From NCBI GenBank assembly GCA_027922465.2, contig BQMF02000037.1, positions 1,403,495 to 1,467,494 of the forward strand: a stretch of 64,000 bases of DNA. The letters are read 5' to 3'. Position 1 is the first letter of the stretch. Every line of letters starts with the position of its first letter. The position numbers and the translations under genes are program-made. Origin of the DNA: Turritopsis dohrnii. Lineage: Eukaryota > Cnidaria > Hydrozoa > Anthoathecata > Oceaniidae. The notes below the pieces were generated by a model. The model was given only the letters and a program-made list of their open reading frames with translations. It was not told the origin of the DNA and searched no databases. Positions 1 to 64,000 of this stretch are shown here, in pieces.

Positions 1-330
1 TTTGAGTTAAGCACAGATTTACGTAACAACCTTTTTGTTATTCCTCAGATGAGAGTTACGTCTATTCTCGATTGTATTATGCAAGCGATTGAAAACGTAC
101 CCTATTCGACAGCGACATCCTTCAGCGAAGTTGTGCGGTGAAATAGTTTCTACTAAATTTGTTGCAAAAGAATTAATTCAACTAAATACTGGAAACTTGT
201 ACAAAATTATTGATGCACAAATGTCTTGGAATTATCGAATAAGTCTGAAAGGAAAAGGTTCTGCTATTAAAGAGATTATCTTTTGGCGTGATAATTTCAC
301 ATTGTTCAATAAAAGAGAAGTAAGAAAGTA
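1..330 (+). pseudogene. DIRS-type reverse transcriptase/RNase H fragment (5' piece)
   Basis: Conceptual translation across two frames shows a segment resembling the RT-to-RNase H linker of DIRS-like tyrosine-recombinase retrotransposons, with a WNYRISLKG stretch followed by AIKEIIFWRDN. In that family this sits just before an RNase H motif of the type SDASDYG. That next motif is present, but only after a gap of about 1.1 kb, at 1480-1735. The frame is broken near 140 by a stop. I infer a degraded element interrupted by inserted sequence; the family match is by motif resemblance only. The left end may lie outside the window. Confidence 0.45.
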
Positions 331-495
331 ACCGATTACTTACGTATGAAGGTTGCTTGATGTTCTTACGATCCCAAATAGTGAGATGTTGGTGAGTAAG
401 AGACGGCACCCGGATCTCAAAGCTCAAACTTTACTGACTGAATCATACACGAGGAGCTTTTGGTTAGGGCCATTTGTATTTTTTGTAGTTTCTAA

Positions 496-1127
496 TCAGT
501 AGATTTGGATTTTATTGCAAATTTCAGGATAACATTTCTTGATTTTCATTTCAATGTTAGCTGGAATGCGATGCTTTTTTAGCTTCTCAACATACGTATG
601 CTTAGGCAAAGACTTATTCCAAAATTCATTCACATGTTTAGCTAAATTGTCTTTGATAGGAGGCCCTGCATATTCGTCTACATTCACTTCATCTTGAAGT
701 GAGGCAATAAGGTTACTAAAATTATCATCATCTGCAGTAGTAGCACCTAATTTGATCATCTATATCATCCTCTTCTTCCCCCAGGCTTAATAATGGGTAT
801 TCATCGTTTTCTTTCTCTATTCTTTTCCTTTTATTAGTCTTATAACAAACCTCACTATTCATCCTCTTAGATGATGATGAGGGTGCTGATAGATGAGTTG
901 CTTACTGTGAAAGAAAATTATAAGTATGACTCTGGTGAATCTATATTTTGACCCTGTGGGTAATGTATAAAAGCAGGCTGTGCCTGAGAATTTGCTTGTA
1001 AGATTTCTATTGCGGCTGCATTTTCCTGGATGTCTTGTTGTACTTGTTGGAGAGTGTGCAAGACTTGCGTTAAAACTTCTGTAGTTTGCTCAGAAGACAA
1101 CTGACTTATCAATGTTCCCTGTTCCAT
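496..1127 (-). pseudogene. DIRS-like gag remnant
   Basis: Two open stretches on the minus strand (1127-918 and 759-496) flank an acidic, serine-rich segment read in another frame (GEEEDDIDD near 770). The second piece contains GPPIKDNLAKHVNEFW followed by KLKKHRIPANI. That arrangement (acidic linker, GPPI..KLAK..N..W, then a K..+..P.N motif) is characteristic of the N-terminal gag-like protein of DIRS/Ngaro-type elements in aquatic invertebrates. At least one frameshift separates the halves, so the copy is dead. Assignment rests on pattern memory, not a search. Confidence 0.45.
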
Positions 1128-1145
1128 AAGGTTTATGTTAAGTAA

Positions 1146-1310
1146 CAGAGGCGTAGCCAGAGGTCAGTCAAAATTTGTGGAGGAGAGTTAAGTCATTTAG
1201 GGTAGAAAAAGAAAGCGTGCAAGTAACCTAATCGCCACTTAAGACTGAAAAGAAATATCATAAAGTTGAACTCCTCCAGGTTTTTTTGACTGACCCTAAC
1301 TACGCCTCTG
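1146..1310. mobile_element. 165-bp MITE, hAT-like TIRs, 5-bp TSD
   Basis: The termini are near-perfect inverted repeats beginning CAGAGGCGTAGC and ending in its complement (about 28 bp each). They are flanked by identical 5-bp direct repeats AGTAA (1141-1145 and 1311-1315). The CAG-starting TIR is hAT-like. A 5-bp duplication is unlike classic 8-bp hAT but matches the Repbase hAT5 type as I recall it. No coding capacity. Confidence 0.8.
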
Positions 1311-1479
1311 AGTAAGGAAAAAGGAAAATACAAAAAGTACTTATCTCAATTATGTTCTTCTCACACGTCTGGTCGCTTCGAAAGCCAAGGCTGAATTGAG
1401 CTTCGAGATCCGAGCGCCGTCTCTCATTTACCCAACTCACGGTTAAGTGAACAAGAGTCATTCCCTATAGACATCTCGA

Positions 1480-1735
1480 AAGAGAAATTTATTCTGATGC
1501 TAGTGATTATGGGATTGGAGAGTATGCAGAAACGTGTAATAACAAGATTCGCAAAAATGCGACTATATATTTCCCAAAAGTTGCGAAACTTTTGTTACTT
1601 ATTGTTAAGAAAAATATAAAAATGTTGTCCTTACTAAACAGGGTAGAATTGAATTTAATACCACAAAAGAAGTTATTTTGAATTTATTAAGAAATGAAGA
1701 TGTTCATGGTCAAATGATAAGGTTTCTCTTATAAA
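1480..1735 (+). pseudogene. DIRS-type RNase H fragment (3' piece)
   Basis: The plus-strand frame starting near 1484 reads IYSDASDYGIGEY, the catalytic-Asp signature of DIRS/Ty3-type RNase H. It continues about 60 codons with later stops. It is the expected continuation of the piece at 1-330, displaced by the inverted-repeat insert. Non-functional. Confidence 0.45.
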
Positions 1736-1797
1736 TTTTAAACAACTAAATATCAACAACCGCACCAATACGTAAGGCGATTTTAGCATAATAAACA

Positions 1798-3080
1798 TAT
1801 GATCTTTATTGTTGCAGAAGCTTGACATCCTTTATACCATAAAATCATAACAAAACAATGCAATTCAACAGAAGACACTTGCACTTGCTTTTTGTAACTC
1901 AGATAAAACTATCTTACAACATTATACAATCAAATTTACAAAAGAAGAAAAGAAAATTGTCAAACTTAATTTTAATACTACAGTATATATAAGTATTAAA
2001 AATACTACGAGGTAGATATATAAGCAACAAGATGCCCTGACAGGCATAAGGATTTCTGCGAAACCAGCTGAAGCATGAAAAATGAAAGACTAGTGATATT
2101 CTTCAAATTTGAAGATTGAACGGCTTCTACAATACAACATCACATTTTTGATCATACACTCCCTAGGAATCCATGAAAGCATAACTGTTATATACCATAG
2201 ATCAAAAATAGATAAAACAAAAATAAAACTATAATAGTTAAACCCGCTAAAAAGTTTGTCAACTTTTGTTCATTTCCAGGGATGATGGCACATTACCTTT
2301 TAAAAGTGTAAATAGGACTTAACTAAAAACAACAAAGAAAAGAAATACACATAAGGTGCGAATTGTAACCATGGATATACATTTTATATGACAGTTTTTT
2401 TCAAAAAACAAGAAACGATGTATAAGAGCGAAAAGAAAAAAAACTTTTTCGAAAAAAAAATTAAGAAACAAAGGCGAAAAACTCATCAGACATACCACGT
2501 AGCTACCTACCTAATCTAGCTACTAAGCATTTAAAAATATAGCTTTTAAAAAGTTTATGAACGACTTGGATAAATTTTCCTAACTGCAAGAGAGCTTCGA
2601 ACCAAAGATGTTATCAACAACGAATCTTAAATTTATTACAAGCGATGCTTCGAATTTGGTGGAACTGAAGTTCTCCATTGTGTTTTTTGTGGGAGTAATG
2701 TCTCTTATTTCGTGAAAAGTGGCAAAACACTAAAATATTTATATAAAGAATGTTTTGGTAGTTTTCATGTAAAGGCACGCACGAAATTTCAAAAAACCAC
2801 TAGGTTTGGACAGCAAAAAAACCAAAAAACAACCAGAGCCGGTTTTAATGTATTTCTTGCTTCCCCAGAAATCCAAAAAAGAGAATAACAAGAAGTTTCA
2901 TTTTGATTTATAATTTAATTCAATATTTCGTCCTACATCCGCAGAACATTGTCACGCAGGACGAAATATTGAATAATTATAAATCAAAATGAAACTTCTC
3001 GTTACTCTCTTTTTACTAAGGCTTTACGCCCTGAAGAATATCTTCAATATATAAGCAAATAACTATCAAAAAGCAATCAA
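1798..3080. repeat. Split duplicate of 5035-5230 (inverted orientation)
   Basis: Bases 1803-1985 (TTGTTGCAGAAGCTTGACA onward) match the reverse complement of about 5060-5225. The rest of that unit (ATAAGCAAATAACTATCAAAA) resumes at about 3052-3075. The intervening 1 kb therefore looks like a later insertion, including the hairpin at 2877-3014. Boundaries are uncertain because the flanks are AT-rich (TATATA). No gene was recognised in the unit. Confidence 0.45.
2877..3014. repeat. Fold-back element with 57-bp arms
   Basis: Left arm 2877-2934 and right arm 2958-3014 are reverse complements with only a few mismatches, separated by a 23-base loop. The core is ATATTTCGTCCT / AGGACGAAATAT. A related solo half (AGGACGAAATATATG) lies near 3366. 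Typical of a fold-back MITE; no TSD was resolved. Confidence 0.75.
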
Positions 3081-4537
3081 AAGCACTTCAAATTAGCACT
3101 TCAAATTCGGACAGAAGAGTTATTTTCAAAAAAGAGATGGGCTTAAAGTGACAATTAAATTCAAGTGTTCAGAATAAATATATAAATAAATATATTTATA
3201 TATTTATTATATATTTGATAAAAATGACCATTGTAAATCCTAAATGAAAAAAAAAAACAACAGATTTTGGTAGTGAAAATAGACTACACATCCATAACCA
3301 ATTCACTAAAAAGCTGAAAGTAAACGTTTTTTGTTCTGGCTTGATTTAATTATATATTTCCCCGTAGGACGAAATATATGTTAAAATCGGCAGTTTCCTT
3401 CTCCTTCTCCTTCTCCGTTCACTTTTATAGCCGCGGTTTGGTATTGAATTTTCGCCTAGCCGCCAAAGTAGATAAGAATAGAGGCTAGTCTACAGCACGC
3501 CATTTTTTTCAGTCAGTGCAGATGAGTGGAAGATTTTTGTTTTTTTTCTGCTAGCTCTTAAAATGATTCAATAGATGAAACGTTAAATGATGGAAATGAA
3601 TCGTTTTAGTTCAGTGTTGTCTTAAAAAGCTTTGTAAAAACTTTTGAATGAACGTGTAAAACCAGAAAAAATTGATGTATCAATGCAATGATGTTTTGTT
3701 TTTGTTGATAACATTGTTATATGATGATTGGTAATTAGTATGCTTCGAACAGCAAACCATTGAAGCTGTGGTTTCAGTACAAAGGTGAAAATTCATTATC
3801 AATAGCCAGGCTGAAGATTTATTTTTATTTTACATCCTGATATATATAATGTAGAGCTCAACTGAACTGAAAGCACGATGTACCAGCCATAAAGCAAAGG
3901 AAACCCTTTTCATGTGGGGAGAACAACCAGTTCAACCAGTTTCAAAAAGTACATACAAAAATAGCTAGTAAAAACATGATGTCGTATATGCAACAAGAAG
4001 TACAGAAAACCTATTACGTATAATATTTTAAAACGTATTATATAGTCATTTAATCCAACAACGGAAACATAGTTTACTATGGATGAATTCCATGATCACG
4101 TATACTGTTTTGATACTGTATATCATATTTTATTTTGCAAAATTTAATATATGTACTGTCAATTTTCCTGTACGAACAACGAACGTAATTCAAAACACAA
4201 CACAAATGACAGTCTGTAATTTAAATCAAGACGGAGCACGAACTTCTACTTTCAGCTATGTAGTGATTTGGTTATGGATATATATACTACCAAAGTTTTT
4301 TTTTCCATTTGGGATTTATATATGAAGGTCATTTTTACCACAAAATAAACACAAAATAAATATTTCTGTTATTCTGAATATATACTTGAATTTAGTTTTA
4401 TAAATTGCCACTTTAAGAGTTTGAAATTTTTAGCTGTTTGAAGTCGCCATTCTGTTTACATGAGAAATTTTGATACGGTCTTGGAGAGTTTTGTCGAGTA
4501 AAAATCGAAACAATAGATTTACTTGTTTCTAGTATAC
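3081..4537. other. Anonymous AT-rich stretch, no gene seen
   Basis: Short simple repeats (TATA runs near 3180-3215, a CCTTCT run near 3390-3415) and no coding pattern that I trust. An 80-codon open frame at 4083-4325 is hydrophobic and AT-driven, with no recognisable domain, and I do not call it a gene. Confidence 0.5.
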
Positions 4538-4952
4538 GAGTGCGTTTTTACACGAGAGCTATACTTAACTCACACCGGTTTGAGATTTCAATACGGGTAG
4601 AAATATTTTCTATGCACGATGGAATAAATTTAGCACATTCTATATTTTTATTTCATGTGTCGTCAGCAAAATTTAATTAACATGCACATGCTTGTTAACA
4701 CATTTTATGATAAAACAATGAAATGTGAAAACTTTCACACCTTTCCAAGCTGTATCGAAATTTCAAACCTACTTCTTAAGTAGGTTTGAAATCATCACGT
4801 GTAAAATTTCAGTACGGCTGTTATCATGTAAACATCGCTAAAGGTTTGACCAGGAACCGTAGTGAAATAATTACCCATATCGAAACTCGTAACAGGAGGA
4901 TTGAAATTTCAAACCGGTTTGAGTTCACTAAGGCTCTCATGTAAACGCACTC
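4538..4952. mobile_element. 415-bp TIR element (MITE)
   Basis: The ends are inverted repeats of about 50 bp: GAGTGCGTTTTTACACGAGA at 4538 and the complement of GAGTGCGTTTACATGAGA ending at 4952. An internal CCGGTTTGA.ATTTCAA motif is present at both ends. The centre holds a further small palindrome (CCTACTTCTTAAGTAGG near 4770). Termini of the GTGCGTTTACATG type recur in the MITE cluster at 9564-10090. The TSD is not clear. Confidence 0.65.
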
Positions 4953-5993
4953 TATAAGGCCATCTTTTTTAAAAAAATAACTATTCTGTCCTAATTTGAA
5001 ATGTTACACGTAATATTTGTTAGTAGAGATTTTGATTACTTTTGATAGTTATTTGCTTATGCCTACCCCAAAGTAAACTGTGGTATCAAAACTAGGTTTA
5101 ACAATTTTCTTTTCTTCTTTTGTACAGAAAACCTGTATATATACAAATTTGATTGTATGATGTTGTAAGATAGTTTTATTTGAGTTACAAATAGGAAACT
5201 TGTCAAGCTTCTGCAACAATAAAAGGTCATACATCTTATATTAAGATGAAATTGTCTTACACATTGATGAGTTTTTTGATATGCAGTTGTTTAAGGGAAA
5301 ATATTAGTCGCATTTAGGTCTTTTCATTTTTAGCTACGTGTCCATAGTAACTTCTCAGTCACTTTTTAACTCCTCAGCAAAAAATTTTAAAATAAAAACT
5401 ATACGTGTTTTGAGTATGCATCTTTCAAAAAGCAAAGCATAAGGTTTCCTAAACACGCTACTTAAAAAATCAGATGTTCATCGAGTTTTCATGTCCGTTT
5501 TAAGTTTTTACGCTCTTTATGCTTACAGAACAGACATTAAAAAAATTTGACGGTGGCTTTCGATTATTGCACTGGCTTCAATCTGCAATCAAGCGATCTG
5601 ACGACCAGCTGACCAAAGTCAAAAGAAGACTATGAGCTGACTGAATTCATTACGTGCACATTTCGCGCAATAAAAAGATATTGTCATACTACTATGTAGA
5701 TAAAAACTTATCTCCGTCATTGTATAAACATGTTTCATTTTTGAGTGGAAAAACAGGACAGCTGAGCTGCGTACGATATATGAGGCTCAACCAACTTCTC
5801 GCCTAGGTCCACCGGGAAAAAATAGATCCAATGGTGGAACAGCTTAACTCATATCAACTGAATCTAAAATTTGAACTGAAAGTTTTAAACTATATCTGAC
5901 GAGATTCTGTCGTTCAATAAAAAACTATTTAGGATGGAGGTTAGCTTTGTAGTTTTACTTTGTAGTGAAAACTTTTTTACGTGTCTGAAGTGG
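4953..5993. other. Duplicate unit 5035-5230 plus anonymous sequence
   Basis: Bases 5035-5230 are the uninterrupted copy of the unit found split at 1798-3080. On the minus strand it reads TTATTGTTGCAG followed by an open stretch, resembling a splice acceptor and exon, but no product is recognisable. The remainder shows nothing I can support. Confidence 0.35.
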
Positions 5994-6100
5994 CCCTTAT
6001 TCAATTATCTCCATAATGCATCATACCCAGAATAAAAGGAAGAACGAAAGCTGATATGCTTAATGACACAATGGAAATTATAGAGATAATTGAATAAGGG
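5994..6100. repeat. 107-bp inverted-repeat element
   Basis: Left arm 5994-6017 (CCCTTATTCAATTATCTCCA start) and right arm 6077-6100 are reverse complements with one mismatch. They enclose about 60 bp. A small MITE; TSD not resolved. Just downstream, about 6150-6235 carries a tandem duplication containing ATTGTCCCAATTGTCATTG. Confidence 0.6.
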
Positions 6101-6668
6101 AGAGTGGCAGATTGAACAAGCACATTATTATTGCGTAATACCTGACCCTTTTAACGAAAATCTTGTTCAAATATTGTCCCAATTGTCATTGAAACGAAAA
6201 TTTCGTTCATACATTGTCCCAATTGTCATTGAAATGGCTCACCAAAAACGAGACTGAAATTTTTCTCAAGGATGAATAAGGTTTGCACTTTGTTCTTGCA
6301 AAGTCCTTAAGTCGTTTTAAATCATCTGTTTTTGCGTTTGGGTAACCATGGTATATAAACCATTATAAACCATATTGACCATTTTATATATAAATCAAAA
6401 GATGAATGACGTTATCATATTTGTATCTGAAATTGGCCAGAGAAAATCGAAGACTTGAATAAACGTATTTTTTTATATATATATATATATAAAAGTACAT
6501 ACACATAAGAAATACTATTCTAAAAAAAGCTTAAGAAGGAAACATTGCCAGGTTAGGGAATGGGAGACGAAAAACTCAGGGTTTCTTACCTAAATACAGA
6601 CAGTGACAAAGAGATCCTGGGTTCCAGGTTGTTGTTGAATGCAATTATGTACAAACAAAAGAAACATA

Positions 6669-7382
6669 GACTCCGTTTCCATTAAAACGATATATTGTAG
6701 CGTCGCGTCTTCAAATCTCCGTTTTTAATGGAAACACCTTTGAACCATTTCGTTATAATACGATAGAAAGTGTTTCCATTAAAACGAAAATTATGCGCCT
6801 TATGATTATTTACTGATCTCCATGTGGAAGATATTTGTGAGGTTTGCAAGAAAATATTTTTCGACATCTTATGAAGTTTTGTAGTCTGAATGCATGCAGT
6901 GAATAAAGATGGAAGAAAAAAATTTTGGACTGTTTCTTTTGGTTTTTGCTTTTCTTCACTTTAATTTAATGTCATGTAATAATACATTATTTTTATGGCA
7001 TTTATGTCTTTGCATTAAAAAATTACCAGCGGATTAAAAATATTGTTTGCTGATATCCAAATATTTTGTATTAATATTATTTGTTCACATAACTTCTTTC
7101 TACTCAGTGCCATTTTGTTTGTTTTGAAAAAATGAATGTGAGGTTTCATCTTAATAATCATAACGACACCGCTTGCTTAGTGTTTCCATTAAAAAAATTG
7201 CGTATTAAAAGCTATCCGATAGATGTTATATCACTTTCAGAATCGGAGCGTAATAAAAGATATCCGCTACTGTTTTCATGCCGAAGTGACACATTTTTAA
7301 TGGAAACAGACCCCCTATCCGATATGGTTGTTAAGAAGTGACGCAACGCTACGATGCAAATCGTCTTAATGGAAACGGAGTC
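6669..7382. mobile_element. 714-bp TIR element with GTTTCCATTAA ends
   Basis: Terminal inverted repeats of about 40 bp start GACTCCGTTTCCATTAA. The element is flanked by ATA on both sides (6666-6668 and 7383-7385). The motif GTTTCCATTAAAA recurs internally in both orientations (near 6730, 6770, 7180, 7295), giving a nested palindromic body. A 3-bp duplication is suggestive of the PIF/Harbinger superfamily (usually TWA). Small open frames inside are by-products of the repeats, and no transposase is present. Confidence 0.65.
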
Positions 7383-7679
7383 ATAGTCTGGCAAACCTAT
7401 GCAAAAGTACAAAATATCTTCAGACAAAATATTTTGCAAAAACTGTTTGTGTACATGGTTGATAAGAAACTCCAAACTTCTTGACCCCCTCAACCTTCCA
7501 ATTAAAGTTGTGGCACCGGCAGACCATAGTTGACATAGCTGTCTTCAACAACATTGAATTTGAGGGCAGAGGCCATGAAATTGGATTTTCAGTGATGTAC
7601 AGTCATACAGATTTACAAATTTATTTTGTCCAACGCTACTATGAAATAAAAAGGTTAAAACGGCCCAGTGGTCAAAATC

Positions 7680-7790
7680 AGTAAACAAGGTTACTGCAAC
7701 GAAGAGTATTTTCATTGAAATAGTAGATGAGAATTTCTAATGTACTCCTCCGTAGGTGTTAAACAAATTTATCGATGGGAATGTACTTGC
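7680..7790. repeat. Dispersed about 100-bp repeat, copy 1
   Basis: The block with ACGAAGAGTATTTTCATTG and, about 60 bp later, ACTCCTCCGTAGGTGTTAAA recurs at about 20908-21012 and, more degraded, at about 44515-44612. It lies just beyond the 3' end of the Harbinger MADF gene, so it may mark an element terminus. Confidence 0.5.
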
Positions 7791-7859
7791 ACTGAACTTT
7801 GATGGTTCATGTTGTGAGAACCACTAATAAGGAACGCAAAATGTGGCTAAAGAATCGTC

Positions 7860-8723
7860 CTAATTCTTGCCGTTATTTTGGTGAGACGTTTTATACTTGA
7901 GCTGAATCACCATCTGCTGCATACTAAGTTTCAGCATAGCCTTCTCTTCCGATTCGGGTATTTGAGTTAACATTTTCAATATCAAATCAATAAAAATCTC
8001 GTCTTCCGATTTATCGATTTCTTTAATGTTGTGGTTTTTGTTCGTAGTGTTATTTCCACTGTCAACAAGCACTTCAGAATTTTTAACAAAACTTGTGTTA
8101 TAATTGCTAGAAAAAATTGTGGCATCATTTGAACGCTGTGGAGGAGTGTCAACATAAGTTGGGAAAACCGCTTCGCAAGGAAGGTCTCTCAATCGCATGC
8201 TTTTTGCACGTTTATACTCGTGATTCATTTCAGTGTTTTCGATGTTTTTGGCGCTTTGTACGGTCTCCTTCAGTTGACGCGTGGAAAATGCATCCGTGAG
8301 GAAGTGTAATACTTCAAAAAATCTCCAATTACTGGAATACTGTGAAGAGGTGTTCTCCATCATACGTTTTTGCAATCCGTAGTAACTTTTCAAATTCGTA
8401 AGTTTTTCAGTAATCTGCTTTTGAGAGGCGGTGATTCCCGACCCTTTTAATTTGCATTCGATCTGGTCCAACGATTCTAAACGACGTCCACGATGATAAT
8501 ACATTTCGTGTTTTGTATTGTACAAGTTTGGATGTTCCGACCACGCCTCTATTAATACGAATACTTCCGTATCAGTCCATTCTCGTACACATTCGTCGGG
8601 TTTTTTCGTAGGACGACCACGCTTTCGTGATGTTGTCGAACTTGAACTCGGTGCTTCAAAATGGCTTTCCTGGTGAAACGACGTCATATAGCTTTCGTTC
8701 GCCTCTGCTAATCTAAACAGCAT
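7860..8723 (-). CDS. MADF/Myb-like DNA-binding protein of a PIF/Harbinger element
   Basis: 287 codons in one open frame. An AT-hook-like SRKRGRPTKK (about residues 32-41) precedes a MADF-type trihelix from WTDTEVFVLIEAW (about 49) to NWRFFEVLHFL (about 140). The C-terminal tail has a BESS-like EEKAMLKLSMQQMV segment. PIF/Harbinger transposons carry such a second protein, which in known systems binds TIRs and helps import the nuclease. A Harbinger nuclease remnant lies divergently at 9154. Bases just upstream (TGCTGTTTAG, complement of 8713-8722) look like a splice acceptor, so the true coding exon may begin at 8712 with an upstream exon not found. The frame is intact, unlike its partner. A domesticated MADF gene is the alternative. 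Confidence 0.75.
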   Translation of the reverse strand: MLFRLAEANESYMTSFHQESHFEAPSSSSTTSRKRGRPTKKPDECVREWTDTEVFVLIEAWSEHPNLYNTKHEMYYHRGRRLESLDQIECKLKGSGITASQKQITEKLTNLKSYYGLQKRMMENTSSQYSSNWRFFEVLHFLTDAFSTRQLKETVQSAKNIENTEMNHEYKRAKSMRLRDLPCEAVFPTYVDTPPQRSNDATIFSSNYNTSFVKNSEVLVDSGNNTTNKNHNIKEIDKSEDEIFIDLILKMLTQIPESEEKAMLKLSMQQMVIQLKYKTSHQNNGKN

Positions 8724-8759
8724 AAGAAAATTTGTATAACAATAGACATTTTCATTAAT

Positions 8760-9153
8760 TATAACGAGTTACACGTTTTTTTTATAAGCAGAACTTGTAA
8801 ATTTCCTCAAAAAGTTAAGCAACAGTACTACAATGATCTTAGATAAATTAGCAACATGAAATGTTGAAGTAATGCAACAGGGCCATACCTACAGTGCAGT
8901 TTTTAAAATTGTTACTCTAGGTAGTACTTGATACTTGGTTGTGCACTCTATATAATGATTTGTATGTCCTAGAAATTCTACGTGTCACCTTAATCAAACA
9001 ACGAAAACGTACAGAAAGGTTTTCAAGACGGAACATATGAATTATCGATTAATGCTTAGCAACAAATTAAGCAACATTACTACTAAAAATGGTCATTTTA
9101 AGCAACATTACTACTAATGTCTGACCTTGGTTGCTTAAATAAAAAAAAACCGT
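8760..9153. promoter_or_regulatory. Intergenic region between divergent Harbinger genes, with repeats
   Basis: The region between the MADF gene (minus) and the nuclease fragment (plus) carries a tandem TTAAGCAACATTACTACTAA motif (9067-9120). Its 8815-9090 part matches, inverted, about 19190-19560 upstream of the GPCR (shared cores AACATTTCATGTTGCTAATTTAT and GATTAAT..TTAGCAACAAATTAAG, with small differences). It probably holds element-specific promoters or transposase-binding sites. No core promoter motif can be assigned. Confidence 0.4.
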
Positions 9154-9360
9154 GTGTATGAGGAGAAAAAGGAAAGGACAACATGGATCAAAAATTTCTA
9201 TCGTGAAAGAGATGCGTTGGGGGCGTATGAGCTCATACTGGAGGATTTATGTTTAAATGACCCGTTCTCCTTTTGCCAGTACTTACGTATGACTGCAGCT
9301 GAGTCTTATTTCATTTATAGTTTTTTTAAAAGGATTTTGAGTGATGTTTTCTCGTAGGTA
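9154..9360 (+). pseudogene. PIF/Harbinger nuclease, N-terminal piece
   Basis: 67 codons reading WIKNFYRERDALGAYELIL then FCQYLRMTAAE. The W+..+..R...GAY..L..EL....F..+LRM pattern is the N-terminus of HARBI1-like transposases. It stops after ILSDVFS at a possible splice donor (CTCGTAGGTATG). Coding resumes at about 10236 with KISAEEKLEVTLGFL, the expected next block. The gap holds a dispersed repeat with a nested MITE cluster, so it is either an intron or an insertion. Confidence 0.6.
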
Positions 9361-9452
9361 TGATGAGTATTGCTGGCATTAGGGAGATTCGTAAAATCGA
9401 CGAGCTTGTTACACGAAAAAAATTACTTGTGAGAACTAAAAAGTTACTTTAG

Positions 9453-10190
9453 AGATTCAAAGCCTATCAAAAGAAACATTATTAGTTTGCACGCTTATTT
9501 CAAATATTGATGTGAAGTTTCTAGTGACTTTGTAGGGAAAAATTCACGAACAACTCTACTAAGGGAGTGTTCACATGGGAACATTTCAGCCCGCTTTGCC
9601 GAGATCTCGGTTCATAAAAGCGAGATCTCGGCAAACCGGGCTGGTGCATTTCTCATGTGAATGCATGTTAAATTTTACGAGGCTTTCATAAGAAAGGTGA
9701 GATCTCGGCAACTCGAGCCCTTAGGGGGTGTTCACATGGATAAAATCAGCCCGGCAAAGCGAGCTGGCTCGGTTCACCGGGCTGATTTTGTCTCGTGTTT
9801 ACATGAGAAAAAACATCCTGACAAACCGGGCTGAAAGATGTCATGTGATTATCATTGTTACACGTTACAAAGAAAACATGCGCAAAAGGTGAAAAATCAG
9901 CCCGGTTAACCGGACTGGAGTGTCCACATGGAAATATTTCAGCCCGTCTTGCCGAGATTTCGGTACATAAAAGCGAGATCTCGGCAAACCGGCTGATGCA
10001 TTTCTCATGTGAAAATTTTTTTCCTTTGTTGTATCTTATAAGAGAAAAAGCACTCTGTGAGTGAAGTCGCTCTGTGTATCTGTTTTTATCACTAAGTTGT
10101 ACATAATTTCCTACAAATCTATAGAAAAATAATGTCGTGTGAACGAAACATGATTTTCCAAGTCCTGCTAATATTAAGTTATTTCTTCAT
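9453..10190. repeat. Dispersed repeat (copy of 42073-42280) carrying an insertion
   Basis: Bases 9453-9563 and 10091-10190 are together colinear with 42073-42280, which lacks the intervening 527 bp. This copy therefore acts as the filled site and the one in the ISG12-like intron as the empty site. The empty copy reads ACTCTACTAAGTTGTATATAA across the junction. Confidence 0.7.
9564..10090. mobile_element. 527-bp MITE cluster inserted with 6-bp TSD
   Basis: It is flanked by ACTAAG (9558-9563 and 10091-10096). It contains three related heads (GGAGTGTTCACATGG at 9564, GGGTGTTCACATGG near 9727, GGAGTGTCCACATGG near 9917). Each is followed by ATTTCAGCCCG or ATCAGCCCGG and GCCGAGATCTCGG-type palindromes. 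The right boundary ends in ...TTTTTATC, not a TIR, so this is a nested or rearranged composite rather than one clean element. No coding sequence. Confidence 0.65.
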
Positions 10191-10235
10191 TATTCTGATT
10201 TTTGAGCAGCTGGCAACCCTTGTTGACCCTCATAC

Positions 10236-10560
10236 ATATGACGAAACAAACAATTGATCTGGGAAAAATATCAGCAGAGGAAAAACTAGAAGTAACTTTG
10301 GGATTCCTCACAACCGGGAATTCCTTTCAAGATTTAGCATAATGCATTTCGAATCCAGCGCACGATCATCGTAAATTTCCATACCAGAAGTGCGCAAATA
10401 TATAATTAACGAAAATTTGAAAGAGACGTATTTGCGTACTCCACGAACGAAAGAAGAACTCGAAAACATCTGAGCAATTTCCAAATTGTATAGAGACAGC
10501 AAATAGGAAGCACATCTCAAGCTCTTCCCAAATCCAATGATCCAACGTGTGCTTATCAAC
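10236..10560 (+). pseudogene. PIF/Harbinger nuclease, middle piece
   Basis: The frame from about 10240 reads TIDLGKISAEEKLEVTLGFL then TTGNSFQDLA and a stop. Further homologous blocks continue in shifted frames (KETYLRTPRTKEELENI). This is the HARBI1 block that precedes the DDE catalytic core and matches the intact equivalent in the second Harbinger copy (ADERFALTLRYLATGESFQSL at about 13900). Multiple stops and frameshifts; dead. The segment ends at a 9-bp-TSD insertion at 10581. Confidence 0.55.
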
Positions 10561-10580
10561 AGTGTAACGAGACAATACCT

Positions 10581-11419
10581 ATGAAGTTAGATCGACGCCA
10601 AAATCTCGTTCATCAAGTCGTCGAGTCGTTTTAGATGTTCACTCGTGACGTCATTAATCGTTTTAGAAGTTAACGCGGTTCACAATAAGTCGACATACAA
10701 GTCGTCGAATCGTTTTAGATGAACACTCGTTTTTCAATTTGAGGCGTTTTAGAAGTTGGGGTCGCTAGATGCTGTGTAATTGAGGCGCTTCGGAAGATTA
10801 GCCGTTTTAGATGTTCAGTCGGTTCAGAAAATGAGGCGGTGCAACCTGATTACCAGTTTCTCTAAGTCAGTGTTGGCTTTTACACAAAAACAGATTTTTG
10901 TGTCATATTTACATAAGTCATGATGCTGGCCGTCATGTTTTCTAGTAGTTGTATGAAACATGGGGCATTGCATGGTTATGAATGAGAAAATAACCAAACT
11001 GTGTGAAGAATTCCCTTTTCTTTCAGATACATTTGATTGTTTGTTGTTAGAATTCTGAAAGAGATCCCTTCTCTTTATCTTTATATAATGAAATATATAC
11101 CTCACATTAATATGTTCATGTTCAGTTAGTGTGGAACACCCTATATCGCCTGGTTTCAAGTAAGGGGCTCACGAATAGTGTCATTTGGAATAAACAGATC
11201 ATGAAATTTTAGTAGTTTTTGATATGAAAGACCGACAAATTTTGAACAACGCGTCATCATCTGAAACGAACAAACTTCTAAAACGCCTTCATTTGAAAAA
11301 CGAGTGTTCATCTAAAACGACTCGACGACACTTGAATGTCGACTTATTGTGAACCGCGTTAACATCTAAAACGATTCGACGACTTGACAAACGAGATTTT
11401 GGCGCCGAATTAACTTCAT
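10581..11419. mobile_element. 839-bp Mutator-like element with long TIRs
   Basis: The left arm (10581 to about 10760) and right arm (about 11255-11419) are long imperfect inverted repeats sharing GCGCCAAAATCTCGTT-like, AGTCGTCGA.TCGTTTTAGATG, GCGGTTCACAATAAGTCGAC and GATGAACACTCGTTTTTCAA blocks. The outer ends are ATGAAGTTA / TAACTTCAT. The flanks are ACAATACCT (10572-10580) and ACAATACCA (11420-11428), a 9-bp duplication with one mismatch, as expected for Mutator-like elements. No transposase inside; a 111-codon minus frame at 10824-11159 has no recognisable domain. Confidence 0.7.
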
Positions 11420-13105
11420 ACAATACCATTCGTGTTTGCTGTCAATGATACTTTTCTGATGGTTGAACATTGCATCGTCTTCGCAGATTTCAGTCGCGTT
11501 TCTTATATAAACGTGTATTGTAGGCGAGAAAAGAAACAAGCAATACTTCTAAACCATTTGCTGTAGAAAGTTGTAAGAGAATTTACATCAGACTGTTCTT
11601 AATTTTTGGAACAAATGATTTGAACCTCAAATTGTTCTAATTTTTTTCTTACTTTTTTGGTCATATCTGAGGCTCATGTTCTTATAAAAAGGTTTTATTA
11701 AAAAAAGCGTGTAACAATCAAACATCTTTGAAACATGAAACATGTTTTCAAATTTACTTTACTTGTCGAAAAGATAAAAACTTTTAAGCTAATAAAGTTT
11801 TAAGAAAATCGTACAGAACATTTTGTAAGATATAACAGATTATATTAGTTGTACCGGTTTTTGAAGTTCTCATCTGCGTCCACGTCAACAATTTCTTCTT
11901 TTATAACAACTTCCATCTTTTTAACTTAAGAAAATATTTTTAGGTTTTATTGTATCGACCAGTAACATAAATTTTCTAAAAAATTCTTTATTGATAGTTA
12001 AACATTTTTTTGTAAACTCCGTCGTAGAGATTGTTCTACTTCAAAAGAATTGTTTATTCCTTTCAGAATTTCAAGTTATAAGATGGAGGGTGCCACTGTT
12101 TTTATTGTGAATTAATATATTTTTTTGTTGATTGAATAAATTCAGGATATTAGTGGAAGATAAAATTAACGATAAGAATCTTTTGTCGGCTTCACCTATC
12201 ACAATTCATCATTTATGAAGTGAATATTGCTAAGCGCTGATTGGTTAAAAACAATAACATCGGCATTTCATTTGCTAGATATCAGAGCCAATTTTTTTAT
12301 TAAAAAATGCAAGATTTAAAACATATCTTTTTTGAACAAAAATTCCCTTGAATATTCTTTAGGTTTGAATTATTCATTTCGTCTATGATTTCATACATTT
12401 TTGTAAATAGGCGCTCTCTTTTAGAAATCACTCATACAAATATCTCTATGTTTATATGAAAGATTTTTTTTTTAAAAGAGTTTTATGAAAAATATTATGA
12501 ATCGAGGCCCGAGTTTTGAAATTAATGATAATGACTTGTGGTATGTTCATCTGGTAAATCGCTACAATCACACTTTTACGGTGTAAACCTTGTGAAATCT
12601 GTTTGGGTTAGTGAGCCTAAGGCTCGGAATTTGCCTCATTGTTTCCAATATTTCTATAAGTAATAATTTTTATAAATAAAACGATTTTTTTGATAGACGT
12701 GCTTCGACATTTCTTCTGTCATTATCAGTATAAATTAATTACAAGCTGAGTCGTAAGAATATTGTTGCAAATTAATTATACAAAGTGTTATAAAATATGT
12801 GAGGTAAGTGTAAAAGATATAATTACAATAACAGAAAATCACACGTCGGCTCAAAAGAAGACGAAGATGAAGAAAAAGACCATCAAGGTACTAGAAGACA
12901 GGAAAAAACACGTAGAAGAAGAAAAACAACAATAGGAACACAAAACAGCACAAACACAAACAGTTATATGTTAAACAATGAGAGTTTTGTTAATATATTT
13001 GACCTGCCTATTCAAATCAGGGTTATGTAATAGTAACAATTTGTCAGATGAACATACTGAAATGCAAGATTTATCCTCAAATAATCATAACATGATTATT
13101 TAAAG
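11420..13105. other. Harbinger tail remnant, dispersed repeats, otherwise anonymous
   Basis: Just after the 9-bp-TSD element the plus strand reads PFVFAVNDTFLMVEH, weakly recalling the Harbinger pyVfvGDdAF..L block, so the transposase probably once continued here. Bases 11575-11700 match 24270-24400 in inverse orientation (..GGAACAA..TGTTCTTA..CTGAGGC). Bases 12555-12605 match part of 42740-42830. Nothing else is supportable. Confidence 0.4.
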
Positions 13106-13241
13106 CTTGGAATACATTATTATTTAAATGGATCAGAAGGTGGTGATACATAGCGAATTAAATAGAAATATAGTCTCCGTGTGGGCAAAATTGTCATGAA
13201 AGAATTTAAACTGATCCATTTAAATAATAATGTTTTCCAAG
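13106..13241. mobile_element. 136-bp TIR MITE
   Basis: The ends are inverted repeats of about 30 bp: CTTGGAATACATTATTATTT at 13106 and the complement of CTTGGAAAACATTATTATTT ending at 13241, with shared AAATGGATCAG. No coding capacity and no clear TSD. Confidence 0.65.
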
Positions 13242-13284
13242 GTTAAGTCAATCTTCGACATTGCTTGACCCACCAGCAACTTTA

Positions 13285-13392
13285 CCCAGTACCTAATTCA
13301 TTCACCAGGGTTTGAAAAGCATGATCAGAACTCATGCTAGTTTTGTCTTTGTACTCAAACATTGCTACCATTATCTAAACACAACAACTGGA
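13285..13392 (-). pseudogene. N-terminal fragment of an FPPS paralogue
   Basis: Reading the minus strand from about 13380, the sequence aligns with the first about 35 codons of the intact FPPS at 21326-22393. Shared features are a start region preceded by GTTTAGATAATGG in both, MFEY versus LFEF, and HAFQTLVNEL versus NAFQNLVNEL. It then diverges. The 5' leader similarity (TTATCTAAACAC on the plus strand at both loci) shows a genomic duplication rather than chance. Only the 5' end is present; non-coding now. Confidence 0.65.
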
Positions 13393-13474
13393 CATTTTTG
13401 AAGAAAATATAATAGAAATATCAATATCATATCATAGAAAAAAAACAGCAAAGATTTGAAGAGGGTGTAAAGGC

Positions 13475-13560
13475 GGGCGCAAACCGATCCAACATTTCAT
13501 CCAACATATTTTTGTCATGTTGGATGAAATGTTGGATGAAAATTCGAATGTTGGATGAAT
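13475..13560. repeat. Left TIR region of a PIF/Harbinger element
   Basis: GGCGGGCGCAAACCGATCCA is followed by closely spaced inverted and direct copies of CAACATTTCATCCAACAT / ATGTTGGATGAAATGTTGG. Such GGGC..-starting termini with a TTGGATGAAATGTTGGATG motif directly upstream of the nuclease gene fit Harbinger transposase-binding sites. The partner TIR at the other end was not located. Confidence 0.5.
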
Positions 13561-13634
13561 TCGAATTTTCCGTTTGTATGACTTTCGTTCAACATGCGAA
13601 ATATAAAGACATTTCATTCATTCGTATTTTAAAA

Positions 13635-16149
13635 ATGGCAGACAGCGCATTGATGGTAGAGGTTTTAAACGAGCTGGTTGACTCTGATGACGAGAAACCA
13701 ACCCGCGGGAAAACCAGAAATTGGGTTAAACGTCGTGAAGAAAAAGGATATTTTTCCACCATAATTAAAGAAATCAGAATGGAAGATAGCTGCGGCTTTA
13801 GGGAGATGTTTCGAATGGCCCCTACTGACTTTGAGTTTGTTTTGGGAAAGATATCCCAACTGATATCTCCCCAACAAATAATCGGGGGTCACAGGCCTAT
13901 TTTGGCGGATGAAAGGTTTGCCCTTACATTACGTTATCTGGCAACCGGTGAATCATTCCAATCACTTAGTTTCCAATTTCGAATTTCATTAAATGCCGTA
14001 TCTTACATTGTAAAAGGATGTTGTAAAGCTTTAGATGAGCAACTTGTGCCTTTGTTCATCAAAACTCCTCAGTCAGAACAGGAATGGTTGAAGATTTCCC
14101 AAATATTTGAACAACGTTGGAATTATCCACATGCTTTGGGTGCCATTGATGGAAAGCATGTCACAATCAGAAAACCAAAAAACGGTGGATCCTTTTATTA
14201 TAATTACAAGCATTCCCACACTATCATTCTATTAGCAATTGCCGGTCCAGAATACGAATGCTTACACGCAGATGTTGGATCAAATGGACGAGTTAACGAC
14301 TCTGGGGTTTGGAACAAAAGTTCCCTTCTACAAGCTATTGAAGATGGATCTGTCAAGCTTCCAAAACGCGATGCATTACCGACACCAACACAGAGGACTT
14401 GAAAGCGATGATTAACAAACTACCGCATCGGAATGAGTATGCTTTCAAACTACAACCTACAAGTTACAATGACGTAAGAAATGCACTCAATTCCATCAGA
14501 AGGGACTGTTCAACCGGCCATGATTCTATCCCGATAAACTTATTGAAACCTGTTAGTGAGTTTATAATCTCTCCACTGACCTTTATCATCAACAATTTTA
14601 TTTTGTCCGAAACATTCCCACAATATTGGAAAGTCGCAAGGATCAGTCCTGTTCCAAAAGTTAACATCCCCTCCTCACCGAATGACTATCGGCCTATATC
14701 AGTTTTACCAGTGTTATCAAAAGTTTATGAGAAGGTAGTTCTTCAGCAACTGGTGTTTCATATCGACAATTTAATGTTATACAAGTCAACGCAACATGGG
14801 TTTCGAAGATCACACTCAACTACAAGCTGTCTGATGAAACTGAAAGACGACATCACAAACGCCATGAACAAAGGCGAAATAACAATTTCAGTTTTTGCTG
14901 ATTACTCCAAAGCGTTCGATACGATAGACTTTAAGAGTCTTTTAATGAAGCTTTCAAACCTCAATCTTGACAAATCCTTTCTACACTGGATGGCAAATTA
15001 TTTATCAGACCGCCAGCACTATGTTCAAATTGACAACAGAAAGTCTTCGATGTTGACTGTTGGTTTTGGAGTACCGCAAGGATCCATTCTCGGTCCTGTC
15101 ATCTTTAATTTATATGTATCAGACCTCTCAGAGCAAGTGAAATACACAAAAACATTACAATATGCTGATGACACCAAAATATATATTCACTCAAAACCAG
15201 ATGAACTTGAAGCTAAAATTATCGAACTCTCACAAGATATAGAAAACATCCGTAATTGGTCACATGATTCCAATCTTGTCTTCAACGAAAAGAAAACAAA
15301 AACAATGCTTTTCTACAAAAACCAGCTGTACAGACATCACAAAAAGGAACTTGATTCAGTTGCTATCAAATGTGGTGGTATTACTCTCGGAAGAACGGAA
15401 TCAATGAAAGTTCTCGGAATTACTTTCAATGAACACCTGGACTGGACAAGCCACATCAATAAAGTGGCAATCGAATGCTTCTCTACATTGCGAACGCTTA
15501 AATTATTAAAACGACTTCTTCCATTCAAGATACGGAAAGAACTTGTTCAAACGCTAATATTGTCAAAGCTTGACTATGGAAATATCGTCTTTAATCCGAT
15601 ACCTAAAGCCCTTCAATCACGGTTGCAAAAAGTTATGAACGCTGCCGCCGGATTTGTATGGAACAGATATTCGAAAGTACACGACTGCATAAAACTCTCA
15701 TGGCTACCTATTGAGGAGCGTCTCGAATATTCTGCTGCTGTTGCGGGCTTCAAAGCTGTTTTTGAAATAGTTCCTGCAAACATGCAACTACAACTTGCAA
15801 AGGATACAAGGGCTCTCAGAAGTAATCGTAAAAACATCGGCCCTATGATTCACCGAAGCAATGTCATCAATTCCTACAGTAATACCGTCGCTCAAACTTT
15901 TAACAGTTTGCCGAAACCAATTCGTGAATCAGAAAGTTTGCACAGTTTTAAAACGAAAACGTTTACATACCTAATGGACAAAGCAATTGCACGTACTTTA
16001 TAGATATTTTTTATATATATGTTTAAAAAAAAAAAAAAAAGTTTGTAAATACATTTAACATACACACCACATACAAATTTCTAGGAGAAGAACCATGTAG
16101 CAAAATGGAGCTAGAAATAAATCGGTTATTATTATTATTATTATTATTC

Positions 16150-16190
<41 letters not shown>

Positions 16191-16679
16191 GTGCCCTACG
16201 TTTTCCTCGGAGATGATGCCTTTGCCTTCAAGACTTTTATGATGAAGCCTTACCCACAGCAAAACTTATCTCTTGAAAAAAGGGTGTATAATTATAGACA
16301 TAGCTGAGCTCGTCGCATTTCTGAAAATCTCTTCGGTATAATGGCTAATAGGTGGAGAATCTTTTTCACAACTATAAATTTAGAGCCGAATCATGTCGAA
16401 AATGTTATCCTTTCCTCATTGGCCTTGCACAATATGTTGATCAAAAGCCCCAATTCTGCAAATGCATATCGCCCTGTATCCCTAGCTGATTCCTTTTTAG
16501 ATGACGGAGAAGTGGTAGAAGGAGAGTGGAGGAAAAGTACTGTTACGGAATCATTTCATCCATTACAAGTGCCACGAGGGGGGCACAATGCAACTACTTC
16601 AGCTAAATCAGTCCGAGATAGTTTCAAAGATCACTTTATAAATGAAGGGGCCGTGGAATGGCAGTGGAAACATTGTTGA
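13635..16679 (+). pseudogene. PIF/Harbinger transposase (HARBI1-like DDE nuclease), interrupted
   Basis: I start at the ATG at 13635 (MADSALMVEV), because the open frame upstream runs into the TIR. The 5' part (to about 14380) holds the N-terminal FREMFRMAPTDFEFVL block, the helix-turn-helix-like SLNAVSYIVKGCCKAL, the first catalytic Asp in GAIDGKHVTIRKP and the second in DVGSNGRVNDSGVW. It is cut by a LINE-type retrotransposon. The 3' part resumes at about 16190 with VPYVFLGDDAFAFKTFMMKP and NYRHS, then ARRISENLFGIMANRW carrying the catalytic Glu. One in-frame TGA (about 16304) lies between NYRHS and ARRIS, where the family has Arg. It was probably a transposase before the insertion. Confidence 0.85.
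14381..16195 (+). mobile_element. 5'-truncated LINE-type non-LTR retrotransposon with (TTA)n tail
   Basis: It encodes about 535 in-frame residues of reverse transcriptase up to the stop at 16003. Motifs include NDYRPISVLPVLSKVYEK, the catalytic FADYSKAFDTI, GVPQGSILGP and YADDTKIY, followed by a thumb/C-terminal region typical of the CR1/L2/jockey group. No endonuclease is present, so it is 5' truncated. A 3' UTR with an A-run at 16025 ends in (TTA)n at about 16130-16190. It sits in the Harbinger transposase reading frame, so it inserted after that gene. The RT frame itself is intact. No TSD was resolved because of the TTA tail. Confidence 0.85.
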
Positions 16680-16817
16680 AATCACAAACTGACTCATATT
16701 TATGAATATATATAGTTGTAAAATGTATACTAAAGTAAAAATATTTACATATCTTTGTGACTTTTAAAAACTATACAAAAAGTACACAGGTTTGTCTCTT
16801 ATTGCTTATTTAGCATA

Positions 16818-17301
16818 CCGTAATGCTTCGATTAGACGCCCGGGGCGTTTATTAAATTTTTTGAATTTTTAGGGGGGCGTCTATTCGAGGGGGGCGTTTA
16901 AAAGAGGGGGGCGTCTATTGAATTTTTGTGAAACTCTTCTTTTTCGTAAATATAAACTAAATATAAACATCGATAAAAAATATACAAAATTAATCTTCAA
17001 GATCATCGTCAATAAAGACAAAGTTTCCAACTGTTAGTTTAAAATTTAAAAAGAAAGGCGTCTATCGCAAATTTCCATATTTTTATACAAAATGAAAACA
17101 TTGAGGCTGAAACAATGCAATGTAGTAGTTCTACATGCCTTAATTAGTGTGTCTCTAATAAACGCCCCTCTCTAGAGGGGGCGTCTATTCGAGGGGGCGT
17201 CTAATAGAGGGGGGCGTTTATTTAAAAATCTCCTGAAAAGGGGGGCGTCTATTCGAGGGGGGCGTTTAAAAGAAGGGGGGCGTTTAATCGATGCATTACG
17301 G
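16818..17301. mobile_element. 484-bp TIR element with TA target site
   Basis: Inverted ends of about 25 bp (CCGTAATGC.TCGATTA.ACGCC) are flanked by TA on both sides (16816-16817, 17302-17303). The subterminal body is built from GGGGGGCGTCTATTCGAGG-like direct repeats. The same termini appear at 27778-30353 and in degraded form at about 18611-18634. TA duplication and adjacency to pogo-type coding sequence suggest the Tc1/mariner-pogo superfamily. It truncates the Harbinger MADF gene. Confidence 0.65.
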
Positions 17302-17710
17302 TATCCATATAGGTTTGTCCTGCCATTGGTGGTGTCATATTCATGTATGTGTTGTTGTTAAAATTCCCATACACCATTGGTTGGTTATTTGAGGTTTCCT
17401 CCCTCTCTGCAGACATTTCAATGTCAAAAATGATATCTGAAATTCTTTTTTCGGCAATTCTTCTATTTCGATTACTTAACTGACAAAGCCTTTCTTCTAC
17501 ATACATGGAAAACGCAGATTTCTTCGTGTTGGACACCTCAGAAACTTTCTTTGAATTCGATGTGATTGCTTCAGTACATTTCGAAAGCAAATCAAGTTTT
17601 TTTTCTGCAATAGTTTTCTTTTTGGCTACCGGCAGGCCCACTGCAGTTTCTATTTCTTCACTCGGCTCTTCTTGCCTCAAACGTTTCAACGTATCCCTAC
17701 TTTTCCCTGC
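17300..17710 (-). pseudogene. Harbinger MADF-type partner protein, C-terminal part
   Basis: Minus-strand open frame with basic, Lys/Glu-rich sequence (VAKKKTIAEKKLDLL), then SAFSMYVEERLCQLSNRNRR and AEKRISDIIFDIEM. This is the C-terminal conserved segment of Harbinger second proteins. Its natural stop is lost because the TA-site TIR element at 16818-17301 replaced the end. The N-terminal MADF domain is missing, and a TTCATAG acceptor-like site precedes the open part at about 17712. It is convergent with the transposase at 13635-16679, the expected layout of one element. Confidence 0.6.
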
Positions 17711-17739
17711 GCTTATCTATGAAGTCCTTTTTTTCTATG

Positions 17740-18400
17740 GTTTAAAACGTGAGAGCAAATCTTTTGCATGAAGAGTATAAGAGTCAGTGTTTTATTGCTT
17801 CAAGTACAAATGGTTGGATGAATGAGGAATTAACCCTGGGATGGATAAATGAAATAGTTGGGACCTTTGCATTCAGCAAAAAACTTCTGGCATGGGATTC
17901 TTACGAGGCACACGTGACGGAAGTTGTAAAACTCCGCCTCAAAGAGATCAACACCGAAAGCGTGATTGTACCTGGAGGGTGCACAAAATATATTCAGGCC
18001 CCAGACGTAGTTTGGAATAAGCCTTTTAAACAAAAAATTGCAGAGTTGAATGACGAATGGTTAAATAATGGTGTTCACCAGTCCACAGAAAGTGGCAACA
18101 TGACACCTGTGTACCACAAAGATTGGTTCTTGATTGGATTTTAACCGCGTGGAAAGCCCTCCCTAAGGAGATGGTTGAATCTTCTCTTAAGAAATGCTCC
18201 TTAACAATTGCCGACAATGGCGAGGAAGATGACCAAATTAGCTGTTTTAAACCTGGAAAACCTTGTGCTGAAGGGTCTAAAGTGCTCAAGGAATAACAAA
18301 TGATCATTTTCAGTGAGCGAGAGAACACTGCAAATCCATTTGAAATTACCGATTCCGATGTTGAGAATGCTCAGTATCCTGGAAGATGATATCGATGTTG
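17740..18400 (+). pseudogene. pogo/Tigger-type DDE transposase, C-terminal half
   Basis: The frame at 17749-18144 reads NGWMNEELTLGWINEIVG, then KKLLAWDSYEAH (second catalytic Asp), IVPGGCTKYIQAPDVVWNKPFK (conserved pogo block, given here as two adjoining motifs) and ends DWF. It continues in another frame with WILTAWKALPKEMVESSLKK and EEDDQISCF, as in TIGD/pogo proteins. So there is one frameshift at about 18120 and the 5' half is missing. A degraded terminus at about 18611-18634 (ending ATTAATGGTA) may be its right TIR. Confidence 0.75.
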
Positions 18401-18778
18401 TTTAAACAAAACTTAAAAATTTGGCAAGACGGAACCTAACTTTTTATTAAATCTTTTTTTCATCTTTATTTTCCAGGGAAAATTATAAAAATCAAAATTA
18501 CCGTTGTCTTTAATTTGTACAAAATTATAAAAGTTTTATAAGCGCCTAGCATTTATTAAGCGCCTCCATCGATTAAGCGCCCATGCAAAAAAATCCAAAA
18601 ATTTAATAAGCGCTTGTTCGGATATTAATGGTATGCTCGCAATGGCAAATAAGCTCCGAAAAGGTTGGTCACGTGTTTCAGAAAGAAGGGCTAACAATAA
18701 ACAAACGTAATTCGTGATGGGAATATTTTCCTTTGTATGTAGCTGGTGTGAAATTGAACCTGTGATAATGATACAAAA

Positions 18779-18875
18779 AAACAACCTCGAACCCAGGGTC
18801 TGTTGCCTTTTCGATAATAGCTACGGATATATCGAAAAGGCAAGAGACCCTACCCTCGGTTCGACGTTGAAAAAA
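18779..18875. repeat. Hairpin MITE, CAACCTCG..CCCAGGG family, copy A
   Basis: Left AACCTCGAACCCAGGGTCTG..TTGCCTTTTCGATA and right TATCGAAAAGGCAA..GAGACCCTACCCTCGG are inverted copies. The same family occurs as a near-perfect hairpin at 41290-41352, in degraded form at about 58420-58505, and as a relic near 6570-6640. Confidence 0.65.
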
Positions 18876-19834
18876 AACGTGTTACTCCAAAACGTGATCG
18901 TGTTTGTTGTACATTGAAGAAATCACAGAAATAAAAGGAAACGCTCTATGTCTGCAATCTAAAATAGGGCGTTCGCATTGGGCGTAAAGCACTTTAAAAT
19001 GAAAGTCCAACGAAGTAAGTAATGGTGCATTACAGATAAAACGATGTTGGATTGCTAATTAAAAGCAAAATCACGTTCTCTTTGATGATGCGCGTTTTTT
19101 TGGGGGGTTTTTTTGGGGTTTTTTTTTGGGTTTTTTTTGGGTTTTTTTTATAAACAACCAAATTTAGATCTTAGTAACGTTACTTAAAAAAGTCATCGTG
19201 TTTTAATAGCAGTGTTGCATGCTTAATTTGTTGCTGAGAATTAATCGAAATTATATATGTCCCACCTTAGAAACCATTGTGTACATTTAAGTTGTTAAAT
19301 CAAAGTATAAATTATAAAGTTTCGAAATAAATGAAGCAAATGCGATGTCGTCAAATTCAAACACGGAATTTATTAATGTATCTAAGTATAAAGTCTGGGA
19401 CATTCAAATCGTACTGCATCCCACTAACAACCTATGGTAACAATCTTAAGAAATGAGCTGTAGCAATGCTAGTGCTGCAACATTTCAACATTTCATGTTG
19501 CTAATTTATAAAAGAACCTGGTAGTACTGTTCCTTAACTTTTAGAGAACTATATTTACTAGTATTGCTTATAAACTTATTGCTTCCTAAAAATACTTGAA
19601 TTCGAGCTAGAAGTACATAGAGAAGCTCTCCAAAGGAGGAAGGTGTTTTATCAAGTTACGTGCAAAATAGAAAGTTGTGTCATTTTGTTCAAGACACCAT
19701 TATTAGCCATCGTCTGTTCCTATACTGTTAATAGAATTAAAAAGAAAATCGTCGCTCTTTAAAACTTAGCAGATGCAGATATATTGTGGCTGATTAAAAA
19801 GGACGATTATAATTTTCATGCTTTATAATGAGTT
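18876..19834. other. Upstream region of GPCR with inverted Harbinger-intergenic copy
   Basis: A poly-T/GGGTTTTTTT low-complexity tract sits at 19098-19150. Bases 19190-19560 match 8815-9090 in inverse orientation, including GCAACAAATTAAGCA and AACATTTCATGTTGCTAATTTAT. This is a relic of a second Harbinger-type element lacking genes. No further genes are seen. Confidence 0.45.
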
Positions 19835-19903
19835 TTGTTCAAACAACGTAAAGTATTAAAATCAAATCGTCTGTTAAGATTTCATTTATTTGTTTCGATT
19901 AAG

Positions 19904-20869
19904 ATGGCAAACAAGATGGAACTAGCGAACGTTACTTGGAGTAATAAAATAACGTATTTTTCAAGATTATCTGAACTGACGGATTCTCAACGTTTGTATA
20001 TTACGATACAAAACATTATGATTTCCATATTAACTGTATCGTTAAATACCTTGGTTGCCATCGGCTTACAACAAACAAAACAAACACAGAAGAAGATTTC
20101 GTTGAAGCTGTTTTTCATGATGTCTGTTTGTGACATTGGTACTGGTGTGTTAGTTAATCCATTGCTGGCAGTTATTCACGGATATTACTACCAGAAAGAA
20201 TATTCTAAGCTTCATCTGGCTGTAGATTGTATCCAGTACTTCACCCCTCATGCATCTCTCCTTATTCTCTGTTTGATTTTTTTCGATCGTTACGCTCGCA
20301 TACGGTTCGCGCACAAGTACAAATTGACAATGACGAAACGCAAGATCTGCAGAGCAATCTGGATAATTTTCGCAACAACGTCATTTGGTACGGCATTGGT
20401 TTGTATAAGAAGCCTATCAGGTTTTTACTACCAACTTAGTGTTTTAATTATTGTGATCGACACTTGTATTTTCTCGCTAATGATTCTTTTCAACATCATG
20501 ATTATCGTTGCCATGCAACTTCATCAACGAAGACAAACGTTGAACCATCGTAAAGTATCGTCCGTTGAACGAAAAATTACGAAACTCACGCAACTCACAT
20601 TCGTGTTACTATGCATCTTCTATCTACCGTACATCTTAACAATCTTTGCGACGTTAGCATTACTACCGAAACAGCCGCAGATACTTACGTTTTTGCGATA
20701 CTTTGCGAGTAGTTTCACCTTCTGTAATGCCGCTGCAAACGCCGCCCTGTTGTTTAGTATGAACAAAGGACTATGGTTATGGTTGTTGCGCAGAAAAGCG
20801 AAACAGGAAGATTTAAAAGTTTATTTCAAAAACTCAGAGACATCAAATGACCAAGGCATAGAACTGTAG
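19904..20869 (+). CDS. Class A (rhodopsin-like) G protein-coupled receptor, single exon
   Basis: I choose the ATG at 19904 (MANKMELANVTW), which gives 321 residues; upstream codons lack an ATG and read as basic leader. Seven hydrophobic segments are visible. TM1 is about QNIMISILTVSL. TM2 holds the conserved Asp in SVCDIGTG. TM3 ends in the DRY motif (FFDRYARIRF). TM4 is IWIIFATTSFG. TM5 is VIDTCIFSLMILFN. TM6 has CIFYLPYIL with the Pro kink. TM7 is FASSFTFCNAAANAALLF. An N-glycosylation site (NVT) lies in the short N-terminus, and the tail is short and basic. TM7 has no NPxxY. Intronless, as is common for such receptors in cnidarians. Ligand unknown. Confidence 0.85.
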   Translation: MANKMELANVTWSNKITYFSRLSELTDSQRLYITIQNIMISILTVSLNTLVAIGLQQTKQTQKKISLKLFFMMSVCDIGTGVLVNPLLAVIHGYYYQKEYSKLHLAVDCIQYFTPHASLLILCLIFFDRYARIRFAHKYKLTMTKRKICRAIWIIFATTSFGTALVCIRSLSGFYYQLSVLIIVIDTCIFSLMILFNIMIIVAMQLHQRRQTLNHRKVSSVERKITKLTQLTFVLLCIFYLPYILTIFATLALLPKQPQILTFLRYFASSFTFCNAAANAALLFSMNKGLWLWLLRRKAKQEDLKVYFKNSETSNDQGIEL

Positions 20870-20907
20870 AGGAGTTTCTTTTTTTTTGTCAGTATTATAG
20901 TGGTCAA

Positions 20908-21012
20908 AATTGTCAACCAATCACTGCGATGAAGAGCATTCTTATTGAAATAGCGTGCATATTTTTATAAAAAGGCACTCCTTCGCAGTGATTTTTCAAC
21001 AAATTTTCCCAA
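20908..21012. repeat. Dispersed about 100-bp repeat, copy 2
   Basis: It contains GCGATGAAGAGCATTCTTATTGAAATAG-like and CACTCCTTCGCAGTGATTTTT blocks shared with about 7680-7790 and about 44515-44612 (only the cores are conserved). It lies just downstream of the GPCR stop. Confidence 0.5.
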
Positions 21013-21325
21013 ACTGGGATGAGGTCATACTTTCGTTCTGGTTGAAAAATCTCTTATTTTCGTTTGAATGAATGAGGCATTACGCAACTATTTGCTCGTT
21101 TAAGCAGATGAAAATAACAATGTTTCGACCGCCGACTGTGATGATCGCATCTTGTTAAGCAAACATGGTTTCGTCCACAGGGAACTGAAAAGATAAGAAA
21201 AAAATCAAAGGAAAACAAACATTGATTCAGACGGTATAGCAGTAATATTTAAAATGATGGATTCGCTCATATAAAAAAACTCTATTCATACCTAATAATG
21301 ATCACAACAGTTAAAAATTATTCCA

Positions 21326-22393
21326 CTATTTTTGACGTTTGTATATCTTATGGACTAGAAAAATAAATAAATCCTTGGGGAAATGTTCCGAATGAGAGTT
21401 AATGAATTCACAAATATTCTTGTAGCTGTCTTCTTCGTACTCTTTGTACACAGTCCGCAAGTCAAGTTTGTTATACAAGTCCTTTATGACGCGAACTGAC
21501 TTTTCGTCATCTTTCCCGTAATTCGCTTTCAGTATTTCCAAATCGGACGGATCGCACCGTTCCAGAGCCTTAACCACCAACCAGGAGCATTTCCTGTCCT
21601 CAATATCGCGACCCACTTTACCCATTACTTCTGGGTCACCGTAACAGTCCAGGTAGTCGTCCTGCACTTGAAAGAACTCTCCTAACTTCATCAGAACTGC
21701 CTCAGCCTCCCTAAATATGTTTGCATCTGTTATTTCGGCAACATGCATGCCAAGTAACACCGGCAAATAAAACGAATAGTACGCCGTCTTATATTTGACG
21801 ATCGATTTGTATTTTTCCATGGTGAATTTCTCCAAGGAGAACTCTTCAGTGGGCGGATCTGATGCAAGCATGTCGAGCTCCTGACCCATTGCCGTCAAGT
21901 AAATGATGCTATGGAATGCTTTGTACAACTGGAAAATGTACGATGTCTCGCTAAAATGGCTATCGACCAAGCGGAAAATACATTGTTCCATCAAGTAGGT
22001 GTCATTGATCGCAACTAAACCGCACTGTTTATACCAGCACGGTTTTCCGCGTCGCAATTCTGAGCGATCCATAATATCGTCAGCAACCAGAAAAACGGCT
22101 TGAAGTATTTCCACGCACCAGCCTAAACAAATAGCTTTGTGGATATCATCTTTGGATGGGCTGCCCTTCCGTAGAAAGTCAACGGTACCAACGACCATCA
22201 TGCCTCTGGACTTCTTGCCGTCAAATGTGTTGTAATCCAATGCTTTTCGTAACCAGCCAGCAGCTTGGCCCAGTTCAGGATCCCTCTCATCCTTTTCCAC
22301 CAATTCATTCACCAGGTTTTGAAAGGCATTGTCAAACTCCTTCTTATAATTTAGAATTTTATCATTGAACTCAAACAGTGCTTTGCTACCCAT
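21326..22393 (-). CDS. FDPS: Farnesyl diphosphate synthase-like prenyltransferase, intronless
   Basis: 355 residues in one uninterrupted frame, near the length of animal cytosolic FPPS, starting MGSKALFEF. It would condense IPP with DMAPP/GPP in the mevalonate-sterol branch. Visible motifs: NTFDGKKSRG (55-64, GGKxNRG position altered but Lys and Arg kept), first Asp-rich motif DDIMD (105-109) with RRGKPCWY after it, GQELDML (170-176), YKSIVKYKTAYYSFYLP (195-211), second Asp-rich motif DDYLD (245-249), GKVGRDIEDRKCSW and the C-terminal KIYKRQK. The residues just before DDIMD read V100-F101, where standard FPPS has Phe-Phe. Animal FPPS genes are usually multi-exon, so this may be a retrocopy or intron-free lineage. 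A 5' fragment of a paralogue lies at 13285-13392. Product specificity is uncertain. Confidence 0.9.
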   Translation of the reverse strand: MGSKALFEFNDKILNYKKEFDNAFQNLVNELVEKDERDPELGQAAGWLRKALDYNTFDGKKSRGMMVVGTVDFLRKGSPSKDDIHKAICLGWCVEILQAVFLVADDIMDRSELRRGKPCWYKQCGLVAINDTYLMEQCIFRLVDSHFSETSYIFQLYKAFHSIIYLTAMGQELDMLASDPPTEEFSLEKFTMEKYKSIVKYKTAYYSFYLPVLLGMHVAEITDANIFREAEAVLMKLGEFFQVQDDYLDCYGDPEVMGKVGRDIEDRKCSWLVVKALERCDPSDLEILKANYGKDDEKSVRVIKDLYNKLDLRTVYKEYEEDSYKNICEFINSHSEHFPKDLFIFLVHKIYKRQK

Positions 22394-24993
22394 TATCTAA
22401 ACACGAAAGTAGTCAGTTAAGTAGAAGTGAATCCAGCAACTGCAACAAAACAAATGCTTTCCTCAATTTTCCAAATCACAAACGATACTTCAATGTAGGA
22501 AGCACTAGTAACAAACGAGAATCAGATTTTTAACGAGAAAGCATGATATAAATAAGTTCAAGTCTAATAAGTTCTAGTCTGTGAAAAAACTGTACTATAT
22601 AAATGAAAAGATCTCTATAAAAAAAACCTAAGATAAAGAATTTTACATTGGAGAGTTACATTTGAATTAAAAATTCTGTTGGACGGAATATGATACTTTC
22701 AATCTGATTTATAATAAGTGGAAGTTGTTATGGACTGCTAGTATTTTTTATCCAATAGACCGTCAATGAAATTCCGAAAAGAAAATGATTGCAAAACACT
22801 ATGAAAACTTTAGAAGGAGTATTGTATTTAAAAATTTGGAATGTACCAGTTATAATCTTCGTCATGAATTGAGTGAATTTTTATTTTCATGTGTTTGCAA
22901 CACTATTTCAAACATTATTACGAATATTTATTACAGGATGGTTCCTCAGTCATAGGGATCAGTCACAAATGAGATTTTTGACCCCTCCTCAACATGCGTC
23001 AACTTTGCCCCTCCCCTTGAGTTTATGTCATCTTCTGGAAAGAGACCCTAATTTTTCTAAGAAAATGAAAAAAGAAATCACAAATTTTAAAGAAACAAAG
23101 CAAAGAGAAGAAACCAATTTTTATAAATTGAACTTTGTTGAAGTCATAGCTGGCTAATGTTTCATAACTCTGGCACAGTAACACTATCCATATATAAATC
23201 AATCTGGAAATCCAATTACAAATTGTTTCTTATCTGAGAATAGTCTTTGGTCACTTTGTTTGGTCTTCAGATAAAATCTCAATAATGGCAATTATATATA
23301 TTTCGTGACTTTCTCTCAACTCCTGCCGCCTGTATAATTTTATTTTATTTTTATTCAACAATAACTTGTGTTGATCTGAGGATACAGAAAAGATGAAAGA
23401 TTTAAGGCCAATCATATTGGAAACCAATGTGGACATCTGAAGTATTACTGGGTTTACATTACAAACCATAAAACATTGTATAGTTGTACAGGGTGTTTCA
23501 AAAAAGTGGAAACAAGAAATATTCCTGCAGCTTTTAAAGTACGTATATATAATCAATTTTATTCTTTATAAATTTTATATCAATGGATCAATTTACAAAA
23601 ACACAGACAGTTATATACATAACAAAGCCACTGTTTTGCAGGCTTGAATACATTTTACATAAGCAACTACTTTAATTGAGAGTCTTATTGTCTTTATAGG
23701 GCCTTTCCTCTTGAAACTCAAACAAGAAACGCCATGCATTTTAACAAATTGCGTAAAAGTTTTATTTTATAATTTCACAATTATGTTAATTTTGTTTGGA
23801 AGATTTAGTTGTCAAATTTCCTTTATTAAGCCACAGACAAATAAAAAATTCTTGATCAATTTAGAATGATGACATCATTTAGGAACACCTCCAGGGAAAA
23901 AAAAGCGTGTATCACAGATCAAAAGTCAAATGAAAAATTGGTTAATCTGTTAATCAAGTTCATCTGCAAATATCGAGATATACAAAAATAATCAAAGTAC
24001 AAGGTGATAACAATCTCAATGATTTATCACACCTCAGGAATTATGAAATCACTTAAAGTTAATAAAACTGAAGACTAATTCAAATATAAAGCGTCTTCTG
24101 AAATACGTTGATGAAGATTTTCACCAAATCACTAAAATTTGAAAAAAATTGTGTTCCCCTCCAGAGATAATAAAAGAAGATCTAAGAATTACAAATTTAA
24201 GAATTACAAGTGGATTTTTATAACCATGCACTTCCAAGATATAGGTCTACATTGTTACATACACGCTTTTTATATAAGAATAATTTTATAAGAACACAAG
24301 CCTCAGATGTGGCAAAAAAATAAGAGCAAAATAAGAACAATCTGAACTCAAGTCATTGTTCCAAAATTAAGAACAGCCTGAGCCTGAATTCTCTCACTGA
24401 TAAACGGTTTAGAAGTTTGGGTTTTTTTTCACTTTTTTTCGCTTTCAATAATGTACGAATGGATCATTACCGAACAGCAACCATGGTTTTTACCAGTTGT
24501 TTTTTAAAAAGATTATAAATCTATTGTTTTCTAATCAGTAATTTACTGATAAATTTATCAGAAATTATCAGTTGTTATAATTTTCCCTCAAACTGTCACA
24601 TTTATCAATCAAGTGATGCAGCAGACAAAGACATTCTTGATATTCCAGCTGAGGAGGAAGTTGAGCTGAGCTGCTGTACCTATCATGAGCTTAAAAGGCT
24701 TTCTTACAACCCACACATGTGAAACCTTTTGTGAGCCTTAAAGATCTCAGACATTTTTTCCAAAAAAAATAAAACTTGTCCCTTTCGCTCTGCTCACAAA
24801 ATATTGAGAAATTCAGTTTAGAAAAGAATTATCTTTTTCATCTGCAAACTTTTGTACGTTCGAATGACACTGTTTTGATTTCATGTGAAGTTATGCACGA
24901 AGCTAAAACTTTTTGGACACACAGCGACAAACGCTTTGCATTTCAAACACCTTTTTGGGTATATATCACGATTTGAATAAACTGATGAATGTA
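22394..24993. other. Intergenic; G/C-rich MITE relic and dispersed repeats, no confident gene
   Basis: Bases about 22945-23045 are, on the minus strand, a relic of the GTTGACG/GGGGAGGGG family seen at 57900-58380 (shared TTTGACCCC, GCGTCAACTTTG, CACAAATGA). Bases 24270-24400 duplicate 11575-11700 inversely. Near 24618-24712 an open stretch (ILDIPAEEEVELSCC..) follows an acceptor-like ATGCAG and ends in TGA. It could be a terminal exon but is unrecognised. Confidence 0.4.
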
Positions 24994-25080
24994 ACTAGCT
25001 TTCGGAGGCGTCTCCCTCCTTGCTCACATCTACTTTTAAAATTTTTTTGAGCATGGAGGGAGACGCCTTCAAAAGCCAGT
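24994..25080. repeat. 87-bp hairpin element
   Basis: Arms of about 33 bp share GGCGTCTCCCTCC.TGCTCA and are inverted around a T-rich loop, with a few mismatches. A small fold-back MITE. Confidence 0.6.
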
Positions 25081-25764
25081 CACAATATCAAATACATGCA
25101 TGGATTTGTCAAAGGTTTGGTCATTTTCGTCAATTCAACTGAATTTTCCTGACTGATGTGTGCCGTTAAACTAATGAATAATAAGGGGTATCTCAGAAAG
25201 ACTTATCCGCAACTATCAGTGTCTATTTCTCAACAAACATTTGTCTTCATTCAGTATATACAATATATAGCTATACAATATAAAATTTTCAAGACAAAAG
25301 GATTATTCTTCAGAAAGTTGAAGAAAAACACACAGATTTGCATCATAAATTTCTTAAAAATCAATTAAACTTTAACATCTTTACACAATCAGACGAGTAC
25401 AAACATAATTATTGTCATTAGAAACAAATAACCGCGCAAGTTTGTAAACATCAGAAACAACAGCAGGGAGAGTAGAATGGGGGTGAGATTTTTGAAAATC
25501 AAAGAAAAACACTTGAAATATATATACCTGAATACCTAGGACTCTTTGATAGTAATTTACATATATGGGCGTATCAATTTATACCAGAAAATGGAGAATT
25601 TTGTCGAATAGACAGAAACATTTGGCGAATCAAAGTAAGAGAACATGTTCGTATTTCTTTATTCCGCATTATCAGCTTATTTTGTATCTTGATGGTAAAA
25701 GATTTTCTTTACTACTTTTGTCTCAAAGGTCTGGACAACTGAGTCTACCTTAGAAATATGCAAA
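25081..25764. other. 5' flank of ULK3-like gene, nothing recognised
   Basis: AT-rich sequence with short open frames (25156-25368, 25565-25753) lacking domains. It presumably contains the promoter or 5' UTR of the kinase gene, but no specific motif can be assigned. Confidence 0.35.
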
Positions 25765-27162
25765 ATGGCGGGGAAGTCGTGTGCTGCTTCCAGACTTTCG
25801 TTTTCACCTCCTCACATGAAAGATTTTATTTTGACTGAAAAACTGGGCCAAGGAACGTATGCTACTGTGTATAAGGGATACAGGAAAGGAAACAATAGAG
25901 AAATTGTAGCCGTAAAATGCATAAAGAGATCATCACTTAGTAAAAACTCATCTGAAAATTTGCTTCGTGAAATAGAAATATTGAAATCATTGGACCATGA
26001 ACACATTGTGAAACTTAAAGATTTTCAATGGGATGATAACAATGTATTTCTTATTTTGGAATATTGTAGTGGGGGTGATTTATCCACGTTTATTAAGAAA
26101 TTCAAACGGTTGCCTGAAAGTATTGCTCAAAAATTTCTTCGACAGCTGGCACTGGCATTACGTTACATTCGAGAAAAGAATATATCCCATATGGATTTGA
26201 AGCCTCAGAACCTACTTTTGGAATCTAAAGATAATCTAACATTAAAAGTCGGTGACTTTGGATTTGCACAGTATCTTTTAGGCAAAGAGGGCCATGAAAA
26301 TCTTCGTGGTTCACCATTATACATGGCTGTAGAAATGTTTAGTTCTGATTCCTATGATGCATCAGTAGATTTATGGTCAACAGGTGTTATATTATTTGAA
26401 ACACTTTTTGGTTATGCCCCTTTTGCTTCCAAGACGTTTGAAGAGCTAGAATTGAAGATACTATCCAACGAGGAAATACAAATACCCGATCACACAGAAA
26501 TATCACTGCAGTGTAGAGAACTATTAAAAGGTCTTTTACAAAGAGACCCAAGTAAAAGAATTTCTTTTGATGACTTTTTTAATCACTCTTTCGTTGACTT
26601 AGAACATGCTCCAAGCCAAGAATGTTTACCAAAAGCTATTAGTGTAGTAACCGAAGCTGTGCATTTTGACCAGGCAAAAGACTACAAAAGAGCTATTGAT
26701 TTCTATTGTAAAGCTTTGTCATACTTTTTACCTGCAATAGACTTTGAAAAGAACATTGAGAAGAAGTCTGCCATGCGATTAAAAGCAGAGCAGTATATCA
26801 ACAGGGCAGAACAACTCAAAACTTACCAAAAGCAAGTGCAGAGAAAGAAACTGGAAAGAAGTCTTTCAACAAAAACCTGTGCTGAAAGGTTACCTGGTTT
26901 TAAGGAAGCTTTGCATCATGCAGAAATGGGAGAGCAGTATGATGATGCCAGGCAATATGAAAAAGCTCTAAAAGAGTATTATTCTGGAATTGATCTTTGT
27001 ATGTCCATTTTATCAAAAATTGGCAGCAACAATGAGACCCATCGAATCGTTAAAGATAGAGCAGAGCATATGATTGCAAGAGCTGAAGAGTTAACTGCTT
27101 ATAAAGAACTTCTGAAGAAAGAAAAAGACATCACTAATGTCACGGCATGTTGCATACAATAA
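25765..27162 (+). CDS. ULK3: ULK3-like serine/threonine kinase with two MIT domains, intronless
   Basis: 465 residues; start MAGKSCAASRLSF. The kinase domain spans about 21-272, with glycine loop GQGTYATV (28-35), VAVK Lys51, catalytic HMDLKPQN (Asp144; human ULK3 has HLDLKPQN as I recall), DFG 164-166, GSPLYMAVEM at the activation-segment end, and DLWSTGVILFE. Two MIT-type three-helix repeats follow (about 278-352, ACISVV-like AISVVTEAVHFDQAKDY; and about 376-452, ALHHAEMGEQYDDARQYEKA). They end in A+AEEL signatures that bind ESCRT-III tails. In vertebrates ULK3 acts in the abscission checkpoint, autophagy and Hedgehog signalling. Two oddities: no introns in a family that is normally multi-exon, and Val in place of Pro in the APE motif. 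No poly(A) relic follows the stop. Confidence 0.9.
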   Translation: MAGKSCAASRLSFSPPHMKDFILTEKLGQGTYATVYKGYRKGNNREIVAVKCIKRSSLSKNSSENLLREIEILKSLDHEHIVKLKDFQWDDNNVFLILEYCSGGDLSTFIKKFKRLPESIAQKFLRQLALALRYIREKNISHMDLKPQNLLLESKDNLTLKVGDFGFAQYLLGKEGHENLRGSPLYMAVEMFSSDSYDASVDLWSTGVILFETLFGYAPFASKTFEELELKILSNEEIQIPDHTEISLQCRELLKGLLQRDPSKRISFDDFFNHSFVDLEHAPSQECLPKAISVVTEAVHFDQAKDYKRAIDFYCKALSYFLPAIDFEKNIEKKSAMRLKAEQYINRAEQLKTYQKQVQRKKLERSLSTKTCAERLPGFKEALHHAEMGEQYDDARQYEKALKEYYSGIDLCMSILSKIGSNNETHRIVKDRAEHMIARAEELTAYKELLKKEKDITNVTACCIQ

Positions 27163-27777
27163 TTTCTCGAATTTCAAATTTTATGTATATATATATATAA
27201 CTATAAATTGTCAGTAAAAATTTCCATTGGCCTTCAACTTAACGGTTCTGTCGTAACATTCTATATATATTCTTCTTAAAGAGATTCCTGTGTCCAGAAT
27301 GATACTTCAAGGGATGATAGAACTCACAAAGTTGTTTAAGGAGTCTGTTAACAGTTTTTTGAAATTCTGTTTTCTTGGGCAAATATCAGGGCTTTAGCTA
27401 GGCCATTTTCCCAATTGATTCTAATCACATTCAATTTCCCAATTAGATAGTGATTTTTTTTGACTCTGCCTATCTAAAATTATTTCAATGAGAAGTGTTA
27501 CCTACTATCTTTTTACATCATAGATAGGCATTGCGTAAATTGAACATAAGTTTTTAAAAATGAAATATCTCAATTATGAAACATATACTGAAAAAAAGAA
27601 GTTTGCTTGCAGTACATTTTTTATAAAAGTCATGATGTAGGAAAATTTAAAAATTGTTTGTGATAGCATTAATGCTGAGGATCTTTGATATACTGTGAAA
27701 ATAGAAATGTTTCTTGCATTTGATTTTGGAGAGATTACTACTACTTTTAGCATTTTTTTTCCTTCAGGCTTTTAAAT
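27163..27777. other. 3' flank of ULK3-like gene, nothing recognised
   Basis: A TATATA run just after the stop, then AT-rich anonymous sequence. No gene or clear repeat structure. Confidence 0.4.
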
Positions 27778-30062
27778 TACCGTAATTCCTCTAATAAACG
27801 CCATCCTCTATTGAACGACGCACTTATAGCCAAACATTTATAATGAACGCCTCCCTCTAATAAACGCCGCATCTTAAAAAGCAGTGTTTGTTAGAAAACA
27901 GGCCAATCCAGATATAATTTAAAATTTTCAATTCTAACCTCACCAAAAGCTATGAAATCAACTCTCAACTCTCAACCCCAGATGTTGATTGCTCTGACAA
28001 GCAGATCAATAGAATCACACCGACCATCTGTGATTTAAAATTTAATGCTGATTCGTACCTGAAATCTTTCAAAAAATGTGTTAAAGCTGGAAAAGCCTCT
28101 GGTCAGGACAATATATCTTCAGACCTCCTAAAAACAATTGGTCCAATGAACAGTGGACTTAACTATGTAATCAAAAACTGTATGGAAGAAGGAAAATTTC
28201 CAGATGCATGGAAAACAGCTAAAATCAAATTCCTTCACAAAAAGGGTAGCAAATCATCATGTGACAATTACCGTCCAATTTCCTTGCTTAGCATTCCTAG
28301 TAAAGTCCTTGAAGGAATGGTAACACAACAAATGCAAGATCATTTACTATCAAATAACCTACTGAGTCAACATCAATGGGGCTTCAGAGCCGGTCGCTCC
28401 ACTGAATCACTTCTCCTGAGCAACACCGAGAAGTGGATCAAAGCTGTTGATGAAGGAAAGGTGGTAGGCATCATATTCATTGACTTTAAGAAGGCCTTTG
28501 ATTGCGTCCCTCACAAAGTCCTCTTGAAGAAGCTCCAATCTGTTGGCATATCCTGCAAATTTTATGAATTCCTTGAAAGCTACCTTACGAATAGACTCCA
28601 GTTTACATCAATAAACAAGTCAGTCTCCACTCTTGAAAGCGTAGACAGCGGTGTACCACAAGGATCCATTATTGGTCCACCATGCTTTTCTATGTCCATA
28701 AATGATTTACCAGAAGAAGTTGACGACGCTGAGACCGAGATGTTTGCTGATGACTCGACTGAAACATGTATAAGTGACACACATCAAGATCTCTTCAGAC
28801 AGATTCAGTCTACTCTAAACGATTTATCATCCTGGTCCAAAAGGAACGGATTTACAATCCATGCAAGTATCGGCAAGACTGAAATCATGTTACTATCAAG
28901 GAAAAAATTCATCGGTCCCTTGCCCAACTTTACCCTTGGAAGGGATAGTGTCAATGTCACAAATTCAGCCAAGTGTCTAGGTTTGCACATTGATGACAAT
29001 CTTACCTGGTCAGTTCACGTAACTAAACTAATCAAGAATTATCGTGCAAAAGTGAAGTCACTTTACTCTATGCGCTTCATGAGTAATATCGACCTCAGTA
29101 GATTTTATTTCTCTGCAATCTTGCCATCAATACTCTACTGCATATCCGTTTGGGGTGGGTGCTCAAAAAGCCTGATGGACAGTGTTAATAATGTTCATGT
29201 CAAAGCAGCACGTTTTATTTGCAGAGTCAAAAAGATAATACCAGATCAGGAGGTATTGCATCAATGTTGTTGGAAACCACTTTCGTGGTATTACAAACGC
29301 CGAGCTGCGTGTATTGCGTATAACATCTTTAATGACGAAAACCACCCACTCAACCACCTTCTCTCAAAACGTAATCCAAACCGAAGGCTACGGAATGTCC
29401 TAAAATTTGACAACCCACCATTTAAAACTGCTAAATATAAGCAGTCGTTCTGCTACAGAGCTACGGTGATCTGGAACAACATCTCTGACGTAATGAAAGA
29501 AAATAGCTACAACTGTTTTCGAAACATGATATCCAAAAACATCAGGACCCTTGATGAAATCTTGATATATCGACCATATGGTGGAAGAGCACGAGAATCT
29601 GAGTATTTTTACTATTAGTTTTTGAATGAGTTTAGTTTTTTACATGATTAAAGTTTTCAACGTATATGTGGTAATCAAATCGTGATACCAAAGTCGCTAA
29701 TTCTTCTGCAAATTCACTTTACATTCTATTAGAACTTTCGATATTTTTAATTTTAACTAATTTATATATATTCAAATGCAGTTTTATCTAAGGTTGGTTG
29801 AACTAGCACTATTTGTGTCTCAACTTGTTTTAAGCCAACTATGGTCTCACTCATTCCAGTTCATAACTACTGCGCATGTGGCTAATTCTCATTTCCTGGA
29901 TTATGAAGTTCTGAAACTCTCTATTTCATGTTTTGAATTGTTTTAAATTGTTTTTTAAATAGTTTTTAAATAATATATTCATTTTTTAATTTTTAATTAT
30001 ACTTTATAGTAGGTCCACATCAGTCTATGACTGCGTACATTGTAAGTATGACCTTCTTTACC

Positions 30063-30093
<31 letters not shown>

Positions 30094-30353
30094 AAATTGT
30101 TCATGTCGTGAAAGAGGACGGCAACAGTGATATTGATATTCTTTGAAGTTTTTGTGTAATGTGAATTTTGTTTTAAAACATTTCCTCACAATCTTTCTTA
30201 AAGTTTTAAGTATATAAAAGAAAACATAGTTGTTTAAAGTCTGTTTTTATCTCATTTTTGATTTTGTAATTAATGCCGCCCTCTATTAAACGCTGCATCC
30301 AAAAGTTGGTATTTTTAATAAACGTCGAGGCGTTTATTAGAGGAAATACGGAA
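27778..30353. mobile_element. TIR element (GCGTTTATTAGAGG family) carrying a LINE insert
   Basis: The left end TACCGTAATTCCTCTAATAAACGCC and right end (complement of TTCCGTATTTCCTCTAATAAACGCC) are inverted repeats, differing at a few positions. Subterminal copies of CCTC..TAATAAACGCC recur inside. It is the same family as 16818-17301. Most of its length (about 27910-30095) is a nested retrotransposon. TA target sites are likely but degenerate on the right. Confidence 0.6.
27915..30095 (+). mobile_element. 5'-truncated LINE-type retrotransposon with (AAAT)n tail
   Basis: One open frame runs from about 27930 to the stop at 29618. It starts in the RT fingers (VKAGKASGQDNISSDLL) and includes NYRPISLLSIPSKVLE, catalytic FIDFKKAFDCV, GVPQGSIIGP and FADDSTETC, then a C-terminal region with SFCYRATVIWNNI. 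The family is CR1/L2/jockey-like but clearly different in sequence from the element at 14381. The first ATG in frame (28146) is probably not a natural start, since coding extends upstream. The 3' UTR ends in AAATAAAT repeats at about 30063-30092. RT core intact; no endonuclease. Confidence 0.8.
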
Positions 30354-30459
30354 TGCTTTGTTGGGCATTTTTGTTAATTTGAATTATTCAATTTCCGCGC
30401 GCTATGCGTAGGAAATTGTTTGGTTTACACATTCTATCTAATTATCTATCTAATCTATC

Positions 30460-32788
30460 GAGGTTCGGAATTCCCGAGTTACAAAACCGAGTTACAAAAC
30501 CGAGTTACGCATTATGACGTCACAAACCGAGTTACTAACTCGGAAATTTTATTTTGTTTTATTTTTTCCGAGTTACTAACTCGGAAATTTTATTTTGTTT
30601 TATTTTTTCCGAGTTACTAACTCGGGAATTTTATTTTGTTTTATTTTTTCCGAGTTACTAACTCGGGAATTTTATTCTTATAAAATATTCTCGAGTTACT
30701 AACTCGGAAAATTTTATCTGCTATACGTTTTTAATTTTCAGTTTGCTTTATGTTTTTCGAGTTAGTGGCTAAGAATTAAATCACAAAATGAAATGAAACA
30801 CTGCAAGTTCACCAAATGATGTATCCACTGTTGCGTATTAAGAGTTATTTTTTTAGTTAATTAAAACTTGGAGTAAATCAATAACAGTAATATTTAGCTT
30901 TTATTAGCTTTTCGTTAGATTTGATTGATGGTGGAAATGATGTTATCGTTCAGCTTTTTGGCAATTTTTTTAGTCAAAAAAGGAGCAAACTATAAAGGTG
31001 CTTCGACGTTCGTGAAAATGTGCATTTTAGGAAAAATTGACACTAAATTCTAAAAGTGCTTCGATAGTAGAAACTAAGTTCAAATCAAGGGTGACAATTT
31101 CGATGGGGGTCAATTTTTACACTTTGCTCAAAAGTGTGCTCGGGAAGTATAAACGAGGATTTTAGTGACCGACTGAAATGTTACCCGACCACGACTATTT
31201 AAATATATAGAAATATCTTCATGAAAATTTATATTCAATAATACTGATTGCATTTATGTCGTATATTGTGGGTCATGAGATCCGGAAATACTTTTCCTAA
31301 ACAGCAACACAATTTATTAAATTTACAGTAAGAATCAAAAATGTTTTGCTGGACAACATTTAGGCGAAAATTGTCGCCGAAAATTTGTGCAGCGAAATTA
31401 GAAGTTTCCCGCCGAAATTTTTGGATTTTATCCCTTTTTTGTTTTTGGTGTTTTAAGCTGTATGAAGGTCGATGAAATACTTCTTTCAGTCGATTTATTC
31501 TTTTCAGCAATTAAAATTACTTTTAAACCGAACATCGTGAAGCACTTCTTTTTTGACTTTAGGACACCGATGGTGGAGTAAGGTCAAATCAAGCGGCGTA
31601 TTGTTTTTTAATCTAGGAACGAAAGGTCGTTTCACAAGTAGAATATTAAACTCGATGAAATGCTTAAAATTTGGATATTCCGAAAACAACTTTGCAACTA
31701 TCTTACTGTTTAATAAAATATGGTAGAATTTTGTTAACTTGCTTTCTTTTGTTAAACGTTCAGACAAGTCTTCTTGTTTATGTCGCGCAGTCATTCCAGT
31801 GTTATAACAATAGCAGTTCGAAATTAAAAACCCGTTCAGATACAAATAGACCATGAGAACAATTTGTTATGGAGTGTGCTTTTTAAATGATTGCGTGCAC
31901 AGAGAAACCATGTAAACTATGCGAAAAACAAGTTTTCAAAATCAAAGTAACATTGTTCTTCTTGCTTTATTTCACCCAAACTATTTTGTGCCACTATTAG
32001 ATTAGATCTCTATCCACTAATAACTCTTAATACGTTATAGTGTATGCATCATTTGGTGAACTTATAGTGTTATCCTTCCTTGTGGTTTAAGTTCCAGTGC
32101 TAAAATACTTTTATTTATCAATTTTGTGATAACATATAATGTGCTGATATATCACTTCGGTGATATAGGTCCCCATTTGTAGTTATGCACATACACATAG
32201 TCAATACAAGTGCGAATTTGAAGCTGAAGCACTTTGAAAATTAAGTGCACCTCAGGCACAAATAGCAAATTCGTAACCAGCATAGTCAAATTTTTTTATG
32301 GAAAATTTAGGCTCATAATGAATTGTTTGAAAATTTGGTCCGAAATTCTCTTTTAATTTCACTTTCATTTCAAGTCATTTTGTGATTTAGTTTTTAGACA
32401 CTAACTCGAAAAACATAAAGCAAACTAAAAATTAAAAACGTATAGCAGATAAAATTTTCCGAGTTAGTAACTCGGGAATATTTTATAAGAATAAAATTTC
32501 CGAGTAAGTAACTCGGAAAAAATAAAACAAAATAAAATTCCCGAGTTAGTAACTCGGAAAAAATAAAACAAAATAAAATTTCCGAGTTAGTAACTCGGAA
32601 AAAATAAAACAAAATAAAATTCCCGAGTTAGTAACTCGGAAAAAATAAAACAAAATAAAATTTCCGAGTTAGTAACTCGGAAAAAATAAAACAAAATAAA
32701 ATTTCCGAGTTAGTAACTCGGTTTGTGACGTCATAATGCGTAACTCGGTTTTGTAACTCGGTTTTGTAACTCGGGAATTCCGAACCTC
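30460..32788. mobile_element. 2.3-kb Mutator-like element, 41-bp-unit TIRs, perfect 9-bp TSD
   Basis: The ends are GAGGTTCGGAATTCCCGAG and its complement. Identical 9-bp duplications TAATCTATC lie at 30451-30459 and 32789-32797. Each TIR contains an array of 41-bp units, a CCGAGTTAcTAACTCGG near-palindrome followed by a T-rich spacer. There are about four on the left (30527 to about 30700) and about six on the right (about 32457-32720). A GAGTTACGCATTATGACGTC block occurs on both sides. Inner inverted repeats continue at about 30800-30850 / 32015-32075 (TTCACCAAATGATG). Length, long TIRs and TSD fit a MULE; no MuDR transposase is visible. Confidence 0.8.
31235..31854 (-). pseudogene. Unknown reading-frame pair inside the Mutator-like element
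   Basis: Two minus-strand open stretches abut: 31854-31504 (116 codons, KLFSEYPNFKHFIEFNILL, then a TPLDLTLLHH segment) and 31510-31235 (91 codons, LKRINRLKEVFHRP). A single frame change at about 31505 would join them into about 200 residues. I recognise no domain, and they do not resemble MuDR transposase. They may be element-specific cargo or chance. Weak. Confidence 0.25.
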
Positions 32789-32929
32789 TAATCTATCTCT
32801 GTCACAGTTTTTCGTCGTTTTCGGAAAGTCTGTGACTGACCCAAAACTCTATGCTAAGTGTTATACAAAAGGACTTTAGGACGTCTATCCGTGGTGGAGT
32901 TTTAGTCAAACCTCTCAATTATGTTGACA

Positions 32930-33513
32930 GGTTTGACTAAAATTTGTCAGTTTAGGCCAAATTTGAACCAAATTTGCAAAGTCCTTCAATTTTCATGAAA
33001 TTTGGAACGAAGCACATTTGAAAGGTGGTGATTTCGAATTTGATAGTCATTTTGTCAGACTTGACTAAAATTAGACAATTTGGGCCAAATTTGGACCAAA
33101 TTTCGAAAAATCTTCGAATTCCACAAAATTTTGCATGGATTACATTTGAAAGCTGCTGATTCTAAATCTGGCAGTCATTTTGTCAGATTTGACTAAAATT
33201 GGACAATTTGGGCCAAATTTGGACCAAATTTCGAAAGTTCTTCAAATTTCAAGAACTTTTGCATGGATTACATTTGAAAGGTGCTGATTTCAAATTTGAC
33301 AGTCACTTTGTCAGATTTTACTAAAATTGGATAATTTGGACCAAATTTGGACCAAATTTCGGAAGTTCTTCAAATTTCATGAAATTTTGCATGGATTACA
33401 TTTGAAAGGTGCTGATTTCAAATTTGACAGTCATTTTGTCAGATTTGACTAAAATTGGACAATTTGGGCCAAATTTGGACCAAATTTCGAAAAATCTTCA
33501 ATTTTCATGAATA
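32930..33513. repeat. 128-bp tandem repeat, about 4.6 copies
   Basis: TTGACTAAAATT anchors recur at 32933, 33061, 33189, 33317 and 33445, exactly 128 bp apart. Each unit contains GGCCAAATTTGGACCAAATT and GGATTACATTTGAAAG. The first unit is the most diverged and the last is truncated after CTTCAATTTTCATGAA. Confidence 0.85.
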
Positions 33514-34288
33514 AACATCATGCGCAAGATATTGGTGAACTGTTTTTCTGGCTCCGAAACATCATAATGAATTGCAAAGTGGTCAAGATTAAGTTAAATA
33601 AATAAAGAAGGGAGTAATTTGATGAATTCCAGACTGTATCAAATCATTAGTCAGTGTACAAGTCATTCAGATATCTTGAAAATTAGCCTAAAGCAATTTT
33701 CTCAAGGGCTGATGCGGAAATTGTTCAAGCCTAATGGCTTCTAGTTGTGTTTGATCTGGCGTCGATTTTTGAAACTCACGGATAAATAAATAGGGAAAAT
33801 ACTGTGTACTACTTCCGAAAACTTTGTTACAAAGGAACATTAGAGAGGAAATTTAAAAATTAAAAAATTTTATGTAAAAATGTTGGTGTAGAAATATCAA
33901 CGGTATTTTCTGGTGTTGGTAAGGGTTTAAGTGAAAATCCATCAAGAAGCACTTTGCATTTCAATCAAGATTATATAGAGTGTCGACCAGTGACGTTCTT
34001 TCCAGAAGATTCGATGGATTATATACTAGGAATGCATGTTCAAACAAAATAGAATGTTTTCCATTTTCTACAACCAATATGTACAATTTGACATTGGATT
34101 GAAACATAAGTACTCGAATCTCAGTGTTTGCAAAATATGTCTGCGATCCTAATCTTGCTTTTTTGTTTTGTTTTCTCGGGACAGTTATGTTTTCAGTTGC
34201 ATTTGTCTGCAATCGAATTTCTGATTTTTGTTATTATTATCATTATTATCAATCATAATTATATATACAGGTTGACCTCTTCAGAATA
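33514..34288. other. Intergenic, nothing recognised
   Basis: AT-rich sequence with an 83-codon minus frame (33961-34212) lacking recognisable domains, and a TTATTATCATTATTATC low-complexity tract near 34230. Confidence 0.35.
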
Positions 34289-35302
34289 TCTATATATTAA
34301 TAGCCGATTCTCTGTCTGTCTGTCTGTCTGTTTGTTTGTCTGTCACGCAAAATGGTAGATTGAGTTGTGAGCGAAATTATTTCTTTTTTTGTGTGCGACT
34401 TGAGTTCGAAACAAATACACTGCAACCCCAATCGAACGTGACTTTTATTGGCTGGTGAACCAATAGAGATAACGTTTTGTTTTTATTATTATTGTTAGTT
34501 TTATATTCCAAGGACCACCATTGACTTGGCTTTGAAAACAATACATCAACTAAATACAAAGAAACTAACTGATTAAACATTTTGGACAAAAAGCAGCAGT
34601 GGCAGAACGTGGCAGCATGTTCGGTTTGCCAGTGTATCCTAACGCTTTCGTGACTGTCTGAGACGGGTGAACTTTTTTTCGAGCAATCAAAATATTTAAA
34701 AACCGATAAAAAAAGAGAATCATGAAACAAAATATTTTTTTTTGCTTTTGTCTTAATAGTTGTCTTAATTTCTTTTAATCGATTTCTTTTAATTTATTTT
34801 AATCTGATCGAACGTTTTCTATTCAATTCATTCATTTAGCACGTGCATTTTTTTCTCCTCCCGTGTGATCTTTTTAAGAAGAAAAGCCATTTTTTCACCT
34901 ACTTCTGATAGCACCCATGTTAGAGCGCGTAAAACAAAAGCTAATAATAAGTTGAAAAGTTTTTTCTCTCTGCGTTTTGAGTGTATTGTTAAACTGATAT
35001 TTGATTGGTTTAAAATCGTAAATAAAAACCACGTGAAGTTCACGTTCGGAATGCATTGTGTAAAGCAAGAAAGTCTACTAACATTTTAAATGCGACCGCG
35101 ACAATGGACGGCTGAGTTAAGAACATGCAAGATTTGAAACACCAGGAACGTATTTCTCTTCACGTGCAAACGAGCTTTATTAAGCGATAAAGCCAGCAGC
35201 AAAGGAAGTCTTATCGCTGGTTTTAAGTGCAATAATTTGGAGCAGGTGATGATACAACGCAAGCTGAACATGGGCGGCGAGCGACGCCGCCTTGGCGGCT
35301 AG
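34289..35302 (+). mobile_element. Non-autonomous Helitron/Helentron-like element, copy 1
   Basis: The 5' end TCTATATATTAATAGCCGAT is preceded by A. A CTGT/TTGT microsatellite (34315-34345) and CACGCAAAATGGTAGAT follow. The 3' end is a 6-bp-stem hairpin GCCGCC-TT-GGCGGC (35286-35299) followed by CTAG and then T. These are Helitron-type 3' features. TAGCCG near the 5' end and CGGCTA at the 3' end form the short subterminal inverted repeat known from Helentrons. Both ends recur in inverse orientation at 40864 and 36999. No Rep/helicase gene. Confidence 0.7.
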
Positions 35303-35531
35303 TTTAAGATAATTCTTCGATCTTAAGATCGAAGAATTATTATTATTATTTTTTTCGAATAATTATCTTAAGATCGAAGAATTATCTTAAGATCGAAGAA
35401 TTATCTGCAGATCGAAGAATTATCTTAAGATCGAGGAATTATCTTAAGATCGAAAAATTATCTTAAGATCGAAGAATTATCTTAAGATCGAAGAATTATC
35501 TTAAGATCGAAGAATTATCTTAAGATCGTAT
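35303..35531. repeat. 19-bp palindromic minisatellite
   Basis: About nine head-to-tail copies of ATCGAAGAATTATCTTAAG, each containing palindromes (ATCTTAAGAT). The array begins with a perfect 28-bp palindrome centred on GATCTTAAGATC (35309-35336). It abuts the 3' end of the Helitron-like element. Confidence 0.85.
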
Positions 35532-36998
35532 CCTTGAATTAAGTATGGAGTTAAGATGGCCCTAATGGGCTTCCGTAGGAACAAGCTGCTGACAAGTTCA
35601 TCAAAAATTTTTGGCTTAAACGATTAGGAAACCTGGGATCGAGGATGAAAAATAATTGATATCACAAAACGTTTTTAAAACCTCTTTTTTTGGTGTCTTT
35701 ATGGCTTTGCAAAAAACTGCTTTTTTAAGTGGTGTCAAAAACGCATTTAAAACTGATTTTTGAAGCCGTGTTTTTACAAACGTCTTAAATCGGTTTTTAA
35801 AAATTTTTAAAATCATAATAATCCAAAAGTAAGATGAAAACGACATTTTGTTTTTACAAATCCAAACTGATTTTGATTACTTTTCCTTACTTCTTATTTT
35901 TTGTTTGGAATATTTCAAAGTAATCTACGAATTGACAAACGTATCTCCCTCCTAATAAGAGAGATAGTGTATTGCAAATTTGCAAAGAATTGCTCAGAAT
36001 TTCTTTAATGGTTTTTCTTTGTTTTAGGAGATGAGATCATGCAAAGACGTTATGGCTTCCTATCTGAAGAATATAAGAAAAAACCATCAAAGGAAAACAT
36101 CAAAATTTACCTTGATTTGGAATTTATTGCAAGACAAATGGATTTTAACATTTACCAATAAATGATCGTTGGGTACAAATCTTTCAAAAGTATCCTCGTT
36201 TTCAAGAGCCTGAGCATGTAATAATCCGTTTTCAGTTTTTATTTTTGCACTTAAAAGTTGTATCTTTTACCTGGGAAGAGGTTATGCAATGTTTATTTTA
36301 TTTTTCTATGTTAGAAAAAACGTCTTATTAAGACCAAACGTAAAAAGCTAAGCCTCTTACAAGAATGGGATATATATAATGTATATATAAGATGTATATA
36401 AGATGTATGATATGCGTTAATTTTATTTATTAATCTATTTATGATATTTATGGTTTGCTGTTGAGATACTTGTATCCATGTCGATAAGAATTAAAACTAC
36501 CAACTAACTGATACACTGTTTTCATTTCAAATCTTCAATAAATCGGAAACATTGTCGGATTCCCCATCGGGCGTATTTGCCTATGGTATTACAGAGGTTT
36601 TTGTTCAGAAGTATTTTGAAAGGAGTTTTAGAAAGAATGCAAAAATACCGATTAAAGAGGTTTTTAAGATCTGAAAGAAAGACGTTTTTAAAACGTTTTC
36701 GAAAAGAAGTTTTTAAAACGTTTTCGAAAGAGGTTTTTAAGAGGAACAAGAGCCATATGGCGCAAAACGGTAGCAGCAAAAGTACTTGCCACAAGAATAC
36801 TTTCGAAATTTTACTTAAAGTTCTTAAAAGTTCTGTAAACGTTATTTCTTGAGATATCTTACTGGTGGAAAACAGGCATAAACGATAATAATGATTAAAA
36901 TTACTAATTCGTGTAAATAGGGTCTAATCGTAACACACCAGTAATTTAATTTATTAGAAGACAAAAGAATTATACATGCATCAGCTGTTTATAACGTA
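35532..36998. other. Intergenic; GTTTTTAAAACG-type repeats, possible orphan exon
   Basis: Two tracts (35660-35815 and 36600-36745) are rich in GTTTTTAAAACG / CGAAAGAGGTTTTTAAG motifs, as is 41480-41600. These give spurious Lys/Phe-rich open frames. At 36029-36161, TTTGTTTTAG is followed by an open stretch (DEIMQRRYGFLSEEYKKKP ... FNIYQ and stop). It looks like a terminal exon but is not recognised. Confidence 0.35.
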
Positions 36999-37377
36999 CT
37001 AGCCGCCAAGGCGGCGTCGTTCGCCGCCCATGTTCAGCATGCGTTGACTTCACGAAAAATAAAATTAAGGAATTGGCAACCGAAAGTGTTCTCATGTTGT
37101 AGAGCTCGAAAAACTGATAAAAAAAATATATGGGATCGTTCCGCTACGATCAACCGTTACAGAGATATCATTGTTCAAAGATTTTGATGACGTCACAGAC
37201 CCCTCCCCCAAAAAATTAGATACAAATTTTTCGTCACCCCATCGCCTGTATCGCGGACCCCAAAATACGTCAGTTATCCCTATTGGTTATCGAGATCATT
37301 TTCCCTAAACGTCGCATTCGATTAGGGTCTCAATACAATGGTTTCACACTGACGTCGCGCACAAGAAGAGAAATAAT

Positions 37378-40300
37378 TTTTTTTTTTTTTTTTTTGTTTT
37401 GTTTAGCAATCATTTATTTCGAAACATAAGCACGGAGGCCTACACCAAACTTACAAAAAATTTGTAACAAGATTAAAAAAATAAGTTATATAATAAATAA
37501 ATACAATGTTTTTTTTAATATATATTTGAAATTGTTTCACTGACAACAAGGTTTCCTTTGTCTAGTGAAACTAGCAGTTCATTTGGAGAAGATCTTACTG
37601 ATCGACTTCCCCTAACACACATTGAGACTGAGTTTATTAGAGAGAACGCAATCTTTCTTCTCATCCACGTAAAAGCTATCGAGTACTTTGTGTTCTTCTT
37701 TTCAGCGAGAGACTCCGCGAGCCTCGAGTAAAATTTTGTCGTTTCTCGTCCCATTCCTCCCATGGCTGAGAAAACAAGAGGTGTGAACGACCCGTGTTCA
37801 ATTTGAAGAATGCGTTCAGCATAGGATTTCTTTTTCTCTTTTTCGTTAAGTTCATAGCACTTTTTGAGGCTCTGGTTCGCATAACGCTTGGCGAGTGGGT
37901 TGAATACCCTTATATCGAAAAAGGCCAATTGTCCTGCTTGCCAGAAACCCCGTGCTTTAATATCCAAACGAGCGTCGTCTGAAGAATTTGTTGATCGTCC
38001 AATGAATTCCTCTCCAGTAATAGGCTCGATACAAACATCTTTGCATGTGTTGTTCAACAATGTTGCCGTTAAATCGCGTAGGTTGTTGTGGCGGAGCGAA
38101 ACAAACCCACCTTTCTTGCATGTGAGTGCATGTTCAATTGAGAAAGTTTCACCGCATTCACATTTGATTGGCAAGCGTTTCAGACTCCACCCGTATCGAA
38201 GGCGAAGCAAGTCCCAAAAAACGTTTTTTGGGATAGTGAACCCTTCGTCGATTAAAGGTAATGTAGTCAGCCAGATAGAATCACCTTTTTCGGAGCTGAT
38301 TTCGACGACCTTTTGCTGATTAATTGGAAGTTGATCGAGGATGGTTTTACGTTTGGTTTCTTGTTGTTTTGATTTGATCGAACGAATTTCTCTCTTTATA
38401 CCTTGACTTCCGTTGTAATCGTCAAGGAAGTATTGTTGTTGCATGATCGCGTTCGATAGGCTTTGGGTAACTTTAATCGAGTTTTCAAATTCTTGATCAG
38501 AAAGCTCAGTATAAACTGGAATGCAGAGGCCTCGCATTTTCACCGGGAGTGAAATCAGCTGTCTTTCAATGGGTGAACAGTGAATACCGTCCGTTATCGC
38601 TGGAATGAACTCGTTATCCAGAACGAAATCAAATGCAGTCAACTCATCTGCAATGTTGGGGATTGTCCGCATCATGTATATCAGTTTGTGTTTGAAGCCC
38701 GACGTGAAACACGTATATACTGCTTGCGGTTCGATGTGAGCAATTTTAGATAAAATTTTCAATTGCTCGATCAGGTCTTTGATTTTCTCTCTGACGAACG
38801 ATCTTTTGAAGCCATCAGAGCCAATCGTTGCTCCCAGATGTCTTTTCCCTTCGATGGTTATGTTCACTTGGCTGTCTATGAAAGATTTTCTGGCGGCTGA
38901 TTCAAATTTTTCTTTGGTGATCAACCAGGATTTTTTCGCTTCTGGATAGTAGCCAAAGTCAGGACCGAGCGAGCACAAATTCTTCCACCAAAACAGCAGT
39001 TTATCGATCTTTCCTGCTGCGGTTAAATCATCCGCGAAGCCAGCTGATACTGTAGCGTGACTTTTGGAGACACTGGCATCAACAAGCATGATGATTAAGG
39101 GTAGAATTGCTACTGCATAAACTGCCATTGCAATGGGGTCTCCTTGTGTCGTACCCTCGTTTGAGGATATTTCAACCCCACCGATCACGAATAGACGAAG
39201 GTTTTCAGCATAGCAATTCCGGACGAAAGTAGAGAGTGATGGACATACGATACCGACATTATGCAGAAACGCCTTTCCGTTTATAGTATTGAAAGCGTTA
39301 CTTGCATCGACCAAAAGCACGGCTTCTGTTTCTTCTTCATCGAATTTGTTTTTCATGGCGTGGATTGTAGACTCGCAACCTGCTTCTAGTCCCGCGCATG
39401 TTTGTAGGCAACCAACTGACGAAATGATTTCTTCGCGAAGAGCAGCTGTGACAATTTTTCCCGCAATTCGTCTGAGGATCTCTCCAACTCCAATTGGGCG
39501 CAATCCAGGGATTCTTGTCGAGCGGGATAAGTCTAGATGCTAGCAGTGCCTCGATTGATTAAGGGTTAACTTTTTCGGTACACAGCCTTTTTATCACTAG
39601 GGCAAATGATTTACACAGGTCTGACGAGCTAGTGCCATAACTGTTCGATGTTAAGATTCTACACCAGCCATTTGCATCTAGCCCTGAAGGACCAGCACCA
39701 CCTTTGGTTCTCAATGCGGCTCGTCTCACCATTTCTTCATCGATCGTTTCGAATTTGATCGGATGAACGGACTTTTCATCGTCAGTCAGCAACACATTTT
39801 CTGTTGGGTCTCTTGCTTCAGGATGTTTTTGACGTAGAAGCCGGAGAGTGTTTTCATTTATGGGAAGGATTCCATTCACCATATTGTTTGTCAGGATCTT
39901 TATGACCCCGTTTATGTTGCCTTTTGCATTTCTTTCAGGAAGCTTTTTGAGATTTCAGCAATTGTTCGTGGCTTGTTCGTGCTTTTCAGGCTCTGTTGAA
40001 TTACTGTGCCTTCCTCTAGAAGCTGATTAAATTCTCCATTCATCCATAGGTCTAGTCTCCTTTTGAGGCAGGCCGAATGGTCTTTTGCTTTGGATTTCTT
40101 TGATGGTTTTTGAAGGAAAAGCGAAGGCATAATCATTATCATTTTGAATGATATGCCTGCCAAAGGAGAGTTGTGTAACCATTCACTAAGGAGATAGTTG
40201 GTTTGGTCGATGTACTCTTTTCCAACTTTCCCAAATGGCAACATAAATACATTTCCCCTCCAATACACAATTTTTTCGTATATTTTTTCAATACTTCTTT

Positions 40301-40600
40301 CCACGTGGATGCTGTTATAATTCCCCCATGTATACACTGGGGCTTCAACTCTTTCGTTGTTTGTTGTTTCTTGTCGGCTGTCATTTTCCACTGTCGGTTG
40401 GTCTGCAGTTTCAGTGACAGGTGCTGCTGGAGCTGTTTCTGCTGTTGCTTTACAAGCTCGTTGATGGTTCTTCAGTCCAGCATTACTTTTGCACTTTTTG
40501 TTACAGCGATCACATATTGTAGATGTACTTTTTTCATAGATGTCTTGTGGTGCTTGCATTTCAAGTTTTGTTCAGGATCCACAGCAAGCAATGAAACTTT
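37378..40600 (-). mobile_element. R2/HERO-like (RLE-class) non-LTR retrotransposon
   Basis: A minus-strand element ending in a poly(A) tract (T-run at 37378-37395 on the plus strand). It contains a C2HC zinc finger near its N-terminus, a reverse transcriptase and a C-terminal CCHC plus restriction-like endonuclease. This is the domain order of site-specific R2/NeSL/HERO-type elements. It lies entirely inside Helitron-like copy 2. The 5' boundary is not defined; a CGTTTAACGTTTAACGTTTA short tandem repeat at about 40637-40662 may mark it. No obvious TSD. Confidence 0.75.
37515..40559 (-). pseudogene. Zinc finger-RT-endonuclease polyprotein of RLE retrotransposon (broken)
   Basis: N-terminal piece 40559-39912 has a C2HC finger (ICDRCNKKCKSNAGLKNHQ..C). 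Middle piece 39882-39559 carries the GGAGPSGLDANGW block before the RT. The large piece 39503-37515 (662 codons) has RT motifs LLVDASNAFNTI, GTTQGDPIAM and GFADDL, a WW..L...GP..GY block, the CCHC-type CECGETFSIEHALTC and the endonuclease core DARLDIKARGFW..AFFDIRV. Pieces are separated by a frameshift near 39915, a TAA near 39560 and a one-base frameshift near 39510. Otherwise it is long and conserved, suggesting recent inactivation. The clade (HERO versus R2/NeSL) is not decided. Confidence 0.8.
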
Positions 40601-40864
40601 GCTGCAAAGTCAATCTATTTGTCTGTAAATACACAACGTTTAACGTTTAACGTTTAACGTTAACAGCCATTATTAGATTCAGTTTTGCTTTCGTTTTCAT
40701 TGTTTACATTTTGCGTCCGCCATCTTTAACCGTCAACCGTCTGTAAGTTATGTGTGATCTTACATTGCTGACTCCCCGATTTCTTTCGCAGTTCACATCT
40801 ACCATTTTGCGTGACTTACAAACAAACAAACAAACAGACAGAGAATCGGCTATTAATATATAGA

Positions 40865-41805
40865 CGTTTTTTTTATAAGAGCTTATGCAGAAAAAAACGC
40901 GTCTCTTCGAAAAAAAAATGTATGTTTTGAATTATAATTTCTTGAAACCGAAAATGAATTCGAACAGATAACTTCCTTTTTTTTAACTCGATTTTTGAAA
41001 ACTTTGATAGCTAACAAACGTAGAAAGTAATAAGAAAGTCTGATCTGTGCTTTACTGACACGAAAAACATATCTATTTTCAAGTGCCAAAGTACATTGAT
41101 TCAGTACCATAAGTAACTAAAAGTCCCAGTTTTATGTAGACCTATTTGATTAATATCCATTCCTTCATCAATTAAGTGATAAAATATCAAAGAAAACGTA
41201 TTTTAAATGTATGTGATTGAAAACCTTCGAAAATTCAAAAGACTGCGTTCGTTCATTAGAATGTATACTGAGTTTTTAACGGGGACTCGCAACCTCGTCC
41301 CCAGGGCTTCTTGCCTTTTTGATAAAGGCAAGAAGCCCTGGGGACGAGGTTGGGGGACTCGCAGACTCTAAATCGCAGACTAATTGCCATTCGGCCGGAG
41401 TAGGAGGAGGAGGAGTAGTAGGAGTCGGAGTCCACGGGTGTTTTAATACGGTATTCGCTATCGCTGCTACCGTAATTAGGAAGAGGTTTTAAAGAAGTTT
41501 CTCAAAAGAGGTTTCGAAAGCGGACATTTGAGACATAAAAAAAAACTCTTAAAAACTGCTTCAAAAACCTATTAAAAACCACTTTTAAACCACTTTTTGC
41601 CGGCTGGGTATGTTTACTTACATAACATTTCTGAGAATTTTTTGATTTTCTTTTATACAAATATAATGGATTTCCTCTAAAAGATATCGATATAATACTC
41701 GCTATGAAACAGAGCAAAGAAAATAACAACAAAATAACTAATTCTCAGAGTTTCATAAATTTTCGATTACAAATTACAAATAGCTTTTCAAGTTCATGAA
41801 AACTT
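40865..41805. other. Intergenic with hairpin MITE and GTTTTTAAA repeats
   Basis: Apart from the hairpin at 41290-41352 and the repetitive tract at 41480-41600 (AGAGGTTT.GAAAG, AAAAACC.CTT motifs related to 35660-36745), no gene is seen. Confidence 0.4.
41290..41352. repeat. Perfect hairpin MITE with direct-repeat flanks, copy B
   Basis: Arms of 29 bp (CAACCTCGTCCCCAGGGCTT...) are perfectly complementary around a short loop. GGGGACTCGCA occurs directly repeated at 41281-41291 and about 41353-41363, compatible with a target duplication. Belongs to the family at 18779 and 58420. Confidence 0.8.
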
Positions 41806-43048
41806 TTAAAACAAAATGGCTGCTACAGCAGCTGAGGCTGCCCCACTTGCCACCTTAGCCGTTACTCCAACACCCAATGCCCCAGCACTTTGAAGCACAG
41901 AAAATACACCACACGTAGCGCCTCCATAAACAGCCGATTGTACGCCAGCGGCTAGACTCCCAGCAGCAATACCTATAACAGAAAACCAACCCCTATAAAT
42001 ATATATACATCTTTTATAAGAAAGGCTATTTCATGACTCATTCTCTGAAGTAACTTTTTAATTGAACAGTTTTAAAGCCTTTTCTTGTAACAAAAGAAAC
42101 ATCATTACTTTGCACGCTTATTTCAAATGTTGATCTGAAGTTTCTAATGACGTTGTAGGGAAAAAATTCACGAACAACACTCTACTAAGTTGTATATAAT
42201 TCCCTACAATAGTTTCGTGTAAACGAAACATGACTTTTCCGAACCCCGCTAATTTATCATTCCCCATCTTTTGCTTAAACGTTTCATAATGATAGTGTCA
42301 AAATTTTTCTTAAACATCCTTAAGGGTACATATATGTATCTGTTCTTCCTTGCTGTCTTACTACAGCATTATGACAAGTGATCAAATAGATAATATCTTC
42401 TTACCAGCTGTTGTGAAACCAGCTGCAGCGAGAATAGCGGGTGAAACAGCCACTGTTGTTGTGCCAATGGCAGCTGCAGCAGCTAATGATACTAGAAATA
42501 AAGAAGAAACGCTCCCCAGAAACTGAACCTTACCTAATTTAAATTTATCTTTTATCATAAAGTCACAAAACCATTCGTTCATTTTCTCATAGAGTTTTTT
42601 GAGAAATTTTTGTTTATAATAAAATAAATTTTTGTTAATAAAATCATCGAACGACACTATAGTTATCTTGTGTTTCCAACATAGGGAGTATGTTTATGTG
42701 ACAGGATTCAAACATTACATTATGACGGTCAAAACACTTATAAAAGTGTTTGAAAAAATGAGGCTTAGCCCGAACCTTACCCTCACTAACCCAGACACAT
42801 TTCACAAGGTTTACACCGTAAAGTTTAATGTTTGAATCCTGTCCCATAAACTGTATGTAGGTATTAAAAATACTTATCTATTTTTATGTTACTTGCATTG
42901 TTCGAAACAATTCAACTAAATGTTTTTTTCTTGCTTTTAAAAGATTCAAACACACAGGTAAAAACTAACCAACCACGCAACTTGAGAAAGATTATCATTA
43001 ATAATTTTTGACATCGAAAATGTTTAATGTCAACTCACCTAAACCCAT
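41806..43048 (-). CDS. ISG12/IFI27-like membrane protein, three coding exons
   Basis: Coding exons on the minus strand: 43048-43039 (ATG GGT TTA G), 42491-42405 and 41972-41806. Donors are GTGAGT and GTAAGA, with acceptors TTTATTTCTAG and TTTCTGTTATAG. All phases match and give 87 residues. The product is hydrophobic and Ala/Gly-rich: VSLAAAAAIGTTTVAVSPAI, then LAAAGFTTAG|IAAGSLAAGV and SVLQSAGALGVG. The GF...GI..GS.AA..QS and LQS.GA.G signatures are those of the ISG12 (IFI6/IFI27) family, small mitochondrial or endomembrane proteins linked to apoptosis and innate immunity in animals. The second exon lies inside a longer spurious open frame starting at 42657, which I reject as the start because exon 1 plus acceptor fits the family better. 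Intron 1 contains a MITE and intron 2 the dispersed repeat at 42073-42280. Confidence 0.85.
42073..42280. repeat. Dispersed repeat, empty-site copy of 9453-10190
   Basis: Lies in intron 2 of the ISG12-like gene. It is colinear with 9453-9563 plus 10091-10190 without the 527-bp insertion. Shared cores include TTTGCACGCTTATTTCAAAT and GTGTAAACGAAACATGA-like sequence. Confidence 0.7.
42692..42851. mobile_element. 160-bp TIR MITE in ISG12-like intron 1
   Basis: Ends GTTTATGTGACAGGATTCAA and the complement of GTTTATGGGACAGGATTCAA form 26-bp inverted repeats with one mismatch. The internal part (CACTAACCCA.AC..ATTTCACAAGG) also occurs at about 12560-12610. No coding capacity. Confidence 0.7.
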
Positions 43049-43718
43049 ATTTCCAACTTTGGTGATTTAGTCTAGATCTGACCGATGAGCAAAATACAAT
43101 ACCTGAGCGCCTGGCACACAACTTGAGTTTTATAATTTTTGTCGGGGAACTACCTGTTCCGTAAACTACCTGTTGCGTCGATTTGTAATGTACAGTACAG
43201 TCCAAACACATGGTGCATTGTGGGTATGCCACGTTGCAGTTGTGAATTCCAATTCATATATCATATATAGCAGCGTACCAAAAAGATTCTCTCCATTCTA
43301 TTCCGAGAAAGAACTGAAACACACCGAAAATGTTTTACCAGATATAAAAGTTTCTGGCATGACCAGATTTTAGTTTCCATTTGTATCCAAAAACTTTTGT
43401 GCAATTTATTGATACTTTGATATATGATATATATGGATGCATCGGCACCCGTCCGTAGAGAAAATATTTGGATATATACAAAACTGTCCGTCCTTATGGT
43501 TTAAATGGCGTGTAACTGTCATTATTTTTAAAGTTTTGTTTTATACGCTTTATTAGTTATGAAAAATTATAAAAACATGGACGTTGTAAGTATGTGCAGA
43601 CAAAATGTAGTTCTGATGAAGATAAATAAATGTCGAAAACTTTTAAAAACGTTGTTTATTGACTTTAGGACACCCGTGGTGGAGCAAAGTATTTAAAATA
43701 CCCGTTGTTTCTGTAACA
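43049..43718. other. 5' flank of ISG12-like gene
   Basis: It should hold the promoter of the minus-strand ISG12-like gene. I see no TATA box or interferon-type element that I would assert. The GACTTTAGGACACCCGTGGT block at 43660-43680 recurs near 31556 and, more weakly, 32872. Confidence 0.35.
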
Positions 43719-44288
43719 CAGTGGAACCTCTATTAATGGTCACCTCCATACATCGGTCACCTCCTGATAAGCGGCCAGAAAAGAAAGTCCCTGCCAAATT
43801 TATAGTCAAACTCTTATAAAAAAACCTCCATACATCGGTCACCTCCAATCAACGGCCAAACGACCACTTTCTATTGTCCCAATGTCTTAATTTACCTCTA
43901 TTAATTAACGGTCAAAAAAATCTTTACGCAAGCAAATGAATGTAAAAATTAAAAAAATTGTTACTTTATTTACAATAATTATTTACAAAAATAAAGTCAA
44001 GTCAAGCAGCCTTATCTATTGTAGATGATTTGAACAACTTTTGTGAAACATTAGGTGATGCTGACTTAGTAAGTGCTTTGAATCTTGTCACACTACGACT
44101 TGAAGCACTTAGGCTAAATAATGTTGTGTTTATTTTGATCATGAATCATTCTTTATGCCCCTCCCATCCTGACCAGCCTTTTTGATAAAAAAAGTATATT
44201 CATATAAAACCTCCATACATCGGTCACCTCTAATGCAACGGCCACTAAGCTAGGTCCCCCAAAGTGGCCGCTATTAGAGGTTCCACTG
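43719..44288. mobile_element. 570-bp pogo/Tigger-like deletion derivative
   Basis: TIRs CAGTGGAACCTCTA.TA..GG are inverted at both ends, with TA at the right junction. Internal CCTCCATACATCGGTCACCTC units occur three times. An internal open stretch (about 43992-44122) reads SSQAALSIVDDLNNFCETLG then ADLVSALNLV, like the C-terminal tail of a Tigger/pogo transposase. The element therefore probably arose by internal deletion of an autonomous copy. Confidence 0.7.
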
Positions 44289-44514
44289 TATAAAATCCTG
44301 TCACTCAGGCGGTTTCGTGGCGCGCTAGGTGCACATTTAGATAAGGAACCAACATTTGCTATTTTGGAACTATTAAAACAACCTTAGAGAGATTCTCGTC
44401 TCTTATAAGCAATATACATAACATAGTAAGGACGCATGCGCACAGCTGTCTTGTTTTTGCACGAAGGTGGACACTAGATGGTTTGGAGGTACGTTCGCTT
44501 CATGTTTAAAGATG

Positions 44515-44612
44515 GAATGGGCAGATGTATTTTCCATAGTAGTGAAAGAAAAATTTTCGTACCGAACAAATGCACTCCTCCACATTGATTTTTCAACAAG
44601 TTTTTTCCCTGG
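44515..44612. repeat. Dispersed about 100-bp repeat, copy 3 (degraded)
   Basis: Shares CACTCCTCCACATTGATTTT and TCAACAAGTTTTTTCCC with the ends of copies at 7680 and 20908. The left half is poorly conserved. Confidence 0.35.
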
Positions 44613-44889
44613 CAGAACGTATTGGAAATAGTTACATATGGCAATGACATCATCGATCATGAAGAGATTCAAATGCAGAAGTATCATCGACACAGCTGTA
44701 TCAATAGCTTATCATTTGGGACTTTAGACTGCTCATGCGTGACTTTCAGAATCAAAGCAAATCGCATTCTCTTTTTAATTTTTGCTCTCCCCTGCTTTTG
44801 GTTTTTTAGGGATCCTCATACTCGACCTAAAACAATATTGATTAGAAATATAAAGAATAATAAAGAAATATAAAGAATAATAAAGAAAT

Positions 44890-45070
44890 ATAAAGAATAA
44901 TAACGAAATTGATGGACTCCTTTTGTACACATTTCAGACTCCATTTTGACACTAACGGACTCCATTGTTACATTCGGACTCCTTTTTAACAATATGTTCG
45001 GACTCCTTTTGTACTCTAGGACTCCTTTCGTACACGATCGGACTCCATTCGTACACGATCGGACTCCTTT
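44890..45070. repeat. CGGACTCC-type short repeat array upstream of the SET-recombinase gene
   Basis: About nine GGACTCC motifs are spaced 15-25 bp apart, several followed by TTTNGTACAC. The left part (GAAATTGATGGACTCC..CACATTTCAGACTCC...TTGACACTAACGGACTCC, conserved in pieces) also occurs at about 62540-62610. The array ends about 140 bp before the start codon at 45208. It may contribute to the promoter or simply be a repeat. Confidence 0.55.
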
Positions 45071-45207
45071 CCACACGTTATCGGTAGCCGGCAATATCGC
45101 GTACGCTTCCATAATGGAGGTCCTTCAAGCGGCAGAGAGGCGAACAGACGTTTTTGGTTGAGAAGTTTAGCTAGTGTTGTTTATCTGATTTAGATTATTT
45201 TTCAAAA

Positions 45208-47367
45208 ATGGAAAAAAAAGTTCAGCAGACTGTTGTGAGTTGTCAGCATATAACTCTTTTTGATAAACACTTGCTAGCTATGTTTATTATATAATTTCTT
45301 TTTTTGTTTTTTTATTAAACTCGCATCTTAGAATCAAGAAGATACAGTTATTAAATCGTTGATCAACAGTGACCCATCATTTTTGATAAAAAAATATATT
45401 GATAGTCATATAGGTATGTATATATATGTTTGATCAGCCAGTCAAATTTATGTGGTAGTAGTGTAGAAGTAATAGTAGTTTATTTTCACCAACAAAGATA
45501 AACAGTCAGGGACAACCGTAAATAGAGGGATGCCGTAATTACGGGATGTGAATTGTACATACTGTAATTATGCGATGACCATAACGGCGCGCATACTGTG
45601 ATTACACGAACACAAAAAATCAGCCCAATTTGATGTGACAATGGCAGATTTAAAAGAACTTGTGGTTGTATAAATCATGATCAGTGGTCTTATGAAGAGC
45701 TATTTGAAACTCGTAACATTAAGAAATCCAGAGTACTCGCCATTTTAATTTACCACTGCTAGAAAATTGCTGATTTTAGAAAAAGTTGGCGCGGAAAGGT
45801 CAAACATCACCGCGTTAAAATGTCGAGAAATTCCCTAAGATTTAAGATAAAAAAAGTTCCAAGTCTTGCAGGGGAAGTGTGTTCACCGTAGATTCAAAAC
45901 AAACAAAATTCCTTTAATTACGGGATGTATCCCGCAATTACGGGATCCCTCTTGTCCCTACTGATAAATTTACAAGAAAAAGAAGCTTTGGATATTAATT
46001 ACTACAAAATTTATAATTTACAATCATATTTATAAAATAACATAGTATTGTTATTTTAAAGTAAGGAAGTTGTAAACTTGTCTATGTTAGTAGGGGAACG
46101 AACACCTACGAGGACTAGTTGAGAGAGGAGGAGGCCACCCTTAAATATTAGGACTTATAAGCTACTTGTATGTATAAAGTTACATTGATGTTCAAACACA
46201 GCCAGAAATCTTTTTTATGCGATCAAGTGAGAGTATAGTGCTGTTTTTTCACTCAACTCAGATGTTTGGATGTGACAAGCCAGTAAATGTCTAGCTAATT
46301 AAAATAGACAGCAATGAACCATTTCCCCACTATGAACTTTTTAAGAAATTTAGTTATTTAGTTATAAAACTACACTTTGAATGTCAAGATTTCGAGATTA
46401 TTCACTTCTATTCTTTTATATTTTCTATAAACACCTGATGCTGATGCTGTTTCTAATAAAATATATTACATATAATGAACAATTAAAAACACATCTCTTC
46501 ACAAATTTTTCGATATCTTACATAATCTTTATCAAGTTAAAAATGATACAAACGTTTATTTAGAGAAAAAATTAAAAATTAAAATTAACAAGAGGTTAGG
46601 TTTGAATAAAGATCGTGATCAATTAAGTTAAGAATGTGCGTGCAGTTAAAATGATATAAATATATATATAATATAATAGATGAGTTCTTATGTTACCAGT
46701 GAAAGCTCTGTTTATAATCTAAACAAACTTCACAAAAATGGATTTTGAGTGCTAATGAGTATTAGTTTTTATTATTTTATTTGTCTTAAAAATGCCTCCT
46801 GATAACCATTTTAACCGACAAAATCTTGAAGTGTATAGGGAGCATCTAATTGCCAGTGAAGATGCATGTCTATACAGCATTATGTTGAAACTCATAGCTA
46901 AAAACACCGATGCTTATAAACATTATATCACTTAGAAAATCATCAATATAACCATTAGTAGATTTGTGATAGCTACCAAAACTCTTTTGTCCACAGCAAG
47001 TTAGCCTTAGAAGAGATATATATGTTACTTGATTTTCAAACTGAAAACTATTTGCTTTAGCTTGAGGAGCACTACTCGTGATTATTTGATTTAATTATAA
47101 AGCATGTTAATCTTAGTCAATAAGAAAACAGGGTCATAAGCAAACTGTTATCAGAGTTTTCAGAGCTATGAAATCAGTTAGTGTGATATAGGATAGTACG
47201 ATCAATCAATCGATCAATTTCAATTTATTTGCCTAAGATTACGTGACTGACAAATTACAAAATTTCAAAAGAATAAGAGGCCAGGAGACTACCCCATATA
47301 GTCGAGACTAATCTAAGGAGGTAGCCACCTGAGTATATATGTAGAATACAACAACAAAAGTTTCGAA

Positions 47368-47398
<31 letters not shown>

Positions 47399-50300
47399 TA
47401 AATAAAAGAAAAGAAAAATAAAATTAAAATAATGCCAGTACGATGATGAAGAAGTGAGGTACTTTCCTCGAGTAGCCAAGAAAAAGATAGATATATCTCA
47501 AGGGGAATACAACGTTGAATAACAACATTGACAAGATAAATGGATTTGGCTGAGACTGTTCAATGTAATAAGAAAAATATAAAGGTGAGCCTTAAAAGTT
47601 ATCACTATGTATTGATTACAGATAATCTCATTCTACTGCAAACTGCAGCAAGGATGATGAGCGTTAACAACTTCTGGTTAATCAAAAAGAGGACTAACTT
47701 TGCCAAAATTATATACCTGTAAAATAAATAATGTTTATTCAATTGTTGTATTTAATTGTTGCTTAAAAATGACGGTTATATGATGAACATGAAAAAATTA
47801 ATCTGAATACTGCCTGAAGGATAGTATTTTTCTTCTCTTATTTTTATAGATTGGTTCATCGCCAACCTATAAACAAGTGCGATGTAGCTCAGCTTTCTCA
47901 ATAAGACAAAATATTCAGAAAATTCCTTTGACACTGAAAAGTTACTATTTGATTTAAAAATGATGTAAAAACCCTTTCATAGGCTATGGTGTTTTTACTG
48001 CCACATCCATCAAGAAAGGACAGCCATTGTTGGAGATGAGGGGAACATTACTAAAAAACAAGGAAGCGCAGCAGCAGGCTTTAAAGTATCGGAAAAGAAA
48101 AATTAACTGCTCTATGTTTGATGTAATATTTAAAGGAGAAAAGTTAAGGTAGGATATTGTAATTACAGAATATAAGACTTGCTATTGTGCACAAAGGTAA
48201 TAATAAACCTTTTTACTTTTACTACTCTCTATTTTAAATTCAAGTAACAGAGAAGTTATAATAAACCCATCTAATAAATTTGTATTATGAAATGTGATGT
48301 ATTATGCATATTTTTCTGTAAGAAAGAATGTTAACCAATGGAACTGATCTGATTTACCTTTTATATGGGGAGTTGTGTTCTAATAGTTTTTCATTATACT
48401 TCATAAATATGTACACCCCAGTATATCTTATTTTTAGTATAGATACAACTTTGTCAACAAGTCTTGGAAGATTTGTCAATGACTCTCCACCAAAATTGGC
48501 CAACTGTCTTCTCAAGAAATTTGTGGTGGGAAACATTCCCCATTTATTTTTGGTGGCCATTGTGGATATACTTCCTGGCTGTGAATTGCGATACAGCTAT
48601 ATATCCAATGATTTATGGTGGCGGTCAGATGTATGTAATACCATTTTTATATATATAATGTTATAATATCAGATCGATATTATCGTGATATGTTTTATTG
48701 TAATTTTAGGTTAGGTATTGTGCTCCATGTTTCAAACCAGTGGTATGCAATCCAATCTTTTATTTTTTATCCTAATTTGACAAAAAAAATCAGATAGATT
48801 TGTTTGATTAGTTTTATGTTTCTTTGAAGATCTTTTGTTAGCATACTTTTTCATTTAGGAAGTGGAGATAGAGTTTGTTTCTGAGAGTGATGTACAGGTA
48901 AGAACTTTCTTGTTGTTTTATATTAATGGTTAATGGTCAAGTTCTTATGTTTACCTTATCATTTGGACTTTATGGGGTCTATTTTGTTTTATTTTTTCTT
49001 AGCAAATATGTAGGAATTCTTTTTCTTGCCCATCTTCATTAATTTTATTTTCATGTTAGGTTATTGGGATTGAGAAAACAAACTCGGAACCTAATTGTAG
49101 AGTATGTATATACTTATGTACAGATTGTGTTTGTTTAGTAGGGATTCTTCTCTGCAGGAATATATCCAACAATGAACATTGCATGTTTATGGAAATAGTC
49201 AATGGTTATGAAAGTGAAATACATGTCAAAATTATCCTTGTAGGTTGCTCTAAAAAGATTAATGCCCAATTCTGGTAAGCACAAACTGATAAAAAGAAGT
49301 TTTCTATTCCAACAACAATTCATGGTGATATGTTTAAGGGTGTTGTTTCATTCCTTTGCAGCTAAAGTTACAGCACTGAAAGAGCCATTCTTCAAAATTG
49401 AAGACAAAGAATGGTTAGCTGTTTATTTTATATTTAAATTATGATGTATTTCAGATAAACATTTAAATTTATTCATTCAGTTTAAGTTGTCCACTTTTCT
49501 ATGAGGGAAAATTTCCTTCAATTTCGACCAGTTCTGGGGAGTCTCAGTATCCCGAAAGAATAATTCGAAATGACAATGACTATGGCTACTGTGAATGCTG
49601 TGACACAAAGTTTGAAGACTTAAATGAGGTATTTGTTATGAAAGACTTACCCATTACAGTTTTGAACATGACCGCAGATGTACTAAATTATATTCTACCA
49701 AAAATTACTCATTTCAGTTCCCCTTCTTCGAAAACCACTTATCGAAAAACTTCCCAAAAGTTCTTACCACAGTCTCTTGCCTTAAATTAGTTTTTTTGTT
49801 TTAGCATTTGACTGGAACTGAGCATAGAAATTATGCAACCAACCCACTGAATTATCAAGTCATCGATGACCTCAGGTCAAAAACTAATGCAAACTCTTCA
49901 ATGTAGGTAGTTGGTTCTCTTTCTTATGAATCTTTAGTTTACTTTAGACTTTGAAATATGGAATTATCTGGAGTATTAAACATTTTCTTTCATGTCGAAA
50001 TCTATAGTCACTAAAGCTACTATTACCATGTCCTTTCCCTTTTAGTTTTCCGATGCTATATGCTACCATGGTGAGATTAATGTTATTTTAGTCCTAATTT
50101 AGTCTTAAGTCTTCTTAAATGTCTTCCTTTTTTCCTGCCCTGCATATCTTTTACATTAAAAAGGTTATCTTACAGGGTGAAGATAATGTTGCTTGCCCTA
50201 GCTGGAAAAAATACAAGTAAATATTGGATGTATTCTCAGGCTTGTTTATTAACTATATCTTCTGAAACCCCAATAAAATAAAAACTTTATGCATTTTCAG

Positions 50301-53300
50301 AAATGTGCAAGATGTTCCCATTGAGACCATCAAAGAAATGATGGATAATCTAAACAGTCAAATTTTATGTATATTTACTGGGAAGGTATAGTCCAGCATT
50401 GAGTAAATTCAATTCCAGATTGTTAACCTTAGTTCCTAAAAACTATTTATATTATTTTCTTTATTAGACGTATTGTGAACGACATGAGCAATACAAGGCA
50501 GGTGGTAAACAGAAAGGTAACTCACTTAAATCTTCACTATATAGTAAAAAAGTGTTTCGTGTAAATTGAAGCTTAATTCGGCATAGGGAGGTTAAGAGTT
50601 GTTGACGTATGCTCCCCTTATACAGAAGAACAGGAAAGTACAATCATGGATAAAATCCTGCAAACTTTTGGTCCCGCTGAACGGAGGAAGGTAGAATAGT
50701 TTATTTTTACTTACAGAAATTTCAATAATTTGCTTCGTGCTTTACGCTCGAAACAGCTCTTATAGTATCAGACTTCTTTTTCTCGTTTGGTGGGTCGGAC
50801 TCTTTTTTTACATTCAGAAGATAAGGTATTCCTCGGAAGCAAATTGATATTTTGTCTACGTTGAACTGTTTCTTTTTAGTATTTTGACTACGTTTTCAAA
50901 GTATTATTTCCGGAAAGTATGGTGTTATTGTATTGCTTATATGCCAATGTTAGCCATTCCGAGGTACCATTTGGTTTATTTGCAATTCTTTTGAAACCCA
51001 TTATTATTTAAAATTATTAATACTTTTTGTTACTTTTTGTTACAGGCCAGCAGATACTTACAGCAGATATGGCAAAGACCTGAGAGTGAAGACGAAGAAG
51101 GTAAAGCTTTCACTTTCAGTATTCCCGATTGGTAGATTGCCCAGCGAATTTCAGTCTTATATTATTTATAGTTGCATCTGAAGAAGCATTGGAAGCAGAA
51201 CTAAAGGAAATATTAAATATTAAAGACGTTGAATGGAAAGATGGAGAGAAAGAACAATTTATGGCAGATAACGAGGAACGGAACGTTGAGGTTGCTATAG
51301 TAGATGACGTGGAACGGAACAATGAGGTTGCTATGGTAGTTGGTGTGGAACAGAACGATGAACTTCCTATAGTAGATTACGCGGTACGGAACGTTGAGGT
51401 TGCTATAGTAGATGACGTGGAGCGGAACAATGAGGTTGCTATGGTAGTTGGTGTGGAACAGAACGATGAACTTCCTATAGTAGATTACGCGGTACGGAAC
51501 GTTGAGGTTGCTATAGTAGATGACGTGGAGCGGAACAATGAGGTTGCTATGGTAGTTGGTGTGGAACAGAACGATGAACTTCCTATAGTAGATTACGCGG
51601 TACGGAACGTTGAGGTTGCTATAGTAGATGACGTGGAGCGGAACAATGAGGTTGCTATGGTAGTTGGTGTGGAACAGAACGATGAACTTCCTATACTAGA
51701 TTACGCGGTACGGAACGTTGAGGTTGCTATAGTAGATGACGTGGAACGGAACAATGAGGTTGCTATGGTAATTGGTGTGGAACAGAACAATGAACTTCCT
51801 GTAGTAGATTACGCGGTACGGAACGTTGAGGTTGCTATAGTAGATGACGTGGAACGGAACAATGAGGTTGCTATGGTAGTTGGTGTGGAACAGAACGATG
51901 AACTTCCTATAGTAGATTACGCGGTACGGAACGTTGAGGTTGCTATAGTAGATGACGTGGAGCGGAACAATGAGGTTGCTATGGTAGTTGGTGTGGAACA
52001 GAACGATGAACTTCCTATACTAGATTACGCGGTACGGAACGTTGAGGTTGCTATAGTAGATGACGTGGAACGGAACAATGAGGTTGCTATGGTAATTGGT
52101 GTGGAACAGAACAATGAACTTCCTGTAGTAGATTACGCGGTACGGAACGTTGAGGTTGCTATAGTAGATGACGTGGAACGGAACAATGAGGTTGTTAAGG
52201 CAGTTGGCGTGGAGCAGAATGATGAACTGGCAGGTAACGTGGAACGGAACGTTGAGGTTGGTATGGTAGTTAATAAGGATCGGAATGATAAGCTTGCTTT
52301 GATAGATAACGCGGAATGGAATGCTGACGTTGCTATGGTATATGACACAGAAAGGAACGCCCATGTGGAGTTCAATTCAAATGTAAGTGTCACTATTATT
52401 GTATAGAACTTTCCGTAAAGGTAACGGATCTAGTGGGGATTGAACCCACGACCTCTCGTTTGCGGGGCGATTGCTCTACCGACTGCGCTATCGATCCGAT
52501 GACATTACATTACATCTTTATTATTATATTTGCAATTCCGTATAACAAAGGGATACATTAGCTAGTTGTTATTTTTTTCTCGTTAATTTCATTCCAGACC
52601 TTTCCAGATAAGAACCTGACCATTCATAAAGAGCAATACGTTAACCGAAAACCGTAAGTTTTCAATGTGGAGATTACTTATCTGTGTAAACCTTTTTTGT
52701 GTATTTTCATTTGTTTATCCAACATTTTAGCCCTTCCCGTCACAGCAGACAGTGTCCTGTGTCTGTCTGTAAGCAGATTGTCCAAAATTTGCCAAGGCAT
52801 TTGATGCTAAAACATAAATGGACGAAGGCAAGCTGTGGTGCTGTTATGGGACAGTTCTCCTTAAGAAAACAATCGCAACCAAAGGTTAAAACGCCAAAAA
52901 AGGGAAATCAAAAGGACTATCACTTTGCACGGATTTGCCCTGTCAAAGGCTGTTACAAGGTATTGAAAAGATTGCCAAAGCATCTTCTTGTACATCATAA
53001 GCTACCTCGGAATGCGGACTATTACAAACTACTAAAAGAAGCACAAATGTTTAATACCAGCATTCTTCCAGAGACAATTACAAAATCTCCTCGATCGTTA
53101 TTCTCGAATGCCAAAAAACATTCTTCAACTACAGTAAAGATACCCACTACACCTAATTCATCAGAGCCAGTTACGAATTCTCCGCGATTGTTATTCTCAG
53201 AGGCCAATAAAGATTCTTCAACTACAAGAAAGATACCCACTACACCTAATTCATCAGAGCCAGTTACGAATTCTCCGCGATTGTTATTCTCAGAGGCCAA

Positions 53301-55394
53301 TAAAGATTCTTCAACTACAAGAAACATACCCACTACACCTAATTCATCAGAGCCAGTTACGAATTCTCTGCGATTGTTGTTCTCGAAAGCCAATAAAGAT
53401 TCATCAACTACAAGAAAGATACCCACTACACCTACTTCATCACTCAACAAATATTATGAAAGTGACGATGAGGATCTGTTTTCGGAAGATGAGGATTCAA
53501 AAGACGCAGAATTGCCACGGGATGTGAAAGTTGTTTTGAATGGCTTCGTAAGATACCTACAAAGCCCAGATGGTGGCAACAGAGTATCTTGCGTTCAACT
53601 CAGTGATGATGTAAAACGCATATATTTGGTTTTATGCAAAAACCAACCTTTTTCAATGTTTTTCGATATCAAGCATTTCCGTGATAACTATTTAATGGAA
53701 TATTGCAAATTTCGCAATAGTTTACCGGGAACCATAAAAAAGTACCTGTTATCTGTTGATATCTTCTGCGAATATCTCATTACCGAAAAAGTTGGGATCA
53801 GGGATGTGTCTTCTGCCCAAATACTAGATTTGAAGTTAAAACTTAACGGGTGGAAGAAAAGCTATCAAAAAATGGATCGGAAACGGAAATGGGAGAGAGA
53901 TATTGACGATTTTTCCATGTTGGTCACCCCGGAACAAGTCCAAGCATATGAAAAAAGTGATCATGCTGTTAAAGCGAAAGATTTATTTGCGATACTTAAA
54001 AGGAGTAATGTCAATGTTACGCAAACACAGTATTGTCAGATGAGAGACCATTTGTTTTCGGCGATCCATTTTGCTAATGGTCATCGATCAGGAGTATCGG
54101 CAAACGTTTTGGTTTCGGAGTTTCATGCCGCAAGAAAAGTAGATGGTGGTTTATGAAATTTTCGTTAAAAACCATAAGACCTCACACGCATATGGTCCTG
54201 CCGCGATAACTTTAAATGAGGAGGAATATGGCTGGCTCAACATATTTGTCACGAAAGTTCGACCTCAGATAAACTCGAACAGTCCAAACGTGTTCTTGTC
54301 TTGGACTGGATCTTCTATGGATCCGGGTCAAATCAGTCTAAGAATTCACCAACTTTGGGTCAAGGGTGGAATATTTGAGAAGACGCCTGTGAAGAACTTG
54401 ACCTGCAATATTATAAGAAAATCAACAAGCACAGGCATACGAGATAAAGGTCTAGGCTTTAATCAGGAAGTTGCAGACTTAATGGGACACAGTTTGGAGA
54501 CAGCAGAGTCGCATTATTTCATTAGAAGAAGCAACAAACAGCAGCTAAAGGTGCCGAAATCGTTCGGAAATACTTTCGGACTGTTCCCGAACCTCCAACT
54601 GATTTTGTAGTCACCAAGACTTGACTACCTCATCCCCAAAGCATTGTGGACCATTAGTGACATCACTCAACTGAAGGGAATATTTTCCGAAGAAATAGAA
54701 AGGAATCATGTGTCTATGGCAGATGTTAGAGAGAAATTTAATGAATGCTCAAAGTTTTTCGGAACTAGTGAGAAACAGATATATGATAAAGTTAGAAGTT
54801 TGATGCGTTACTCTCCTAAGTGCAAAGTAAGTCTTATCCTAGAATAGAGGTTTATAAGTCCCAGTTTATTTACCTGCTTAAGAGTATTGGTATCCCCAAA
54901 TTCTTCAAATGATCTTTTTCTCAATTTCGTTCGTTCAAATGGTTTTCAATGGTCTCACCTTTTTGTAAATGTTAATTTTTAGAGACAATTACCAACATCA
55001 CCAAGACCAGTGTCTAGCTGCACAGCTACTTTAGTAAGTATGATGAATTCTTTCCCTGATATTGTGATTCGCTTACTTGTTTTGACAATTCCATATTTTC
55101 AGTAATGCAGTGCATTGTTCTGTGCCATGAACAACATTCTGACTAATGATTCTTTCGTATTACTTTTCGTATTTGACCTTTTAGCAGAATTTTTGCCCTT
55201 CACCGGAAACAAGAAGAAGGCTTTTTTCCCGTAATGAGATAGAGATATTGAAGAAAAAGTGCAAGGCAATTATTGATGGTGGTCCGTTGAACGAACAAAG
55301 GATTCGCACTGCATTAGATGGAGACTTGTCCCAGTATAGCTTTTCGCAGTTAAGGACGAGATTAGATTATGAACGAAAATTGAAAAGGAAATAG
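45208..55394 (+). CDS. Chimeric SET - DBF4-type zinc finger - tyrosine recombinase gene, 23 exons
   Basis: Exons: 45208-45234, 45332-45413, 47983-48148, 48438-48630, 48710-48742, 48859-48897, 49060-49101, 49244-49274, 49362-49413, 49481-49628, 49805-49902, 50046-50070, 50176-50216, 50301-50385, 50468-50516, 50626-50690, 50880-50963, 51046-51100, 51172-52382, 52598-52653, 52731-54826, 54983-55033, 55185-55394. All introns are GT-AG and phases agree, giving about 1,645 residues. SET domain about 36-150 (IGYGVFTATSIKKGQPLLEM; LGRFVNDSPP; CELRYSY), resembling KMT5A. DBF4-type finger about 258-285 (C-x2-C-x9-H-x5-H). 12-residue repeats about 474-842. C2H2-like fingers near 868 and 929 (CPVSVC..LPRHL; CPVKGC..LPKHL). 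31-residue repeats about 977-1101. Tyrosine recombinase about 1121-1484: Arg in GHRSG (54085), NIIR in place of HxxR (54407), MGH (54488), Tyr in SHYF (54515). Three small frame changes fall near 54147, 54535 and 54615. Likely nuclear; Crypton-like origin inferred. Confidence 0.85.
45503..45962. mobile_element. 460-bp TIR element, 5-bp TSD, in intron 2 of the SET-recombinase gene
   Basis: Ends CAGTCAGGGACAA and the complement of CAGTAGGGACAA are inverted. ATAAA flanks both sides (45498-45502, 45963-45967). Subterminal GTAATTACGGGAT repeats are inverted too. CAG termini with a 5-bp TSD resemble the element at 1146-1310 in class but not in sequence. Confidence 0.7.
51279..52375 (+). repeat. Coding minisatellite: 12-residue repeats in exon 19
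   Basis: About thirty 36-bp units encode a 12-residue motif with E/D at 2, hydrophobics at 3, 5 and 6, and a closing RN or QN (VEVAIVDDVERN; NEVAMVVGVEQN; DELPIVDYAVRN). Three form a 108-bp unit repeated eight times almost identically. Units 3-5 and 6-8 share the same pattern of variants (IVDY, ILDY, VVDY), so a 324-bp trimer was duplicated recently. The last few units are diverged. Confidence 0.9.
52426..52497 (-). ncRNA. tRNA-like sequence (probable SINE head or pseudo-tRNA) in intron 19
   Basis: 72 bases with A box TAGCGCAGTCGGTAGAGC and B box GGTTCAATCCC. The T-stem GTGGG/CCCAC is perfect and the acceptor stem is GGATCGA/TAGATCC with one mismatch. The anticodon arm has only three of five pairs and C instead of T at position 33 (nominal anticodon CGC), so it is probably not a working tRNA. 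It lies antisense to the host gene. AT-rich repeats (ATTACATTACAT) sit upstream. Confidence 0.6.
53080..53450 (+). repeat. 93-bp coding tandem repeat in exon 21
   Basis: Four copies of a 31-residue, Ser/Thr/Pro-rich unit (SPRLLFSEANKDSS, TTRKIPTTPNSSEPVT) spaced 93 bp apart. They form a linker between the zinc fingers and the acidic stretch before the recombinase core. Likely disordered. Confidence 0.85.
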
Positions 55395-57688
55395 TAGAAA
55401 GCAGGAGAGTAGAACAAGTCAATAAAGTTTGGATTATGTTGTTAGACTTTGTTAGTTGGTTTTTTCTTGTTTTTCTTTCGAAGTTGTAAATAGTGATTAT
55501 AAGGTTGACCTTAGATAGTTTCGATTCGTCTACATTTGAGTTGAACTGTGATTCATTAAACAACAAGAGTTTATTCAGTCAAGTCTGAGTATCAGTAAAT
55601 GAACTTCTGTTCCATTAAATTTCCTGGATAGATATTCTAACAAAAGCACGTTATTTAGGAAAGAACTCCCAACACGACACTCAACCACGTTTTGAAATAC
55701 TATGAGAAGATTTTTATATTAGGTTGTATACAATAGGACCTATTGCTTGCTCTTCCAACAAGGTAGAAGTGTATGATTGTATTTTGTTTCAATACCCAGC
55801 CATTTACTTTGCTTTTACTACGAAAGACGGTAGTTGAACTTTCATTATGCTGACATGGAATTCTCTGAGTCCCCTTTTATTCGAGCAAATAATTTCGGCT
55901 TATTGTGTGTCAATACATTAATACCCAATTCTATCTGTTAGTCGCACGAAATGGTAACTCTTAGTTGGGAAGTGCCTTTACGCATTAAGCTTGAAAAACA
56001 GTAAACTATTGGGAAAAAGACACTATACCCAGATATCATTACTCTAAGATCTAAGGATGGTCATTGCAAATGACTAATTTAAGGGCCCAAATCTCGTAAT
56101 CTAAAAGGAATTACTGACGTCCCTTGGGGTCAACGGGTAAGACCACGTACTGGACTAAATTGTTGGTGTTAGACTAATTTCATGGAACTGATTGAATGCC
56201 CAAAATGCCTTTGATCCACTTTAATTTTTGACAAAAACCTCCTTACAACTTCACATTTCTCAAAACATATATGACTTTCAAATTCATTTGAAATGACAAT
56301 TTCATCTTAACAACTCTTTTTACAGAAACTTTTGAGAAAGTATACACAGTTAGCATGAAATGAATATAGAATACTAAATGACTTATTTTGTAAATTCGAG
56401 GGGCATCTCACAAAGGAATACAAATAACCAGCTAAATTGGTTAAATCAACGTTCGAAAACAGTGTTCGTCAACAACGGGTGGGGGTTGTGCTTTGTCTCA
56501 ATATATTTAATGTTTCCCGGGGGGATTAAATCAGAAGTTTCACAAAAGTTGAATAACGAAAATCAATAGATTATTCAGAAATTTTTGAACTGACCTCGTA
56601 CTAAGTAATCAGCTGTTGTTTTAATACATTAGAGCCAACTAAAAGTGAATTGAAAAGGTAAACTATGGGCTATTAAGGAATTTGCAATACGTCATCGAAA
56701 TGGATCAGAAAGTTAAGCATTGGTTATCCCTTTACGAGGATTATGTTTATAAAATGTTTGGTGCCTCGGATAAACTGCATTTACAACTTATACGGACTCC
56801 TTTGTAACGTGTAACGTACAGCCAAACCAGCTTTATCCATAGACGGAATATTCAGCGTGAAACAGATATAGACCTTTCCCGAATTTCTGTTGAAACACCG
56901 TGTTAATGCCTTGTTATGAAGATTTGCCTCTTCATTATGTTTTTTATTGTTTTACTAATTACATCTATTGCTTAGTAATCTTCACTTATTATTTCTATTC
57001 CGCAGTGGGATAATTAAAGGCAATTAAAATCTTTAAAACGAGGTCATACTTTAGGCCATCTTTAATGTTTATTCTCTCCACTTTATCAATATTTGAACCA
57101 TTTGATTAGGCTTCGGAAAATTTCGTGTCGGAAAAAATTTACCAACGGACTCCTTAATAAAAGCTACGCGAAAAGATGGTGTAAAATGTATCCTTCAACC
57201 ATTCGGCCAAATATTTCAGACATCGGGGAGTTTGAGATGTCCCGCGGGAGTTTTGAGACTAGTTTTGAAATATCCTGCTGGACATTTTCACTCAAAATGT
57301 CCAGGCGGGAGTTTGAAAAGTCCCGGCAAAGTGAGTCAAAAAATACAATACAATACAAACCAGCGGCCGGGAACAGGAACAAAAATGTTACTCTCTCATG
57401 ACTTAATTTTTACAGACCATTTAGAATTTTTGAAGAATCAACAAACCTCTTAGTCGTAAAATTCCTGCAGCAGGTCTTGATGTCATCTGGCCGGGTGTTT
57501 CAAAGATCTTGCAGGACAAAGGAGGCTGGAATTTTACATACGCCCAGTCGGACATTTTGAGGGAAAACGTTCGGAGCCGGGTGGTTCAAGACCAGTTTCA
57601 AAACTTTCATAGAACGGCAATCCTCAAGCACACATAATTGCTTTATGAATTATCTCAACTTCGTTCCCGGGTCTTCTTCGAAAGGAAA
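55395..57688. other. Intergenic, no gene recognised
   Basis: AT-rich. A tract at 57230-57330 and 57480-57610 carries short inverted pieces (GGACATTTT.ACTCAAAATGTCC) and GGCGGGAGTTT motifs, probably a decayed repeat. Small open frames at 56378 and 57093-57453 are not supported by any domain. Confidence 0.4.
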
Positions 57689-57907
57689 GAAAGCCCTGGC
57701 ACAGGCCGATAAAAAATCACCCAAAATATGGGTGATTTTCTCACTCAGCGGTCTTTTTAGGGCCTCCGTGCTTCAAAAACAAATGGCGAGTTATAATGGA
57801 GATGTCAGGCGTTTGTTTTCAAGAATTCAATTTGCATTGGAAAAAAATGATTTAAATTCATTAGCCAATCAGATTTTATAATGGACCAGCCTGTGCCAGG
57901 GCTTTCC
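57689..57907. mobile_element. 219-bp TIR MITE
   Basis: AAGCCCTGGCACAGGC at the left is matched by its complement in GCCTGTGCCAGGGCTTTCC at the right. A 20-bp palindrome ATCACCCAAAATATGGGTGA-like sequence is inside the left end. An open frame across it (57645-57881) is a by-product. Confidence 0.65.
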
Positions 57908-57909
57908 TT

Positions 57910-58380
57910 CGTTATGCCAAAGTTGACGCTAGTTGACAAGGGGGGGGAGGTGATACTACTGTTGACGTCAACCTTCACAGTTTTCAGAACCTTGATTTTT
58001 CCAATGAAGTAAAAGTTTTTTATGAAAATGTGAATGAATGTTTACTTTGATGTGGTCCGTCGTGGAGTGGGAACGTCCTTCCATATTGCTTTTGTTAGCT
58101 TCGTTCCGTTCCACCGTTCAGAGAATTACACGAAGATCATTGCAAATAGTTTTACGTCTAATTAAAAATGCGTAAGAAACTAAGATACCACCAGTGGGAT
58201 GAAGGCTGTTTTGTTGGGTTTTTTTTGTAGGGGGGGTGGGGGGGGGGTCTCTTCTCAAACGATGACGTCAACTGAGGGGGAGGGGGCAACGCAAAGTTGA
58301 CGCAGGTTGACCGAGGGGGAGGGGGGGGGGGGGGGGGTCAAAAAGTTTGAAAAATTGGTTGACGTCATTTGTGAACAATC
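57910..58380. repeat. TTGACGTCA / poly-G MITE with G-quadruplex potential
   Basis: GTTGACGTCA and GTTGACGC motifs alternate with long G-runs (57940-57950, 58230-58247, 58311-58337). The right end CAATTTTTCAAACT / GACGTCATTTGTGAACAATC is shared with the relic at 22945-23045. The left part carries inverted GTTGACGTCAACC. The long G-runs could form quadruplexes. Confidence 0.6.
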
Positions 58381-59986
58381 CCTAATTGGAATCAAAACAC
58401 CGATCAAAGAAAGCGTTTAACAACCTCGAACTCAAAATCTTTTCCCTTTTCGATATACGGATCTGCATATTGGAAAGGCAAGAGGACCCTGGGTTGCAGT
58501 TTGTTCCAGATCTAGGTCATGTCAATAAACATTTGAAATTCCCTTAAGTTAAAGACTTAACAGTGGTTTTCAGAACATTCGGAAAACAATATCGATCTTA
58601 GGAGTAGATACCATCATATTTCAATCACAACCCTGACTAAATTTTCCTAGGCTTTATAAGTAAGATTATTGCAGTTTGTTGTTTACAGTTTGGTTAAAGA
58701 ATGCATGCTATGTCTTAACAAGGCTATTAATAAAACATTGACGCAATCAATGTAATCGTACATATTTGGATGATAGCATAATAGCTATCAAGCGCATATC
58801 GTTTTATCCACTCTCGATTATGTTGGTTCAATTTGGAACTTACACTAGATTTTCAGGATAATGTACGTGACCATTTATATGGATTTCAGGCTCGGATCCA
58901 ACACTAGCGCAGTTGTTGAGCCGTGACATGGCAAAGCAAGCTTGCCATGGTATATGGGATATGTATAAATATAAAACACTTTTCCAAGCCGGTTGATCGT
59001 TCACCCGTTAGATCGTTTTCTACGGGCAGTTTTCTATTTCACGTTGATTTAGGTTTCATCATATATATAACACGCAGTGCATAACACTTTTATCTTAAAG
59101 AGTGATATATATATATATTTTTTTTCGGTCATTTTTTATACATTTGACGTAAAGCCAAGTAGAGGCATAGAAATACTTTTCGTATTTCTATGGTAGAGGC
59201 GACGTTAGTTTTTTCCGGGAAACCCTTGTATTAACAAGAAAATACTACGGAAAAAATGCTCTAGATCCAGTCTCCCAGGTAAAAATTATTTACAAAACGG
59301 TTTCTCTTCCACGATTTTTTTTGTTTTTGTCATGAACGCAGCGATTTGTTGTTTTACGAAATTCAACCTTAAAAGGTTTTTATGCGGGATTAGTATCCTT
59401 GATAATTTACAAAACACATATATTTCATTAAATTTAAAAGCCAGTAAGGTGAAGACCAGTGAAAAAACATCGTGGTTAAACTCCCATGATAATAATCTCC
59501 ACTAGTAAAATTATCCAAACTTATTTCTTCGGCGTCTTATAATCTGATCGGAAATCTAGTTAGCGCATTGATGCAGAAAAACGGTCGGTAATCGGTGAAA
59601 ACCGACGTTAAAATGAAACAACCAATGGGAGGACGTCAAGATACCAACAGGAAGTATTTGTATGCTGCAGTCAGTAGAAGGACTTATCTCGGTTCAACTA
59701 TTTTTAGTGTTCTAATCTGATACGAATCGTTTGATAGCTACGAATTTCTTAAAATAATTCAATTTTTTAGTCTTTATCGTCGATGACATGAAGTATAATT
59801 TCATTCAAAATAAAAGGTCAAATGCCCCCAAAAGGCTTTAAATAAGCCGAAGATCTAAAATTCCCCAAACCCCCTAGCTAAATGGTACGTCTTCCCCCAA
59901 TCTCCGTTCGTATCGCTAGCATTAAACATTACTTTCCAGATTTTCACCGATCAAATTATTTTCCCTTATTTCCATCATTAAATTCA
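58381..59986. other. Intergenic; degraded hairpin MITE copy C, otherwise nothing
   Basis: Bases 58420-58505 hold CAACCTCGAACTC..TTTTCCCTTTTCGATA and, inverted, GGAAAGGCAAGAGGACCCTGGG. This is a decayed member of the hairpin family at 18779 and 41290. A small palindrome (AGAAATACTTTTCGTATTTCT) lies at about 59169-59190. Confidence 0.5.
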
Positions 59987-59989
59987 TCA

Positions 59990-60445
59990 CAGAACAGAAC
60001 ATTCATGACTTTCTGACATTGCATGTGCAAGACAGACTAAACATTTACGGCACTCTTCCCCACTCCTCCATTTGTTCCGAGCACAAGGTGATTGAATGAT
60101 CCACGTTCTACTTGCAGTATTTTGTTGTAGATATTCACGTTTCTTAGCATCTTCGTGTGTTGATGCTTCGAGGGTTTTTAGAGGACTCGGAGTTAACATA
60201 CGTGACTTTAATATCAAAAAATGCAGTTTCTCTTTTCCTCCAAAAACCTCTTGCTTTCAGACGTGCTTCATTACCAGACTTTAAAGATTTCAGATCGCAA
60301 GTGTTTTTGTTAATAGGAATTAAGTGTTTTTTCTTTTTTTTTCGACGCCATTACAAGTTTTGTTCAAGAACACTGTTAAGAAATCACGAAAAGTATCATG
60401 TATTTTTTACTACAAAGCCACCTTTACAAATCATTGCATGACACA
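59990..60445 (-). pseudogene. RLE retrotransposon endonuclease fossil
   Basis: Minus-strand blocks in several frames parallel the C-terminal region of the element at 37515-39503. In order they are CKGGFVVK (versus CKKGGFVSL), EARLKARGFW..ETAFFDIKV (versus DARLDIKARGFW..LAFFDIRV), KKREYLQ and LQVERGSF (versus LQIEHGSF), then a GEEC+KC tail. Many frame breaks; not expressed as protein. Confidence 0.6.
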
Positions 60446-63400
60446 CAGTAAATTCTCTGAATTCTTCTTTATTAAGATCTAGGTGTTGCTCTTGGAGTTA
60501 GCCTTGCACTTTCACCTTTGTCACAGGTTTGTTGAATAATAGGCTTTAATTCTTCGAGTAAGTTGTTATATATCATATCAAGTTCTTGTTTCTTTTTTTG
60601 TAACTATACTGATTTTGCATCACTTTTCAAATTTGCTAATTTGGTCTTTTCAAATTTTCAAATTTGGTCAGTTTTTGCATTTTTGTTTTCCTAATGTATA
60701 TACCTATCTTTTGTAAACATTTTCCTATTTTAGGCAGTATCTATATAGGGGTCAGATCGGCCAAGGAGCCCGAATGTTTAGTCAGATTTTGCGTCTTCCT
60801 GTTCTTGATATTTATACCTAACTTTCAAAAAAATTTCAAGCCTGAGACTCGTGACATGAAAAAGAGTCTTTTTTCCTGTTCCGTTTTTGGTCTGTGGAAG
60901 CTGTAGGAACCCTGACCCCTTACAGACTGGCTGATCATTAATACTTACCATCAAACAAAGACACCTAAACTAGTTAAAATTCTGAGGAAAGTGACATGGA
61001 AAAATGTGACGAGAGCTCTTACACTAAAATGGAGATGTAGATACCGTAGATTAATACGTCACACAATTGTTGTTTTTTTCCGGATTTTTAAAGCATTCAA
61101 TTCATCTTATTAAAAAAGGAAAATAACTTTTCCACAAGTATCGTCACTTTTGAAAGCGTCGTTGTAAATTCGTTATAATAGTCATTCGACTATTTATGGT
61201 CGTCAAATTTACAGGGTTTTAAAAGTCATTTCAACTCGCGAAAGGTGGTCAAAAAGACTTGCTAAGGTCGTAGCTATGACTCAGGAAAGGATGTCGTGAG
61301 AGGCACTGTAAATTACTACCTTTATATCGTCAAATTTGACTCAGTTACATTCCTCAGTGTAACAATGGCGTCAACATGAATTTTGGTTACATTCATGGAA
61401 TCATTATATTGTTGAATAGAACTGTTAGGACATTCACTGCCACACCTCCTTCGGATGGATTTAATGAAAGGAGATCACGGAGATTCCGAATTATTTCACA
61501 ATCATCTCCGGTGGGGAAAAACTTGTCGTTTAGTAAAGTATCGAAGGAATTTGAAAACGATTGAAAATCTTCAATCATTCTGAGGAAATATGAAAACTTT
61601 GATTTAAATCCTTAAGTATATGCAATGAATGCTGCTTGAGGTTGAGTATCACTGATCTGGCATAAATTATTAAGCTGTTTAACCCAATCGTCAAAAATGT
61701 TAATACAGTACTCACACTGAAAATCTTCAGAACCTAACTGAAAGGCAGAAAACTACGCGGGTATTTAATTTCGCGATTTTTAAGTTTTCACATTTTATCT
61801 GAGTATTCAATTTCCCTAAATGGGAAGTAAAACGAGAAATAAGCAAAATATTAGAGCTTTTACCCTCGGAAAAAATTGCGAGTGTAAAATTTCGCGGTTA
61901 AAGATTTTGTTGGTATTTAATTTTTCGATTTTAAGGCATACAACCACCATGATGTCCTTTTCCTCTCGCTGTGATTTTAACTGATTTGCCAAATATTTTA
62001 CTGGTTTCTTTTACTGATTATTCTGACTCTAAGCCAACACTTGGATCATATCACATAATAAGCGTAACTTCCCCTAAACTTTCAAGTTTTTGATACCAAT
62101 TGAAGGATGGACGTAGCTTTCTAGCAGCACTAACATTGTTGGCTTACCACACTTGTTTAACAGTGAGCTAGAGTTCTTTAAATTGATCAATAATCGTTAT
62201 TTCGCCCAAAGAGTACCATGGCAAGGCAAAAGGGTTGCTGGTTTCTGATAAGTATTGATTGATTGCTGATATGGAACTCATGATTTCATTATTGTATATT
62301 CCTAACCCTGTTCAAGCAGTTGAATACCTTAATAGCGTCAATAAGTAACACGGTATCGATTTCATTATGCTGGAAAATCGCTTTAAGCGAGCGGATGTCT
62401 TATCCCAATTGCGTGAAAAGATTTTGATGAAAAAAATATACGCTGGACGGTAGGAATTTTTTTCAAGGACTCGCTAATGAGTTTTTGTCGTACGAGCATG
62501 AACTGATGAAAACACTCGTTGGAGAATTGCAAATTCCTGAATTGATGGACTCCCTTTTCACAAATTTCAGACTCCTTTTTGACACTAACGGACTCCATTG
62601 TAACAGTCGGGCTCCTTTTTTACTCAATTGGCTACATTTATTGTTGTAACGTGAGACAAAATTTTCTAAATTCTTTACAGTAGAGCCTCCATATCGGAAT
62701 CTAGCCTAAGTTTGATTTACTTCGTCATGGCTCTCATAGCAGCCGGTTGACCTAATCATTACAAGCAACTGATTTGCTAAACACAATAAATAAATGCAAA
62801 CAAGTCTGGCACATATGGGTTCGTTGAATGGATCTTCCAATATGAAGAAATGGAACATTACCCCGCTGACTCTTTTTTATGTGCATATATCTCAATGACT
62901 TGGTGTGAGAAAAGAACTCTTCCACTGCGGTCTATTCCGCCTATTCCGTCCAACTAACCGATTATTAAACTGACTTTCAAAGGCGTGAAGTGGCTGGCTG
63001 AAAGAAGAAGGTTTTTCTAAGGAATTCATGCAAAATTTCGTATGTTACACAAATCTACGTTTGCAAGAACATACTTAACACGGCAGCTGGGCCTAGGAAA
63101 TTTTGTTACGAGAATAATCATAAGGATTTCAAGCTGCCATTCATTATGACTGATGATGGACTCTTTCTTACAAAACAAATTGCAGACTTAAACCATCACA
63201 CTTAACTAGTCACCCACGTAAAAACATTTTGCGATTGAATTTGCTTGGGAAAAGACTTTTTTTATTGAGACGCGTTGATCAGATGATGAAGATCACGCTC
63301 GTTATTAACTTAGTAATGAACTTGTTTCTTACTCGTGTAATTTTGAAATATTTTCGATATTAGTGAATAGCAAAAGTATCATCTTGATTGCACCTAGGGC

Positions 63401-64000
63401 AGATCGGAGCAGACGTACCTAGAAAAAACTTAGTAGCTGACCACTTCTCTAGACACTTAACGGACACTGATCCCAGGTATCTTTGTCCTGATCTCCAGAA
63501 ATTTTGATGAGCAATCTGTTTCCAATCAACTTTCTATTCTCCTTGGATGATTCGCGACTGTCTTTTTGCTATATGTCAGCTATGTGCGTAATTAGTATTT
63601 AGACTCAGATCATCCACTTGTCAAAACGTTCTTCAAAGGCTTATACATTTACACGCCAAAGTAAACCTAAATTGTTCACAGTTTGAGATGTGAAAGTGAA
63701 GAACGATATATCTATCACAAGCAAGTCACACATTCAATCATTGATAATTCTGCTCTGCGTGTTCAGGTTGGCAAGAATACCAGAAGCATAGGAATCAAGT
63801 GACGTTCTTGAGCGTAACTCCCCTTATCACGCATGGCAAACCTTATAAACCACGCGCTGATTGAAACAATAAGCAGCTGGATTAACGAAATCCTTCTTGA
63901 TGCTGCGATTGAGGTGGTAAGGGATTGCCTCATCTGAACTAATTCACCCACCCGTTTTAGCTATTTTAGACTTTTCTACTTAGCCAATTGCCTCTGATAA
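60446..64000. other. Intergenic, no gene recognised
   Basis: AT-rich with short open frames only. A partial GGACTCC repeat at 62540-62640 matches 44895-44975. A lone pogo-like end (ACAGTAGAGCCTCCATATCGGA, split by mismatches from CAGTGGAACCTC) sits near 62679. Nothing else is supportable. Confidence 0.4.

What the first reader, a model, noticed from the sequence alone, without database searches (positions are those of the whole stretch)
45208..55394. One spliced gene joins a histone-methyltransferase-like SET domain to a DNA recombinase
Twenty-three exons with GT-AG borders and matching phases link a KMT5A-like SET domain, a DBF4-type zinc finger, two repeat arrays, two C2H2-like fingers and a Crypton-like tyrosine recombinase. 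Fusing chromatin methylation with site-specific recombination in one polypeptide suggests either a mobile element that modifies chromatin at its own target, or a domesticated recombinase turned chromatin factor. I know of Crypton-derived host genes (Kojima and Jurka) but not of this architecture.
Basis: partly seen in the sequence, partly recalled or inferred. Interest (0 to 1): 0.92.

Follow-up and report, generated by a model that had tools for sequence, protein, structure and literature searches.

The report
Jumping-gene recombinase fused to chromatin enzyme
A gene in a hydroid-like animal joins a histone-methylating domain and a piece of a DNA-replication activator to the cut-and-paste enzyme of a jumping gene, and its many relatives in the same genome suggest that a family of mobile elements has taken up host chromatin and replication parts.

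Summary
The architecture is real, but the frame is not continuous. Nineteen exons with GT-AG borders and fitting phases encode a KMT5A-like SET domain, a DBF4-like segment (zinc finger plus a motif-M-like stretch) and a repeat array. They lead into two zinc fingers, a tyrosine recombinase (YR) and Myb-like ends. The frame changes three times in and just after the recombinase, so this copy, as assembled, cannot make it whole. I count 22 exons, not 23.

It is not a lone chimera. In the window's own genome 20 of 52 DBF-finger matches have a YR match within 10 kb downstream on the same strand, nine in one open frame of 1206-1394 aa. Of 20 fetched SET loci, 9 have a YR downstream on the same strand, in three divergent groups, one of them weakly supported. 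The closest named recombinase is from Hydractinia, where a 2023 paper reports up to 65 KMT5A-like genes, most with N-terminal SET, read as H4K20 methyltransferases.

Best reading: a decayed copy of a YR mobile-element superfamily carrying chromatin and replication modules. Element ends and mobility are unproven. Full SET-DBF-YR order was seen only here.

The parts
45208..45413 (+). Exons 1-2 (45208-45234, 45332-45413): N-terminus, start of the KMT5A-like region
   Evidence: GT-AG, phases fit; PDB alignment to SETD8 begins at residue 11, in exon 2
47983..48630 (+). Exons 3-4 (47983-48148, 48438-48630): SET domain; motif NDS where KMT5A has NHS
   Evidence: Pfam SET residues 37-146, E 1.5e-10; best SET matches in PDB are KMT5A/SETD8
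48710..49274 (+). Exons 5-8 (48710-48742, 48859-48897, 49060-49101, 49244-49274): linker
   Evidence: splice borders and open frame only
49362..49902 (+). Exons 9-11 (49362-49413, 49481-49628, 49805-49902): DBF4-like segment: motif-M-like ALKEPFFKIED, then DBF zinc finger
   Evidence: Pfam zf-DBF residues 256-297, across the exon 10/11 border, E 6.1e-16; DBF4 chain 4f99_B E 1.2e-10; alignment with P0021 and L030
50046..51100 (+). Exons 12-17 (50046-50070, 50176-50216, 50301-50385, 50468-50516, 50626-50690, 51046-51100): linker
   Evidence: splice borders and open frame; weak similarity to P0021 beyond the DBF finger
51172..52382 (+). Exon 18 with the 108-bp (36-codon) repeat array
52598..52653 (+). 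Exon 19
52731..54156 (+). Exon 20, first frame: two zinc fingers, 93-bp repeat array, N-terminal half of the tyrosine recombinase with the first catalytic Arg (GHRSG, 54079-54093), ending at a TGA
54143..54826 (+). Exon 20, further frames: recombinase C-terminal half (K 54170-54184, R-II 54404-54424, H 54482-54496, Y 54509-54523) and first Myb-like end; two more frame changes near 54535 and 54620
   Evidence: tblastn of P0015; motif positions; frame of the middle piece
54983..55394 (+). Last exons 54983-55033 and 55188-55394 with the second Myb-like domain and stop
   Evidence: GT-AG; P0015 residues 637-690 match 55212-55373 at 63% identity

Best explanation
This is a decayed copy of a family of tyrosine-recombinase mobile elements of hydrozoan-like genomes whose protein also carries host-derived modules: a KMT5A-type SET domain and the DBF4 segment that, in host DBF4, contacts the kinase CDC7 (recalled). 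Shown: domain content, order and strand; a YR fold for the nearest relative; many relatives in the same genome with SET or DBF modules before a YR on the same strand; a broken recombinase in this copy. Inferred: zinc fingers and Myb-like ends bind the element's ends; the YR cuts and rejoins DNA through its tyrosine, probably through an excised circle as proposed for Cryptons; the SET and DBF modules act locally on chromatin and replication timing of the element or its target, helping integration or copy gain. This copy probably no longer recombines and at most makes a SET-DBF-finger protein with a truncated recombinase.
Against: No element ends, target sites, empty sites or circles were seen. 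Two DBF-YR copies (C28, C224) are colinear, with insertions, over the 22.9 kb compared, as haplotypes or segmental duplicates would be, so near-identity is not proof of transposition. Full SET-DBF-YR order was seen only in the window; other loci showed SET-YR or DBF-YR. The recombinase is frame-broken. No RNA evidence. 11 of 20 SET loci had no YR in the DNA fetched. The paper on Hydractinia found a single KMT5A gene in Nematostella, so the SET expansion is not general in cnidarians.
Confidence: 0.68

Rival explanations
1. Domesticated host gene: the recombinase part was retired and the SET-DBF-finger protein is kept as a chromatin or replication regulator that reads DNA through its fingers.
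For: Exons 1-19 carry no frame break and their 18 introns have intact borders, while the recombinase has three frame changes. Crypton YRs have been domesticated several times (PMC3212892, abstract and sections 3, 5, 8, 17 read).
Against: Many intact YR relatives in the same genome. Of 37 columns invariant in the 13 other rows of the YR alignment the window agrees at 33; the misses are a start Met, one F to Y and two columns past the typed piece, so the breaks look recent. The orthologue test was not possible.
Confidence: 0.16
2. Two neighbouring transcription units: a SET-DBF gene followed by a separate finger-YR element; the reader's exon chain joins them by chance.
For: No transcript. SET loci without YR were seen (11 of 20). 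Two annotated relatives begin at the fingers (P0015, P0022).
Against: P0021 and nine own-genome copies hold DBF and YR in one frame. SET is followed by a YR in 9 of 20 fetched loci. P0003, P0006 and P0019 appear to start with intron-like residues before the fingers, as if upstream exons were missing (my reading). Splice phases fit across the whole linker.
Confidence: 0.14
3. The frame changes are assembly errors and the copy is an intact, possibly active element.
For: The YR pieces keep 33 of 37 otherwise invariant columns and the catalytic residues.
Against: Three changes in about 500 bp and none in the 19 exons before; several ORFs of 345-566 aa elsewhere in the window read without a break.
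Confidence: 0.2
4. Chance co-location in a repeat-rich region.
For: The window holds several transposon-like ORFs (labels recalled).
Against: Neighbour counts far above uniform placement.
Confidence: 0.02

Closest known systems
Crypton YR transposons, animal group CryptonA (Kojima and Jurka 2011, PMC3212892; abstract and sections 3, 5, 8, 17 read)
   Same: DNA element whose only visible transposition enzyme is a tyrosine recombinase; reported from a cnidarian (Nematostella)
   Different: SET and DBF modules, many introns and C-terminal Myb-like domains; the paper says animal Cryptons have no C-terminal domain; no DUF3504 hit listed; ends not determined here
The up to 65 KMT5A-like genes of Hydractinia and 61 of sea urchin (PMC10368294, section 9 and passages read)
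   Same: KMT5A-like SET, mostly N-terminal; longer genes share both the SET and the C-terminal end (E < 3e-43) between Hydractinia and sea urchin; the nearest named YR relative P0015 is from Hydractinia
   Different: The paper reads them as H4K20 methyltransferases; the words recombinase and integrase do not occur in its main text. That their conserved ends are YRs is my inference; I did not see the supplementary table
KMT5A/SETD8 (PR-Set7)
   Same: Closest solved SET domains; both tyrosines of the ELRYSY (KMT5A ELLYDY) stretch kept
   Different: SET is N-terminal, and NDS replaces NHS in the window and in 12 of 15 readable SET-family loci (YR-linked or not); a separate KMT5A-like locus with NHS exists (L025)
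DBF4, activator of the kinase CDC7
   Same: DBF zinc finger with C, C, H, H ligands and a motif-M-like PF.KIED before it
   Different: No other DBF4 domain was listed by Pfam; the YRP...P.INY half of motif M is clear in L030, partly in P0021, and weak in the window
SETMAR (SET domain fused to a mariner transposase; recalled)
   Same: SET domain fused to a DNA-transposon enzyme
   Different: A different SET class, a DDE-type transposase and a single primate gene; here a YR and a multi-copy family

Membership tests
Tyrosine recombinase | YR fold | tested here: met
   P0015 model, 23-row alignment, pLDDT 73: the first 42 Foldseek rows and first 35 VIA-align rows are YRs by title; tested on the relative (62% identical in the core), not on the window copy
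Tyrosine recombinase | Catalytic R, K, R, H, Y | tested here: met
   Motifs present in the window's pieces, in two frames; the (H/K)xxR box reads NIIR. Assignment by motif, not by superposition
Tyrosine recombinase | One open frame for the catalytic domain | tested here: not met
   Frame changes in this copy; open in relatives such as the 12 matches with 688-aa frames
Crypton transposon | Short direct repeats at the ends, circle intermediate | not tested
Crypton transposon | CryptonA-type YR (DUF3504 relationship) | tested here: inconclusive
   No DUF3504 family listed in Pfam scans; no Crypton sequence was at hand for a tree
KMT5A methyltransferase | KMT5A-like SET domain | tested here: met
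KMT5A methyltransferase | NHS motif of the SET active site | tested here: not met
   GRFVNDS in the window; NDS in 12 of 15 readable SET-family loci, NAS in 1, NHS in 2
KMT5A methyltransferase | H4K20 monomethylation | not testable with these tools
   needs an enzyme assay
DBF4 | Motif C zinc finger | tested here: met
   Pfam 6.1e-16
DBF4 | Motif M | tested here: inconclusive
   First half clear, second half weak in the window; clearer in L030 and P0021
DBF4 | CDC7 binding | not testable with these tools
   needs a binding assay
Mobile element | Dispersed copies with defined ends | tested here: inconclusive
   Copies on many contigs; ends not found; C28 and C224 may be haplotypes

The most novel reading that the evidence does not exclude
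A self-licensing transposon. A tyrosine recombinase moves DNA conservatively, so copy gain needs replication. This family carries parts of two replication-origin factors: a KMT5A-like SET (tethering PR-Set7 to a locus promotes pre-RC assembly, per the review PMC10968542, passages) and a DBF4 segment that could recruit CDC7, the kinase that fires origins. The element would license and fire replication on itself or on its excised circle, then reintegrate. The 'expanded H4K20 methyltransferases' of Hydractinia and sea urchin would then be element-encoded.
Probability: 0.13. Interest if true: 0.95.

Novelty: new variant of a known kind. Interest (0 to 1): 0.82.

Why it matters
If the family is mobile, it is a kind of DNA transposon that carries a histone-methyltransferase-like domain and a replication-kinase activator segment next to its recombinase, so it could act on chromatin and replication rather than only evade silencing. 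It also gives a direct test of a published claim: that Hydractinia and sea urchin expanded H4K20 methyltransferases for embryonic chromatin control. If those genes end in a tyrosine recombinase, many may be transposons switched on at genome activation. And it makes the question of how YR transposons gain copies testable.

Tried and rejected
Led nowhere: viral contigs and genome-contig scans with the YR alignment and phage records, no relatives. Protein search with the SET-DBF region found nothing at E <= 0.001 among 2771 candidates; not even a KMT5A or DBF4 was returned, so absence there means little. ARAGORN found no tRNA although Rfam did. The AlphaFold model of type-B YR C-terminal halves (4 rows) had pLDDT 44 and was not searched; type B rests on one profile alignment (probability 91.5%, E 1.3e-6). 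L028 and the L009 and L017 pieces gave no Phage_integrase hit in Pfam.

Considered and rejected: chance exon chain; that near-identical DBF-YR copies prove transposition (C28 and C224 are colinear throughout; L030 and L032 match most of the same stretch); that NDS in the SET domain is decay of this copy (it recurs in divergent loci), though L028 and L023 keep NHS and L027 has NAS.

SET-locus sampling: the 20 loci are the best 27 of the 136 SET matches less seven that I dropped by judgement: C143, C95, C244, C58, C121 (thought host-like or uninformative) and C472, C67 (scores as for chosen C399, C362). L019 and L020 look like copies of one locus. The sample is not random. No YR was found in 11 of 20: L010, L011, L012, L015, L016, L019, L020, L022, L023, L025, L026 (L020 ends within a finger exon like those of type B; L012, L015, L016 gave no family SET hit at the thresholds). 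L024's SET is degenerate and was left out of the motif count; L025 is KMT5A-like and was counted apart. By coordinates, only four YR loci among the 82 rows have a SET row upstream within 10 kb on the same strand (C261, C6, C285, C50); both lists are partial (150 of 352 SET and 64 of 553 YR candidates scored). Neighbour counts between lists were made by eye. Chance figures assume uniform placement and count only scored or candidate type-A YRs.

Papers: 10 searches. Crypton + SET domain + tyrosine recombinase gave 2 papers; four SET/transposon phrases or KMT5A-like gave 1; two DBF-finger terms with transposable element gave 0; N-lysine methyltransferase KMT5A + cnidarian + transposon gave 0; four of DBF4, tyrosine recombinase, transposable element, SET domain, domestication gave 4, none with DBF4. 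I saw no description of this architecture in the listings or in the passages read; I did not read all listed papers, and most subscription papers and Repbase are not held.
Full report
What was checked. The window lies in a 435.9-Mb genome of 891 contigs (C37:1403495-1467494). The animal is not named; the closest named relative of the recombinase is a Hydractinia symbiolongicarpus protein (P0015, 52% identity), sister to the window among 28 rows of a YR tree (100/99 support, 62% identity in the core), so a hydrozoan is likely.

Gene structure. Exons 1-19 (45208-52653) have GT-AG borders at 18 of 18 introns and fitting phases; the three later introns are GT-AG as well. Excluding the repeat exon, 429 codons are open, expected by chance at about 5e-16; the 144 codons of exons 5-7 and 12-17, with little or no homology support, at 7e-6. 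SET homology runs through exons 2-4 and the DBF finger across the exon 10/11 border, so those splices are supported by homology. Exon 20 starts at 52731 and reads to a TGA ending at 54156. P0015 then matches in three stretches: 52777-54147, 54155-54718 in another frame and, after two introns, 55212-55373. Inside the second stretch, 54532-54621 reads in the first frame as a piece that matches P0015 (56% over 16 residues, E 3e-4) and P0004. So there are three frame changes (near 54150, 54535 and 54620), in and just after the recombinase core, and 22 exons rather than 23.

Own genome. zf-DBF: 52 matches. YR by P0015: 82 rows, 553 candidates of which 64 were scored. By coordinates 20 of 52 DBF matches have a YR match within 10 kb downstream on the same strand; nine have equal open-frame lengths, hence one frame (C28, C184, C224, C492, C529, C266, C176, C386, C114; 1206-1394 aa). 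Four were fetched (L029-L032): 97-99% identical to L029 over more than 5.7 kb, each with DBF segment, fingers, YR and Myb-like end in one ORF; no SET was found in the fetched flanks. C28 and C224 stay colinear at 92-99%, with insertions, across the 22.9 kb compared, so they may be haplotypes or a duplicated segment. SET: 136 matches. I fetched 20 SET loci with about 9.3 kb downstream. Nine have a YR on the same strand: L014 and L028 (profile probability 100% against the window's YR group), L018, L024 and L027 (99.5%; Pfam Phage_integrase 9e-5 and 2e-4, below cut-off, for L018 and L027), and L009, L013, L017 and L021 (91.5%, weakest). Eleven have none in the DNA at hand. NDS recurs in 12 of the 15 family loci whose motif could be read (L009, L010, L011, L013, L014, L017, L018, L019, L020, L021, L022, L026); L027 has NAS; L023 and L028 have NHS; the KMT5A-like locus L025, counted apart, has NHS. 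The recurrence in divergent copies argues that NDS is an inherited variant, not decay.

DBF appears in two separate YR subclades, the window/P0015 group and the P0021/L030 group (tree; six forks are drawn open for weak support), so the DBF-YR link is either old or was gained twice.

Literature. Kojima and Jurka 2011 (PMC3212892, abstract and sections 3, 5, 8, 17 read) describe Cryptons; animal ones have no C-terminal domain, and copy numbers are very low in most hosts. The Hydractinia embryo paper (PMC10368294, section 9 and passages) reports as many as 65 KMT5A-like genes; 13 early ones are said to be highly divergent and not adjacent, and most of the genes to have N-terminal SET. It finds 24 in Hydra, 61 in sea urchin, one in Nematostella, and shared SET and C-terminal ends between longer Hydractinia and sea urchin genes (C-terminal E < 3e-43). 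It does not mention recombinase or integrase in the main text. I infer that many belong to this family; I could not open its supplementary table.

Mechanism. Committed reading: fingers and Myb-like ends bind element DNA; the YR excises and inserts it; SET and DBF modules act locally on H4 tails or through CDC7. Only the parts are shown; every functional step is inferred from known families. A review (PMC10968542, passages) states that tethering PR-Set7 promotes pre-RC assembly and that DBF4-dependent kinase acts on MCM, which makes the pairing of these two modules suggestive. Counter-evidence: the DBF and SET modules were seen together only in the window, and the NDS change may have removed methylation.

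Verdict. What remains open is mobility, transcription and enzyme activity.

Noticed in passing
window 52425-52497 (-): tRNA match (Rfam 45.2 bits) inside intron 18, antisense to the gene; not found by ARAGORN.
   Followed up: no
window 44844-45070 and 62540-62623: Tandem repeats just upstream of the gene; a stretch (44907-44990) recurs at 89% identity at 62540-62623.
   Followed up: no
window 13416-16679: An ORF that looks like a HARBI1-type nuclease (recalled) appears interrupted by a reverse-transcriptase-like ORF (recalled label).
   Followed up: no
window 21326-22396 (-), 25699-27162, 19832-20869: Long ORFs that resemble a prenyl-diphosphate synthase, a ULK3-like kinase and a GPCR (recalled labels), apparently without introns, beside a 22-exon gene.
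   Followed up: no
L009, L013, L017, L021: A very divergent recombinase-like family (in L009 and L017 GKRGRQVPILL ... GH ... YYRL) downstream of SET domains; profile match to the YR set 91.5%; fold model too poor to judge.
   Followed up: partly
G000 C261, C44, C29, C67, C94, C318, C429, C14, C542, C233, C226, C477: Twelve YR matches with near-equal scores and a 688-aa open frame; C67, C429, C261 and C318 lie within 12 kb of a contig start, as at assembly breaks in repeats.
   Followed up: partly
L025 (C115): KMT5A-like SET with NHS and YDYGDRSKASIESHPWL, probably the host KMT5A.
   Followed up: no
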